This document shows, piece after piece, positions 1-64,000 of a stretch of 64,000 nucleotides of DNA. The position numbers were made by a program, and so were the translations under genes. The DNA is from Psococerastis gibbosa (lineage: Eukaryota > Arthropoda > Insecta > Psocodea > Psocidae). The stretch's first letter is position 1. The number at the start of each line of letters is the position of its first letter. Below the pieces are notes generated by a model, which was not told the origin of the DNA, made no database searches, and worked only from the letters and a program-made list of their open reading frames with translations. Location of the stretch: the NCBI GenBank assembly GCA_963971405.1, contig OZ020489.1:4278001-4342000 (forward strand). Reading direction: 5' to 3'.

Positions 1-595
1 CGTGTTGAGGAAATGAACTTGAACTTGAAATCTACTAGAAGGCGGTGAAAATGTTGGCTTCCCACCAAACAGGCTCCTCACATGGACCCGGCAGGTCGAT
101 GGCCCGGGCTTTAATTCACACACGCATATCACGTCGTATGTATGAAGGTACTGGAAGTAGAGGGGAAGAGGCGCACCCTACTATGAAAAACGCCGTGAAG
201 GGACAAACCAATGAGGGTCTACGCCTGAGAACTGATAGTAGTTCCTCTCTCTGGATCACTGCTCTATTCGGGATGCGTTCTGAGCATTGTCGGCAGCCTC
301 GGTTTTACCCTAACAATGGAAGTTAAGAACCCACGCCCCAGGCCAGGCGGAAAATTGTTTTTTTTTTTTTTTTTGTCGTGTCTCGAACCTAAATAGTCTA
401 GTTGAATGAATGGTTTATTTTTCCATCTTTACACAGTTATCTACCACCTGGACAATGCCTGACTACGACACCCAACTAGCCCACGAAAACGCCTGTTTTA
501 GGCGCTTGAAAGGGTTCTTCGTCATTAAGGTGAAAATAAGGGTCCTAGCGCAGCCTATACATTCCCATTGGCCACACCAAGTTGAAACAACCAGA
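1..595. other. unassigned flank sequence
   Basis: I see no supported gene here. It contains a T-run around 357-375 and short open frames without any recognisable motif. It is the only part of the left flank, with 596-1260, that is not repeated after the N gap. Confidence 0.4.
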
Positions 596-865
596 ACAGA
601 ACCTGTTCAAAACTGCAGCAAACTTGGTACTGTACACAGCGTTAGCAGGCGGACATGATATCCCGTTGAGACTGCCAGTCAGTCTATGTGCCTCGTCGCC
701 TCTGTGACTTTACAATGTTCCCCAAGTAGTTTGGAACAGGCGGCCCAGCCATTCAGTCAACTCCCTATCTCCCTGAGATGAAGGAGTCTGCCCCTAGGGT
801 GTCTCAAGTTAATAAACAGACTCACTCCCCCCGCCAGGCTGACAGGGTTGGCAAAGCAAAAAATA
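596..865. repeat. dispersed repeat, partner of 43880-44185
   Basis: The stretch running from the 'tgttcaaaactgcagcaaac' block to the 'agactcactccccc' block is matched in order, with substitutions and a few indels, at 43880-44185 in the same orientation. No coding sequence is evident. Class unknown; it is an interspersed repeat because two diverged copies occur about 43 kb apart. Confidence 0.6.
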
Positions 866-1202
866 TTCCCAGGAGAAAAAGCTTAATTTAGGCACATGCA
901 GCAACCATCAGAAAGGTTCCGCGTATGGCTTGTACTTTAAAATTACGTGCAGTTAATACCACATTCCATGTCAGCTCGGTAAGGGAGGGGGGGGGGGCGG
1001 GTTTAGTAGAGAAGAAGTAGATGCTCTGGCGCACGCTACCCCAATGAAGGGGAAGCCCCTTGCTTTCGAGTCCTGAGATGGTGTTACTGGCGAATGAAAA
1101 AAAACCTGCCAATTTCTGTTTTCGAACTCACACCTATTATCAGACTCTAATCACTAAATGTCTGAAGTTCTCAATTTCACGTACTACGTCTTCTATTTTC
1201 AG
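866..1202. other. unassigned, with G-run
   Basis: No gene recognised. A run of G residues lies near 986-997, similar to those inside the hAT-like MITEs elsewhere in the window, but no terminal repeats could be paired here. Confidence 0.3.
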
Positions 1203-1378
1203 AAAGGCAGATTCTACGCAGCATATCTGCTGACAGGTGGTGTACGCACACTTAGCTGAAATCAGCTACAATACAAATTGCCTTTCTTTTTGCACCAACC
1301 CATTCACTCCAATGGATCTCGAAAGATCTCTCAGCAGATCTGTTGCGTAGAATCTGCCTCTATGCACCGGGCCTTACG
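1203..1378. mobile_element. MITE with about 30-bp inverted termini
   Basis: The left end (aggcagattctacgcagc, then atctgctgacag) is the near-perfect inverted complement of the right end (ctcagcagatctgttgcg, then tagaatctgcct). The internal part is about 110 bp and non-coding. The same termini occur in the larger element at 2830-3265. The N gap ends inside this element, so the second copy begins at its middle. Confidence 0.6.
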
Positions 1379-1691
1379 CTTACTCCTGAAAATAATCACG
1401 TGATAGTGGGACTCCCCCATTCGTCTGAAATTTTAGTTATTTAAACAAGCATGAGATCTATTATGCAACAATTGTGGGTCACCGGCACATCTGCCATTAT
1501 TCCACACCACCAAATTTAATTTAAGGTCAACGGTGCCGTTAGTCTCATGTGAATTGTAATTTGATTATACGTATACTAGTCTGGTAGGTAGAGAATAAGC
1601 ATTGAAGATGATGGGTTAGTTTTCCGATGAGAAGGAACCTGTTTATTTTCGCAGTGATAGTGACAGTAAAAAATAGAAATATATCTTAGAG

Positions 1692-1693
<2 letters not shown>

Positions 1694-1727
<34 letters not shown>

Positions 1728-2205
1728 GCAATGCCGTTTAGGCCGTTTAGGCGTTTAGGTATATTGAAAAATTAAATGGTTAGGTACGGTAGGTTAGGTT
1801 CGTTAATGTGATAATATAATAATAATATAATATAATAATGGATATTATAGGAGGTTGATGAGATTAGTAGTAGTCAAAAATGAGAGGATAGTTCGGGTAG
1901 CGGTTTCGTCGTCACGTAGTAGGGTTGAGAGGGATGTTTGTGGGGGCCAGGTTCTTTAGCGGGTGAGGTTTTGGCATTCGACAAGGATGTGGGCAACTGT
2001 GTTTTCTGCACCACAGTGGCATAATGACGGGGTTTCTCCCGCCATCAGAAAGCCGTGTGTGAGCCGTGTGTGGCCCAGACGTAGCCGAGCCATGACAACT
2101 TCCTCATGTCTGATGTTTCAGGTTGCTGTGGTCCAGCCTCCTATCCGCGGCTTAACTCTTAGAGAAATAAAATCCTGTCAGTTTGAGGACAAGCCAAGTA
2201 TATAC
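1694..2205 (-). pseudogene. LINE 3' end: RNase H tail plus poly(A)
   Basis: Reading the minus strand, a peptide containing HEEVVMARLRLGHTRLTHGF followed by a CxCG...HILVEC zinc-knuckle-like motif is visible. This is the signature at the C-terminus of many I/Jockey-type non-LTR retrotransposon ORF2 proteins, after RNase H. One in-frame stop lies upstream. The minus-strand 3' end finishes in a 32-nt poly(A), seen as the T-run at 1694-1725. The fragment is 5'-truncated and non-functional. An identical copy is at 24938-25449. Confidence 0.8.
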
Positions 2206-2234
2206 TAATAATTAAGTATATTTAGTATTTTTCC

Positions 2235-2455
2235 AGATTTATGGTATCTGACGGTATATATGGGGTACCTGATATCCGAAATACATCGAGTAGTTTGCTC
2301 ACAAATCGACAAACAGACGGACAGAAAACCCGACCGACAGACAGACATTTCGTAAATTCCACTTTTTTTTGTTACTGAGAACTCAAAGCAAGTAAATCCG
2401 GTGAAATCACAAAGCTTTCCTTACTCTAACGTACCTAGAAATGGGAAAGCAAAAA
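2235..2455 (-). repeat. fragment of the TCTG family
   Basis: This contains the family's hallmark block (catcgagtagtttgctc, a CAGA-rich stretch, then atttcgtaaa...ccactttttt) and ends in 'gggaaagcaaaaat'. It is shorter and more diverged than the 0.8-kb copies at 4885-5715 and 38883-39748. Confidence 0.55.
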
Positions 2456-2829
2456 TGAATCCCTGCGGGTTCGAATTCACGTCACCCGGGTGACAGTCCA
2501 AATCGCCTACCACTTCACCAATAGCAGAACCAAGATGGCGGAAGGAATGGCAAAGCACAAGACATTGACCCGCAGCGCCGGTTAAATATATGGGATGGTC
2601 AATGAACGTGGAGGCACACCTTCCAGCGTCGCTGCGACCTTGACTCCAGCGCAATGCTGAGCTTATGGTGACGTCTTATGGTACACCTGTTGCATGACTC
2701 CACCATTCATTACCTTACATAAACAGACAACAAAATACGTGCACGTCTTCTGCTATAAACAAACACGGCCGGCTGACAAGCGTAGGCGATATTATGGTGC
2801 CTTATTTAGCAGTCAATCAAGAAGCTGTC

Positions 2830-3265
2830 TATAAAGGCATATTCTACGGCAACAGATACGCAGCAGATCTGCTGGGAGGTGGTGCACAGCTAGCTAAAAC
2901 CGGCTGCAGCAGATTGTGTGTGCAATAACCCATTTGCCCCAAAGTACGATATCTTGACAGATCGGCTGCGTATCTGCTTCAGTTGATTGTGTGTGCAATA
3001 ACCCATTTGCCCCAATGTACGATATCTTGACAGATCTGCTGCGTATCTCCTACAGTAGAATCTACGTACATATGATCAGTGATCACCAATGGTTATCCAC
3101 AGATTTGCTGCGCATTTGTTGCCGTAGAGAGTGCATTTATTTGATCACCAATGTATACCTACATATCTGCTACGTATCTGCTGCAGTAAAATCTGAATTT
3201 GATTACCAAACACATCGATAGATCTGTTGCCGTAGAATCTGCCCTTCTGCACCTGGCCTTAAGGT
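2830..3265. mobile_element. MITE-like element with internal tandem units
   Basis: The left terminus (ggcatattctacggcaacag) pairs with the right terminus (ctgttgccgtagaatctgcc). Inside, a unit of about 80 bp built around 'cagatctgctgcgtatctgc' and 'tgtgtgcaataacccatttg' is repeated three to four times. The element is related by its ends to 1203-1378. It has no coding capacity. Confidence 0.6.
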
Positions 3266-3411
3266 CCCAATCATGCCTCAAGTAGCGGCGAATCCGATAA
3301 AAAAATTTCAAGACATGTACAAACTAGGGTAACATTTAATTTTTGTAATTAAATTAATTTAAATTAGTCAGTTAATTTTAATTAGTCAGTTTCGAGATGT
3401 AGAATGTCGAC

Positions 3412-3590
3412 GAAATTGCGTTGGATGGATAAAGGGAGGGCAGCTGCCCCCCCCCCCCAAATTGGGTGAATCTATTGTAAGTTAATTTATTACGCTCTGA
3501 TTTAATTAATATTACAATACATAATATGTTTTTCCTATTTTGACCCACAACTCCCCCCCCCCCCAAATGGGCTGGATCCGTCCCTGGTTA
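3412..3590. mobile_element. hAT-like MITE with C-runs, diverged
   Basis: The right end reads 'gggctggatccgtccctgg' and the left end a degenerate 'ggatggataaaggg'. Two long C-runs flank an AT-rich core containing 'ttaatttattacgctct' and 'tgtttttcctattttgaccc'. The same core occurs at 46245-46415. No clean 8-bp target duplication could be read, so the left boundary is approximate. Confidence 0.5.
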
Positions 3591-4081
3591 GATAATGTTT
3601 TGATAAATTAAGTAAACATATTTTTGATAGAATTAGCCTATGAGTGCAGTAAATAAACATAGGCTACTCATGGAAGAATTCGTGGGAAAAATTCAGAATT
3701 TTACATCAATCACTTCTTGTTGAAAATGATGCCCTATGTATGTTTTCGTGTAAAAATAAATCCAAGTGCATGGGCTACGAGCTACCCTACTTTGAGTTGT
3801 ATTTATCAAATGCAGCGGTCTATACACCTACAAGTCAAGTTAACCCACTTGTAAACGACGAAGCATGAAAATATACGTATATTATTATTATTATTACATA
3901 CTGAGCGTACAGTGTTATATAGAAATACCATTAATACACTTACCCCCCCCCCCTCCTCCCCAAAAAGGGCCCACCCACAAATATCTGGCTTCTTTAATTT
4001 CATATGCAAGCAAAATATCAACTTTACCCCAAACGCCAAAATTCAAGCAGATGCAATACAATATTTTCCACTGAAAAAAAT

Positions 4082-4155
4082 TTGTGTCGGGAAAGGATTC
4101 GAATTGGAGGCAGTATGAGCCACAGGCAAGAGCGCTACCTATTGAGCCAATGCAG
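4082..4155 (-). repeat. tRNA-related segment 1
   Basis: On the minus strand, a box-A-like stretch (ggctcaataggtagcgctct) is followed about 35 nt later by a box-B-like 'aattcgaatcc'. The order and spacing are those of a tRNA-derived pol III promoter. There is no matching acceptor stem, so this is a SINE head or a tRNA relic rather than a functional tRNA. Confidence 0.5.
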
Positions 4156-4224
4156 GAGACTATGGAGGTAACTGATAGACCTTTCCTCCACAACTCACAT
4201 AACGGCAGCCAATTAAAACTTATG

Positions 4225-4292
4225 ACGGATAAGGATTCGAACCCAAAACAGCAAGAGCCGCAGACAACCAGCGCTACATATCGTCAGGAAAA
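4225..4292 (-). repeat. tRNA-related segment 2
   Basis: The minus strand carries 'gggttcgaatcc' (box B) preceded by a weakened box-A region containing 'tagcgctgg'. It is a second diverged copy of the 4082-4155 type, 145 bp away. Confidence 0.4.
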
Positions 4293-4296
4293 TGTG

Positions 4297-4445
4297 TAGA
4301 GCTGTGGTACAGACTCCGACTTTCACCCGTAAGGTTGTTGGTTCGAGTCTCACTTGCTACATTTTCTGGCCATGCTTCGGAGGGCATGTAACGCAGGCGG
4401 TCCCAGGCTTTCCTAGTTGAGTGTAAGAGAGGACTTATTTATTAT
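4297..4445 (+). repeat. SINE-A copy
   Basis: A tRNA-like head (pol III box B as 'ttggttcgagtctcac') is followed by the SINE-A body 'tctggccatgcttcggaggg' and 'agttgagtgtaagagaggac'. Other copies in the window, mostly reversed, lie at 41650-41810, 46010-46195 and 48035-48190, which defines the family. Confidence 0.6.
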
Positions 4446-4535
4446 TTATTTATATTGAAGCGACTTATTGTTTTAGGTCAATCACGTTTTTCCTTAACAA
4501 ATCATATAACGGCAGTCAATTAAAATATAATAAGA

Positions 4536-4615
4536 TGCAAGATGATTCGAACCCAAGGTAGCACGCGCCACAGACAACAGCGCTACCCATTGAGCCGTAA
4601 CAGCCGACTTATAGT
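4536..4615 (-). repeat. tRNA-related segment 3
   Basis: The minus strand reads 'ggctcaatgggtagcgctgt' (box A), then about 30 nt on 'ttgggttcgaatcat' (box B). It is the best preserved of the three relics in this cluster. The body between the boxes is too short and unpaired for a working tRNA. Confidence 0.5.
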
Positions 4616-4884
4616 GTAGATAACACTGTTAGGCCTATCACGTTTTCCCTTAACGGCACATGACGACAACCAATTCTAAAGCCACTCCGGATTACACAAT
4701 ATTCACGGGAAGAATGATAAGAAGTTACAGATAAAAACCAATATTCCGTTCAAGTTTCAAGATTCAAGAATGCTGTCCGTAGGTTAAAAAAGTTTTCGGT
4801 TATAAATATTGTGCAAAATAATGTTTTTTATTTTTTATTTATTTCGTTCTTACTGGTTACTTCACCAAGTGAGGGAAACATATT

Positions 4885-5715
4885 GAAAGAATCGGTCCGA
4901 ATTTACTCGAACATGCTTTCCAATTTATCAAGTAGTAGCTAGAGAAAATGAGTAATATCATGGTAAATAATTTTCCTATAGTTAAATTTCCTATATTTCG
5001 GGGGGGGGGGGGGGGTTGTTCACCTGACGTCACTGGAGGTGAGGTAAATTCTAGATAGGTCAGACCAACACATTACCACACAGCAATAATGGCAGGGCAC
5101 GCAAATGCATTTTACCGTGAATTTTCATTTTTTCAAAGACATTGTCCTGTCCGGTTTCGTTACTCAATTGAACACCTAAAGCATGCCTGAAGGTAGAAAT
5201 TATCGATTGAAAGGTTTCACAGAAAAATTATTTTTTAGTCACTTTTCATTAAAATTTAGTTCTTTTTATTTTTTCACCCCCAGAAGCAAACTATCAAGGG
5301 GCAAGCGACCCCCCGCATTTTGTCAACATTAATAACGACTACAATATATGTGAATTTAAAAGAAATCGTTGGAGCCGTTTTGGAGAAATATTTTTTTTAG
5401 ACGTTTTTTATGAGTTTTTTGAAAATAAAACACCCCCAAGTTGGGTTAGCCCAAAATTATTAAAAAAAAAATGGTCCCGAGGTATGATTTTTGTGAACCT
5501 ACATGTCGAATTTCATCAAAATCGACCGAGTAGTTTGCCCGGAAATCGACGAACAGGCAGACAGACAGACAGACAGAGCAACAGACAGACATTTCGTAAA
5601 AACCACTTTTTTGGGTTCCTGGGACCTCAAAACGTGTAAATCCGTTGAAATCTCGGAATCGAAAATTGCGACCATCACAAAGCTTTCCTTATACTACGTA
5701 TAAATTGGAAAACAA
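4885..5715 (-). mobile_element. TCTG-family element, near full length
   Basis: A dispersed element of about 0.83 kb. It runs from 'aagaatcggtccgaattt' and 'catgctttccaatttat' at one end to 'acgtataaattggaaaac' at the other, so the tips form a short inverted repeat. Shared internal landmarks are a G/C-run, 'ggggcaagcgaccccccgc', the phrase 'aaatcgaccgagtagtttgc' and a CAGA microsatellite. It is non-coding. Copies: 38883-39748, 46680-47400, 48478-49285, plus the duplicate at 28129-28959. Confidence 0.7.
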
Positions 5716-5994
5716 AAATAATGAGTTACGAAGAGGATATCGCCCCAGGTACCTCTGGATGGAACATCCAATGAGGCACTGGGGTCCAAACAAATACATG
5801 CCATAACTATTTTAGAGATCCCGTTTGTGACGGGTTTAATGCTAATAAATACATGCATAGGTAAGTAGCAATATTGTACGAGAAAGACTAGAATTAATAG
5901 CAAAAGTAATAGACTAAAAGAGAGTTATGAGTTGCTGTACGACTTGGAGCCATTTTTTTTTTTACTAATATTTTGACTTGTTGGTCCCCCACAT

Positions 5995-6104
5995 TGTTAC
6001 ATGTCCTGGCCATGCTTCGGCGGGCATGTAAAGCAGGTGGACCATGGTCAATCTAGTTGCATTGACCTCCACCAGGTTGTCTTAGTAATAGAACAAGAAG
6101 CCAT
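5995..6104 (+). repeat. SINE-A 3' part
   Basis: This holds 'tggccatgcttcggcgggca' and the SINE-A tail 'ggttgtcttagtaatagaac'. The tRNA-like head is missing, so the copy is 5'-truncated. Confidence 0.55.
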
Positions 6105-6425
6105 TATTGTTTTCCTATTATTTATACGTTAGTATAAGGAAACCTTTGTGAAAATTAAAATTTCAAAATTATCGAATTCAAAATTCTATTTACACGTTTT
6201 GAGGTCCCATGAGGTTTTTAAGAAATGGCTGTCCGTCTGTAACTTGATTTGTGGCCAAACCACTGGATAGAATTTGATTAAATTCGACATGTCTTCTTCT
6301 GTAGTTGCAATCTAGCGATTGGTTTGCAGCAAATCTTTCCACCTCCTTCTCCACTCCTCCCTGTTTTGGGCCGTTCTCTTGAGTTCCAAGTAGGTTCCGT
6401 TCGACATGTAGGTTCGCAAAAAAAT
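6105..6425 (+). repeat. TCTG-family fragment split by a LINE 3' insertion
   Basis: The family sequence (gttttcctattatttatacg ... ttaaattcgacatgt) is interrupted at 6293-6399 and resumes with the duplicated 10-mer ttcgacatgt (6283-6292 and 6400-6409) followed by 'aggttcgcaaaaaaatt'. The interrupted family copy is older than the insertion. Confidence 0.6.
6293..6399 (-). pseudogene. 107-bp LINE 3' tip with 10-bp target duplication
   Basis: The minus strand encodes LELKRTAQNREEWRRRWKD, a stop, then a short 3' end rich in AGAAG. The TAQNREEW type of C-terminus is typical of RTE/Jockey-like ORF2 ends. The flanking 10-bp duplication TTCGACATGT supports insertion by target-primed reverse transcription with extreme 5' truncation. 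Confidence 0.65.
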
Positions 6426-6711
6426 TGTGTAGAAGACTACTTTATGCAAAATATACTACGGTATTATTAATTTTTGGCTTTGCAGTTTTTTCATGGTATA
6501 TCTATTTTATGTGAAATTTTAGCCCTTAGTCATTTTTATGAGAAAGCTACGGTACCAAAAATTAATACCCTATTATATTATGAATTAACTAGTCTTCTAA
6601 AACTTCACTTAACCAAATATGTAATATCGTGCTTTGTTAATTATATAAAAAATAAGAAGTCTGTAAAAACAACTGATCTTGGGGTACCTATTTTCCTACG
6701 GGACGTACTCT

Positions 6712-6881
6712 CAAGGGTGGATTTTAGGGGGGTCAGGGGGTCTGGACCCCCCCCCCCCCAAATTAAATGAACTTACACTAGATAATATGGGTTTACAGTG
6801 GGAATTAAAAATAATAATGTTTTTTAAATGTTATAATCCACTGAATCGGCCCCCCTAAATTGGAGGCAAAATCCGCCCTTG
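6712..6881. mobile_element. hAT-like MITE (170 bp) with 8-bp TSD
   Basis: It begins CAAGGGTGGATTTTA and ends AAAATCCGCCCTTG, a terminal inverted repeat of about 15 bp, and contains a long C-run. The flanking 8-mer CGTACTCT is present on both sides (6704-6711 and 6882-6889), which is diagnostic of hAT transposition. It is non-coding. A close relative is at 53681-53855. Confidence 0.85.
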
Positions 6882-7529
6882 CGTACTCTTAGGTATGAAG
6901 CGCCTAGAGGCCTAGGGGTGTAGGTGACAAAAATAAATATTCAAGATAATTGACGCTAAAGTTTGTAACTCAATTGAAAATGTACATTAATTCTAGCATT
7001 GTCAAAATGACAGATCCGGATGCTCTTGATGGTTTCTAGGATAAAGAGCAGTAACAGCAAGGTGCACTTAACTCCAAAATGCAAAAAATGTCAGTTACTG
7101 TACATCCCCTGGCTTCTAGACGCTTCAAATTAAATAAAATATATATAAACGGACCTATTTTGGGGTAACTCAGGGTGGAAAATATCAAGGGTCAGTCAGT
7201 TTTTTCTTTAAAACATTAACCAAACAAAACCGTTCCTGTTATAATCTCCCAGGCATCCCAATACAATACACACTACAATGCGGATGCCATGAAGTATGTG
7301 AGACGCTTGTGGATAAGAAAAATACCCAGTGAACCATAAAAGTCCAAAGAATTTCTGATAAATGAGACCGATAATACTACAATGGCTCGAAACGGACGTA
7401 AACAAGCCATTCATTCAGGGAAGCTAACCCAATGGGTACATGCCTACTTTTCTGGGCACGGCCAACCTTTTTATGCGGCGCCAAAAGTTTTAAACACTTG
7501 CACTCGCCTTATATTTACCACAAAATAAA

Positions 7530-7605
7530 TATTGACTTTTTTTCTATTACTAAGCCAACCTAGCGGAGTTGGGCTTGGACACACAACTAGGAAGACCCTG
7601 CGTAC
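7530..7605 (-). repeat. SINE-A tail fragment
   Basis: 'actaagccaacctagcggag' followed by 'acacaactaggaagaccc' is the reverse complement of the SINE-A 3' tail. The head is absent. Confidence 0.5.
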
Positions 7606-8097
7606 AGTATTTTATTCTTTACATTTGCATCAATCGATCTGGTTCATATTGTTACCAAAGGGGGCGAAGCTAATTAAATATTCGCCGCCATGCTGGGAAT
7701 ATTTGTATTAAATGTTCAAAAATATTCAACCTAGCTCGAATATTATTTTCTAAAAAAAAATCAATTTTTTTGTCACGATTTTTGATTACAATAATTTGTT
7801 TACGGCTTAGACTGACATCTTGGAATTGTGACGACTAACGGTTAGTGTTATATTTTTTTGGTGTAGCTTTATATCGTGTTAATTTTTTCAGTTAGTTAGT
7901 TGACGGCGTCCAGGCGGATCTGGCGACCCTTGGCGTCGACGCCTGGCGAAGGTGAGCGCAGGACGCAGACTGGCGCAATGTGGCAGAACACGCCAAGGCC
8001 CCTCACGGACAGTAGCGCCAAGAAGTAAGTAATTGTTGTTATACCATAATATACAATATTCAGAGCCCTTATGTTCAAATTTCGGCCCCTACCTATT
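7606..8097. other. unassigned
   Basis: No gene or repeat recognised. A short GC-richer island at 7905-8025 (ggcgtcgacgcctggcg palindrome) stands out from its AT-rich surroundings, but it encodes nothing I can support. Confidence 0.3.
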
Positions 8098-8178
8098 ACG
8101 TATGGACTTCGATGGCATAGTGGTAGCTTGTTCGTACTTATGCAAGTCTCTACACATCATGCGATCGGTGACCTGTCG

Positions 8179-8479
8179 CAAGGCCGTATTTAGGGGGGGG
8201 GGGTTTCCAGGGGTCCGGACCCCCTCGTCGTGAAACATTCTATCATCCACAACGTATTTTCCTATACTTTCATTCTTTGTCAGTCCCTTCAAAAGGTCGT
8301 TTTTAAATTAATAAAAAATAAATTTGCTCTGTTCTTTCTAATTTCCACTTGTTGTGTTTACCAAAATTCAGTTTATTGCTATATTGCTTTCTTAATCTCG
8401 GTATAAGCTACCATGGTAGCGTCGGGCCTTAGACTAGCTTACCCCCCCCCCCTGTCGCAAATCTATAGCTACGGCCTTG
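8179..8479. mobile_element. hAT-like MITE (301 bp) with 8-bp TSD
   Basis: The ends CAAGGCCGTA / TACGGCCTTG are inverted. Perfect 8-bp duplications ACCTGTCG flank it (8171-8178, 8480-8487). It carries an 11-G run near one end; the duplicate copy at 31423-31726 has 14 G, the only difference I found between the two 8.4-kb blocks. Confidence 0.85.
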
Positions 8480-8513
8480 ACCTGTCGTAACTCAACACAG
8501 GTATTACCTACAG

Positions 8514-9044
8514 CAGGGGTTCTCAAAGTATGGGTCGCGAAAAATTTCCAAGTGGGTCGCGGCGTGGTCTCCTCTGCCACTTATACACTAGATAGAATTG
8601 AATTGATTGACAAGTTTTTTTTCAATTTAAGTCATATTTTCTAAAAATTGGCGGGAACGGCATTGGAGGCCAAAACCGATTTAAAAAAAACGGAAACCCA
8701 CCATTTTCTGCTCTCAATGGAGTTCTTGCGCAGGTAAATCCAACAGGGATGCTATACATGGAGTCAATGTAGACGTCATCGGACAACTATTGGTTGCTGC
8801 TTATGTTTTGCTTATGTAACTTTCGGACAAAAAAATTATTGGTGATCATGTGACGTCACTACGCAAGTACTCCATTTTAAAATAAAAAAACCTCCTGGGG
8901 AGACAGCCGGGCCTCCTTTTTAGAGTTAGAGCTATTTTTTTAGGAAGGAAATCGAAGTAAAAACTTCAATGTAGAATTTAGTGGGTCGCGATGCAATTTT
9001 ATATCATTTAAGGGTCCGCGACGAAAAAAGTTTGAGAACCTCTG
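8514..9044. mobile_element. hAT non-autonomous element (531 bp) with 8-bp TSD
   Basis: The ends CAGGGGTTCTCAAA / TTTGAGAACCTCTG are the classic inverted termini of many animal hAT elements. The flanks are acctacag (8506-8513) and acctatag (9045-9052), an 8-bp duplication with one mismatch. It encodes no transposase. Confidence 0.85.
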
Positions 9045-9110
9045 ACCTATAGAGGCGACTGAAGAGGTTATGCGGAAACATTCATTGAATTGTTTGTATG
9101 CAAATCATTT

Positions 9111-9376
9111 TTTTTTCTTTGAGTCTTAGTATGGAGACGCCAAGCGATCGGATAGCGAGACACCAAACATGATCTGTTGAATTATGGTCATCGTCTAAAT
9201 GTATAACGTGGTTGAACGAGTTTTCGGCGAAGGACAATCAACTGACATTTACAACCGTTTCGGACTGTTAAGTTGGCATTTCTGCTTTGTAATATCTTAC
9301 ATGCGTAGGTCTATATAACAGTCCACACTAGAGTTCTAGTCCACATCAAGTCATCAAGGACATCACCTCCAGTTAA
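9111..9376. other. unassigned
   Basis: Between SINE-B and the repeat ORF I see no supported feature. Confidence 0.3.
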
Positions 9377-9667
9377 AACCAAGGACTCAGAAGATTTTAC
9401 AATTATGGCTATTCACTCGAGAATGAATTTGCCACATACCAAATTTTTAAATTATCTAAGGTTTATTACATTAAATACAATTTCTGCAACCCTATCTTTC
9501 ACAAGATCTGCAAGAACTTCTACATGAACATCAATGAGAATAATGATGTTTTGTTCGGTAAGTACCATGTCGTATACTTACTCGAGAATGAATCGGGTAC
9601 ATGCAGAGGCTTGAAGGAATTCGCAAGGTTTTATTACATGAAATACTATAGATGGAACAAAGTCAGA
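9377..9667 (+). pseudogene. decayed tandem-repeat ORF, interrupted by the palindromic element
   Basis: Open after a TAA at 9374, this frame encodes repeats of about 62 aa of the type 'FCNPIFHKICKNFY...GKYHVVYLLENE...RFYYMKYYRWNK'. In the uninterrupted copy (32624 onward) the frame continues to 33082. Here it is cut by the element after 'aagtcaga'. The first in-frame Met is at 9524. The protein family is not recognised and no splice structure was established. Confidence 0.5.
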
Positions 9668-9785
9668 AGTAGAGTAGAAAGGGGGTTTCTGGCGCTTATC
9701 CCACCCCCCGTCGTGCTATCCCATCTATCCCCCGCGGGTGGTCTATCTATTTTTGTGTGTTACCCCTCGTGGGTGGTCTGAGGTT
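9668..9785. repeat. left terminal inverted repeat region
   Basis: It starts AGTAG[AG]TAGAAAG and continues with 'ggtttctggcgctta', then C-rich 'cccaccccccgtcg' and 'tacccctcgtgggtggtctg'. All these blocks recur inverted at 24213-24299, with indels. Polintons also begin with AG, but a 2-bp match is weak evidence. Confidence 0.75.
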
Positions 9786-10031
9786 CTGGCACCATGATCG
9801 TTTTTTTTTTTATAATTACTAATTTGTGAGATACAGAGTTATTTTTTTTTATTTTTTTATTTTTTTTATTTTATTTTTTATTTTTATTTATTTATTTTTT
9901 TTTTATTTTTTTTTTAATGGTGTTAATTGAATTAAAACATTTCTTTCTTCTTCTTTCTTCTTCGTGGGTGGTCTTTGTACCCCGCCGTGCTTATCCCGTT
10001 GTCTATCTATCTCTGTACCAGGTGGGTGGTC
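9736..10031 (+). promoter_or_regulatory. subterminal GGGTGGTC motif cluster
   Basis: The octamer gggtggtc occurs at 9736, 9771, 9966 and 10024 (and again at 11272), usually preceded by 'cgt' and neighboured by 'ctatc'. Its complement recurs on the right side at 22661, 23907, 23965, 24098, 24151 and 24213. Clustered subterminal motifs are typical binding sites for an element's own replication or transposition proteins; that role is an inference here. Confidence 0.45.
9786..9916. repeat. T/A low-complexity spacer
   Basis: An almost pure T tract with scattered A, lying just outside the point where arm identity begins. The right end has a different A-rich spacer plus three tandem motif units, so the two ends are not mirror images here. 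Confidence 0.6.
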
Positions 10032-10090
10032 TATGACGCACCCCCCCCCCCCTCCCCGTACAGCCAGACATCTAGAAGGTTCTAAATGTG

Positions 10091-10197
10091 TCGTTACAAA
10101 AGGCATCACCTTGGGTTGAGGAGCTTAGTTGAAGCCAAACCTTCATTCAAGACTCAAGTAATACCACTTTATACGTAAAATTGTATAATCTTACAAC
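10091..10197 (+). promoter_or_regulatory. upstream cassette copy 1 (before the OB-like gene)
   Basis: About 107 bp ending at the ATG. It shares, in order, 'tacaaaaggcatc', 'ccttgggttgaggagcttag', 'aaccttcattc', 'gtaataccactt' and a 'gtataatcttacaac' start-proximal part with the segment in front of PolB (11281-11382). Identity over the first 60 bp is about 90% by eye. It is probably a shared promoter/5'UTR that lets both genes be expressed together. Confidence 0.6.
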
Positions 10198-10503
10198 ATG
10201 ACATCTCTATTCAATAAAGTTAATGCTATCAACCAAGTAGCCGGGCCTACCATACCAATGCGAAAGCTAGTGATTGGAGTTAAATACCTAATATTGAAAA
10301 TAGTGCAAATCGAAAAAACAGAATATGGACCAGCTGTAAAAGTCATACTGCGAGGATTGGAAAAAGAAGTCGTGGAATGTTTTGTGCCTCAACAATATCT
10401 GCCAGCCTTTCAACAAAGTGAAGTTACTCCAGGAGCTGAGATGTATCTTATCGTTTCAAGCCATCGGGGAAAAAATAGTGTCAACCTACAGATCATAGAA
10501 TGA
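10198..10503 (+). CDS. putative OB-fold ssDNA-binding-like protein (101 aa), left arm
   Basis: A small protein of 101 aa. The core pattern LVIGVKYLI (24-32) ... TEYGPAVKVIL (41-51) ... CFVPQQYLPAF (around 62-72) resembles a family of small arthropod-element proteins with 'L-x-G-x-x-Y ... T-x-Y-G-x-x-V ... L-P-x-x-Y', which I read as an OB-like beta-barrel. There is no signal peptide, membrane segment or zinc site. It would coat single-stranded DNA or act as a replication accessory; this is inferred from fold pattern and from standing next to a DNA polymerase, not shown. The start is set by the first ATG, directly after the upstream cassette shared with PolB. An identical copy lies at 23437-23742 on the minus strand. 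It could alternatively be a transcription or terminal-protein factor of the element. Confidence 0.65.
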   Translation: MTSLFNKVNAINQVAGPTIPMRKLVIGVKYLILKIVQIEKTEYGPAVKVILRGLEKEVVECFVPQQYLPAFQQSEVTPGAEMYLIVSSHRGKNSVNLQIIE

Positions 10504-10775
10504 ATATTTCATGATGTATTATTATTGTAAACTACAGAAATAATGTAAATATATGAATAATTTCTATATATATTTTTGTTCTTGTTTTATTAATTGCATA
10601 ATTAGTTTTAAGCTTATAGTTAGATGATGATGAGTATTAAAAACTAATGGTTGAAAGAAACAAGCTATTGCTTCAGTCATAATCGAGTACTTGAACGGTG
10701 AAGGGTTATCTTAATCATAGACTATGAAATGATGTAAATCAAATAATTAAACGAGTACATTAGCTAATTAATTTT
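10504..10775. other. AT-rich 3' region of the OB-like gene
   Basis: No coding sequence. AT-rich, with several TAATAA/TAAA-like stretches that could provide polyadenylation, but no clear single signal can be chosen. Confidence 0.35.
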
Positions 10776-11166
10776 AATAAATCTATCCGAAGCATATGTT
10801 TATGGGAAGTATTGATTTGGTAAACAAATAACAGAGTGCAGGTTCAAACCTGTTGTGAATCACCAGGTGCATATAACTCTGTACAGTCGTCTAATGGTTC
10901 AAACAAACAAGCCATTAATAAATCTACCCCTCGCTGACAGTCCATTGTAAGCTAAAGTGATTTTTGTTTTCGTAAATCTATCCAACACTTAGGTTGAAGG
11001 GAAGTATTGATTTGGCAAACAAATAACAGAGTGCAGGTTCAAACCTGTTGTGAATCACCAGGTGCATATAACTCTGTACAGCCGTCTAATGGTTCAAACA
11101 AACAAGCCATTAATAAATCTACCCCTCGCTGACAGTCCATTGTAAGCTAAAGTGATTTTTGTTTTT
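10776..11166. repeat. 195-bp direct repeat, two units
   Basis: Two tandem copies with an exact 195-nt shift (for example 'ggttcaaacc' at 10841 and 11036). Each contains a pol III box-B-like GGTTCAAACC inside the palindrome caggttcaaacctg, the small palindrome caccaggtg, and an outer stem acagagt ... actctgt. The unit could fold as a three-armed hairpin. It sits between the two genes and is mirrored at 22774-23164. Confidence 0.75.
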
Positions 11167-11280
11167 GCATTAGTTGCAATCGATCGTTAGAAAATGAATG
11201 GTGTCTTAACAACATATTATCCGCTTCGTGATGGACAATCTATCCCTGTACCCTTACCATCTATCCTTCGTGGGTGGTCG

Positions 11281-11382
11281 TCGCTACAAAAGGCATCGCC
11301 TTGGGTTGAGGAGCTTAGTTGAAACCGAACCTTCATTCGCGTAATACCACTTCAGTGTAGTGAATTTGTGTAATCGTACAGC
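11281..11382 (+). promoter_or_regulatory. upstream cassette copy 2 (before PolB)
   Basis: The same module as 10091-10197, including 'ccttgggttgaggagcttag' and 'gtaataccactt', ending at the PolB ATG. A gggtggtc motif (11272) immediately precedes it, as gggtggtc at 10024 precedes copy 1 at a larger distance. Duplication of the whole regulatory block is the simplest origin. Confidence 0.6.
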
Positions 11383-14300
11383 ATGGAATCGAAGAAAAGG
11401 AAACTGAACGCGAGGGAATATGTGTGTAGAATATGTGCTGTGAGTTTCACACTAAATTGCAATTTAAAAAGACATGTCATAAACAAACATGGAGTTAGTA
11501 TTATACCATGCAAAAAATGTAAAGCCACATTCACATGCAGAGAGGACCTATCTCATCATATATTGCAGCGGCATACATCAGCAAATCACGGGATGGAAAT
11601 TGTACAAACTCGCCCAAAACTGACATCTGCTGGGAATGGAGAGGACTGCAAGGCATGCGGGGGCAAAATCAACAACTCCAGTCCACTTACAGTTCTGTGT
11701 AAAGAATGTTCATCTATCTTTTCGTGTAAGTATGAGAATCCTGTATCTGTTAAAACCCTTGAGTGTAAATATATTTGTGAATTCTGTTCGGTCCCTTTTG
11801 CTCGGAAGTATAGTTTGAAAGTCCACATATTAAGCATACATATTATTAATTGTTTGAATTGCAAGAAATTGTTTATGAGGGAAGATTTTACTAATCATAA
11901 GAATAATTGCACAATTATGAGCGGGGGAGCACTATCCAACGAGGAGAACTTTTTATGCAAAACATCTATAGCTCTAGATGGTGTAGTAAAACAATACAAT
12001 TATAAAAACATAACCATACATGATCCCGTTGTATATTTAAATAATATGGAAGGTGAGGTTGATTCTATTACAACTGAAAACATTAAACTTTTTAATGCAA
12101 TTAAATGGTATGTAGCCTTACACATTAAATTTGAACGCGGACCCGACAATAATAAAAACTATACTGAAGCATGGTTTCATGCTAAAAACGAACAACTTTT
12201 CCTCACTGATGACTCCACAATAAAATATCAACAAATGATTGAACAAATTTTAGTAAAAATAGATAAATTTCAAGCAATGGGAAGCGGGTGGGTGTTGAAA
12301 TCTTTAAAACATTTTGTTATTTTTATTGCTGAATATAATCCATGCAGTGGTAGTAGTTACATCCCTTTACCCAAAAAAATCTATAACACTAAAGCAGTAA
12401 TCAATATTAAAAATGACGATCTCAAATGTTTTATATGGTCAATTTTAGCATACTTACATCCAGTAAGTCGGGATGCTCAGCGGGTTTATAATTATAAAAA
12501 GTATGAAAAAGAGTTAGATATGAAAGGTATAACTTACCCAGTATCTTTGCAAGTCATTTCAAAATTTGAAAAAAATAATAATATTGGAGTAAATGTGTTT
12601 GGTTATGATCACAGACTGTACCCATTATATTTATCACAAAGTCACCATTATAATAAGCAGGTGGATCTGCTTTACATAACGGAAGACGAAAATTCACATT
12701 ATTGTCTTATTAAAAATTTCAACAAACTTAATTTCTCAATCACTAAACATAAGGAACAAAAGTTTTATTGTCGTTGGTGCATACACGCCTTTAGTAGTGC
12801 TGAACGCTTACATGAACATAAGCCACTCTGCTCAAGACATGATCCTCAAAAAACCACATTTCCAATTCAGGAGAAAAGCACTATGAAATTTGATAAGGCA
12901 CAATATATGATCCCTGTAGCATATAGAATATATGCCGATTTCGAGAGCATTCTCAGTCCCGTTGAAGGGACTATTTGTAACACTGAAAAATTATCTGCAC
13001 ATATACCATCAGGGTTTTGTTATGTTGTTGTAGATATCAATGGGAATAAGTTTAAAGAACCGGTAGTTTACAGGGGAGCTAATGCTGTTGATGTGTTTTT
13101 GAAATCGTTATTAAATGTTAAGGATGAAATTTTAAACATTTATAAAAATATTAAAGCAGTAATTATGACTGACGAGGATAGAGAAAATTTTAAAAACTCT
13201 GTCATTTGTAATGTTTGTCAAAAACCACTAGGAAATGATCGTGTAATAGACCACTGTCATATAACGGGGAAATATAGACAAGCATTACATAATGTTTGTA
13301 ATATGAGCAATTTTCGAACTCCAAAACATATCCCCGTTTTTATGCATAACTTAAAACGTTATGATGGTCATCTTATCATGGAAGGGGTTGGGAAACTAAA
13401 AAATATGAAAATTACTTGTATAGCTAAAACTATGGAGGAATATATAGCCTTTAGTATTGGAGAGTTACGCTTTTTAGACACTTATCAATTTATGGCCTCC
13501 TCTTTAGATTCATTAGTCAAAAATCTTGTTGATGCGGATAAAAATAAATTTAAAATTATGAAAACATGTTTTGTGGGTGAAAAATTAGACTTGATGTTGA
13601 GGAAGGGTGTCTTCCCCTATGAATATATAACGCACGAATCAAAATTTAATGAGGAACACTTACCTCCAATTGATGCATTTTTTAGTCAATTAACTCAAGA
13701 GGGGATTTCACAAGAAAAATATGAACATGCTCAAAAGGTGTGGAATGCTTTTAGTATAAAGAATTTAGGAGAATACCAAGACTTGTATGTATTAACAGAC
13801 ACCCTTCTCCTTTGCGATGTTTTTGAAGCCTTTAGAGCCTTATGTTTTGAAAACGATAACCTCGAAATTTGTCACATGTACACAGCACCAGGGCTAGCTC
13901 TTCAGAGCTGTCTGAAAATGACAGGAGTAGAACTTGAGCTATTGAGCGAACCTGATATGTATTTGTTTTGTGAGGCTGGGATTCGCGGGGGTATAAGTAT
14001 GATTTCAAAAAGATTTGCGGAAAGCAACAATAAATACTTAAAAAAATTTGACTCAAATAAGCCATCCAAATTTATAGTATATTGGGATTGCACTAACTTA
14101 TACGGACATGCGATGCGTCAATTTTTACCTATTAGTGGGTTTCGCTGGATGGAGGAGGAAGAAATCAAAAACTTTAATGTAATGCTCGCACCTGATGAGG
14201 GCGATGATGGGTTCATATTACAGGTGGACATGGAATATCCACAAAAATTACATGATTTACATAATGAATACCCACTAGCAGCTGAACATTGTGTTGTAAC

Positions 14301-15363
14301 ATCAGACATGATTTCCCCCTATTGTAAGGAATTTCTCGCTGAAAATGATATATCTTTAACATCCAACTTCTCAAAGCTTATTCCCAACTTAAACGATAAA
14401 CACAACTATATAATACATTATCGAAATTTGAAGCAATGTTTAGAATTGGGATTAAAATTAAAATGTATACATAAAATTTTAGCTTTTAAGCAAAGCGCTT
14501 GGATGCGACCCTTTATCGATTTTAACACAGAAAAACGGAAATTAGCTTGTAATGATTTCGAGAAGGATTTTTATAAATTGAAAATTAATAGTATGTATGG
14601 GAAGACAATGGAGAATGTTAGAAATCACGCAAAATTAGAGTTAGTTAACACTGCCAAACGAGCTCGTAAACTTATCTCATCCCCTGCATTTAAAGATTTT
14701 AAGATTTTTTCAAACGATTTAATAGCAGTCCGGTCAAAAAAAACTAATATTTTGCTAAACAAGCCAATATTTATTGGCCTAACCGTTCTCGAACTATCCA
14801 AGGTAGTTATGTATGAATTTCATTATAACTTTGTAAAACAAATGTATGGTGATAAAGCTGCACTGATTTTAACAGATACAGATTCGCTCGTTTATGAGGT
14901 TGAGAGTGATGATTTGTACACTGATTTAAAACCATATCCCCATTTATTTGATAACTCAGTATATCCTCCGAACCATCTCTTATACAATATTGAAAATAAA
15001 AAGAAAGTGGGAACGTTCAAAGATGAAAATGCTCAATCTCACATTTTACAATGTGTTGCTTTACGCCCAAAATTGTATTCCCTTTTAGAGGAGGGAAAGG
15101 AGAAGAAAGTGGGCAAAGGTATAGTTCGTTCAACCCTTAAACATCATATTAACCATCAAGACTATTACAATACCTTATTTAAGCCTTGCATAGCAAAAGA
15201 CTCACGTAAACCAATGTTCCGTATTCAAAGTAGAGATCATAAGCTTTTTACAATTAAACAGCAAAAAGTCACTCTTAGTCCTTATGATGATAAACGGTAT
15301 GTGTGTCGTAATGGAATTGATAGTTTAGCTCATGGTCATTATCGCATTATAGATATGTCTTAG
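11383..15363 (+). CDS. zinc-finger / endonuclease VII / family B DNA polymerase (1326 aa), left arm
   Basis: A replicative polymerase of the protein-primed type seen in Polinton-like elements. Zinc sites: C2H2 at C15/C18/H31/H36 and C43/C46/H59/H64; CxxC pairs C89/C92 and C106/C109; C2H2 at C132-H153; C2HC at C157-C176; another finger from C463. A segment with C349 (DDLKCFIWS) and H439 (SHYCLI) resembles a papain/OTU-like Cys-His pair, tentatively. Proofreading exonuclease: YADFE (D519, E521), HNLKRYDGHL (N656, D661), Y-DLYVLTD (Y798, D806 region). An HNH endonuclease VII-like insert, CNVC (609-612) ... DHCH (623-626) ... C639, sits inside the exonuclease region. Polymerase motifs: A DCTNLYG (D902), B KINSMYG (1067-1073), C TDTDS (D1165, D1167), then KKKVGTFKDE and ALRPKLYS. 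All catalytic residues are present with no stop or frameshift, so it is likely active. The start is the first ATG after the shared upstream cassette. Identical to the copy at 18577-22557. Confidence 0.93.
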   Translation: MESKKRKLNAREYVCRICAVSFTLNCNLKRHVINKHGVSIIPCKKCKATFTCREDLSHHILQRHTSANHGMEIVQTRPKLTSAGNGEDCKACGGKINNSSPLTVLCKECSSIFSCKYENPVSVKTLECKYICEFCSVPFARKYSLKVHILSIHIINCLNCKKLFMREDFTNHKNNCTIMSGGALSNEENFLCKTSIALDGVVKQYNYKNITIHDPVVYLNNMEGEVDSITTENIKLFNAIKWYVALHIKFERGPDNNKNYTEAWFHAKNEQLFLTDDSTIKYQQMIEQILVKIDKFQAMGSGWVLKSLKHFVIFIAEYNPCSGSSYIPLPKKIYNTKAVINIKNDDLKCFIWSILAYLHPVSRDAQRVYNYKKYEKELDMKGITYPVSLQVISKFEKNNNIGVNVFGYDHRLYPLYLSQSHHYNKQVDLLYITEDENSHYCLIKNFNKLNFSITKHKEQKFYCRWCIHAFSSAERLHEHKPLCSRHDPQKTTFPIQEKSTMKFDKAQYMIPVAYRIYADFESILSPVEGTICNTEKLSAHIPSGFCYVVVDINGNKFKEPVVYRGANAVDVFLKSLLNVKDEILNIYKNIKAVIMTDEDRENFKNSVICNVCQKPLGNDRVIDHCHITGKYRQALHNVCNMSNFRTPKHIPVFMHNLKRYDGHLIMEGVGKLKNMKITCIAKTMEEYIAFSIGELRFLDTYQFMASSLDSLVKNLVDADKNKFKIMKTCFVGEKLDLMLRKGVFPYEYITHESKFNEEHLPPIDAFFSQLTQEGISQEKYEHAQKVWNAFSIKNLGEYQDLYVLTDTLLLCDVFEAFRALCFENDNLEICHMYTAPGLALQSCLKMTGVELELLSEPDMYLFCEAGIRGGISMISKRFAESNNKYLKKFDSNKPSKFIVYWDCTNLYGHAMRQFLPISGFRWMEEEEIKNFNVMLAPDEGDDGFILQVDMEYPQKLHDLHNEYPLAAEHCVVTSDMISPYCKEFLAENDISLTSNFSKLIPNLNDKHNYIIHYRNLKQCLELGLKLKCIHKILAFKQSAWMRPFIDFNTEKRKLACNDFEKDFYKLKINSMYGKTMENVRNHAKLELVNTAKRARKLISSPAFKDFKIFSNDLIAVRSKKTNILLNKPIFIGLTVLELSKVVMYEFHYNFVKQMYGDKAALILTDTDSLVYEVESDDLYTDLKPYPHLFDNSVYPPNHLLYNIENKKKVGTFKDENAQSHILQCVALRPKLYSLLEEGKEKKVGKGIVRSTLKHHINHQDYYNTLFKPCIAKDSRKPMFRIQSRDHKLFTIKQQKVTLSPYDDKRYVCRNGIDSLAHGHYRIIDMS

Positions 15364-15600
15364 GTTTAAAAGTTTGTTTTAAGTGATTGTATGTAAAGAC
15401 ATTGATTTCTTTTAAAATATGTGTATTATAAAATTTGTATATCATAAAATGGTTTACATTCGTTTAGCTCATGGTCATTATTGTATTATAGATAAGTCTT
15501 AGGCTTAAAAGCTTGTTTTAAGTGATTGTATGAAAAGACATTGATTTCTTTTAAAATATGTGTATTATAAAATTTATATATCATAAAATGGTTTACATTC
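15322..15600 (+). repeat. 139-bp tandem duplication over the PolB C-terminus and 3'UTR
   Basis: The last codons (LAHGHYRIIDMS, stop) and the following 3'UTR are repeated 139 nt downstream, where the copy would read LAHGHYCIIDKS, stop, but is not joined to an ORF. The duplicate sits entirely in the 3'UTR. The repeated 'ttaaaatatgtgtattataa' may carry the processing signal. Mirrored at 18340-18618. Confidence 0.75.
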
Positions 15601-15950
15601 ATTTACAATAGTTGATGTACAATACCAGTTAAAGGTACATATTCATATAAGCAGTCGCTGATGAGTAGACAGTCCCTTTATTTGCCATGCAGACAACCCT
15701 TTATATATTGGAGTGCATAAGGTCGGTGGCCATTTCAGTCCCCCTCGCATTAAGATTATGACACATCGCTATTAATTCAGGTACGCCGATATAATAAGTG
15801 CACTCAGCATCTTAAAAGAAATGTATTAATCCCACAATAGGTGTTCAATATACCCACCAGCCGTGTTTATAAAAATGAATTTTCAATAATCCCAACTAAG
15901 TCTCAGTTTCTCACAATAGGTGTGCAATATACCAGGCAGTCGTGTTTTCT
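15601..15950. other. non-coding inner segment of the left arm
   Basis: No ORF. A phrase of about 45 bp, 'cacaataggtg(t)tcaatata...cca', occurs twice (around 15834 and 15913) and a shortened form is reused within the central array near 16357. Confidence 0.45.
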
Positions 15951-17989
15951 ATGTTAGATTTAGTTACATTGGGCTAGGACAGGTTAAGTTATAATATTAG
16001 GCTAGGTTAAATTTTTATATCAAGTTAGGATAGGTTACATTGGATTAGGATAGGCCAGATTAGGTTACATTGGGTTAGGTTAGCTGTTTACCTAGATTAA
16101 ATTCATCATTTTTTTTTTAACAAAAATATTTTTATATCAAATAAATATGATGTTAAGTTAGGTTACATTGAATTAGGATAGGTTAGATTAGGTTACATTG
16201 GATTAGGATAGGCCAGATTACGTTACATTGGGTTAGGTTAGCTGTTTACCTAGATTAAATTCATCATTTTTTTAACAAAAATATTTTTATATCAAATAAA
16301 TATGATGTTAAGTTAGGTTACATTGAATTAGGATAGGTTAGATTAGGTTACATTGGGTGCAATATACCAGGCAGTTGTGTTTTCTATGTTAGATTTAGTT
16401 ACATTGGGCTAGGACAGGTTAAGTTTTAATATTAGTCTAGGTTAAATTTTTATATCAAGTTAGGGTAGGTTACATTGGATTAGGATAGGCCAGATTAGGT
16501 TACATTGGGTTAGGTTAGCTGTTTACCTAGATTAAATTCATCATTTCTTTTTTTAAAAAAAATATTTTTTATATCAAATAAATATAATGTTAAGTTAGGT
16601 TACATTGAATTAGGATAGGTTAGATTAGGTTACATTGGATTAGGATAGGCCAGATTAGGTTACATTGGGTTAGGTTAGCTGTTTACCTAGATTAAATTCA
16701 TCATTTTTTTAACAAAAATATTTTTATATCAAATAAATATGATGTTAAGTTAGGTTACATTGAATTAGGATAGGTTAGATTAGGTTACATTGGATTAGGA
16801 TAGGCCAGATTAGGTTACATTGGGTTAGGTTAGCTGTTTACCTAGATTACATTCATCATTTTTTTAACAAAAATATTTTTATATCAAATAAATATGACGT
16901 TAAGTTAGGTTACATTGAATTAGGATAGGTTACATTAGGTTACATTGGGTTAGGATAGGTTAAGTTAGCCGCTAACTTAACCTATCCTAACCCAATGTAA
17001 CCTAATGTAACCTATCCTAATTCAATGTAACCTAACTTAACGTCATATTTATTTGATATAAAAATATTTTTGTTAAAAAAATGATGAATGTAATCTAGGT
17101 AAACAGCTAACCTAACCCAATGTAACCTAATCTGGCCTATCCTAATCCAATGTAACCTAATCTAACCTATCCTAATTCAATGTAACCTAACTTAACATCA
17201 TATTTATTTGATATAAAAATATTTTTGTTAAAAAAATGATGAATTTAATCTAGGTAAACAGCTAACCTAACCCAATGTAACCTAATCTGGCCTATCCTAA
17301 TCCAATGTAACCTAATCTAACCTATCCTAATTCAATGTAACCTAACTTAACATTATATTTATTTGATATAAAAAATATTTTTTTTAAAAAAAGAAATGAT
17401 GAATTTAATCTAGGTAAACAGCTAACCTAACCCAATGTAACCTAATCTGGCCTATCCTAATCCAATGTAACCTACCCTAACTTGATATAAAAATTTAACC
17501 TAGACTAATATTAAAACTTAACCTGTCCTAGCCCAATGTAACTAAATCTAACATAGAAAACACAACTGCCTGGTATATTGCACCCAATGTAACCTAATCT
17601 AACCTATCCTAATTCAATGTAACCTAACTTAACATCATATTTATTTGATATAAAAATATTTTTGTTAAAAAAATGATGAATTTAATCTAGGTAAACAGCT
17701 AACCTAACCCAATGTAACGTAATCTGGCCTATCCTAATCCAATGTAACCTAATCTAACCTATCCTAATTCAATGTAACCTAACTTAACATCATATTTATT
17801 TGATATAAAAATATTTTTGTTAAAAAAAAAATGATGAATTTAATCTAGGTAAACAGCTAACCTAACCCAATGTAACCTAATCTGGCCTATCCTAATCCAA
17901 TGTAACCTATCCTAACTTGATATAAAAATTTAACCTAGCCTAATATTATAACTTAACCTGTCCTAGCCCAATGTAACTAAATCTAACAT
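15951..17989. repeat. central TTAGG-like repeat array with palindrome centre
   Basis: Degenerate units of about 150-160 bp rich in ttaggtta, ttaggata and 'aggttacattgg', each with an AT-rich spacer (tcatttttttaacaaaaata) and 'gctgtttacctagatta'. About five to six units lie on each side. The mirror point is 'gttagc-c-gctaac' at 16964-16976, with a single unpaired base (16970). The TTAGG core equals the arthropod telomeric repeat, but the array is not a regular (TTAGG)n. Confidence 0.8.
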
Positions 17990-18339
17990 AGAAAACACGA
18001 CTGCCTGGTATATTGCACACCTATTGTGAGAAACTGAGACTTAGTTGGGATTATTGAAAATTCATTTTTATAAACACGGCTGGTGGGTATATTGAACACC
18101 TATTGTGGGATTAATACATTTCTTTTAAGATGCTGAGTGCACTTATTATATCGGCGTACCTGAATTAATAGCGATGTGTCATAATCTTAATGCGAGGGGG
18201 ACTGAAATGGCCACCGACCTTATGCACTCCAATATATAAAGGGTTGTCTGCATGGCAAATAAAGGGACTGTCTACTCATCAGCGACTGCTTATATGAATA
18301 TGTACCTTTAACTGGTATTGTACATCAACTATTGTAAAT

Positions 18340-18618
18340 GAATGTAAACCATTTTATGATATATAAATTTTATAATACACATATTTTAAAAGAAATCAAT
18401 GTCTTTTCATACAATCACTTAAAACAAGCTTTTAAGCCTAAGACTTATCTATAATACAATAATGACCATGAGCTAAACGAATGTAAACCATTTTATGATA
18501 TACAAATTTTATAATACACATATTTTAAAAGAAATCAATGTCTTTACATACAATCACTTAAAACAAACTTTTAAACCTAAGACATATCTATAATGCGATA
18601 ATGACCATGAGCTAAACT
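18340..18618 (-). repeat. 139-bp tandem duplication, right arm
   Basis: Mirror image of 15322-15600: the PolB C-terminal codons and 3'UTR in two copies. Confidence 0.75.
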
Positions 18619-21600
18619 ATCAATTCCATTACGACACACATACCGTTTATCATCATAAGGACTAAGAGTGACTTTTTGCTGTTTAATTGTAAAAAGCTTA
18701 TGATCTCTACTTTGAATACGGAACATTGGTTTACGTGAGTCTTTTGCTATGCAAGGCTTAAATAAGGTATTGTAATAGTCTTGATGGTTAATATGATGTT
18801 TAAGGGTTGAACGAACTATACCTTTGCCCACTTTCTTCTCCTTTCCCTCCTCTAAAAGGGAATACAATTTTGGGCGTAAAGCAACACATTGTAAAATGTG
18901 AGATTGAGCATTTTCATCTTTGAACGTTCCCACTTTCTTTTTATTTTCAATATTGTATAAGAGATGGTTCGGAGGATATACTGAGTTATCAAATAAATGG
19001 GGATATGGTTTTAAATCAGTGTACAAATCATCACTCTCAACCTCATAAACGAGCGAATCTGTATCTGTTAAAATCAGTGCAGCTTTATCACCATACATTT
19101 GTTTTACAAAGTTATAATGAAATTCATACATAACTACCTTGGATAGTTCGAGAACGGTTAGGCCAATAAATATTGGCTTGTTTAGCAAAATATTAGTTTT
19201 TTTTGACCGGACTGCTATTAAATCGTTTGAAAAAATCTTAAAATCTTTAAATGCAGGGGATGAGATAAGTTTACGAGCTCGTTTGGCAGTGTTAACTAAC
19301 TCTAATTTTGCGTGATTTCTAACATTCTCCATTGTCTTCCCATACATACTATTAATTTTCAATTTATAAAAATCCTTCTCGAAATCATTACAAGCTAATT
19401 TCCGTTTTTCTGTGTTAAAATCGATAAAGGGTCGCATCCAAGCGCTTTGCTTAAAAGCTAAAATTTTATGTATACATTTTAATTTTAATCCCAATTCTAA
19501 ACATTGCTTCAAATTTCGATAATGTATTATATAGTTGTGTTTATCGTTTAAGTTGGGAATAAGCTTTGAGAAGTTGGATGTTAAAGATATATCATTTTCA
19601 GCGAGAAATTCCTTACAATAGGGGGAAATCATGTCTGATGTTACAACACAATGTTCAGCTGCTAGTGGGTATTCATTATGTAAATCATGTAATTTTTGTG
19701 GATATTCCATGTCCACCTGTAATATGAACCCATCATCGCCCTCATCAGGTGCGAGCATTACATTAAAGTTTTTGATTTCTTCCTCCTCCATCCAGCGAAA
19801 CCCACTAATAGGTAAAAATTGACGCATCGCATGTCCGTATAAGTTAGTGCAATCCCAATATACTATAAATTTGGATGGCTTATTTGAGTCAAATTTTTTT
19901 AAGTATTTATTGTTGCTTTCCGCAAATCTTTTTGAAATCATACTTATACCCCCGCGAATCCCAGCCTCACAAAACAAATACATATCAGGTTCGCTCAATA
20001 GCTCAAGTTCTACTCCTGTCATTTTCAGACAGCTCTGAAGAGCTAGCCCTGGTGCTGTGTACATGTGACAAATTTCGAGGTTATCGTTTTCAAAACATAA
20101 GGCTCTAAAGGCTTCAAAAACATCGCAAAGGAGAAGGGTGTCTGTTAATACATACAAGTCTTGGTATTCTCCTAAATTCTTTATACTAAAAGCATTCCAC
20201 ACCTTTTGAGCATGTTCATATTTTTCTTGTGAAATCCCCTCTTGAGTTAATTGACTAAAAAATGCATCAATTGGAGGTAAGTGTTCCTCATTAAATTTTG
20301 ATTCGTGCGTTATATATTCATAGGGGAAGACACCCTTCCTCAACATCAAGTCTAATTTTTCACCCACAAAACATGTTTTCATAATTTTAAATTTATTTTT
20401 ATCCGCATCAACAAGATTTTTGACTAATGAATCTAAAGAGGAGGCCATAAATTGATAAGTGTCTAAAAAGCGTAACTCTCCAATACTAAAGGCTATATAT
20501 TCCTCCATAGTTTTAGCTATACAAGTAATTTTCATATTTTTTAGTTTCCCAACCCCTTCCATGATAAGATGACCATCATAACGTTTTAAGTTATGCATAA
20601 AAACGGGGATATGTTTTGGAGTTCGAAAATTGCTCATATTACAAACATTATGTAATGCTTGTCTATATTTCCCCGTTATATGACAGTGGTCTATTACACG
20701 ATCATTTCCTAGTGGTTTTTGACAAACATTACAAATGACAGAGTTTTTAAAATTTTCTCTATCCTCGTCAGTCATAATTACTGCTTTAATATTTTTATAA
20801 ATGTTTAAAATTTCATCCTTAACATTTAATAACGATTTCAAAAACACATCAACAGCATTAGCTCCCCTGTAAACTACCGGTTCTTTAAACTTATTCCCAT
20901 TGATATCTACAACAACATAACAAAACCCTGATGGTATATGTGCAGATAATTTTTCAGTGTTACAAATAGTCCCTTCAACGGGACTGAGAATGCTCTCGAA
21001 ATCGGCATATATTCTATATGCTACAGGGATCATATATTGTGCCTTATCAAATTTCATAGTGCTTTTCTCCTGAATTGGAAATGTGGTTTTTTGAGGATCA
21101 TGTCTTGAGCAGAGTGGCTTATGTTCATGTAAGCGTTCAGCACTACTAAAGGCGTGTATGCACCAACGACAATAAAACTTTTGTTCCTTATGTTTAGTGA
21201 TTGAGAAATTAAGTTTGTTGAAATTTTTAATAAGACAATAATGTGAATTTTCGTCTTCCGTTATGTAAAGCAGATCCACCTGCTTATTATAATGGTGACT
21301 TTGTGATAAATATAATGGGTACAGTCTGTGATCATAACCAAACACATTTACTCCAATATTATTATTTTTTTCAAATTTTGAAATGACTTGCAAAGATACT
21401 GGGTAAGTTATACCTTTCATATCTAACTCTTTTTCATACTTTTTATAATTATAAACCCGCTGAGCATCCCGACTTACTGGATGTAAGTATGCTAAAATTG
21501 ACCATATAAAACATTTGAGATCGTCATTTTTAATATTGATTACTGCTTTAGTGTTATAGATTTTTTTGGGTAAAGGGATGTAACTACTACCACTGCATGG

Positions 21601-22557
21601 ATTATATTCAGCAATAAAAATAACAAAATGTTTTAAAGATTTCAACACCCACCCGCTTCCCATTGCTTGAAATTTATCTATTTTTACTAAAATTTGTTCA
21701 ATCATTTGTTGATATTTTATTGTGGAGTCATCAGTGAGGAAAAGTTGTTCGTTTTTAGCATGAAACCATGCTTCAGTATAGTTTTTATTATTGTCGGGTC
21801 CGCGTTCAAATTTAATGTGTAAGGCTACATACCATTTAATTGCATTAAAAAGTTTAATGTTTTCAGTTGTAATAGAATCAACCTCACCTTCCATATTATT
21901 TAAATATACAACGGGATCATGTATGGTTATGTTTTTATAATTGTATTGTTTTACTACACCATCTAGAGCTATAGATGTTTTGCATAAAAAGTTCTCCTCG
22001 TTGGATAGTGCTCCCCCGCTCATAATTGTGCAATTATTCTTATGATTAGTAAAATCTTCCCTCATAAACAATTTCTTGCAATTCAAACAATTAATAATAT
22101 GTATGCTTAATATGTGGACTTTCAAACTATACTTCCGAGCAAAAGGGACCGAACAGAATTCACAAATATATTTACACTCAAGGGTTTTAACAGATACAGG
22201 ATTCTCATACTTACACGAAAAGATAGATGAACATTCTTTACACAGAACTGTAAGTGGACTGGAGTTGTTGATTTTGCCCCCGCATGCCTTGCAGTCCTCT
22301 CCATTCCCAGCAGATGTCAGTTTTGGGCGAGTTTGTACAATTTCCATCCCGTGATTTGCTGATGTATGCCGCTGCAATATATGATGAGATAGGTCCTCTC
22401 TGCATGTGAATGTGGCTTTACATTTTTTGCATGGTATAATACTAACTCCATGTTTGTTTATGACATGTCTTTTTAAATTGCAATTTAGTGTGAAACTCAC
22501 AGCACATATTCTACACACATATTCCCTCGCGTTCAGTTTCCTTTTCTTCGATTCCAT
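18577..22557 (-). CDS. zinc-finger / endonuclease VII / family B DNA polymerase (1326 aa), right arm
   Basis: The protein is residue-for-residue identical to that of 11383-15363, encoded on the minus strand and converging on it. The same intact motifs are present (exonuclease D519/E521, HNH 609-639, polymerase D902, K1067-G1073, D1165/D1167). Identity at synonymous sites as well means the two arms are very young relative to each other, are being homogenised by gene conversion, or are one sequence represented twice by the assembler. Either copy alone would suffice for function. Confidence 0.9.
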   Translation of the reverse strand: MESKKRKLNAREYVCRICAVSFTLNCNLKRHVINKHGVSIIPCKKCKATFTCREDLSHHILQRHTSANHGMEIVQTRPKLTSAGNGEDCKACGGKINNSSPLTVLCKECSSIFSCKYENPVSVKTLECKYICEFCSVPFARKYSLKVHILSIHIINCLNCKKLFMREDFTNHKNNCTIMSGGALSNEENFLCKTSIALDGVVKQYNYKNITIHDPVVYLNNMEGEVDSITTENIKLFNAIKWYVALHIKFERGPDNNKNYTEAWFHAKNEQLFLTDDSTIKYQQMIEQILVKIDKFQAMGSGWVLKSLKHFVIFIAEYNPCSGSSYIPLPKKIYNTKAVINIKNDDLKCFIWSILAYLHPVSRDAQRVYNYKKYEKELDMKGITYPVSLQVISKFEKNNNIGVNVFGYDHRLYPLYLSQSHHYNKQVDLLYITEDENSHYCLIKNFNKLNFSITKHKEQKFYCRWCIHAFSSAERLHEHKPLCSRHDPQKTTFPIQEKSTMKFDKAQYMIPVAYRIYADFESILSPVEGTICNTEKLSAHIPSGFCYVVVDINGNKFKEPVVYRGANAVDVFLKSLLNVKDEILNIYKNIKAVIMTDEDRENFKNSVICNVCQKPLGNDRVIDHCHITGKYRQALHNVCNMSNFRTPKHIPVFMHNLKRYDGHLIMEGVGKLKNMKITCIAKTMEEYIAFSIGELRFLDTYQFMASSLDSLVKNLVDADKNKFKIMKTCFVGEKLDLMLRKGVFPYEYITHESKFNEEHLPPIDAFFSQLTQEGISQEKYEHAQKVWNAFSIKNLGEYQDLYVLTDTLLLCDVFEAFRALCFENDNLEICHMYTAPGLALQSCLKMTGVELELLSEPDMYLFCEAGIRGGISMISKRFAESNNKYLKKFDSNKPSKFIVYWDCTNLYGHAMRQFLPISGFRWMEEEEIKNFNVMLAPDEGDDGFILQVDMEYPQKLHDLHNEYPLAAEHCVVTSDMISPYCKEFLAENDISLTSNFSKLIPNLNDKHNYIIHYRNLKQCLELGLKLKCIHKILAFKQSAWMRPFIDFNTEKRKLACNDFEKDFYKLKINSMYGKTMENVRNHAKLELVNTAKRARKLISSPAFKDFKIFSNDLIAVRSKKTNILLNKPIFIGLTVLELSKVVMYEFHYNFVKQMYGDKAALILTDTDSLVYEVESDDLYTDLKPYPHLFDNSVYPPNHLLYNIENKKKVGTFKDENAQSHILQCVALRPKLYSLLEEGKEKKVGKGIVRSTLKHHINHQDYYNTLFKPCIAKDSRKPMFRIQSRDHKLFTIKQQKVTLSPYDDKRYVCRNGIDSLAHGHYRIIDMS

Positions 22558-22659
22558 GCTGTACGATTACACAAATTCACTACACTGAAGTGGTATTACG
22601 CGAATGAAGGTTCGGTTTCAACTAAGCTCCTCAACCCAAGGCGATGCCTTTTGTAGCGA
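22558..22659 (-). promoter_or_regulatory. upstream cassette before right-arm PolB
   Basis: Mirror of 11281-11382, read on the minus strand. Confidence 0.6.
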
Positions 22660-22773
22660 CGACCACCCACGAAGGATAGATGGTAAGGGTACAGGGATAG
22701 ATTGTCCATCACGAAGCGGATAATATGTTGTTAAGACACCATTCATTTTCTAACGATCGATTGCAACTAATGC

Positions 22774-23164
22774 AAAAACAAAAATCACTTTAGCTTACAA
22801 TGGACTGTCAGCGAGGGGTAGATTTATTAATGGCTTGTTTGTTTGAACCATTAGACGGCTGTACAGAGTTATATGCACCTGGTGATTCACAACAGGTTTG
22901 AACCTGCACTCTGTTATTTGTTTGCCAAATCAATACTTCCCTTCAACCTAAGTGTTGGATAGATTTACGAAAACAAAAATCACTTTAGCTTACAATGGAC
23001 TGTCAGCGAGGGGTAGATTTATTAATGGCTTGTTTGTTTGAACCATTAGACGACTGTACAGAGTTATATGCACCTGGTGATTCACAACAGGTTTGAACCT
23101 GCACTCTGTTATTTGTTTACCAAATCAATACTTCCCATAAACATATGCTTCGGATAGATTTATT
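22774..23164. repeat. 195-bp direct repeat, right arm
   Basis: Mirror of 10776-11166, with the same box-B-like decamer and potential three-armed hairpin in each of two units. Confidence 0.75.
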
Positions 23165-23436
23165 AAAATTAATTAGCTAATGTACTCGTTTAATTATTTG
23201 ATTTACATCATTTCATAGTCTATGATTAAGATAACCCTTCACCGTTCAAGTACTCGATTATGACTGAAGCAATAGCTTGTTTCTTTCAACCATTAGTTTT
23301 TAATACTCATCATCATCTAACTATAAGCTTAAAACTAATTATGCAATTAATAAAACAAGAACAAAAATATATATAGAAATTATTCATATATTTACATTAT
23401 TTCTGTAGTTTACAATAATAATACATCATGAAATAT

Positions 23437-23742
23437 TCATTCTATGATCTGTAGGTTGACACTATTTTTTCCCCGATGGCTTGAAACGATAAGATACATC
23501 TCAGCTCCTGGAGTAACTTCACTTTGTTGAAAGGCTGGCAGATATTGTTGAGGCACAAAACATTCCACGACTTCTTTTTCCAATCCTCGCAGTATGACTT
23601 TTACAGCTGGTCCATATTCTGTTTTTTCGATTTGCACTATTTTCAATATTAGGTATTTAACTCCAATCACTAGCTTTCGCATTGGTATGGTAGGCCCGGC
23701 TACTTGGTTGATAGCATTAACTTTATTGAATAGAGATGTCAT
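23437..23742 (-). CDS. putative OB-fold ssDNA-binding-like protein (101 aa), right arm
   Basis: Identical to the product of 10198-10503, minus strand, upstream of the right-arm PolB and in the same direction. It is preceded by its own copy of the shared cassette (23743-23849). The function is inferred as for the left copy: a probable single-stranded-DNA-binding accessory to the neighbouring polymerase. Confidence 0.63.
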   Translation of the reverse strand: MTSLFNKVNAINQVAGPTIPMRKLVIGVKYLILKIVQIEKTEYGPAVKVILRGLEKEVVECFVPQQYLPAFQQSEVTPGAEMYLIVSSHRGKNSVNLQIIE

Positions 23743-23849
23743 GTTGTAAGATTATACAATTTTACGTATAAAGTGGTATTACTTGAGTCTTGAATGAAGG
23801 TTTGGCTTCAACTAAGCTCCTCAACCCAAGGTGATGCCTTTTGTAACGA
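23743..23849 (-). promoter_or_regulatory. upstream cassette before the right-arm OB-like gene
   Basis: Mirror of 10091-10197. Confidence 0.6.
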
Positions 23850-24021
23850 CACATTTAGAACCTTCTAGATGTCTGGCTGTACGGGGAGGGGGGGGGGTGC
23901 GTCATAGACCACCCACCTGGTACAGAGATAGATAGACAACGGGATAAGCACGGCGGGGTACAAAGACCACCCACGAAGAAGAAAGAAGAAGAAAGAAATG
24001 TTTTAATTCAATTAACACCAT

Positions 24022-24055
24022 AAATTAATTAAAATTAATTAAAAAAACATAAAAC

Positions 24056-24096
<41 letters not shown>

Positions 24097-24299
24097 AGAC
24101 CACCCACGAGGGGTAGCATGACGGGGGGTGGAAAAAAAAAAAAAAAATTAGACCACCCACGAGGGGTAGCATGACGGGGGGTGGAAAAAAAAAAAAAAAA
24201 AAAAAAAAATCAGACCACCCACGAGGGGTAGCATGACGGGGGGTGGGGTAGCTCGACGGGGGGTGGGGTAAGCGCCAGAAACCCCCTTTCTATACTACT
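24022..24299. repeat. right terminal region with three tandem motif units and the terminal inverted repeat
   Basis: Three units of 'gaccacccacgaggggtagc' plus 'atgacggggggtgg' are separated by A-runs (starts 24098, 24151, 24213), then the terminal repeat ends in 'ctatactact'. The left end has one clear equivalent unit. The two ends were therefore assembled from different sequence, not mirrored. Confidence 0.75.
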
Positions 24300-24304
24300 G
24301 CCCT

Positions 24305-24504
24305 NNNNNNNNNNNNNNNNNNNNNNNNNNNNNNNNNNNNNNNNNNNNNNNNNNNNNNNNNNNNNNNNNNNNNNNNNNNNNNNNNNNNNNNNNNNNNNNN
24401 NNNNNNNNNNNNNNNNNNNNNNNNNNNNNNNNNNNNNNNNNNNNNNNNNNNNNNNNNNNNNNNNNNNNNNNNNNNNNNNNNNNNNNNNNNNNNNNNNNNN
24501 NNNN
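24305..24504. other. assembly gap (200 N)
   Basis: A run of N of round length, the usual scaffolding placeholder. Only five bases (gccct) separate the element's right end from it, so the true right flank is not available. Confidence 0.98.
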
Positions 24505-24935
24505 ATCAGCTACAATACAAATTGCCTTTCTTTTTGCACCAACCCATTCACTCCAATGGATCTCGAAAGATCTCTCAGCAGATCTGTTGCGTAGAATCTG
24601 CCTCTATGCACCGGGCCTTACGCTTACTCCTGAAAATAATCACGTGATAGTGGGACTCCCCCATTCGTCTGAAATTTTAGTTATTTAAACAAGCATGAGA
24701 TCTATTATGCAACAATTGTGGGTCACCGGCACATCTGCCATTATTCCACACCACCAAATTTAATTTAAGGTCAACGGTGCCGTTAGTCTCATGTGAATTG
24801 TAATTTGATTATACGTATACTAGTCTGGTAGGTAGAGAATAAGCATTGAAGATGATGGGTTAGTTTTCCGATGAGAAGGAACCTGTTTATTTTCGCAGTG
24901 ATAGTGACAGTAAAAAATAGAAATATATCTTAGAG

Positions 24936-24937
<2 letters not shown>

Positions 24938-24971
<34 letters not shown>

Positions 24972-25449
24972 GCAATGCCGTTTAGGCCGTTTAGGCGTTT
25001 AGGTATATTGAAAAATTAAATGGTTAGGTACGGTAGGTTAGGTTCGTTAATGTGATAATATAATAATAATATAATATAATAATGGATATTATAGGAGGTT
25101 GATGAGATTAGTAGTAGTCAAAAATGAGAGGATAGTTCGGGTAGCGGTTTCGTCGTCACGTAGTAGGGTTGAGAGGGATGTTTGTGGGGGCCAGGTTCTT
25201 TAGCGGGTGAGGTTTTGGCATTCGACAAGGATGTGGGCAACTGTGTTTTCTGCACCACAGTGGCATAATGACGGGGTTTCTCCCGCCATCAGAAAGCCGT
25301 GTGTGAGCCGTGTGTGGCCCAGACGTAGCCGAGCCATGACAACTTCCTCATGTCTGATGTTTCAGGTTGCTGTGGTCCAGCCTCCTATCCGCGGCTTAAC
25401 TCTTAGAGAAATAAAATCCTGTCAGTTTGAGGACAAGCCAAGTATATAC
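24938..25449 (-). pseudogene. LINE 3' end (duplicate of 1694-2205)
   Basis: The same RNase H-tail fragment (RLRLGHTRLTHGF motif) and T-run as the first copy. Confidence 0.8.
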
Positions 25450-28128
25450 TAATAATTAAGTATATTTAGTATTTTTCCAGATTTATGGTATCTGACGGTA
25501 TATATGGGGTACCTGATATCCGAAATACATCGAGTAGTTTGCTCACAAATCGACAAACAGACGGACAGAAAACCCGACCGACAGACAGACATTTCGTAAA
25601 TTCCACTTTTTTTTGTTACTGAGAACTCAAAGCAAGTAAATCCGGTGAAATCACAAAGCTTTCCTTACTCTAACGTACCTAGAAATGGGAAAGCAAAAAT
25701 GAATCCCTGCGGGTTCGAATTCACGTCACCCGGGTGACAGTCCAAATCGCCTACCACTTCACCAATAGCAGAACCAAGATGGCGGAAGGAATGGCAAAGC
25801 ACAAGACATTGACCCGCAGCGCCGGTTAAATATATGGGATGGTCAATGAACGTGGAGGCACACCTTCCAGCGTCGCTGCGACCTTGACTCCAGCGCAATG
25901 CTGAGCTTATGGTGACGTCTTATGGTACACCTGTTGCATGACTCCACCATTCATTACCTTACATAAACAGACAACAAAATACGTGCACGTCTTCTGCTAT
26001 AAACAAACACGGCCGGCTGACAAGCGTAGGCGATATTATGGTGCCTTATTTAGCAGTCAATCAAGAAGCTGTCTATAAAGGCATATTCTACGGCAACAGA
26101 TACGCAGCAGATCTGCTGGGAGGTGGTGCACAGCTAGCTAAAACCGGCTGCAGCAGATTGTGTGTGCAATAACCCATTTGCCCCAAAGTACGATATCTTG
26201 ACAGATCGGCTGCGTATCTGCTTCAGTTGATTGTGTGTGCAATAACCCATTTGCCCCAATGTACGATATCTTGACAGATCTGCTGCGTATCTCCTACAGT
26301 AGAATCTACGTACATATGATCAGTGATCACCAATGGTTATCCACAGATTTGCTGCGCATTTGTTGCCGTAGAGAGTGCATTTATTTGATCACCAATGTAT
26401 ACCTACATATCTGCTACGTATCTGCTGCAGTAAAATCTGAATTTGATTACCAAACACATCGATAGATCTGTTGCCGTAGAATCTGCCCTTCTGCACCTGG
26501 CCTTAAGGTCCCAATCATGCCTCAAGTAGCGGCGAATCCGATAAAAAAATTTCAAGACATGTACAAACTAGGGTAACATTTAATTTTTGTAATTAAATTA
26601 ATTTAAATTAGTCAGTTAATTTTAATTAGTCAGTTTCGAGATGTAGAATGTCGACGAAATTGCGTTGGATGGATAAAGGGAGGGCAGCTGCCCCCCCCCC
26701 CCAAATTGGGTGAATCTATTGTAAGTTAATTTATTACGCTCTGATTTAATTAATATTACAATACATAATATGTTTTTCCTATTTTGACCCACAACTCCCC
26801 CCCCCCCCAAATGGGCTGGATCCGTCCCTGGTTAGATAATGTTTTGATAAATTAAGTAAACATATTTTTGATAGAATTAGCCTATGAGTGCAGTAAATAA
26901 ACATAGGCTACTCATGGAAGAATTCGTGGGAAAAATTCAGAATTTTACATCAATCACTTCTTGTTGAAAATGATGCCCTATGTATGTTTTCGTGTAAAAA
27001 TAAATCCAAGTGCATGGGCTACGAGCTACCCTACTTTGAGTTGTATTTATCAAATGCAGCGGTCTATACACCTACAAGTCAAGTTAACCCACTTGTAAAC
27101 GACGAAGCATGAAAATATACGTATATTATTATTATTATTACATACTGAGCGTACAGTGTTATATAGAAATACCATTAATACACTTACCCCCCCCCCCTCC
27201 TCCCCAAAAAGGGCCCACCCACAAATATCTGGCTTCTTTAATTTCATATGCAAGCAAAATATCAACTTTACCCCAAACGCCAAAATTCAAGCAGATGCAA
27301 TACAATATTTTCCACTGAAAAAAATTTGTGTCGGGAAAGGATTCGAATTGGAGGCAGTATGAGCCACAGGCAAGAGCGCTACCTATTGAGCCAATGCAGG
27401 AGACTATGGAGGTAACTGATAGACCTTTCCTCCACAACTCACATAACGGCAGCCAATTAAAACTTATGACGGATAAGGATTCGAACCCAAAACAGCAAGA
27501 GCCGCAGACAACCAGCGCTACATATCGTCAGGAAAATGTGTAGAGCTGTGGTACAGACTCCGACTTTCACCCGTAAGGTTGTTGGTTCGAGTCTCACTTG
27601 CTACATTTTCTGGCCATGCTTCGGAGGGCATGTAACGCAGGCGGTCCCAGGCTTTCCTAGTTGAGTGTAAGAGAGGACTTATTTATTATTTATTTATATT
27701 GAAGCGACTTATTGTTTTAGGTCAATCACGTTTTTCCTTAACAAATCATATAACGGCAGTCAATTAAAATATAATAAGATGCAAGATGATTCGAACCCAA
27801 GGTAGCACGCGCCACAGACAACAGCGCTACCCATTGAGCCGTAACAGCCGACTTATAGTGTAGATAACACTGTTAGGCCTATCACGTTTTCCCTTAACGG
27901 CACATGACGACAACCAATTCTAAAGCCACTCCGGATTACACAATATTCACGGGAAGAATGATAAGAAGTTACAGATAAAAACCAATATTCCGTTCAAGTT
28001 TCAAGATTCAAGAATGCTGTCCGTAGGTTAAAAAAGTTTTCGGTTATAAATATTGTGCAAAATAATGTTTTTTATTTTTTATTTATTTCGTTCTTACTGG
28101 TTACTTCACCAAGTGAGGGAAACATATT

Positions 28129-28959
28129 GAAAGAATCGGTCCGAATTTACTCGAACATGCTTTCCAATTTATCAAGTAGTAGCTAGAGAAAATGAGTAAT
28201 ATCATGGTAAATAATTTTCCTATAGTTAAATTTCCTATATTTCGGGGGGGGGGGGGGGGTTGTTCACCTGACGTCACTGGAGGTGAGGTAAATTCTAGAT
28301 AGGTCAGACCAACACATTACCACACAGCAATAATGGCAGGGCACGCAAATGCATTTTACCGTGAATTTTCATTTTTTCAAAGACATTGTCCTGTCCGGTT
28401 TCGTTACTCAATTGAACACCTAAAGCATGCCTGAAGGTAGAAATTATCGATTGAAAGGTTTCACAGAAAAATTATTTTTTAGTCACTTTTCATTAAAATT
28501 TAGTTCTTTTTATTTTTTCACCCCCAGAAGCAAACTATCAAGGGGCAAGCGACCCCCCGCATTTTGTCAACATTAATAACGACTACAATATATGTGAATT
28601 TAAAAGAAATCGTTGGAGCCGTTTTGGAGAAATATTTTTTTTAGACGTTTTTTATGAGTTTTTTGAAAATAAAACACCCCCAAGTTGGGTTAGCCCAAAA
28701 TTATTAAAAAAAAAATGGTCCCGAGGTATGATTTTTGTGAACCTACATGTCGAATTTCATCAAAATCGACCGAGTAGTTTGCCCGGAAATCGACGAACAG
28801 GCAGACAGACAGACAGACAGAGCAACAGACAGACATTTCGTAAAAACCACTTTTTTGGGTTCCTGGGACCTCAAAACGTGTAAATCCGTTGAAATCTCGG
28901 AATCGAAAATTGCGACCATCACAAAGCTTTCCTTATACTACGTATAAATTGGAAAACAA
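28129..28959 (-). mobile_element. TCTG-family element (duplicate of 4885-5715)
   Basis: Colinear duplicate; see 4885-5715. Confidence 0.7.
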
Positions 28960-29955
28960 AAATAATGAGTTACGAAGAGGATATCGCCCCAGGTACCTCT
29001 GGATGGAACATCCAATGAGGCACTGGGGTCCAAACAAATACATGCCATAACTATTTTAGAGATCCCGTTTGTGACGGGTTTAATGCTAATAAATACATGC
29101 ATAGGTAAGTAGCAATATTGTACGAGAAAGACTAGAATTAATAGCAAAAGTAATAGACTAAAAGAGAGTTATGAGTTGCTGTACGACTTGGAGCCATTTT
29201 TTTTTTTACTAATATTTTGACTTGTTGGTCCCCCACATTGTTACATGTCCTGGCCATGCTTCGGCGGGCATGTAAAGCAGGTGGACCATGGTCAATCTAG
29301 TTGCATTGACCTCCACCAGGTTGTCTTAGTAATAGAACAAGAAGCCATTATTGTTTTCCTATTATTTATACGTTAGTATAAGGAAACCTTTGTGAAAATT
29401 AAAATTTCAAAATTATCGAATTCAAAATTCTATTTACACGTTTTGAGGTCCCATGAGGTTTTTAAGAAATGGCTGTCCGTCTGTAACTTGATTTGTGGCC
29501 AAACCACTGGATAGAATTTGATTAAATTCGACATGTCTTCTTCTGTAGTTGCAATCTAGCGATTGGTTTGCAGCAAATCTTTCCACCTCCTTCTCCACTC
29601 CTCCCTGTTTTGGGCCGTTCTCTTGAGTTCCAAGTAGGTTCCGTTCGACATGTAGGTTCGCAAAAAAATTGTGTAGAAGACTACTTTATGCAAAATATAC
29701 TACGGTATTATTAATTTTTGGCTTTGCAGTTTTTTCATGGTATATCTATTTTATGTGAAATTTTAGCCCTTAGTCATTTTTATGAGAAAGCTACGGTACC
29801 AAAAATTAATACCCTATTATATTATGAATTAACTAGTCTTCTAAAACTTCACTTAACCAAATATGTAATATCGTGCTTTGTTAATTATATAAAAAATAAG
29901 AAGTCTGTAAAAACAACTGATCTTGGGGTACCTATTTTCCTACGGGACGTACTCT

Positions 29956-30125
29956 CAAGGGTGGATTTTAGGGGGGTCAGGGGGTCTGGACCCCCCCCCC
30001 CCCAAATTAAATGAACTTACACTAGATAATATGGGTTTACAGTGGGAATTAAAAATAATAATGTTTTTTAAATGTTATAATCCACTGAATCGGCCCCCCT
30101 AAATTGGAGGCAAAATCCGCCCTTG
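29956..30125. mobile_element. hAT-like MITE (duplicate of 6712-6881)
   Basis: Same termini and CGTACTCT target duplication as the first copy. Confidence 0.85.
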
Positions 30126-31341
30126 CGTACTCTTAGGTATGAAGCGCCTAGAGGCCTAGGGGTGTAGGTGACAAAAATAAATATTCAAGATAATTGACGC
30201 TAAAGTTTGTAACTCAATTGAAAATGTACATTAATTCTAGCATTGTCAAAATGACAGATCCGGATGCTCTTGATGGTTTCTAGGATAAAGAGCAGTAACA
30301 GCAAGGTGCACTTAACTCCAAAATGCAAAAAATGTCAGTTACTGTACATCCCCTGGCTTCTAGACGCTTCAAATTAAATAAAATATATATAAACGGACCT
30401 ATTTTGGGGTAACTCAGGGTGGAAAATATCAAGGGTCAGTCAGTTTTTTCTTTAAAACATTAACCAAACAAAACCGTTCCTGTTATAATCTCCCAGGCAT
30501 CCCAATACAATACACACTACAATGCGGATGCCATGAAGTATGTGAGACGCTTGTGGATAAGAAAAATACCCAGTGAACCATAAAAGTCCAAAGAATTTCT
30601 GATAAATGAGACCGATAATACTACAATGGCTCGAAACGGACGTAAACAAGCCATTCATTCAGGGAAGCTAACCCAATGGGTACATGCCTACTTTTCTGGG
30701 CACGGCCAACCTTTTTATGCGGCGCCAAAAGTTTTAAACACTTGCACTCGCCTTATATTTACCACAAAATAAATATTGACTTTTTTTCTATTACTAAGCC
30801 AACCTAGCGGAGTTGGGCTTGGACACACAACTAGGAAGACCCTGCGTACAGTATTTTATTCTTTACATTTGCATCAATCGATCTGGTTCATATTGTTACC
30901 AAAGGGGGCGAAGCTAATTAAATATTCGCCGCCATGCTGGGAATATTTGTATTAAATGTTCAAAAATATTCAACCTAGCTCGAATATTATTTTCTAAAAA
31001 AAAATCAATTTTTTTGTCACGATTTTTGATTACAATAATTTGTTTACGGCTTAGACTGACATCTTGGAATTGTGACGACTAACGGTTAGTGTTATATTTT
31101 TTTGGTGTAGCTTTATATCGTGTTAATTTTTTCAGTTAGTTAGTTGACGGCGTCCAGGCGGATCTGGCGACCCTTGGCGTCGACGCCTGGCGAAGGTGAG
31201 CGCAGGACGCAGACTGGCGCAATGTGGCAGAACACGCCAAGGCCCCTCACGGACAGTAGCGCCAAGAAGTAAGTAATTGTTGTTATACCATAATATACAA
31301 TATTCAGAGCCCTTATGTTCAAATTTCGGCCCCTACCTATT

Positions 31342-32357
31342 ACGTATGGACTTCGATGGCATAGTGGTAGCTTGTTCGTACTTATGCAAGTCTCTACACA
31401 TCATGCGATCGGTGACCTGTCGCAAGGCCGTATTTAGGGGGGGGGGGGGGTTTCCAGGGGTCCGGACCCCCTCGTCGTGAAACATTCTATCATCCACAAC
31501 GTATTTTCCTATACTTTCATTCTTTGTCAGTCCCTTCAAAAGGTCGTTTTTAAATTAATAAAAAATAAATTTGCTCTGTTCTTTCTAATTTCCACTTGTT
31601 GTGTTTACCAAAATTCAGTTTATTGCTATATTGCTTTCTTAATCTCGGTATAAGCTACCATGGTAGCGTCGGGCCTTAGACTAGCTTACCCCCCCCCCCT
31701 GTCGCAAATCTATAGCTACGGCCTTGACCTGTCGTAACTCAACACAGGTATTACCTACAGCAGGGGTTCTCAAAGTATGGGTCGCGAAAAATTTCCAAGT
31801 GGGTCGCGGCGTGGTCTCCTCTGCCACTTATACACTAGATAGAATTGAATTGATTGACAAGTTTTTTTTCAATTTAAGTCATATTTTCTAAAAATTGGCG
31901 GGAACGGCATTGGAGGCCAAAACCGATTTAAAAAAAACGGAAACCCACCATTTTCTGCTCTCAATGGAGTTCTTGCGCAGGTAAATCCAACAGGGATGCT
32001 ATACATGGAGTCAATGTAGACGTCATCGGACAACTATTGGTTGCTGCTTATGTTTTGCTTATGTAACTTTCGGACAAAAAAATTATTGGTGATCATGTGA
32101 CGTCACTACGCAAGTACTCCATTTTAAAATAAAAAAACCTCCTGGGGAGACAGCCGGGCCTCCTTTTTAGAGTTAGAGCTATTTTTTTAGGAAGGAAATC
32201 GAAGTAAAAACTTCAATGTAGAATTTAGTGGGTCGCGATGCAATTTTATATCATTTAAGGGTCCGCGACGAAAAAAGTTTGAGAACCTCTGACCTATAGA
32301 GGCGACTGAAGAGGTTATGCGGAAACATTCATTGAATTGTTTGTATGCAAATCATTT
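31342..32357 (+). repeat. SINE-B split by two hAT-like elements (duplicate of 8098-9110)
   Basis: Contains the same insertions, here at 31423-31726 and 31761-32291, with the same 8-bp target duplications. Confidence 0.7.
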
Positions 32358-32623
32358 TTTTTTCTTTGAGTCTTAGTATGGAGACGCCAAGCGATCGGAT
32401 AGCGAGACACCAAACATGATCTGTTGAATTATGGTCATCGTCTAAATGTATAACGTGGTTGAACGAGTTTTCGGCGAAGGACAATCAACTGACATTTACA
32501 ACCGTTTCGGACTGTTAAGTTGGCATTTCTGCTTTGTAATATCTTACATGCGTAGGTCTATATAACAGTCCACACTAGAGTTCTAGTCCACATCAAGTCA
32601 TCAAGGACATCACCTCCAGTTAA

Positions 32624-33790
32624 AACCAAGGACTCAGAAGATTTTACAATTATGGCTATTCACTCGAGAATGAATTTGCCACATACCAAATTTTTAAATT
32701 ATCTAAGGTTTATTACATTAAATACAATTTCTGCAACCCTATCTTTCACAAGATCTGCAAGAACTTCTACATGAACATCAATGAGAATAATGATGTTTTG
32801 TTCGGTAAGTACCATGTCGTATACTTACTCGAGAATGAATCGGGTACATGCAGAGGCTTGAAGGAATTCGCAAGGTTTTATTACATGAAATACTATAGAT
32901 GGAACAAAGTCAGAATTTGCAAATCCCGCTTCAGCAATATTTGGGAGGACCTGCGCAAGAAATACAGGTACTCTCTAACCTATCACTCAGGTGATACCAT
33001 GTTATCTACTTCCTCAGCTATGACTTTGGGGTATAAAGAAGATCGAAGGACCAAATTTAAGAGTCTTTTTATGCAGAACTGATGGTTAGGTAGTTTCTGC
33101 AACCCCCTCCTCAGCAGCACCTACAAGAACCTGTAGTACCGTACAACAACCCTATAACGTTTCGCTCGGCTGGTACCATGTCGGTTACTTCCTCAGCCAT
33201 GAATATGACCTTCATAAGGACTTGAATCCAGATTGACCAAATAAATTCTTAATACATGAAACCCTGCAGATGGAACGTAGATTCTGCAATCGCCTCATCT
33301 GCGAAACTAGCAAGAATCTGAACAAGAACAACCCTATAACGTTTAGTTCGACTGGTACCATGTCTGCTACTTCTTATTTTCTTATCTTGAATTTGGCGTA
33401 TACAGAAGTTCGAAGGGTCAATTTTTCGAGCCTTAAGTACGAAACTGTATTGATCTTCAATCCCTCTTCAGCAATATCTGCAAAAACCTGCACTATAACA
33501 TTCGCTTGGCTCCATCTAGCGGCTACTTCCTCAGCCACTTATATGGCCTCCAAAACAGCTTGGAGGATTCGCGAGGTTTTATTACACGAAATACTGTCTT
33601 TGGAACAAAGACAAATTCTGCAACCCCCTCCGCAGCAATATCAGCAAGAACCTGTACTCTAGCAACCCTATATATAACGTTTCGCTCGGCTGGTACCATG
33701 TCGGGTACTTCCTCAGCCATGAATTTGGTGTATAGAGTGGCTGTTGCCCCCGTCGCATGACACGCAATTAGCTTCGCTTGGCTACCATCT
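32624..33790 (+). pseudogene. decayed gene or array of about 185-bp (62-aa) coding repeats
   Basis: Six or more units start near 32728, 32914, 33096, 33280, 33458 and 33616 (spacing 158-186). They encode variants of FCNPLRSNISKNLY, then W/K-YHVGYFLSHEFG, then RFYYMKYYRWNK. The first two units are in one open frame (32624-33082, first Met 32771). Later units are shifted or stopped, for example TAG after the FGV of the last unit. Conservation of peptide across units shows the array was once coding. The family is not recognised. Intron positions, if any, cannot be set. Confidence 0.5.
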
Positions 33791-34060
33791 TCCAGTCCAC
33801 CGTGGCCCTTCTCCTGTTCTTTAGGACATTGGCCTTCTAATCCGCAACTATTCTCATAGAATCGACTGGAGTTCTATATGGGAGAGATGGGACCTTTGCC
33901 TAATCTATTTTTTTTTAACCATGTTGTCACCTGCTACGGCTTTTTAATGGCTGGTCATAGGAGACATCCATAAACAAATAAATAAACATTGGTGTATTAC
34001 TGACCCAGGTTATAGCGTACTTGGGGGCTAAAAAGACCTCTTCTACAGAACATGCAACTA
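33791..34060. other. unassigned
   Basis: No supported feature between the repeat ORF and the SINE relic. Confidence 0.3.
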
Positions 34061-34150
34061 GAACAAGGAAACAAAAGAATTGTGAGACTCGAACCGGCAA
34101 TCTTTCGGGTGATGAGAAGACGTCCTTAAGATTACACTATAATGAAAGTA
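34060..34150 (-). repeat. tRNA-derived SINE relic
   Basis: The minus strand contains 'gattgccggttcgagtctca' (box B) after a degraded head containing 'taatcttaaggacgtc'. The arrangement resembles the SINE-A head. Confidence 0.45.
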
Positions 34151-35005
34151 CATCCCGTAGTCAGTCAGACACAAAAACCACAAGCTCAACATAGCATACC
34201 CGTTTTTCTGGGGTTTATCACAATACTTTCAAAAATTCGAGATACAACAGATCCCTGAAGTCCTTCTAGTATGGTACCTCTGGCTGTTGGGGGTCTCCAT
34301 CTAATACATGTTTCTTATTTTGTCTACCCGCTTATCTGAGTCATTTGTTGTAGTACAGGGGCCTGAATGTCTGAAGTTCAGGGAGATAAGATTTACAGAC
34401 GATAGAAAGCATTCAAATTAGAGTTTTTAGTCTTTAGTTTTTAACTGTTTATTTTAAATCTCTATTATTCTATTATCATCCAAGTTTCCCAGTTCTCTCA
34501 CCCTTTTCTGTAATATACCTGTATATGTTATAATTATACACGCTGTTACTAGATTTCCGAAATAATTTATAGTGCAATGCCTTTCTATTTCAATACAAAC
34601 CCCTCGGGGGCACCATTAATACATAACTTACTGAAAGTTCCTGCATTGTCAATCATTATAGTAACAAATAACTTTGGTTTATGACTAATTGAAGTAAAAC
34701 TGTATGACTAATATAGATTTACGGGTCTCGCCCATATATACTGATTAATTCTGCGTGGGTATGCACTTAAAAGACACGCTATAGAACCCTTCATATTAAC
34801 AGAGGACTGTTAAATATGTTACAATAGATTTTGATCAAGTACAATTAAATTTGGTAGAAATGAATATGGTTGTCTTTTATCATGCCCGCATGTGGTTAAC
34901 CCCCTGGTGCACAGATTTGAAAGGGGCTTGGAAGACCCAGGCTACGATGGGAGAATGAGCTACTAGAAATAAACCTTATAGGGCAAATTTTAAAATGCTC
35001 CCTAT
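34151..35005. other. unassigned
   Basis: I see no gene or classifiable repeat here. Confidence 0.3.
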
Positions 35006-35006
35006 C

Positions 35007-35690
35007 AAATCAAATCAAATCAAAAAGCTGTATATTTTTACAAGTTTTTTTTTTACAATTATAGGGGTGACTTACCGCAGGACTAGTCCGTGTGCGGTTT
35101 AGGCTTTTATACAAATAACTCAATAACTACAAATAACTGTATGGAAACCAAAGTAGAATTATGCTTGTTTTGTTGTTGTGTTAGTGTATTAGTATAATCA
35201 CGTAGGCTTCCATGGCCGGAGTCTGGTGAGGAGACAAAGGGATGCGAGCTAATAGGCCGTGGTCGATCCGCTCGTACTCCTCCGTCTCCTCATGTTAGTG
35301 TATTAGTAATTAGTAATATGTTAGTATTGTGTGCGTAAAAGGTTGGAGATATTCTGTGTGTTATTTATTGTTTTGTCTATCTTATGCATCTATTTCTTGT
35401 TTTACCCATATTTTTTAATTGTTTTTTGAATGCTGTCATGTTTTCAATTGCTTTTAAATTTATGTTTAATCTGTTGTAGTGTTTTATTCCTACGTATTGC
35501 GTTTGGTGTTGTATTAGTGTGGTTCTTGCACGTTGCTGCTGCAGTGGGCGTGTATGCTGCCTTCTTGTATTATAGGGGTGTTCATAGAGGGGTATCATAT
35601 GACGATTTTTTTGTATTTCAATTATTGATTCTTTTATAAATAACTGTCTGATGGAAAGTATTTCAGCTGTTTGGAACAACGTTACACTTC
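35007..35690 (-). pseudogene. LINE 3' fragment with (TTTGA)n tail
   Basis: The minus-strand frame at 35377-35679 encodes a ...HPYNTRRQHTRP...GIKHYNRLNINLKAI...FKKQLK... C-terminus, a pattern found after the reverse transcriptase of CR1/L2-type LINEs. Its 3' end on the minus strand is the (TTTGA)n microsatellite at about 35007-35025. It is 5'-truncated and sits back-to-back with the plus-strand fragment that follows. Confidence 0.65.
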
Positions 35691-35699
35691 ACTTTAGAC

Positions 35700-36345
35700 A
35701 TTTTTAATTAATTTTGACTAAATTTGTGGGCAATGAACAGTTGCATCCGATTTATTTTTAACTCTAAGCGTCGCGATCATATTAGCCCACAGTACAAAAT
35801 ACTAAATTTCCTAACCACTGACCAAAGAACACAATACCATGCACTGTTGCTAATGTATAAAGTAACCCACTCAAACGCACCTTCCTACATTATTCAAAAA
35901 TATACAAAATTACAGTCACAGCGCAATGGCACAACATATGAAATACCACTACATAAGTCCACAAGACATGGGCAATCTACGGTATTATACTCGATTCGTC
36001 ACTGGAACCGCCTACCATTGGAGATCAGGGCAGCTAATTCACTCAGTAGCTTTAAGAAAATAATTAAACAGTATATCTTGGATAACGCTTAGACTCTCTC
36101 CGGCCCTGTAATGGTGATGACAATGGATTCCCCCCCCCCCCCCCTATATCTTTTATCCTTCTTTTTTACTACTCCTCTGTTTCCTTCTTCTCTATTTAAT
36201 TTTAATTAAGTTATAATAGTTCACAATGGTTTTTTTATCTGGTTTTTAAGGTTAGCATGAAAACAAGACTTTATAGTCTTATTGTTCGCCTTTTGTTTTG
36301 TTTACAATAAAGTCGTATTTTCATTTCATTTCATTTCATTTCATG
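35700..36345 (+). pseudogene. LINE 3' fragment with (ATTTC)n tail
   Basis: Frame 35724-36092 encodes CIRFIFNSKRRDHISPQYK ... YHALLLMYKVTH ... RHWNRLPLEIRAANSLSSFK, the C-terminal part typical of CR1/L2/Daphne-like LINE ORF2. The 3'UTR ends with five ATTTC units at about 36320-36345, the kind of microsatellite tail used by these clades instead of poly(A). It is truncated at the 5' side and has no catalytic RT motif. Confidence 0.75.
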
Positions 36346-36704
36346 TTTCGATCTCAAAACTATTATTCCTTAATTTTTGACGATATATTAAATGGGTTTC
36401 AGAGCATAATTTTGCCATTATTTTTTCAGTCACTGAATAAATAAATACACCTGCTTCCTTTAAATTTTGTAGTGAGCGGTAAAGGGAAGTTGAAATGGCA
36501 GATCCTACAAGTTAGAGGAATTTATGGAAAGACTATAGATTCAGCGGGCCTACTACGGCGAGTATTTTTAGTTTTAACCTTCGATTAAAAATGTAAACAA
36601 GATAATTTTATAATGGAAAGTGCTATTCAAAATTGCTTTATTTACATTTTTTAACCCCGAGAATAAGGTAATAATAATAAATAATCCCACAGAGATGAGC
36701 GAGT
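36346..36704. other. unassigned
   Basis: AT-rich, no supported feature. Confidence 0.3.
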
Positions 36705-37125
36705 ACAGCTAGCGGATTTTGGAGTAAATGTTTGACTTTTTTATGTACATAAAGTATTGCTAGTTTACCAACATTGCCTAATTTGCGCTTGAACAACCCT
36801 TTCTGTTGGTTTTTATACTAAATCCTCCAGTATATACGCGTATCACAATGGAAAACCCGGGTCGGGATAGACGAACAATATACAAGTACAAATAGCCGGG
36901 GGTTTCGCAGCAAGTGTTTGACTTCTTTATAGTATTATATAGGTACAAAGTATGGTATTACTATCCGTGTAATCACCAACGTTGCCTAATTTGCGCTGTG
37001 CCGAACCACCCTTTCTGTTGGCTTTTAAACTAAATCCTCCAGCATATAAGCGTAACACAATGGACAAACCGGGCCCCGGGCCACACAATGAACAGGCAGC
37101 CGGGGTTTCGCAGTAAGTGCGGTTT
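36705..37125. repeat. 208-bp tandem dimer
   Basis: Two diverged units, recognisable by 'ttgcctaatttgcgct' at 36774 and 36981, 'ccctttctgttgg' and 'taaatcctccag'. The third start, near 37080, is partial. Non-coding. Confidence 0.6.
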
Positions 37126-37499
37126 AACTTCTTTGTACAGCCGTTCCGCGCGCATTCGGGCGTCTTAATTGGCCCGCCACGGCCCATTTGTTGCTTTGTG
37201 CGCCAGTGAAAGTTGGCAGTCATTACTCATTATCTAATGATCATGATGATGAGGTTGGGGACCAAGCGGGGGAGGGAGAGCAGTCCACTCCAAAAGGAGT
37301 CAAAAGGAAGGAAAAGCTATATATGAACTGTATAATAAAAAATTGAACATTTCAGTGGAGGTTATTTTGAGAAATGTACTCCAAATGGGATCAAAAGAAA
37401 GGGAAGACGCAAAAATCTGTACCTCCTGAAGATGGAAGCACGTAAAGGCGACTGAACAGATAGGGGACTGAGTTTGAGCCAGAATTAACGAAAAGCACC

Positions 37500-38140
37500 G
37501 TCTTCTCTGTGCAGGGCACTCTTTTGTCCAGGGGTTGGGAAACTGGCCTCGAAGGCGGAGGAACTCAATGAACAGTCAACGGCTTAAGGATGCAGAAGGC
37601 AATGGGAAACCACAGCACTAAAACTCCCTTGTATAATCATCATGACGTCCATTCAGGCGCGGATCTACGGGCTATAGCCCCCCCCCCCCCATTAAGTTCC
37701 ACAAAATGCGTAAAACCCCAATATTTTAACCCTATTTTTCAAACATTTTCACCCGGGGGAGACCCCCGGGCCCCCTTTCATATTTCCGAACCAACTGGTT
37801 CATGCGCAAAGGACACGAAGGTCATTAATTTAAACGCTGCGTACGTCCATGAGAACGGCTTTCCCCATTTTATACACTTTTATGAAAATGGTTGGAGGGG
37901 CGCCTATTATACACCGCTCCTTCGAAAACCTATCGTTACGCCACTGACAAGTGCCTCCCCCTTTTAAGAGGTCTGGGACCACCTCTGATTATATTGGCAA
38001 TTTTTTGCAATATTCATCTTTTTTAATAGTATTTAATCTTAGCCCCCCCCCCTTGGTCTCATTCTAGATCCGCACCTGCGTCCATTGCCATGATGATCGC
38101 CAATCTTTGATAAAGAGGCATTTACAGAAGGAGAGGAAGA
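37500..38140 (+). repeat. RTE-like LINE 3' segment carrying a hAT insertion
   Basis: 'caatgaacagtcaacggctt', 'atgcagaaggcaatgggaaa' and, after the insertion, 'gccatgatgatcgccaatct' correspond to the inverted block at 51570-51975. In that copy the adjacent coding part matches an RTE-type C-terminus. This copy is interrupted by the hAT element at 37654. Confidence 0.55.
37654..38078. mobile_element. hAT-like element (425 bp) with perfect 8-bp TSD
   Basis: It begins CAGGCGCGGATCTA and ends TAGATCCGCACCTG, with a C-run near each end. CGTCCATT is present on both sides (37646-37653, 38079-38086). It encodes no transposase. Confidence 0.88.
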
Positions 38141-38880
38141 CATCGCGGAATAATATAGAGGGGATTAATATCGGGTGTTCCCGACATTATACGATATAAG
38201 GGAATGAAGACAAATCAGGACAAAGAATTTGTTATTTATCTGCTTCCACTTAACATAGGAAAACCTACAGTTGGTGGGAACTGCCCTCCATGGTTAAGTG
38301 TAGGACCAACAGTTTTAACTCCCCCTATTTGACGAACCTAAGATGGACGCTTCCCACCTACCTAACTGTCAAACCCTGATACTCGACCCGCCGACGGTGT
38401 TAAGACCAACTTCCAGTAGGAATTAGCCTAACATACCGAGCCACCGAGGTACAACCTTCGAAGTCTGCGCAGTGCCACTGAAGATGCCGACCGCAGATGT
38501 TGACGAAACATTTGGAAGTTCACTTTCATATCGAATAGTGTTACCGAGAAGAGTTATAAAGAGGTGACCTGCAATTATATTTGCAGATAGACGAATCGCA
38601 AGAGTTCTTGGGCGGATGATGTTTCTGATTGTATCAATCATCAGCCCGGATTCAACTGGTTCTTCATACGACTCCGGCCGTAAAAGCCTTTGCAGTTACA
38701 TTAACATACGCACTTATTTATACGCATACAGTATTATACTCATATAATATGATCTAATGAGTAAATACAGTGGGCCTTAATCGGACACTGCCTTCTCGAT
38801 TGGAGCAGTGATTGGGGTTGCACTGGAGTGGGGGACCAATCAGCTCAGTATTGTTATTAAGGCCCATAACCGTCTATATT
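38141..38880. other. unassigned
   Basis: No supported gene or repeat. Confidence 0.3.
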
Positions 38881-38882
38881 TT

Positions 38883-39748
38883 TGCTTTCCAATTTATACG
38901 TACTATAAGGAAAGCTTTGTGATGGTCGAAATTTTCGATTCCGAGATTTCAACGGATTCAAAAGTTTTGAGGTCTCAGGAACCCAAAAAAGTGGTTTTTA
39001 CGAAATGTCTGTCTATCGCTCTGTCTGTCTGTCTGTATGTCTGTCTATATGTGCGTCGATTTCCGGGCAAACTACTAGGTCGATTTTGATGAAATTTCGC
39101 ATGTAGGTTTACAAAAATCATGCCTCGGAAAAAATCTTTTATTTGGGGCTAACTTAATTTAAGGGGTTTTATTCTCAAAAAACTAAAAACAAACCTATAA
39201 AAAAATTAATTCTCAAAAACGGCTCCAACGATTTCTTTTAAATTCACATATATTGTAGTCGTTATTAATGTTAACGATATGCGGGGGGTCGCTTGCCCCT
39301 TGATAGGTTGCTTCTGGGGGTAAAAAAATAAAAATAACTAAATTTTAATGAAAAATGACTAAAAAATATTTTTCTGCGAAACCTTTCTATCGATGGTTTC
39401 TACCTTCAGGCATGTTTTAGGTGTTAAATTGAGTAACGAAACCGCACAGGTTGCTTTCCCAGAAAAGCATTTGGTTTTGTAAAAAAAATGTTTTTTTGAA
39501 AAAATGATAGAAAATTCACGCTCAAATGCATTGCGTGCCCTGCCATTATTGCTGTGGGGTAATTTGTTGGTCTGACCTATCTAGAATTTACCTCACCCCC
39601 AGTGACGTCAGGTGGACAACCCCCCCCCCCCTCGAGGTATCGGAAATTTAACCATAGGAAAAGTATTTACCATGAAATTACTCATTTTCTCTGTCTACTA
39701 ATTTTGATAAATTGGAAAGCATGTTCGAGTAAACTCGGACCGGTTCTT
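38883..39748 (+). mobile_element. TCTG-family element, near full length
   Basis: It starts TGCTTTCCAATTTATACG, passes through a (TCTG)n tract and 'gcaaactactaggtcgattt', and ends ATAAATTGGAAAGCA then 'tgttcgagtaaactcgga', a conserved tip containing a cgagt/actcg hairpin. It is non-coding. The inverted tips suggest a MITE; the 3' hairpin tip could instead suggest a Helitron-like end. I cannot decide. Confidence 0.65.
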
Positions 39749-39943
39749 TAATATATGCACAACCAGACCACTTTTAACATACAGCCTGTGCGGTTTCTTC
39801 TCCGAACATCTTGAGTACAACCCTTTCCCGTGCACCCAGTACGAGCGGTAACAGACGGAGAACAATAGCTTCGTGGAGAAATCTCGACTATACTGGTCAG
39901 CGTGTCACCAAATGGCTAAGGGCTAACCTGTCAAGGGTGGGCG

Positions 39944-39981
39944 TTGGCTAGTAAGTAAGTAGTAAGTAAGTAAGTAAGTAA
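39944..39981. repeat. (GTAA)n microsatellite
   Basis: About nine near-perfect GTAA units. Confidence 0.85.
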
Positions 39982-40725
39982 GAACTCCAGCGCTATTTTG
40001 AAAACTGATGGCTCTCTATTGATTCCCATAATATCGTATACAAGCAAAACAAACAAAATTCGGCATGTGAAAACCTCATATAAACAAGCGGCATTCCCGC
40101 ATACTGAATGACCAATAAAAATACCTAAACCTTCATAATATATTTTTAATGAATTGACATTATTATCAAGCAAACATGGCATTTATGTAGTCGCAACTAG
40201 TAGGCTATTCACATCCCGGAAATTTTTTTGACTACGCAAAAAAGACGTGTGAATCAACCGATGCCTGAATTTCAGTCACAGTTTTCTTATACTTCCAACA
40301 GGTAGCTCGAAAAAGACGTGAGAAACAACCGGTAAATGAATGCCAGGGGCGGTTTTCTTACACTACCAGCCGCGGTAGTTCGTTCAACTCAATGGCTGCT
40401 GGAGGGAAATAGTTGGCTGGAGTGAGTGCAACAATGAGCTATGTGCGGAATGTCCGATAACGGGACTGTATTGGAGGTACCTAGTAGCCGCATAATCACA
40501 AAGCCATGCGGGCACTCAAAGAATTGTATATAGCATGAATGGGCCAGTCTTGCTTGTATAATGTGGAGGTGACCTGGAAATGTCAAGTAAAGCCGGCGGG
40601 CGCATTTCACTTATGCTATTTTTTATGCGAATTTTCATGAGGGCTGTGATTGGACGATTGAATGGTTTATTGGCTTTGGTAGGTTATGGGTTTCAATAAC
40701 AATAATGACTTTTTGTTGTATTACT
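39982..40725. other. unassigned
   Basis: No supported gene. 'aaaaagacgtg...aa.caaccg' occurs twice (around 40240 and 40311), a short local duplication. Confidence 0.3.
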
Positions 40726-40727
40726 AT

Positions 40728-40815
40728 TGTAGTCCAGCGGTTAAGACGACGTCCCGGTTAGGCGTAGATCGTGGGTTCGAATCCCACGAAGCCCAATTTC
40801 TCTAAATCCTCTAAT
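40728..40815 (+). repeat. SINE-C copy (tRNA-derived)
   Basis: Box A-like 'gtccagcggttaagacgacg' and box B 'gtgggttcgaatcccacg' are spaced as in a tRNA, with a good T-arm (gtggg/cccac). There is no acceptor-stem pairing. The same sequence occurs inverted at 50578-50715 and 56222-56345, so it is a SINE family and not a tRNA gene. Confidence 0.65.
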
Positions 40816-40845
40816 TTTCACTTGTATTAGCATAACCTCACAGAT

Positions 40846-40986
40846 CAAGGCCGTGCCCAGGTTTTTGTTTCGGAGGGGGTCCAAACTTATTTTAACGTAA
40901 TTTATTAATGAAAGTCCATTCTATCCAGTGTAAAGCCCTTTTATTTCAGAGGGGGTCCGGACCCCTTGGACCACCCCCTGGGCTTG
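40846..40986. mobile_element. hAT-like MITE (141 bp)
   Basis: The ends CAAGGCCGTGCCCAGG / CCTGGGCTTG are inverted. The flanking 8-mers tcacagat and acacagac differ at two positions, consistent with an older insertion. It contains 'gagggggtcc' boxes on both strands. Confidence 0.6.
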
Positions 40987-41092
40987 ACACAGACAGTCTG
41001 GACTATTGCACACTCTCATAGTTTTGCGGCAAAACAAAAACGTGTAGAATTCACGAAAAACTCTATTTTAAAACTACGTTTTCCCCTCGACA

Positions 41093-41365
41093 ATGGAGAA
41101 CAGACAGCTGCAATGGTTCGGCCACGTCCAAAGGATGGACGAGAACAGGAACACCCGGAGGTTGGCGGAAGCAAGGCCACAAGGAAGAAGACCCATCGGC
41201 CGACCGAGGACAACCCTCGAGGAAAGGAATGAACAACTCGCCGGAGCAAGAGGGAAAACAATGGCCGAGCTCAAGGCGTTAACGTCCGACCGGGGCGAAC
41301 CCCCCCCCCCCCCCCACGCTGCGCACGGGTCATTAAGGGGGGAAGAAGAAGAAGAAGAAGTTTTC
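41093..41365 (+). pseudogene. RTE/Jockey-like LINE 3' end with (GAA)n tail
   Basis: The plus-strand frame contains QLQWFGHVQRMDENR followed by EARPQGRRPIGRPRTTLEER, the hallmark 'WFGHV.RM ... GRRPRGRPR' C-terminus of LINE ORF2 proteins. It ends in a (GAA)n tract at about 41342-41360 after a C-run. 5'-truncated. Confidence 0.8.
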
Positions 41366-41649
41366 CCCTCGACACCTCCCTACGAGGGCTTCCATAGTTT
41401 ACAATTGAAGGAGAATCTCAGGGACTCGTTCCCGAACTTGGCAAAGTCACACCCAAAGTCAAAGTTTGTTTCTTCGTGTCAATGGTAAGTATGTTTCAGT
41501 TTGTCCATTGTCGTATGCAGTCGATTTGGGTTGACATCGCGGAAGTATACCAGCCGAAATGGAAACGTAAACAATACCAATATAGTCCAATTCACAAAAT
41601 GTTTATAAATCTACAAAATAAATAAATAAATAAGGACTTTTTATTGTTT

Positions 41650-41810
41650 CTATTACTAAGCCTACCTAGCGGAGTTAGGGCTATAAAGCCCTCTCTTACA
41701 CTCAACTAGGAAGGCCCGGGACCACCTGCTTTACATGCCCTCCGAAGCATGGCCAGAAAATGTAGCCAGTGTGGGACTCGAACCAAAATATGTTCATTGA
41801 CTGTGTCAGA
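41650..41810 (-). repeat. SINE-A copy
   Basis: 'taagcctacctagcggagtt', 'ctctcttacactcaactagg', 'catgccctccgaagcatggc' and 'gtgggactcgaacc' (box B complement) are in order. Confidence 0.7.
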
Positions 41811-43505
41811 CTTAACACACTTACTACTCGCTAGTCTGATTGGGAGTAGGCAATCTGTGTGAGAGGGTTATTGTTCTTAACCACTGCTATGGTAGGAATA
41901 CCCAAACCATACCTAAGCGTATCTTACAAAATTGCACAATGCCTCTGGGTATCATGCAAAGGATAATATAAGAAAACACCGTAACTACAGTAGGCAATGT
42001 AAGTCTAACTAACCCTTTGTTAAATAATATTACCCCATTGCCATTAACCTTTACCAATACACCGCAAGTACACACCAACCAGTGCATTTACTCAAAAGAA
42101 TCCCGATCTTAGATAAAAATACTACTACTATGTATACTATTTTGCAGAAAAACCTGTCAGGGGCGGAAATGTCTTCTGGGCTCGGCGCCCTGGATCCGCC
42201 CAAGTTCAGAACCTAGCTACGTACCTGGGAAGGCCAGTAATAAAATTTAAATGCCCATTGTGCTTAGGCATGAACTAAACCCAGGTTGTGGTAGGTCGTA
42301 GTATTGCCTAGCAAAGGGGCGTTTATATCCATGACAGGTTTACGACCCTCAGCCACTTTCATGACTATTCAGCTGGGTGGTTTGAGTGCTACGCGACCTT
42401 TACTGTTGTTCTAATTTAGGCCTTGAAAAAGTCTATAGATTAATGTACGTAGTGAAAGGCAAAAATTAGAGGGGGAGGGGGCGGAGTTGTTTCAATAACG
42501 TTAAATAAAATTAAGTAAAACTTCGCCGGAAATATTTCTTTCTCTTAAAAAAAAGAAGTTAATGAAGGTATCGAACGAAGTTTATCGAATTTCCCTGTGA
42601 AATTTAATTTTTTACACTCGTAAGGGTTTTCCCTCTCCGGCCATCTCTTATTTCCCCTCAACTTTTCACAAATCCCATCAAAACCATCCGAATGTACTCT
42701 AAGCTATGACTAATTAGCAATTTAGAACACATACAAGTAAAATAGTAAATAGTAATGTAAAAATGTAAAATAGGCCAATTGCTGACTAATAAAAGGGCAT
42801 TTACGGTCAAACCAATGCAATAACGGTACTTATATACAATTGTCTACGCAATTGACGCCTACATTACCTAGTTGCAGTTTTAGAACTGGAGCAAATAGCT
42901 AGCCTAATGCATTTTTAGCATGAATACCGTTCTACCGAACTGTACAGTAGTATATGCAGAAGAGTTATGTTTGTTTATAATTACGCATGCGCATTCTAGA
43001 GCCTACCGATCAATGACAAACCTAATTTTGAGGTCACCGCTGAATGGTCTCATCGATCTGTTGCGAAATTTTATGTTTAGCTTACCTGAAAAATAAATAA
43101 ACACAATAAGAAATTTGTACTTTGGATGTCACATTTATTTACATAAGTTTTAAAGGAATCTATGATCTACCATGGCACTGTAAGTTCTGTTGACCGTATA
43201 TTTCCGTCCAAAATTGCAGAGCTTTGGGATAGTGAAAATGGCAGCATAAAAACATATTCTGGATAATAATTTTTAATTTTTTTAAAGTCGAACTCGTATC
43301 TGTACTTGTTTCAATCAAGCTTTCGCCTGCACACTCGTACAATTGAAAGGGGAATCTCGTATAAAACAGAAAAAAAATCAAAGCTGTAGGAGGAAGTTTT
43401 CTTCTTATTTCCTGCCGTAATAGTATTACGCCACAGGAAGCCCTTCGCTCACTTGGAGGGCGTCGCTGACAGCACTTAGCTACTCTACTGCTTAATTTCC
43501 AACAC
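41811..43505. other. unassigned
   Basis: No supported gene. The minus-strand frame of 144 aa at 43160-43594 has no motif I recognise. A hAT-like tip (caggggcggaaatg) is seen at 42159 without a partner. Confidence 0.3.
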
Positions 43506-44300
43506 TGCTGATTGCCTTCTGAGGTCACTGGACAAAAGAAATTTTGAAATTCATACTGCTGAGTCCCCATCCCAGTCACACTGCAACAATTCAATCTGTC
43601 GAGAAGGGGGGGCGATATACTCCATTACCCATACTAAAATATTTTAAAAAGGAGCCCCATACTGCTCATCTTCTTCTGAGGTCACTGGACAAAAGAAATT
43701 TTGAAATGCATAATACTGTAACACTTAACTGTCGCTCCACGCATTCAGCGGTCATTTAATGCTATGGAAATATCGCTGTTTCATGCATGCCCAAGAAGAA
43801 TAGAGAGGAATATGATTTTCATATTATACTTAATCAAATATTGTATATTGCCAACGGCCTTTCCATGTTGAATCCATGAGAGCAGAGCATGTTTCAAACT
43901 GCGGCAAACATGGTAGTGTGCACAACGTTGACAGGGGAACATGGTGGGACATGATAACGCGCTGAGACTCTACCAGTCAGTCTATGTGCGTGTCGAGTCC
44001 TGGTCACCTCTAATTTAATCGTGTGACTTTACCATGTTCCCCAAGCGATTCGGAATCCACTATAATCAGGAGGTCCACCCTGTCAGTCAACTCCCCTTTC
44101 CCTCCAGGCGAAAGAGTCTGCCGTTAGGGTGCCTCAAGCTCACAAACAGACTCACTCCCCCTGACAGGGTTGCTTAAAGCAGAAATGCTAAAAGCAGGCG
44201 TTCGAAACCACAACCACTATAGTGAAAGAAGAAGTCCCACATTGCTGATTGTCTTCTGAGGCCACTGGACAAAAGACATTTTGAAGTTGATTGTGCAGAG
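43506..44300. repeat. about 45-bp motif in three scattered copies
   Basis: 'ttctgaggtcactggacaaa' with 'agaaattttgaaat' occurs at about 43515, 43674 and (diverged) 44245. The outer two are followed within 25 nt by 'cagagtccca' or 'gctgagtcccc'. Function unknown. Confidence 0.5.
43880..44185. repeat. dispersed repeat, partner of 596-865
   Basis: Carries 'actttaccatgttccccaag' and 'agactcactccccctgacag' in the same order as the left copy. Confidence 0.6.
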
Positions 44301-44379
44301 TCCCATAGTATAGCATATTATTTTCTGCTATGAAAATAACAGTGTTGCATGCACATGAAGAATAGAGGGAAGTGAGGGT

Positions 44380-45180
44380 TCTCCCATACTAGGAAGAACG
44401 TAAAAATAAAAAGCAGTGAACATTTAGGACACCCAGCCATACTGAATTTAAACGTCCTTGAGGTTAAGAAAAGTACCAACCTACAGTACCTAGAAGAGCC
44501 TAGTAATAGCCGAGGGTGCAACCTCGGTGTCTCTATTAACGCCCCCCTCTTCCTCGGGCATCCCGTAACTCTTCAATGCATTCTATGGATCTTGCTTCAA
44601 AACCTTCTTAAGAGCCTAGTAATACATTAAATGTACTGTATCTCTCGGCTCCTACAGTACGTCCGAAATATAAAAACAAAATCCCCACTCAAATTTTGGT
44701 CACCCCTATCAGAGAGAAGAAAATACGCAGGTACCAATATACAGGAGCCATTCTAAGTACCTATAGACCCGAGTAATAACTATTGTCTCCTTGGTACCTA
44801 CAGAACATACTGTACATATAAAAAACCAGTGCTAATTTTGGACAGCCCTGTCATAAAACTGAAATGTTCTTGAGGTTCAAGAAAATACGTAATTACCTAT
44901 GTACAGGAGCCATGGTAAGTAGGTACTTATAGACCCGAGTAATATCAATACATACTGCACTATATAAGTATTTGTTTGGTACCTATAAAAACCCAATGCA
45001 AATTTTGGACAGCCCTGTCATAAAACTGAAACGTCCTTGAGGTTCAGGAAAGTACCAATATGCAGTAGATTCAGGTACTGTACCTATACTTAGCTGTGGT
45101 ACCTAGAGCCTAGTAATAGCCAAGTATGCAACCTTGGTCTTTCTATCAAGAGCTTGCAGGCATATTGCATGGCAGAAAGT
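44380..45180. repeat. diverged satellite-like array, unit about 167 bp
   Basis: 'gacagccctgtcataaaact' recurs at 44841 and 45008. Associated phrases 'cttgaggtt.a.gaaa.ta' and 'agagcctagtaatagcc' recur from about 44455 to 45120. Non-coding. Confidence 0.6.
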
Positions 45181-45780
45181 ACTTATAAGATAGAACACAT
45201 ACGAACCTAGGTACGGTACACATAACTAAGCAGCCTATAATAAAAATCTAACTACGTTATCGTTTGTTTCACCCGTAAAGGTATCAGCAAGTCGTTGGGA
45301 ACTGGCGCTAGAAAATGTTGTAAGGGATTCCAGTGCAAAAAAATAAAAAAATAAACTGTAGGTACTGACTGAACGAAACGATTAACACTCTATCGGGGGG
45401 TATTTCACATCAACTGTCCACCCCTTTTCTTTCAGTTATTAACTACAATATAGGAATGGGGGAAAACAATAATTAGCTACTTAATAGGGGCTCAGTTTTC
45501 TTATTTTTTCCTTGGGGGGGGGGGGTGGCTAATTTTATTTGGTTTTACCTGTTTAAGAGCAACAAAGTAATGTAAGTAAGTAAACGTGTATTGAAATTTA
45601 AAAAAAAATACACAATAATTGTAGAGTCGCTAGAAATACGGTATAGTTTTCTTGAGTTACACCAGAGCTTTGACGCCAGACGCGGTCACCTCATAGACTC
45701 TTAGCAGAGGTGTATATGATTTTAGGGGGGGGGGGCAAGCCCAGATCACCACTAGCTATCAACTATAAACATGGCGACGT
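45181..45780. other. unassigned, G-runs present
   Basis: G-runs near 45516 and 45725 suggest MITE remnants, but no termini could be paired. Confidence 0.3.
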
Positions 45781-45784
45781 TGGA

Positions 45785-45945
45785 GGCAGTGTAGCAGCGT
45801 GCTTGTACTTGTGCTAGTATGTACACACCTTGCGGTCGGAGACGTGTCGTAACTCGACACAAGTACCTATAAGGTGACTTAGTGAGGCGATTGAAGAGAT
45901 TAATCGGATACATTCATTAAATTGCTTGTATGCAAAAAAAATTAC
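45785..45945 (+). repeat. SINE-B copy
   Basis: 'gcgtgcttgtacttgtgcta', 'gcggtcggagacgtgtcgta', 'gaggcgattgaagagattaa' and 'attgcttgtatgc' in order. Confidence 0.65.
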
Positions 45946-46009
45946 ACCAAACAAACCGCTTACCGCTCACTGTTAACCAAAACGTAAATAAATAAAAATT
46001 GACTACTTG

Positions 46010-46195
46010 GTCTGATTACCAAGCCAACCTAGCGGAGTTAGTGCTATAAAGCCCTCTCTTACACTCAACTATTAAGACCCGGACCGCCTGCTTTACATGC
46101 CCACCGAAGCATGGCCAGAAAATGTAGGAAGTGTAGGACTCGAACCAACAAGCTTTCAGGTGAAAGTCAAGAGTCCATACTACTACTCTACATGT
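46010..46195 (-). repeat. SINE-A copy
   Basis: The best reversed copy: tail 'accaagccaacctagcggag', body 'ctctcttacactcaacta', box B complement 'aggactcgaaccaacaagct' and a degraded box A beyond. Confidence 0.7.
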
Positions 46196-46244
46196 CCTGA
46201 CTATCTATTAGATTAGGAAAATTGTGCATTACAACAACTCACAT

Positions 46245-46415
46245 TGACGGATACAGAGGGGGGTGGCTGCCCCCCCCCCCAAAAAAAATTGGTAGATCTA
46301 TTCTAAATTAATTTATTACGCTCTAATTTAATCAATCCTACATATGTTTTTCCTATTTTGACCCACAACTACCCCCTCCCCTCCCGCCAAAATGGGCTGG
46401 ATCCGTCCCTGCATT
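46245..46415. mobile_element. hAT-like MITE, partner of 3412-3590
   Basis: 'tgacggatacag' at the left and 'ctggatccgtccctg' at the right are inverted. It has a C-run and shares its core with 3412-3590. No clear target duplication. Confidence 0.6.
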
Positions 46416-46679
46416 AGTTATGGTAGTTTCTTCTTATATTCTCCCATTTCGGGGGGGGGGGGTGTATACATACGCCACTGCTACATAGGACCGTACGGCC
46501 CTGAACTCACATACACATACACTGAATGGCAATAGTACAGTATCGTATTCGGGGAATGAGACATAAACTTTACATAAGTCTTGAATTAGGCCATCGATTT
46601 CCGCTCACATAATATTGTATTTACAAGCGTCGTCGGGTCACCAGTATGAAGGACAATCCGCTTGGCCGACGTTAATAAG

Positions 46680-47400
46680 ATTTTTGCTTTCCAATTTATA
46701 CGTAGTATAAGGAAAGGAAAGCTTTGTGATGGTCCAAATTTTCGATTCCGAGATTTCAACGGATTTACACGTTTTGAGGTCCCAGGAACCAAAAAAAAGT
46801 GGTTTTTACGAAATGTCTGTCTGTCTGTCTGTCTGTTCATCGATTTCCGGGCAAACTACTCGGTGGATTTGAATGAAATTTGGCATGTAGGTTCACAAAA
46901 ATCATACCTCGGGACAATTTTTTTTATTTTGGGCTAACTCAATTTGGGGGGGGGTTTATTCTCAAAAAACTCCAAAAAACGTCTAAAACAATTATTTCTC
47001 AAAAACGGCTCCAACTCCAATTTCTTTTAAATTCACATATATTGTAGTCGTTATTAATGTTGATAAAATGCGGGGGTCGCTTGCCCCTTGATAGTTAGCT
47101 TTTGGGGGTAAAAAAATAATAATAACTAAATTTTCATGATAAATGACTAAAAAATCATTTTTCTGCGAAACCTTTCTATCGATGATTTCTAACTTCAGGT
47201 ATGTTTTAGGTGTTAAATAGAGTAACAATACCGAACAGGTTGCTTCCTCAAAAAAGTATTTGGTTTAGTGCAAAAAATTATTTTTTGAAGAAATCATATA
47301 AAATTCACACAAATTATTTACTATGAAATAACTCATTATCTCTAATTACTAATTGATAAATTGGAAAGCATGTTCGAGTAAACTCGGACCGGTTCTTTTG
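46680..47400 (+). mobile_element. TCTG-family element
   Basis: From 'tttgctttccaatttatacg' to 'gttcgagtaaactcggacc'. Includes (TCTG)4, 'cgggcaaactactcggtgga' and 'ggggtcgcttgccccttgat'. Shortened near the 3' end relative to 38883-39748. Confidence 0.7.
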
Positions 47401-47508
47401 TTTTGTTTTAAAACGCTACCTAATGAGATCAATTCCCGTAAATTTGCAAATGGCGCCTATTGAATATGGGGACTGTCGAGCCAGGAAGTAAAAGACATGA
47501 AACCAAGG

Positions 47509-47960
47509 ACGGATCCAGCCCATTTTTTGGGGGGCGGGGGTGTAGTGGTGGGTCAAAATATCACGTGATGGTATTAATTCAATTATTAAAAATAAATGAA
47601 CAGTAAAATTCAGAATTTTTTAAATTGTGATGTTGTCAATACTGAAGAACTGAACTGACGTGACGCTGCCGCAGCAAATATAAAAATCAAATATGAACAC
47701 ATATAGCACTAGAAATAAACAAGTTTTAATTTTGAATTAATATATTAAGAATTATAAATAATTTGTCGAAATCTAAGGCAGAAAAAAATTTAAGAAATTG
47801 ACCAAAAATACAGCCGAAGATCATTTAATCGTTTAAATAGACACAATTAGCACTCTTGGGACGATTACCAACAGCAAAAATTTAAAAATTCTGACATTTA
47901 CTGTTCATTTATTTTAAACATTTGAATACTATCACATGACATGGTATTATACTAACCCCG
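47509..47960. mobile_element. hAT-like MITE tip disrupted by an inverted-repeat element
   Basis: The hAT-type tip 'caaggacggatccagcccat' plus a G-run is followed from 47561 by an element whose ends are inverted over about 60 bp: 'aaaataaatgaacagtaaa' at about 47589 pairs with 'tttactgttcatttatttt' at about 47897, and 'tcacgtgatggtatt' pairs with 'aatactatcacatga'. The other hAT end was not found. Confidence 0.55.
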
Positions 47961-48034
47961 GAATTAAAATCGCCATGATCGAGTTGCTGGTAGGGAGCCA
48001 TGGAGGAATGAATAACCTTGAATTAATAACTGAA

Positions 48035-48190
48035 CCAGCCTAGCGGTGTTCAAGTAAAGCCCCCTGCCCCCTACATTCAACCCTGGTCGGCCTGCTTTAC
48101 ATGTCCACCGCAAAAATGCACCTAGTACGAGACTCGGTCCAACAACCTTCAGAGTGAAAGCCGGAGTTGATACCACTGGACTAAAAGTCA
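48035..48190 (-). repeat. SINE-A copy, diverged
   Basis: 'ccagcctagcggtgtt', 'gcctgctttacatgtccacc' and a weakened box B complement 'cgagactcggtcc'. Confidence 0.5.
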
Positions 48191-48411
48191 AATAATTAGT
48201 GTTACTTTCCCATGGCAGTTCAAGTTCATGATAAACTGAAGAACGCAGCCAACCATCGGTTAGGCTTACATTTTCCATACGATTGTAACAATACATTCAA
48301 TGTCAGTATGCCATATATACATAGTTTATGTATGGCTGTCCCTGACTTGCAGTTCAAGTATTGTTCTCCGCACACTTGGGAATATATACAGTACATATAT
48401 TTGGAGCAGAG

Positions 48412-48470
48412 GTTCTCAAAGTGCGGTGTGCCAGGGGGTACACTGTCACCGTACCATTTTTAGCACTAAA
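48412..48470 (+). mobile_element. hAT 5' tip (CAGAGGTTCTCAAA)
   Basis: The sequence cagaggttctcaaagtgcgg matches the end of 8514-9044. The rest is lost where the TCTG-family element begins at 48478. Confidence 0.5.
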
Positions 48471-48477
48471 TTTACAT

Positions 48478-49285
48478 TATTGCTTTCCAAATTATACGTA
48501 GTATAATGGAAGCTTTGTGCTGGTCGAAATTTTAGATTCCGAGATTTCAACGGATTTACACGTTTTGAGGTTTTTACGAAATGACTGTCGCTCTGTCTGT
48601 CTGTCTGTTCATCGATTTCCGGGCAAACTACTCGGTCGATTATGGTGAAATTTGGCATATAGGTTCACTAAAATCATACTTCGAGAACAATTTTTTTTAT
48701 TTGGGGCTAACTCAATTTTGGGGGGGTTTTATTCTCAAAAAACTCCAAAAAAAAAACGTCTAAAATTATTTCTCAAAAACGGCTCCAACGATTTCTTTTA
48801 AATTCACATATATTGTAGTCTTTATTAATGACAACATAATGCGGTGGGTCGCTTGCCCCTTGATAGTTTGCTTCTGGGGGTAAAAAAATAAAAATCACTA
48901 AATTTTCACGAAAAATGACTAAAAACTTATTTTTCAGCGGAACCTTTCTATCGATGATTTCTACCTTCAGATATGTATTAGGTGTTTAATAAAGTAACAA
49001 AAAGATATTTGGTTCTGTGCAAAAAATTATTTTTTGAAGAAATTATGGAAAATTCACGCTCCAATACATTGCGTGCCCTATCATTGTTACTACTGTTACA
49101 ATGTATTGGTCTGTTCGTTCCAGAATATGCAAAGGGGTTTTTAATATATTGAGGTGCCCCCCCCCCCACCCAAGGTATCCGAAATTTAACCATAGGGAAA
49201 TTATTTACAATGAAATGGTACATCTATCTACTATTTTATAAATTGGAAAGCATGTTCGAGTAAACTCGGATCGGTTCTTAAGTAA
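48478..49285 (+). mobile_element. TCTG-family element
   Basis: From 'ttgctttccaaattatacg' to 'gttcgagtaaactcggatc'. All internal landmarks are present, including 'ggtgggtcgcttgcccctt' and a C-run. Confidence 0.7.
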
Positions 49286-49407
49286 CGTAATTTTTATACT
49301 CGCCGTCAGTCATATTTTTCGTATGAGGGGGAGGGGTATGCTAAAAATGTATGGGGGGTCCGAGGCAAATGAAATTTTGATAACCCCTGATAAGAGTATA
49401 TATATTA

Positions 49408-49520
49408 CCCGACCACGATAGGATGGTACTTGGAACACTTTGTTTCTTCTAGTCTAGGCGGAACACCGTGTTTACTCGATTTTTATAGGCGTTCCAAGTG
49501 CCATCCTATCGTGATCGGCT
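49408..49520. repeat. short inverted-repeat element
   Basis: 'cacgataggatggtacttgg' at 49416 pairs with 'ccaagtgccatcctatcgtg' near 49495. The loop is about 55 bp. It could be a small MITE or a hairpin. Confidence 0.6.
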
Positions 49521-49794
49521 AGTACAACATAATTCTATAGTGTAAGAAAAGGTTGATATTTGTGAATCTCGTACACGATGGGATTCGCCAAGCAAACCAC
49601 TTCCTTCTAAGCTACGATTTTGTGCCTTTAGGGCGGTTAACGTTGGTAATGGAGAGCTAAAACAAGTAATATTCGTACATACAATTAATACAAAAATGAA
49701 CAGAAACATTTCTTCCGTCAACCGAGCCCTCAACGACTGTTCTACAGCCAATAACTGTTGTGAAATCGATGTGTGAAGTTAATTTTGTACAAAA

Positions 49795-50075
49795 ATACGG
49801 TTAGAGGTAAGAGTAAGGTAAAAGAAAAGAGCCTGAACTGGTGGAGACACGTACTACGTAGAGACGAAAACCAACTAGTCAAAAGAGTAATGAACCGGCA
49901 GATATAAGGAAGAACACCGCCAGGGAAGCCAAAAGTTGCACAGAAGAAAGATCGCCGGAGATATGAGAAGTTTGGGGCTCTCAACCGAGGACCCACAGAA
50001 CAGGACTGTGTGGAAACGCTGCTGTCGTGCCGCCGACATTCCATTAGGATAAGGCGCAGTAAATGTAACAGCAGA
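49795..50075 (+). pseudogene. LINE 3' fragment, frameshifted
   Basis: One plus frame reads KSLNWWRHVLRRDENQLVKR with GRTPPGKPK after a stop. Another frame then gives LSTEDPQNRTVWKRCCRAAD, the 'A-x-D-R-x-x-W-R ... R-A-D' end of RTE-like ORF2. The frame change marks a decayed copy. Confidence 0.65.
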
Positions 50076-50575
50076 CGTAATAAGAGTCTTCTGGACGTGC
50101 CCCCTCCAGCCGAGTTTTCTTTCACCCATTTTCAGGTTGACATCAGCAGTCATTATCTCCATCCTTAAGTCTTCATTTTGTCAGCAGTCTTGCAGGGCGA
50201 GCCACACCTCACACGACCTTCGCAGCAGTCGCATCTCCGCTAACCTAACACGTCCTGTCTGAGTTGGCCGCGTGCAGCAGGAAAAAGTGGCAGATCTTTT
50301 GCGCTAATAATGCAGTCATTACAAGTACCAGTACCAAGTATCTAGGTAGTACCGTAGCCAGACTTTCTCCCTTCACTCGCATTCCACCCACATGCTGCGG
50401 CTAACTTGTTGCAATATCTAAACATGTCGGCTGCCCGCATCTGATTTGTGAACCGCGAGCGAAAGAGACTGGCCATTTATATCAGGGAGTCGGATTCAGT
50501 TTTGTAGGGGGCTGGCAATTATGCGGAATAGACCAGTTTTTAGAGAACTACGAAACGAAAGGTCGAGGTTCAAGA
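50076..50575. other. unassigned
   Basis: No supported feature. A minus-strand peptide KLGWRGHVQKT near 50100 weakly resembles a LINE 'W-x-G-H-V' motif. Confidence 0.3.
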
Positions 50576-50577
50576 CC

Positions 50578-50715
50578 CGACCCGTAAAACTAGAGAAATT
50601 AGAGGATATAGAAAAAACTGGACTTGGCGGGATTCGAAACCACTATATTTACGCCTATCCAGTGTGTCGTTTTAACCGCTAGACCACAAGTGCAGTTCCC
50701 TCTAAATCCTCTTCT
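50578..50715 (-). repeat. SINE-C copy
   Basis: Contains 'ggacttggcgggattcgaaa' (box B complement), 'tacgcctatccagtgtgtcg' and 'ttaaccgctagaccacaagt' (box A complement), matching 40728-40815 inverted. Confidence 0.65.
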
Positions 50716-51035
50716 TATATGCTCTTATTGACAAGATTCGTCTTGCTAGACAGGTTAGCACAGCTACACAACTATCTAACAGAAGAGGTCTGTGAGCTTA
50801 CTTTATTACATACATTGCAGTATTATATAGCATGGCACTGACATTAAATTAACTTTTTGGTTGATAATCGAAATTAGAGGACACAGACTTGGCGGCGTCG
50901 TCTTAACTAAAATCAGTTTTTTTTTACCACAAAAAACAAGCCGTTGTGAATGTTAAAAATTAAAAATACTAAAAACGTATTTTAGTTTTTTTTTTATCTT
51001 TAGTAATTTTTTTTTTTACGTCTACATTAGTTATT

Positions 51036-51230
51036 CTTCTTCTTCTTCTTCAGCAACGCCCGTCCTGGGCTGGTAGGTCATTTGCCACCGAGCCGGATTG
51101 TAGAGCTGGGCCATCCCCTCTTGTGTCGTACTTCGGTTTTCTACCTCGACTATGCCATTGCAGCTGAATAGGTAATTTGCGTTCAATTCCCTTTGGAAGC
51201 AGAAGGGACATTTCCAATAGTTATGCAATA
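51036..51230 (-). pseudogene. LINE 3' tip with (GAA)n tail
   Basis: On the minus strand a short peptide (AQLYNPARWQMTYQPRTG) runs into a (GAA)n tract, as in the LINE end at 41093-41365. The catalytic part is absent, so assignment rests mainly on the tail. Confidence 0.4.
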
Positions 51231-51569
51231 TTTAACAAATGACTGCATATAGGAATCAAAATGGCGGGTGGCATACCCGGGCGTATAGAGTTTTGTTTGG
51301 TTAAACTCTTGTACCCTTCGCAATTGCATCTTCAAAAGCCATTAGTCGCTATTCAAGTTTAGTGTTTGTCATTGGAAATGCAGAAACACAGTAGTTTTTA
51401 AGTGGTGGCATCCTTCTGTTGTCAGATAAGCGTGATATCACTGATATCCTGACTTTTGTTATCAAAATTTGTGGTGATAACACTGCGTGATCGGCTTTAT
51501 CATTTCCACAAATCCCCCATCTCAATGACACCTTGTGCTGTTGCTAGGACTTACTTTACTTAAAGCCGG

Positions 51570-51975
51570 CTTTCTTCTTCATCTTTTAATGCCTCTTCTC
51601 TTGAAGATTGCCGATCATCATGGCAATTTGGACCTTCGGAGACTGCTGCTCTGAAAAGGGAAGTCGTGCTTTTCCCAAACCACTGCCTCAGGTTTTCCAA
51701 CCACGATGTTCTTCTGGGTTCTTCTTTATTGACTGTCCCTTCTATCGAAGCTCGGCGATCATCATGGCAATTTTAAATGCGTAGCTACCGTACTCCCCAA
51801 AAGGAAGTCAAGTATGTAGAGTACCGAAGGTACTTAGTCATCATGACTACTAGGCAATTGTAATGCAGTGGTTTCCCGTTGCCTTCTGCATCCTTATGCC
51901 GTTGACTCTTCATTGAGTTCCTCCTCCTTCGGGGACTCCAGGACAAAAGAGTGTCCTGGCAGTAGTTTCTTATTT
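51570..51975 (-). pseudogene. RTE-like LINE 3' end
   Basis: The minus strand gives SWLENLRQWFGKSTTSLFRA then, after a frameshift, QIAMMIGNLQE. The 'LR-x-W-F-G ... LFRAA ... IAMMIANL' pattern is known from the C-terminus of RTE-type ORF2. The 3' part, 'gcagaaggcaacgggaaacc' on the minus strand, matches 37500-37650. A duplicated 'cgatcatcatggcaattt' occurs at 51612 and 51748. Confidence 0.65.
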
Positions 51976-52111
51976 ATTGTCGGCAACTATTCGCCCCGTC
52001 ACATAGCCATCCTCGGGCTACTGTGACTTTTTCTAGACAAGCCTGCACCACCAGACTTGCCACCACACCCTCCGATTATGCCGGTGATTGAACGGGGACT
52101 GGTTATTCGTT

Positions 52112-52225
52112 ATATTCGCAGCTAGCCGTTATATTTGCAGCTAGCCGTTATATACGCAGCTAGCCGTTATATTTGCAGCTAGCCGTTATATACGCACCTA
52201 GCCGTTATATTTGCAGCTAGCCACC
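52112..52225. repeat. 19-bp tandem repeat, about six units
   Basis: The unit gcagctagccgttatat[tt/ac] alternates its last two bases in successive copies. Non-coding. Confidence 0.85.
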
Positions 52226-52439
52226 ATACTCGTATCTGGTGGCCTTTTCGAAATCCGCCACCCGCGACCCTGCTAGTAGCCTGCAGCTCAGCTCCAGTGA
52301 TTATTACATGATAAAGGCGATATGTTCGGGTGATTTAGGGGTGGGCAATGTCAACTGCGAATCGGACAGCCCGTTTCATTTTTTTTTTTCAACAAAATAA
52401 ATTTTAACGGAAAATATTGGCTGTAGAGCTACCTACAGC

Positions 52440-52548
52440 ATATTGTACCGGGCTGAAAACGTGTAATTCAATTGAAAAATCAAAATCGAACATTTCGACC
52501 ATGAGAAAGCCTTCTTTATGTCCTAACGTATAAATAGGAAAGCAATAA
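52440..52548 (-). repeat. TCTG-family tip
   Basis: 'aaaacgtgtaattcaattga' ... 'acgtataaataggaaagcaa' is the terminal part of the family, diverged. Confidence 0.5.
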
Positions 52549-52764
52549 ATATATCTGCAGAAAACCAGTAACCGACAGAACAATATAAGCAGCAAAAAAA
52601 AAAAAAAAAATGGCGATGATAAACTGTAGATAACATAGCGTGCGGTAGGGAGACACAGGAACTACACCCGATAATATCCAGTGTTATAGTAGTATTGTAT
52701 TGCACATGGCAATGAACCTGAAGCCGATTCACACAACTGACAGGGCAACTGGGCAGGCCACAGA

Positions 52765-53522
52765 ACCGCTGGAAGGTCAAGGCAGAGCTCGATCTGTCTT
52801 TCTAGCTTAGTGGAAGAGAGAGAGCTTAATAGCCCTAACTCCGCTAGGTTGGCTTAGTAATAGAACAAAAAGTCGTTATTGAAGAACCACTAGAAGATCA
52901 AGGCAGAGCTCGATCTGGCTTTCTAGCTTAGTGGAAGAGAGAGAGCTTCATAGCCCTAACTCCGCTAGGTTGGCTTAGTAATAGAACAAAATGTCATTAT
53001 TAAAGAACCGCTAGAAGATCAAGGCAGAGCTCGATCTGGCTTTCTAGCTTAGTGGAAGAGAGAGAGCTTAATAGCCCTAACTCCGCTAGGTTGGCTTAGT
53101 AATAGAACAAAATGTCATTATTAAAGAACCGCTAGAAGATCAAGGCAGAGCTCGATCTGACTTTCTAGCTTAGTGGAAGAGAGAGAGCTTAATAGCCCTA
53201 ACTCCGCTAGGTTGGCTTAGTAATAGAACAAAAAGTCGTTATTAAAGAACCGCTAAAAAATAAAGGCAGAGCTCGATCTGACTTTCTAGCTTAGTGGAAG
53301 AGAGAGAGAGCTTAATAGCCCTAACTCCGCTAAGTTGGCTTAGTAATAGAACAAAAAGTCGTTATTAAAGAACCGCTAGAAGATCAAGGCAGAGCTCGAT
53401 CTGACTTTCTAGCTTAGTGGAAGAGAGAGAGCTTAATAGCCCTAACTCCGCTAGGTTGGCTTAGTAATAGAATAAAAAGTCATTATTAAAGAACCGCTAG
53501 AAGATCAAGGCAGAGCTCGATC
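52765..53522. repeat. 121-bp tandem array built from a SINE-A tail
   Basis: Six-plus units with exact period 121 (for example ggcttagtaa at 52851 and 52972). Each contains 'agatcaaggcagagctcgat', 'agcttagtggaagagagaga' and 'cctaactccgctaggttggc', which is the 3' tail of SINE-A. Units are over 95% similar by eye, so amplification is recent. Non-coding. Confidence 0.9.
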
Positions 53523-53680
53523 TTAACCCCTATTAATTTATAACAGTTAAGATTGTTAGAATAATGCGGACTCGTATATGTACTTGGTTAAAATTGCTAT
53601 AAAAATGCAATAAAAAAGAAGACAGAAAAAAATTGCGACTAGTTGACGATGCTGATGTCTGCACCCTATAGGATTCTTTG

Positions 53681-53855
53681 CAAGGGCGGATTTTGCCTAC
53701 AATTTAGGGGGGGGGGGTTCAATGGATTATAACATTAAAAAACATTATTATTTTTAATTCCCACTGTAAAACCATTGTTATCTAATGTAAGTTCATTTTA
53801 TTTTGGGGGGATCCGGACCCTCTGACACCCCCCCCCCTTCTAAAATTCGCCCTTG
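53681..53855. mobile_element. hAT-like MITE (175 bp) with perfect 8-bp TSD
   Basis: The ends CAAGGGCGGATTTTG / TAAAATTCGCCCTTG are inverted. ATTCTTTG is duplicated at 53673-53680 and 53856-53863. It shares its core with 6712-6881 in inverse orientation. Confidence 0.88.
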
Positions 53856-54189
53856 ATTCTTTGAGCTTTGGTAACTATGGTGACGGAGCGGTAGTTCATC
53901 AACCCGGATCTTCTAAGGTATTCTAAAAATTTCGACAAGGTCTAAAAACCATAACCCATCAACCGTTAACTTCTCCTTGAATACATTCACCGAGAACCTC
54001 TCAATTGATCCGACCCATTCCAAGTCACAGCGAGTACGTTTACAACTCAAATCTAAATCTCCACTTAAAGTTCCTCTTAACCTGTCCCAACAATTTGTCA
54101 AACCAGTAGTTATAGAGATATGTAAATGTCCCTCGAAAACTCGGCACCCATACAGGTACCATAGGACCGGCTCAGGTCAATGCCTCCAG

Positions 54190-54375
54190 GTCCAACCTAA
54201 AAAGCTCATTTCTCCCGATGCCATCAAACGCTTTACCTACGTCTAGTAATAGTGTTTCAGTCATTTTGGGAAAAGCCTGCAAGTATACATTGTAAAAAGC
54301 TTGTTCACGCCGTTCCTATCGAATGCTTCGGCAAAGTCTAGCAGTAATGTTGCTGGTCATTTTGGAAAATTTGGA
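54190..54375 (-). pseudogene. LINE reverse-transcriptase fragments
   Basis: The minus strand reads MTETLLLDVGKAFDGIGR and, just upstream in the minus-strand sense, LLDFAEAFDRNGVN. Both are forms of the RT 'L-D-x-x-K-A-F-D' block (RT domain A region), so the segment seems to be duplicated or made of two nested copies. Non-functional. Confidence 0.7.
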
Positions 54376-54579
54376 GGTGTAATTTTTTGGGATTGAGGTT
54401 CGAGGCTGGTGGTATCAGGTACTAAATAATGAGTAGGCTTCTTTCCTAGTACTTTAACCTATGTCATTGACTTTTTGGCCTGGCAGCCGCTTAGGAATAG
54501 CCGAATTGGCAATACAACTAACTTATAACTAACATTTTAAGGTTATATGTCGGTGTTTGGACATGGGATGGAGATTTGG

Positions 54580-54730
54580 GAACTTGTGCATGAGATCCTG
54601 TATTTGGCTGCAAGCTGTGCGCGAGTCTCGCGATCGGAGACGTGTCGTAACCCAACACAGGTACTAACCTACAGAGGCGACTGAAGAGGTAAATCGGATA
54701 CATTCATTAAATTTTTTGTATGCTATTAAC
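54580..54730 (+). repeat. SINE-B copy
   Basis: 'gcgatcggagacgtgtcgta', 'acccaacacaggtactaacc', 'gaggcgactgaagaggtaaa' and 'ttttttgtatgct'. The head is diverged. Confidence 0.65.
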
Positions 54731-55560
54731 CTCTTAGTTTAAAAAAAACACAGTCATTGAGACAGAATGTACACAAGGCTTCGTTTTTACACTTTCTCTA
54801 GGCTACAATACTTACTGTTACAATATAGGTAATTATTGGTAGTGGGACATTTGAAAGGCATTAAAATTACTGTATAGGGATAAGGGAATTGTAGGAATAG
54901 GGCTATCAGAAGATTTCTTGTCGATTTATGAAGCTAGCGTGTCTAGTGTAAAATAGCACACTTTCGATATTGCATGAGATATTTAATTTCTACACATGTA
55001 CAAAAAAAGAACCTCCCCGAAGATCGCTTTTTATACACTTGGATAAAAAGCCGATAGGGCACACCCCGGGCTACGATAAGTGGAAACATCTAGCGGCTAA
55101 TCCTTTCACCACCGAGAAGAGTCCAAAGACTTAAGCGACCTTTGGGTGTGCACCGACCATGACGTCAGGTTGGCTAGGAGTCTACTAGGAGTCTCTACCT
55201 CAGACACGAAAAACTAAAACTAAACTAACTCAACACTTGTAAGGATTGTCCCTGAAATTAGTCTTATTTTCACTGGATAAACGGCGATTAAAGTTTTATT
55301 TTTACGTTTGTAATCATCTACCAAATTACGAATGCTCACATTTTATTAGGAATAATTTCCTCTGCAATAATGTACAGCATACTCTCTCTTAATTAATGAA
55401 CACACTCTTTCTCTAGCATTGCTTTAAATATAAAACTCGTTAAAATTTTATTTTGTAGCATCAACAGCTAATTATAAAGATTTCCTTATTTGCAAAATAC
55501 TTGAACTTGTCATATCCGCCAGATAAGGTAAGGGGCAGATAACGGGTCCACGCCGTTAGA
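54731..55560. other. unassigned
   Basis: AT-rich, no supported gene or classified repeat. Confidence 0.3.
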
Positions 55561-55602
55561 CTCAGATACTTACTTACTTAACGTGTCCAGGTGGCACACG
55601 TT

Positions 55603-55900
55603 TTATTGATTGGTCCAGTATATAGCAGCCTGGACGGCCTTGTCGTTGGCTTCAGCCAGGTCAGCAGCTGTGCAAGGGGATGGCAGTAGTCTACATACTA
55701 GCATGTGAGCCGCGTCTTGGATCTCTCCACATTCGCACGCCGTGTCGTCTTCAGCGATAAAACCCCATTTCGCCGCTGTTGTTTTGCAGAGTGGGGCGCC
55801 AGTTCTCAAACGATTCAGGGTGCGCCAGATTGGGTATGGTAAGTTGTGGCCCGCCATCAGTTCTTCCTTTGGATCGGGGACTTGGGGGTAAGATCACTTC
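55603..55900 (-). pseudogene. LINE ORF2 C-terminus (84 aa visible)
   Basis: The minus strand encodes NLPYPIWRTLNRLRTGAPLC, then KTTAAKWGF and C-E-CGE...AAHMLVCRLL. The 'TLNRLRTG ... KWG ... C-x-C-G ... H-x-L-x-C' pattern is the zinc-knuckle-like end of Jockey/Loa-type LINE proteins. The frame ends naturally at 55603; the 5' part is missing. Confidence 0.75.
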
Positions 55901-56221
55901 CAGGCATCGAGTCGGAAGGATTGGGCTGAGGTTGTGATAGGCTCGACTGTTTGGAGGAAATTCTTCCTGGATGTGAGGCGTTTTGCCTCAGATAATGGCT
56001 TTAAGATAGACAGTGGTATCAGAACCCCTTGTCTCATTGTTAGGCTTACAGGTATACCAACATTGTAAGAGGAAACTGGCCATAAAATGGGTTCCCGTAA
56101 TGGAGACCCTTTTTTACTTTCTTATTTTAATTTTTAACTTTTAAGAAAATCAGGATAGATATTGACCAACCTTGGATCACCCTAAAATCATTTTAATTTT
56201 TTTACTTAATTTATTATAAAA

Positions 56222-56345
56222 CCTATTAAGAGGGAGCGAAATTAGAGGATTTATATTTTTAAAAAAACTGGACTTGGCGGGATTCGAACCCACGATCTAC
56301 GCCTATCCGGGGCGCCGTCTTAACCGCTGGGCCACACACCCGACA
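56222..56345 (-). repeat. SINE-C copy
   Basis: The best preserved of the three: 'ggcgggattcgaacccacga' (box B complement), 'cgtcttaaccgctgggccac' (box A complement). Confidence 0.7.
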
Positions 56346-56398
56346 AGTACAGTCCCTTCTAATAAGTAGAGGATTTAGAAGGCACTGTACTTGTCGGG
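56339..56398. repeat. 23-bp hairpin at the SINE-C edge
   Basis: 'cccgacaagtacagtccctt' pairs with 'aaggcactgtacttgtcggg' with one mismatch and a loop of about 14 nt. It lies at the end of the SINE-C copy. Confidence 0.7.
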
Positions 56399-56399
56399 C

Positions 56400-57395
56400 T
56401 CACCGTTGCCATGGCCCCCCAAAATAGGTTGGCTTGTATTTTTTATGTAATATAAGTTAATACTTGAGTTATAAAGATTTCAGCCATTCAATTGGTAGCC
56501 GACTATGTCACACTGTAATGTATATCAGAATTTATTCATTTATGTTGTTAGCCTAATGGTAGGGCTCTATATTAGACAGGTATTGTCATCCGCCATTTTT
56601 TATCCATTATAAGTCTGGTGTATAAGCCAAGCATTGGGAGTTTACCCATTTATTATTCGAAATTTATCGTTGTTTATTTATTTTTATTTAAAAAAACGTC
56701 CTACTAATTAGGGTAGTGTTTAATAAAAATAATAATAAAACGTGTTTTCGTTTTTTTCAATCTTTTGCATTTCTGAAAAATAATTACAATACTTAACATA
56801 TAGAAAATATAGGATAAAAAATGGCGGATGACAATACCCGGGTACATAGTGCCTTACCTAATGGGAATTATTGACCCCCAATCACAGCAGGTAATTCTAT
56901 AGGAAAATTGTCCATTAACGAGATATTTATATTGGTGGTATTGGAAAATTAACGGCATACTCCACTAGCGGTGTAATCTTCTCATATATCGGTGATCTTC
57001 TCAAATCAATACATACTTATGGCATTATTGGAATAAACAAAGTGTTTCGTTCGTATGTATGCATGCGAAGTAGTCAACAGGCTCAGTACCAGAATGTTAC
57101 TCTTGGTAACCTACTAGTTACCAAGGCTATAAGTTGTCCATTAACAAATAAAAACAAAGGTTCGAGATATTTAGGTTGGTAATGTTATGTTATGATATTT
57201 ATGTTGGTAATACAAGCATAAGCAAACATAGCTATCGACCGTGCTGAAATAAATAATGTGAAATGTTTTCCACATCTTGGCAGCTAAATAACACAAGAAA
57301 GGAAATATCAAAGCGGATACACTTAGTCAAACTAGCCTTTAACAAATACAGTAGTTAAAGGTATTCGAACCTAATAACATCAACCTAGATATAAG
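56400..57395. other. unassigned
   Basis: No gene recognised. 'tggcggatgacaatacccgg' near 56822 complements the sense of 'ggtattgtcatccgccattt' near 56579, suggesting an inverted-repeat element of about 270 bp (56570-56845). Confidence 0.4.
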
Positions 57396-57409
57396 AAAAA
57401 TACTTCTCA

Positions 57410-58460
57410 AAATCCTTTTGTAGATTAAGTTCATGTACGGAAATGAAACATTTATGAACAGAACAAACAAAAAAACTAGAAACCTTTGAGATGTGGTGCT
57501 ATAGAAGAATCTTGGAAATGTCATGGAGAGACCATATAACCAACGAAAACGTGCTCCTTAGACTAAACGAAAAGAGATCTATTATTGCCGCCATTTCAAT
57601 AAAAAGAGGCAAATAGATGTGACATTTTCTGAGACATGAAGAACTCCTCAAGAACATCATCGAGGGTATGGCCGAAGGCACCAATTCAGGAGAACGACGG
57701 AGGAAGGAGTACATGGATGACATCAAGAAGGACATATGATGCGACACCTACCTTGCGCTAAAACTCTAGTGTGGAATGTGCTCTTGTACGTAAGTGAAAC
57801 ATGTTGCGTTTATGAACAGAACAAAACAAAGCTAGAAGCCTTTGCGATGTGGTGCTATAGAAGAATCTTGAAAATGTCATGGAGAGACCATATAACCAAC
57901 GAAAACGTGCTCCTTCGAGTAAACGAAAAGAGATCTATTATTGCCGCCATTTCAATAAAAAGAGGCAAATAGATGTGACATTTTCTGAGACATGAAGAAC
58001 TCCTCAAGAACATCATCGAGGGTATGGCCGAAGGCACCAATCCAGGAGAACGACGGAGGAAGGAGTACCTGGATGACATCAAGAAGGACCTATGATGCGA
58101 CACCTACCTTGCGCTAAAACTCTAGTGTGGAATGTGCTCTTGTACGGAAGTGAAACATGTTGTGTTTATGAACAGAACAAACAAAGCTAGAAGCCTTTGC
58201 GATGTGGTGCTATAGAAGAATCTTGAAAATATCATGGAGAGACCATATAACCAACGAAAACGTGCTCCTTCGAGTAAACGAAAAGAGATCTATTATTGCC
58301 GCCGTTGCAATAAAAAGAGGCAAGTAGATTTTCTGAGACATGAAGGACTCCTCAAGAACATCATCGAGGGTATGGCCGAAGGCACTAATTCAAGCGGACG
58401 ATGCAGGAAGGAGTGTACCTGGATGACGTCATGAAGCAACTAGGATGCGACACCTACCTT
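57410..58460 (+). pseudogene. three tandem LINE 3' ends, unit about 355 bp
   Basis: Units are marked by 'gatgtggtgctatagaagaa' at 57490, 57848 and 58201 (spacing 358 and 353). Each encodes EAFAMWCYRRILKMSWRDHI, then after a frame change a LRHEELLKNIIEGMAEG-like segment, i.e. the RTE/Jockey ORF2 C-terminus. The third unit has a deletion. Tandem repetition of LINE 3' ends is unusual. Confidence 0.75.
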
Positions 58461-58609
58461 TTACTAAAAAAAGGACCGCACAAGATAGACCCGAGTAGAG
58501 AAGTAGATTGCTGACACTCCAGAAGAAGAATACTGGAAAATTGGCGGAATGCTTAACTAGCGCTGATCTTCTCATAGATCGGTGATCGCTTCATTTTAAT
58601 ATATACCTA

Positions 58610-58765
58610 AGGACTTCGACGACAAGCTGGTAGCGTGCTTGTACTAGTGCGAGCCTCTACATGCCATGCGATCGGAGGCGTGTCGTAACTCAACACTGGT
58701 ACTAACCTATAGAGGCGACTGAAGAGGTAAATCGGATACATTCATTTGATTGTTTGTATGCGATA
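58610..58765 (+). repeat. SINE-B copy, uninterrupted
   Basis: 'aaggacttcgacgacaagct', 'ggtagcgtgcttgtactagt', 'gtgtcgtaactcaacactgg', 'gaggcgactgaagaggtaaa', 'gattgtttgtatgcgataaa'. The reference copy for the family in this window. Confidence 0.7.
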
Positions 58766-58814
58766 AACCTTTTATTAAACAAACAAACATTTATTGGAAT
58801 AAGCAAAGTTGGTA

Positions 58815-58998
58815 AGGCGGCTATTCCACTTGTCAATATTCAGTCATTTACCTGCGTGCATCAATAATAAGCCTCTACCATATTATAACTTAATTTATAA
58901 TAGATAAGTTAAGTATCTACATAATAGTCTCGTTAAAAAAAATCTCATCAATTACTGATGCACAAAATACGGAATATTGACAAGTGGAATAGCCGCCT
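58815..58998. mobile_element. MITE with perfect 26-bp inverted termini
   Basis: The left end 'ggcggctattccacttgtca' + 'atattc' and the right end 'gaatat' + 'tgacaagtggaatagccgcc' are exact complements. TA flanks both sides, so a TA target (Tc1/mariner or similar) is possible. Non-coding. Confidence 0.8.
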
Positions 58999-60435
58999 AC
59001 AGGTAATGGCAATGGTGTAGTACAATTTAACAATGTTTCGTTTGTATGTATGTATGTATGTAAAGTAGCCAACAGGAACAATACCTGAAAGTTGACCCAA
59101 GGCTACAACCACTGTAAAAACCCAATTACCCAGCACTGTACCTAGGCATTTTTCTACTGTTGACCACACACTCCAAAAGCTAAATATGCGTGTCGGCTAG
59201 GAAAGTTTTACAGAGGGCATCTTAAGGACTTTTAATAACGATGTTTAATAAAAGCGATAAGGTGCAGGCACCATTAATTGCAGAAAGGCTGTATAGGTAC
59301 CTTTATTACAACCTTGGTCCGTTTAACTACTGATAAGGAAAACGGCTGCAGGAATAATAAATGCTACAGTGGGTTTGCTTTTGTCGAGAGAAATATAGTT
59401 GGCCTTCGCATTTATATATATAGTTATTGGTATAATTGGGGTATTCACTGTGTTGGTAGAAAATATAAAAAGGGAAAATGGGAAAATAGAGAAATAGCTC
59501 AGCGTCAGAATACCTCCGCCAACCATAGAAATAGAAAAACCTAGCCTGACTTACCTCCAAAGTTTATTTGCCTTTTTCTATTAAACTTATGAATATCTGC
59601 TGTAATCCACCTCTTGCCACATGTTTCCTTTAGTTGCTTTTTTATTAATATGTCATCGTCATATGTCATTAATTTTTGAATTAAATAAAAAAATAAAATA
59701 AAAAGCAAAATTCAAAAGCAAAACAACAACAAATATGGCCGTTTTCCATTCCCCAAGTGCAGTTTACCCAACCTAGGAATTGGGTAAAGTGGGAATGTTG
59801 GGAAACACGTTTCCTTATGACATCATTTTATATTTTTATTATTACATAGTAGTTATTACTTTTCCTCCCAAAATCCGATTCTATGTCAAGCCATTTCATT
59901 TCAGGGGGGGGGGGGGTTGAACCCCACTCTGGCTACGGTCTTGTACTCAAATAGTCTCCTACAAGTTGGATGGACTGCATCTGTAATAACTTGCTTAGTA
60001 AATTTAATAAATACAAATTCAATAAAAACATCCGATTTTCGTGTGCAAATTTTCGAATCCACAATAATTAATCCTATGGTCTACTCGTCAAATATGTAAT
60101 TTTTTTTATAGTAACGAAAAAGTTCAAGGAGGGTCATCAAGAACTATCGAGCAAACTCTGCGACTTTGTCGCCACGTTGCCACTTTCCTATCGCTTTTCG
60201 TTTTTCTTTTGTATCACCCTTCAACTTTCAATAAAATAGAGGGTCAAGGTCAAATTGTTTTTTGATTGACCCTTTTGAAATTCTCATGTCACGTTTGTTT
60301 CATCATGTTTTGATCCAGAAAGTAGTTTAGGCCTACCTACCACATTTGAAATGGATGTTATCTTAGACGTAGGTAGTACGGGAACGCAGTTTCCATGTAA
60401 AATATCGCACACCTTCCACCCAGTAGAGTTACTCA
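58999..60435. other. mostly unassigned
   Basis: No gene recognised. One hAT-like right tip (tctggctacggtcttg after a G-run, about 59906-59943) lacks a partner. Confidence 0.3.
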
Positions 60436-60439
60436 GAGT

Positions 60440-60665
60440 CAGACACTATTTACTTATTAAACTTTTCCGGCACTGCAATGAGTTCGAGGAAGCCCGGGAA
60501 CACGTGGTTGAGCACTGTCCAGCCCTGTGACGGGCGCGTTGGACTGTTTTGGGGCTGCCTACATCGACCAGGTCGATCTGATTGGCTTGCCATTGAAGGA
60601 CGTGACTGTCTTTGCTAACAAGGTTAAGCTGCTGTTTTTCAACAGTTGATGAATTGGCAATGGTC
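60440..60665 (+). pseudogene. LINE ORF2 C-terminal remnant
   Basis: The plus strand reads RHCNEFEEAREHVVEHCPAL, stop, RARWTVLGLPTS, similar to the 'C-x-x-C-x-x-x-E-x-A-E-H-V-x-x-x-C-P-A-L ... R-x-x-x-L-G' zinc-knuckle end of R1/Jockey LINEs. Stops and frame changes show decay. Confidence 0.6.
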
Positions 60666-61425
60666 ATAGAATGAATGATTGGGATATGATCCCAATAATT
60701 ATGCTCTGCAAAGGGTACCAAGACCTACATATGTCAGCACAACTCTCTAGATAATAATAATAATAATGTACAATACTTTTACATATTTTTTTATTTTTAT
60801 CTTAACGCTACACCCTTTGGGGCTTACGCGTTTTAAGTTTATGTGTAGTGCAATATTGCGGTTATGAATGGGGGTTGGTGTGGTATGCACTAGTGTCGTT
60901 TGGCAAACTGCTACAAAGCGCGCTAGACAACGAGTTGCCCAGGTACCGTCTGCAACAGTTTTCCTTTGTCTATTGTACGATTTAAAGCATTAAAAAATAA
61001 ATTTTAACTGTGTTTTAATTGCCATATGTTCTCAAGGACTAAAAATGTTATTACAGGACGGTATATTTGACGCCAAGGTGCCAAATAAGATTAAATAAAA
61101 TCGCCTACTTAAAAAATTATCAATATGCCTATACGATATCATTATGTAGAGTCATCAAATTGATAAAGCCTGGTAGCCTAATCAAGATATTGTTATCATA
61201 TAAAAGCATCTAAAATAATTAATAAAAACCACTCTTAGGCAGTTAGGTCATAGTGTAAAAAAATGTGTATTCTACTATGACACACTTGACAGAAAAACCT
61301 TTTCTATTACAGGGAAACATTTTAACTATTGTACGAATCAAACACTTGTGCTGAATAGCAACTACAGACAACGAGAAAGAAAAAAGCTAGAAGAGCGTAT
61401 ATCTCACTCTTCTCCGATATCCAAT
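60666..61425. other. unassigned
   Basis: AT-rich. A (ATA)n stretch near 60752. No gene. Confidence 0.3.
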
Positions 61426-61427
61426 AT

Positions 61428-61705
61428 ACACCTAGCGGACAACCACATCCCCTCTGGCAATCAGTTTTCTCCAAACACCTAGAGGACAACCGCAACATTA
61501 CGGCATCCCCTCTAACATCAAGCTTTCTCCCGACAACTAGGAATACCTAGCGGACAACCGCAACACTTGAGACATCCCCTCTAGCAATTACTTTTCTCCC
61601 GACACTTAGAGACACCTGGCGGACAACCACAACACTCCCGACGACTAGGGACACCTAGCGGACAACCGCAACACTGAGACATCCCCTCTAGCAATAAGTT
61701 TTCTC
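61428..61705. repeat. irregular tandem repeat
   Basis: 'cacctagcggacaaccgcaa' and 'acatcccctctagcaataag' alternate with 'ttttctcccgaca', about five partial units of 60-80 bp. Confidence 0.7.
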
Positions 61706-62068
61706 CCATAATCTGCATAATTTTGTATTATATGTATCATACAAAAAATCATCAGCCTAGGAAAGGTTTATGTGCGTTTTGAAAGCCTAGTGTTTTTCTC
61801 GGATTCCAGCAACCCCTTTATTTTTTGGAACTCTTCAACAGCGTCACCACATTAGAACTTGTGATTCATCGATATGACTAATTAATTTTTAATTAAATTG
61901 ACAGACGCTTTATTCCGTTTATCTCGCCACTTCAGTCGCATTGTACCCTGAAAAGTACATGTATAGGACGCATGGCCATGCATCGTTTAGAAAATATAGA
62001 ACAGAGGACCACCCAAAAATATTGGAGGATCCTATAACAAAAGGTTTCTGCAGCATGTGTATCAGTGG

Positions 62069-62237
62069 CAAGGACGGATCCAGACCAATTTTCGGGAGGG
62101 GTAGTGGTGGGTAAAAATAAAAGAAACTAATTTAGTATGGATTAAATTATAACGCAATTAATTTACTCACAACAGACTTACTAAATTTGGGGGGGGGGGG
62201 TGCAACTACCCCCTGCCCCCCTCTATATCCGTCCTTG
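62069..62237. mobile_element. hAT-like MITE (169 bp) with 8-bp TSD
   Basis: CAAGGACGGATCCAG / ATATCCGTCCTTG ends and a G-run. The flanks atcagtgg (62061-62068) and atcagggg (62238-62245) differ at one base. Confidence 0.78.
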
Positions 62238-63555
62238 ATCAGGGGTCTACAGAAACTCAGTCTGTAAACATATTTGTTGGAAAACTGTGTACTAAACTCG
62301 ACAAGACGCATTGTCATTTTGTGTCATTTCCAAAAATATTTTTGACAGGGGTCTGTGGCTGCAAAAAAGTTTAAGAACCCCAGCTATAAATTATAGTGTG
62401 GTTGGTAGCTCTAGATAAGGTCCAGTACACACGGACGATTCACGGTAAATTTCACAGTCACGACCATTAGGCTAACAAATGCGTATGCAAATCTTAAAGG
62501 TTATCAAAAATTATAAGTATAAAAAAATCTGCATCAGCAACTCAAAAAATGATCAAATTTCGCTGAAACCCGAAGATTCGGCGAATTACGACCCTCCTTG
62601 AACTTCTGAACGATAACTCTTGACCCCAAGGTCACTGCTGATTATACAGAAATTACAAATACTGAAAAAAATCGAAGATTTGATAGGCAAATTTCATGGA
62701 AGTTTTATCGCATAAGAAATGGTTTTCTCGGAAACAGTTGTTTTTCCTGTTGCATGATCTTCGTCGTAGCGTCTTAAGGAGGTATGACTTAAAAACTCTC
62801 GGAATACGGCATGCCACCACAATACATAGGTACATAGGTAGGTGCCGTGCAGCATTTCTTACTGATACTTTTTCAAGAGATGGTACTACCAGGACTTAGA
62901 GGGTCCCACCAAAAAGGAGAAGCTATTCCTGAGGGAAAAGCTACCCGCTTTCGAACTTTGCATCTGAAAATGGCGGCTATATTTATTTTTATTTCGAATT
63001 AATTGTATAGGTTTAATGTAATTCCCTAAGCAAACATAATATATTTCTTTGGCTGTGACACTGACATCGGTTCTGGAAATTCAGCACACAAAAAAATGTT
63101 CAGACCATTTAATAATATAGCAAAAAAGTTTTGGTATATTCACGGTATCATAGTACAAAAAATTGAGGCCAATGCACCATAAGACCCAAGCTTACCTGTG
63201 GCTAGCGTTTACCGACAGGAAAAAACTGTCTTTGAAAATCTCAACAACATAAAAATGTCATCGAAAAGGTTAATTAAAAGATATACAGACCACCCACTAA
63301 GTTAGGAACACATGTTTAAGAGGGTGAGTTCCTTAACATGAAAGAAACTGAATACGACATTCTGAAGAGTTTAAAAATACGTATCCAATGCTTCGAATAT
63401 GTAATGCAAGATTTACCTACACATCAAAATTATTTTGACACAGAGGCAGCTAGCAAGAAATGTAGAATAAGGCTTTCCTCCCCTTCCAGACACCTTTTTT
63501 TATGTAGCCCACTTTTGTAAAAATTCATCATCATCTTTCGTCTTTTATAAAAGGA
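62238..63555. other. mostly unassigned
   Basis: A hAT right tip (agtttaagaaccccag, about 62369-62385) is visible without a clear left partner. No gene recognised. Confidence 0.3.
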
Positions 63556-63559
63556 TAAT

Positions 63560-63705
63560 CGCCTGCGGACAATTCAATGAATGTATCCGATTAACCTCTT
63601 CAATCGCCTCACTAAGCAACCTAATAGGTACTTGGGTCGTAGGTGTGTAGAGACTCGCACAAGTACAAGCACGCTACCACTTTCCCACCGAAGTCGCTTA
63701 ATTAT
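63560..63705 (-). repeat. SINE-B copy
   Basis: 'atgaatgtatccgattaacc', 'tcttcaatcgcctcactaag', 'agagactcgcacaagtacaa' and 'gcacgctaccactttcccac' are SINE-B reversed, including the box-A end. Confidence 0.65.
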
Positions 63706-63894
63706 TTACAAATTACACCTACCTTAACAGCCTAATCCATTTCCCTACAGTAATATAGTAGAAGCTGTTGTCAGATTCGTCAATCACAACTTACCTGAAA
63801 AAATAAAAGGTAATATAAAACTCAATCATCACATTTTACACTACAAGTACATCATAGTCACCTAGAGCCTCAATCATTATTAACATTTACGGTC

Positions 63895-64000
63895 TATAAA
63901 GGAACTGCATTTTCAATAAAGCAATAGGCAAGTCATTGATTAGAATAAGAAATAGTAGAGGCCCAAGGCTGCTCCCCTGAGGCACACCACTCATTACCAA
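63895..64000 (-). pseudogene. LINE reverse transcriptase, running off the window
   Basis: The minus strand from the window edge encodes MSGVPQGSSLGPLLFLILIN then DLP, the RT motif 'G-V-P-Q-G-S-x-L-G-P-L-L-F' preceding the catalytic box. No stop is seen in the visible part, so a longer copy may continue beyond 64000. Confidence 0.85.

Follow-up and report, generated by a model that had tools for sequence, protein, structure and literature searches.

Does a palindrome of 14.6 kb that carries the same DNA polymerase gene in both halves represent a mobile element or a contig folded back on itself, and, if it is an element, what keeps its halves alike? The question is raised by a stretch of 64,000 nt from Psococerastis gibbosa (assembly GCA_963971405.1, contig OZ020489.1, positions 4,278,001-4,342,000, forward strand), which we call the window and in whose coordinates features are given here unless a copy elsewhere is named.

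A palindrome with a polymerase gene in each arm

The element, its genes and its flanks are laid out as follows:

9662..9667: left target-site copy, 6 bp, GTCAGA (present once, at 32909-32914, in the element-free copy)
9668..24299: whole palindromic element, 14,632 bp, with ends 5'-AGTAGAGTAG... and ...CTATACTACT-3'
9845..16969, plus strand: left arm (strict part 10043-16969)
10198..10503, plus strand: 101-aa ORF of the left arm
10778..11165, plus strand: two 195-bp repeat copies between the genes (mirrored at 22775-23162)
11383..15363, plus strand: PolB ORF of the left arm, 1,326 aa, intact
15922..16969, plus strand: G-rich TTAGG/GGTTA-like tandem arrays with 155- and 437-bp units, adjoining the dyad
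16970: dyad base, GGTTAAGTTAGC-C-GCTAACTTAACC (C or G in other copies, depending on orientation)
16971..18018, minus strand: mirror of the dyad-side tandem arrays
16971..24094, minus strand: right arm (strict part 16971-23897)
18577..22557, minus strand: PolB ORF of the right arm, 1,326 aa, same as in the left arm
23437..23742, minus strand: 101-aa ORF of the right arm, same as in the left arm
24305..24504: assembly gap, 200 N, beginning 5 nt past the element end
24505..32915, plus strand: window 1261-9668 repeated (no mismatch, a single 3-nt gap), running on without the element

The original prediction described mirror arms of about 7 kb around a single-base centre, and self-comparison of the window bears this out: the strict arms are 6,927 nt each and 100% complementary, with 1 nt between them, and with gaps allowed the palindrome extends over 9845-24094 at 99.7% (13 mismatches, 20 gap openings). 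In the outermost ~200 nt the left and right sides are related but not identical and represent two terminal types, and the right element end contains 53-62-nt units with A-runs. Around the dyad, a single strand is computed to form a perfect hairpin at -75.7 kcal/mol (z -23.8); an Rfam search of 9600-24400 gave no match at gathering score, and a sigma-70-type scan was uninformative, with 41 sites where 37.4 were expected.

The ends at 9668 and 24299 are backed by the terminal motif and by the element-free site in the second flank copy, which lies at 32914/32915 and places the insertion point after 32914. On the right, the 5 nt next to the element (GCCCT) differ from the left target copy and are followed by the 200-N gap; the right arm of the window is therefore not tied to the insertion by a target duplication and, with a gap for a right flank, the tie of both arms to one insertion rests on other copies.

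Each arm carries the complete two-gene set that had been predicted, at mirrored coordinates. The PolB ORF combines a C2H2 finger-like N-terminus, an EndoVII-like segment (605-641) and a family-B DNA polymerase of the Polinton kind. Its homology is clear (4,868 of 7,990 scored candidates), with catalytic residues invariant in an alignment of 26 sequences; in the Pfam search, the window protein itself had no polymerase match. For the 101-aa protein a homologue search found none, and its single-sequence structure prediction has a mean pLDDT of 47. Neither the ORF list nor the family search revealed a recognisable integrase, capsid, packaging, protease, ATPase or transposase ORF within 9668-24299, as anticipated from the letters alone.

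Copies across the genome

Exact element termini occur 335 times in the 409-Mb assembly and a control pattern 0 times, which excludes chance. Among 100 listed termini, 82 form 41 facing pairs with a median spacing of 14.3 kb, and 24 of the pairs also have a listed dyad or inner arm end, in 18 cases 6.0-8.4 kb away from either terminus. The exact dyad is found 49 times genome-wide, 25 times in one orientation and 24 in the other; four of 12 centres retrieved hold a 200-N gap, and 11 readable centres have one common dyad. A 1,001-nt stretch of PolB had 419 candidate matches, and all 40 of those listed are 100% identical, 26 of them sitting in 13 facing pairs.

Perfect 6-bp target duplications flank 23 of the 39 testable pairs, where an exact match would be expected by chance about once in 4,096 per pair. 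They are absent in the remaining 16, namely in 7 of 12 pairs with two ends of the AG type (that of the window's left end), 8 of 21 TA-TA pairs and 1 of 6 mixed ones. In several target-duplicated copies the left and right outer ends are unlike each other. Most genomic copies were read in part, and none is gap-free or fully read from target copy to target copy.

An assembly artefact, in which contigs were folded back at a repeat, would sit well with the gap on the window's right flank and at a third of the centres, with the pairs that have no target copies, and with the target copy CATTAG common to two loci (L014 and L015), which suggests a wrong pairing of ends. We give it next to no credence, since folding back does not account for exact target duplications, for the facing pairs and dyads, or for outer ends that differ within one duplicated copy. 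The target duplications and the number of copies lead us to reject mis-assembly as the whole explanation, although local chimeras seem to exist. The multicopy spread with target duplications thus argues that the element is real, and the all-arm architecture put forward at the outset is upheld: the palindrome is a genuine multicopy architecture, probably with well over a hundred copies, and the family has probably been active recently. In the copies sampled, most of them partial, we saw no unique centre with integrase or capsid genes, the finding that had been named as pointing to a mis-assembly.

Relationship to Polintons and other elements

Polintons are described as PolB, integrase and virion genes set between inverted repeats. 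The palindromic element resembles them in its kind of PolB, its (AGT)-type ends, its 6-bp target duplications, its size of ~15 kb and its inverted repeats. PMC8097293 gives the Maverick end motif as 5'-(AGT)2 or (AG)3, together with 6-bp target duplications; here one terminal type, which includes the window's right end, reads AGTAGT, and the other, that of the window's left end, AGTAGA. In these respects the element stands closer to Polintons than the original prediction assumed. The predicted difference in architecture holds, for here the inverted repeats are the whole element and the genes are present twice, facing each other. In PMC4642659, a retrovirus-like integrase gene is ascribed to all Polintons; no integrase ORF was found in 9668-24299, and neither ORF of the element matches a capsid, packaging ATPase or protease family. 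The gene that defines Polintons is missing from the palindromic element.

Bidnaviruses and adintoviruses share the Polinton/adintovirus-type PolB, and PMC11071296 defines adintoviruses by hexon and integrase genes and bidnaviruses by helicase and capsid. Among the ORFs of the element we recognised neither the adintoviral hexon and integrase nor the NS1 helicase and parvovirus-type capsid that accompany PolB in bidnaviruses.

Scans for PolB relatives in IMG/VR found none with a single sequence and two loci with an alignment, and bacterial and archaeal genome contigs yielded 17 loci, all labelled as MAG. The two viral loci are Polinton-like virus contigs (L001 and L002) whose PolB is 38-39% identical (best segment) over ~1,035 aa. 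Unlike the element, they have a single PolB and no long inverted repeat in the contig portion compared, and L001 additionally carries an rve integrase and an A32-type ATPase. None of the 19 loci is palindromic across PolB by self-comparison, a weak result given that most contigs are shorter than 7.2 kb; the longest inverted match among them is 268 nt.

In foldback transposons the inverted repeats are long and contain tandem units. The palindromic element shares both features, but a DNA polymerase is encoded within its repeats and a single base is all that separates them. An open-access literature search, covering titles and abstract openings of the top-ranked papers, showed no palindromic PolB element.

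Divergence between copies and the likeness of the arms

The most informative copy for the origin of the symmetry is a diverged one, C3:20779047-20793312, flanked by the target duplication AGCGGA. Its arms show 0 mismatches over 6,506 nt (8 gap openings) and two mismatches in the final 724 nt before the dyad, while its identity to the window arm is 91.3-99.6% over the segments that the two have in common. It is coding-dead, with no PolB-like ORF above 158 aa; one of its arms is interrupted by a 200-N gap, and both carry a retrotransposon-like stretch and a letter-identical 477-nt stretch with a capsid-like match. Since a diverged, coding-dead copy is palindromic and its foreign fragments are mirrored, we conclude that arms are copied from one another. 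This also bears on a very recent amplification from a single palindromic founder, whose arms would have had no time to diverge. The identity of at least 40 matches over 1,001 nt is what such a founder would leave, but in the coding-dead type, which contains foreign fragments and whose identity to the window arm falls to ~91% in places, the arms are still nearly the same; this type contradicts the founder, which we therefore hold very improbable, unless the palindrome of that type arose independently at the same dyad.

Some other copies have clearly unequal arms, at C2:33.68 Mb (96.4%, 22 mismatches) and C2:14.86 Mb (97.8%, 12 mismatches). Among 20 one-sided inner ends, 10 depart from the mirror within ~7-42 nt of the dyad, six of these by kilobases, and eight have in common a single one-sided change close to the dyad. 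Taken with the near-dyad mismatches, these unequal copies and the common change indicate that some cycles pass without equalising the arms. That is in keeping with a real palindromic family that replicates as a normal two-ended linear molecule and whose arms are equalised after insertion by ordinary chromosomal gene conversion. We consider this unlikely, as conversion would have to work efficiently at scattered loci to leave arms free of mismatches over the lengths seen in the window and in the diverged copy; the window copy itself has no target-duplication tie to one insertion.

The active unit had been proposed to be a replicon of one 7.3-kb arm, protein-primed at one end and ending in a hairpin at the other, with the palindromes as its head-to-head dimers. 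The one dyad common to all readable centres and recurring throughout the genome would suit it, as would a copy with the target duplication GTTGGC that consists of a full arm, the dyad and 349 nt of the other end. Yet in 19 of the 20 one-sided inner ends, 7 nt or more of the opposite arm are present unaltered; the exceptions are L115 (a 1-nt insertion after 3 nt) and one further end, in L038, with only 3 nt kept. The shortened copies, which keep the dyad, look like deletion derivatives, and the target-duplicated copies sampled have the terminal motif at both ends, though they were picked by it. No clean single-arm insertion was seen, with the 18 unpaired termini among the 100 listed lying outside this comparison. 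We therefore regard the monomer as a decidedly doubtful unit.

The reading towards which we lean, with some reserve, is that of a Polinton-derived, high-copy, all-palindrome element family that lacks integrase and virion genes, replicates by snap-back and borrows an integrase. PolB would use a protein primer to start copying at the AGTAG ends; the strand thereby displaced, being self-complementary, would fold into a ~7-kb hairpin; and this hairpin would be copied back through its tip into a palindrome. Both arms would then be copies of one strand and so stay alike. The product may be inserted by a retroviral-type integrase borrowed from another element. More tentatively, and short of calling it probable, we entertain the broader proposal of a class of self-complementary eukaryotic mobile elements in which a single strand is a complete hairpin genome, with its own protein-primed PolB, snap-back at a fixed dyad, no virion genes and a borrowed integrase; the likeness of the arms would then come straight from replication itself.

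A fully palindromic derivative with two genes and probably more than 100 copies would show that PolB, together with one small ORF, is enough to maintain an element and, if snap-back copying is the true reading, would be a natural case of it in a protein-primed replicon. It would make DNA copying and integrase acquisition by such elements directly testable. Long identical palindromes can also break genome assemblies. In five places, a contig boundary of this assembly lies 0-5 nt beyond the end of an element.

Palindrome, genes and insertion site in the window

The original prediction of a near-perfect palindrome with two convergent PolB genes is borne out exactly: in a self-comparison, 6,927 of 6,927 positions are complementary between 10043-16969 and 16971-23897, these strict arms being separated by a single base, and gapped alignment widens the symmetry to 9845-24094 at 99.7% identity. 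Each arm carries one 1,326-aa and one 101-aa ORF; beyond these, the listed ORFs of at least 80 aa comprise only a 92-aa frame on the strand opposite PolB, once per arm, and one of 85 aa:

9524-9781: 85-aa ORF, spanning the junction of host flank and left element end

Judged by its sequence, the 1,326-aa ORF is a family-B DNA polymerase (PolB) whose N-terminus resembles C2H2 fingers and which also contains an EndoVII-like segment. Pfam returns only finger and EndoVII matches, both weak and under curated cut-offs, while a similarity search finds 4,868 matches at E ≤ 0.001 among 7,990 proteins scored (top identity 48%), and several of these are assigned to the PolB family PF03175. In a 26-sequence alignment, the YADFE and TDTDS stretches have invariant acidic residues, presumably catalytic. 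Tandem arrays rich in TTAGG/GGTTA-like words adjoin the dyad (the central base, 16970). Inside the right terminus, 24058-24246 is a minisatellite of 53-62-nt units with A-runs, a form absent from the left terminus; outside the element, 52762-53523 holds a tandem array of about six 121-bp units.

A second copy of 1261-9668 lies at 24505-32915 with 0 mismatches and extends past the insertion point, reading GTCAGA then ATTTGC; this copy represents the element-free site and so places the start of the element at 9668. A 200-N gap opens 5 nt beyond the right end, and since the contig ends there, the right target copy is unreadable and no duplication ties the right arm to the insertion. The arrangement looks like two overlapping contigs, with versus without the insertion, placed end to end: the identical 8.4-kb duplication across the gap is probably false, from two alleles or overlapping contigs in tandem, and the insertion is probably heterozygous. 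At five places (window 24305, L026, L031, L046 and L168) a contig ends or begins 0-5 nt beyond an element terminus, reflecting either assembler repeat-graph behaviour or reads from free molecules.

Copies and target duplications across the assembly

In the same assembly (409 Mb, 68 contigs), window 14000-15000 has at least 40 matches, 100% identical among those listed (40 scored of 419 candidates), of which 26 form 13 facing pairs, among them the pair in the window, at spacings of 3.3-10.7 kb. There are 172 forward and 163 reverse occurrences of the exact terminal motif, and 0 of a reversed control. Other genomic copies, which the original prediction suggested looking for, do exist: 82 of 100 listed termini form 41 facing pairs. 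Their median length is 14.3 kb, with 28 pairs measuring 13.5-15.5 kb, and the other 18 termini are unpaired. Among the 24 pairs for which a dyad or inner arm end was listed, that point is 6.0-8.4 kb distant from each end in 18 and off centre in 6. The dyad motif occurs 49 times, evenly oriented given 25 forward and 24 reverse occurrences; it is readable in 11 of 12 centre loci and the same in all 11 except for C or G by orientation, L044 having an N gap at that position (200-N gaps are present in 4 of the 12). Dyads also occur, at positions under 43 kb, on C23, C37, C43, C47, C59 and C66, which are probably short unplaced contigs.

Flanks were compared at the ends of 42 pairs, 3 being left out for N within 0-5 nt of a terminus. 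The 6-bp flanks are identical in 23 of 39 testable pairs (5/12 with AG/AG termini, 13/21 with TA/TA, 5/6 mixed), and these 23 show that real insertions carry inverted arms at both ends. The other 16, one of which differs by a single base, lack identical flanks, so that not every local palindrome in the assembly counts as proven. CATTAG is the left flank of the L015 element and the right flank of the next, L014, about 46 kb away, which suggests swapped partners, the assembly having joined wrong flanks across identical repeats. L046 (C2:35218632-35239411) has three arms within one TACAAT duplication pair, plus an N gap, 4 nt after which a nested or joined second element begins. The neighbours C2:7920056-7933870 and C2:7947309-7961432 share the left flank ACCCTC and a dyad junction (L117, L118) and are probably another duplicated locus.

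Likeness of the arms and a possible turn-round at the dyad

When the outer pieces of the two arms were matched in 15 target-duplicated copies and in the window, the longest left-right match was 98.1-100% identical in 12 of 16 and 96.4-97.8% in 3; one, C2:16.38 Mb, has no match, its right arm being mostly deleted. In the intermediate class, C2:33.68 Mb (22 arm mismatches) and C2:14.86 Mb (12) look like hybrids, and C2:33.28 Mb has 1 mismatch plus gaps. For many copies, another copy of the same subfamily matches as well as the opposite arm does.

The strongest case for arm copying is C3:20779047-20793312 (L172; duplication AGCGGA), because its arms are alike despite divergence from the window arm (shared segments 91.3-99.6% identical) and lost coding (longest PolB-like ORF ≤158 aa). 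Its arms, the left with a 200-N gap, show 0 mismatches over 6,506 nt with 8 gap openings, and 2 mismatches in an additional 724 nt beside the dyad. A 477-nt stretch (L172 5353-5829) is letter-identical between them, and its open frame hits the double-jelly-roll domain PF21738 at E 1.6e-5, narrowly missing the curated cut-off. Both arms also hold a frame-broken retrotransposon-like stretch, with no mismatch but with gaps and hence not letter-identical; its sequence resembles a non-LTR retrotransposon end, and a Pfam search of it gave no match. In a second such copy, C2:17555176-17569016 (TTCATT), the outer pieces mirror each other with 0 mismatches over 1,499 nt and the inner ones with 6 over 1,128 nt. 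The simplest explanation for the mirroring of foreign fragments and decay is that these arose first and one arm was then copied from the other.

End-primed synthesis would displace a self-complementary strand; the 141 nt around the dyad are predicted to pair perfectly into a hairpin with a loop of 3 nt, and copying back through it would derive both arms from one strand. Among 20 one-sided inner ends, 3 run into N, 7 continue with small changes and 10 exit the mirror about 7-42 nt from the dyad: six land kilobases away (L116, L120, L128, L130, L132, L133), L117 and L118 have one junction in common, roughly 100 nt off, and L123 and L134 slip to a neighbouring repeat unit. The centres of L041 and L046 also jump, 9-10 nt past the dyad. 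In 19 of the 20 the opposite arm is retained for 7 nt or more, the exception being L115 (1-nt insertion after 3 nt); a separate inner end in L038 keeps 3 nt. These ends fit remnants of interrupted turn-round synthesis, a pattern only suggestive because cellular repair of palindromes also yields centre-proximal deletions and the loci were chosen for one intact side. Since 8 of the 20 have the same asymmetric change near the dyad, such copying would not occur in every cycle.

Relation to Polintons and coding state

Mavericks/Polintons are the nearest described kind. An excerpt of PMC8097293 gives Mavericks 6-bp duplications and (AGT)2 or (AG)3 ends; (AGT)2, AGTAGT, is one of the element's two terminal types. 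All Polintons carry an integrase, according to an excerpt of PMC4642659, whereas the element lacks it and is therefore not filed as a Polinton. It is classed instead as a Polinton derivative, probably with Polinton-like replication and integration; 6-bp duplications without an integrase ORF imply putative integration help in trans. The viral contig L001, whose neighbouring genes were scanned, has an integrase and a packaging ATPase near its PolB. Among PolB-bearing relatives, 19 had some flanking DNA, most of them on short contigs; 0 of these 19 are palindromic, and no fully palindromic PolB element appears among the literature matches listed.

Identical copies and the element-free site point to recent activity. 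The 101-aa ORF, sought in 26 loci, is present in 25; none of these 25 is interrupted, and each has no more than 1 non-synonymous and 3 synonymous changes. PolB pieces without stops have 6 non-synonymous versus 4 synonymous changes (L093) and 11 versus 6 (L094), and others are broken, with gapped codons (L046) or stops (L091), which shows intact beside broken copies rather than measurable purifying selection.
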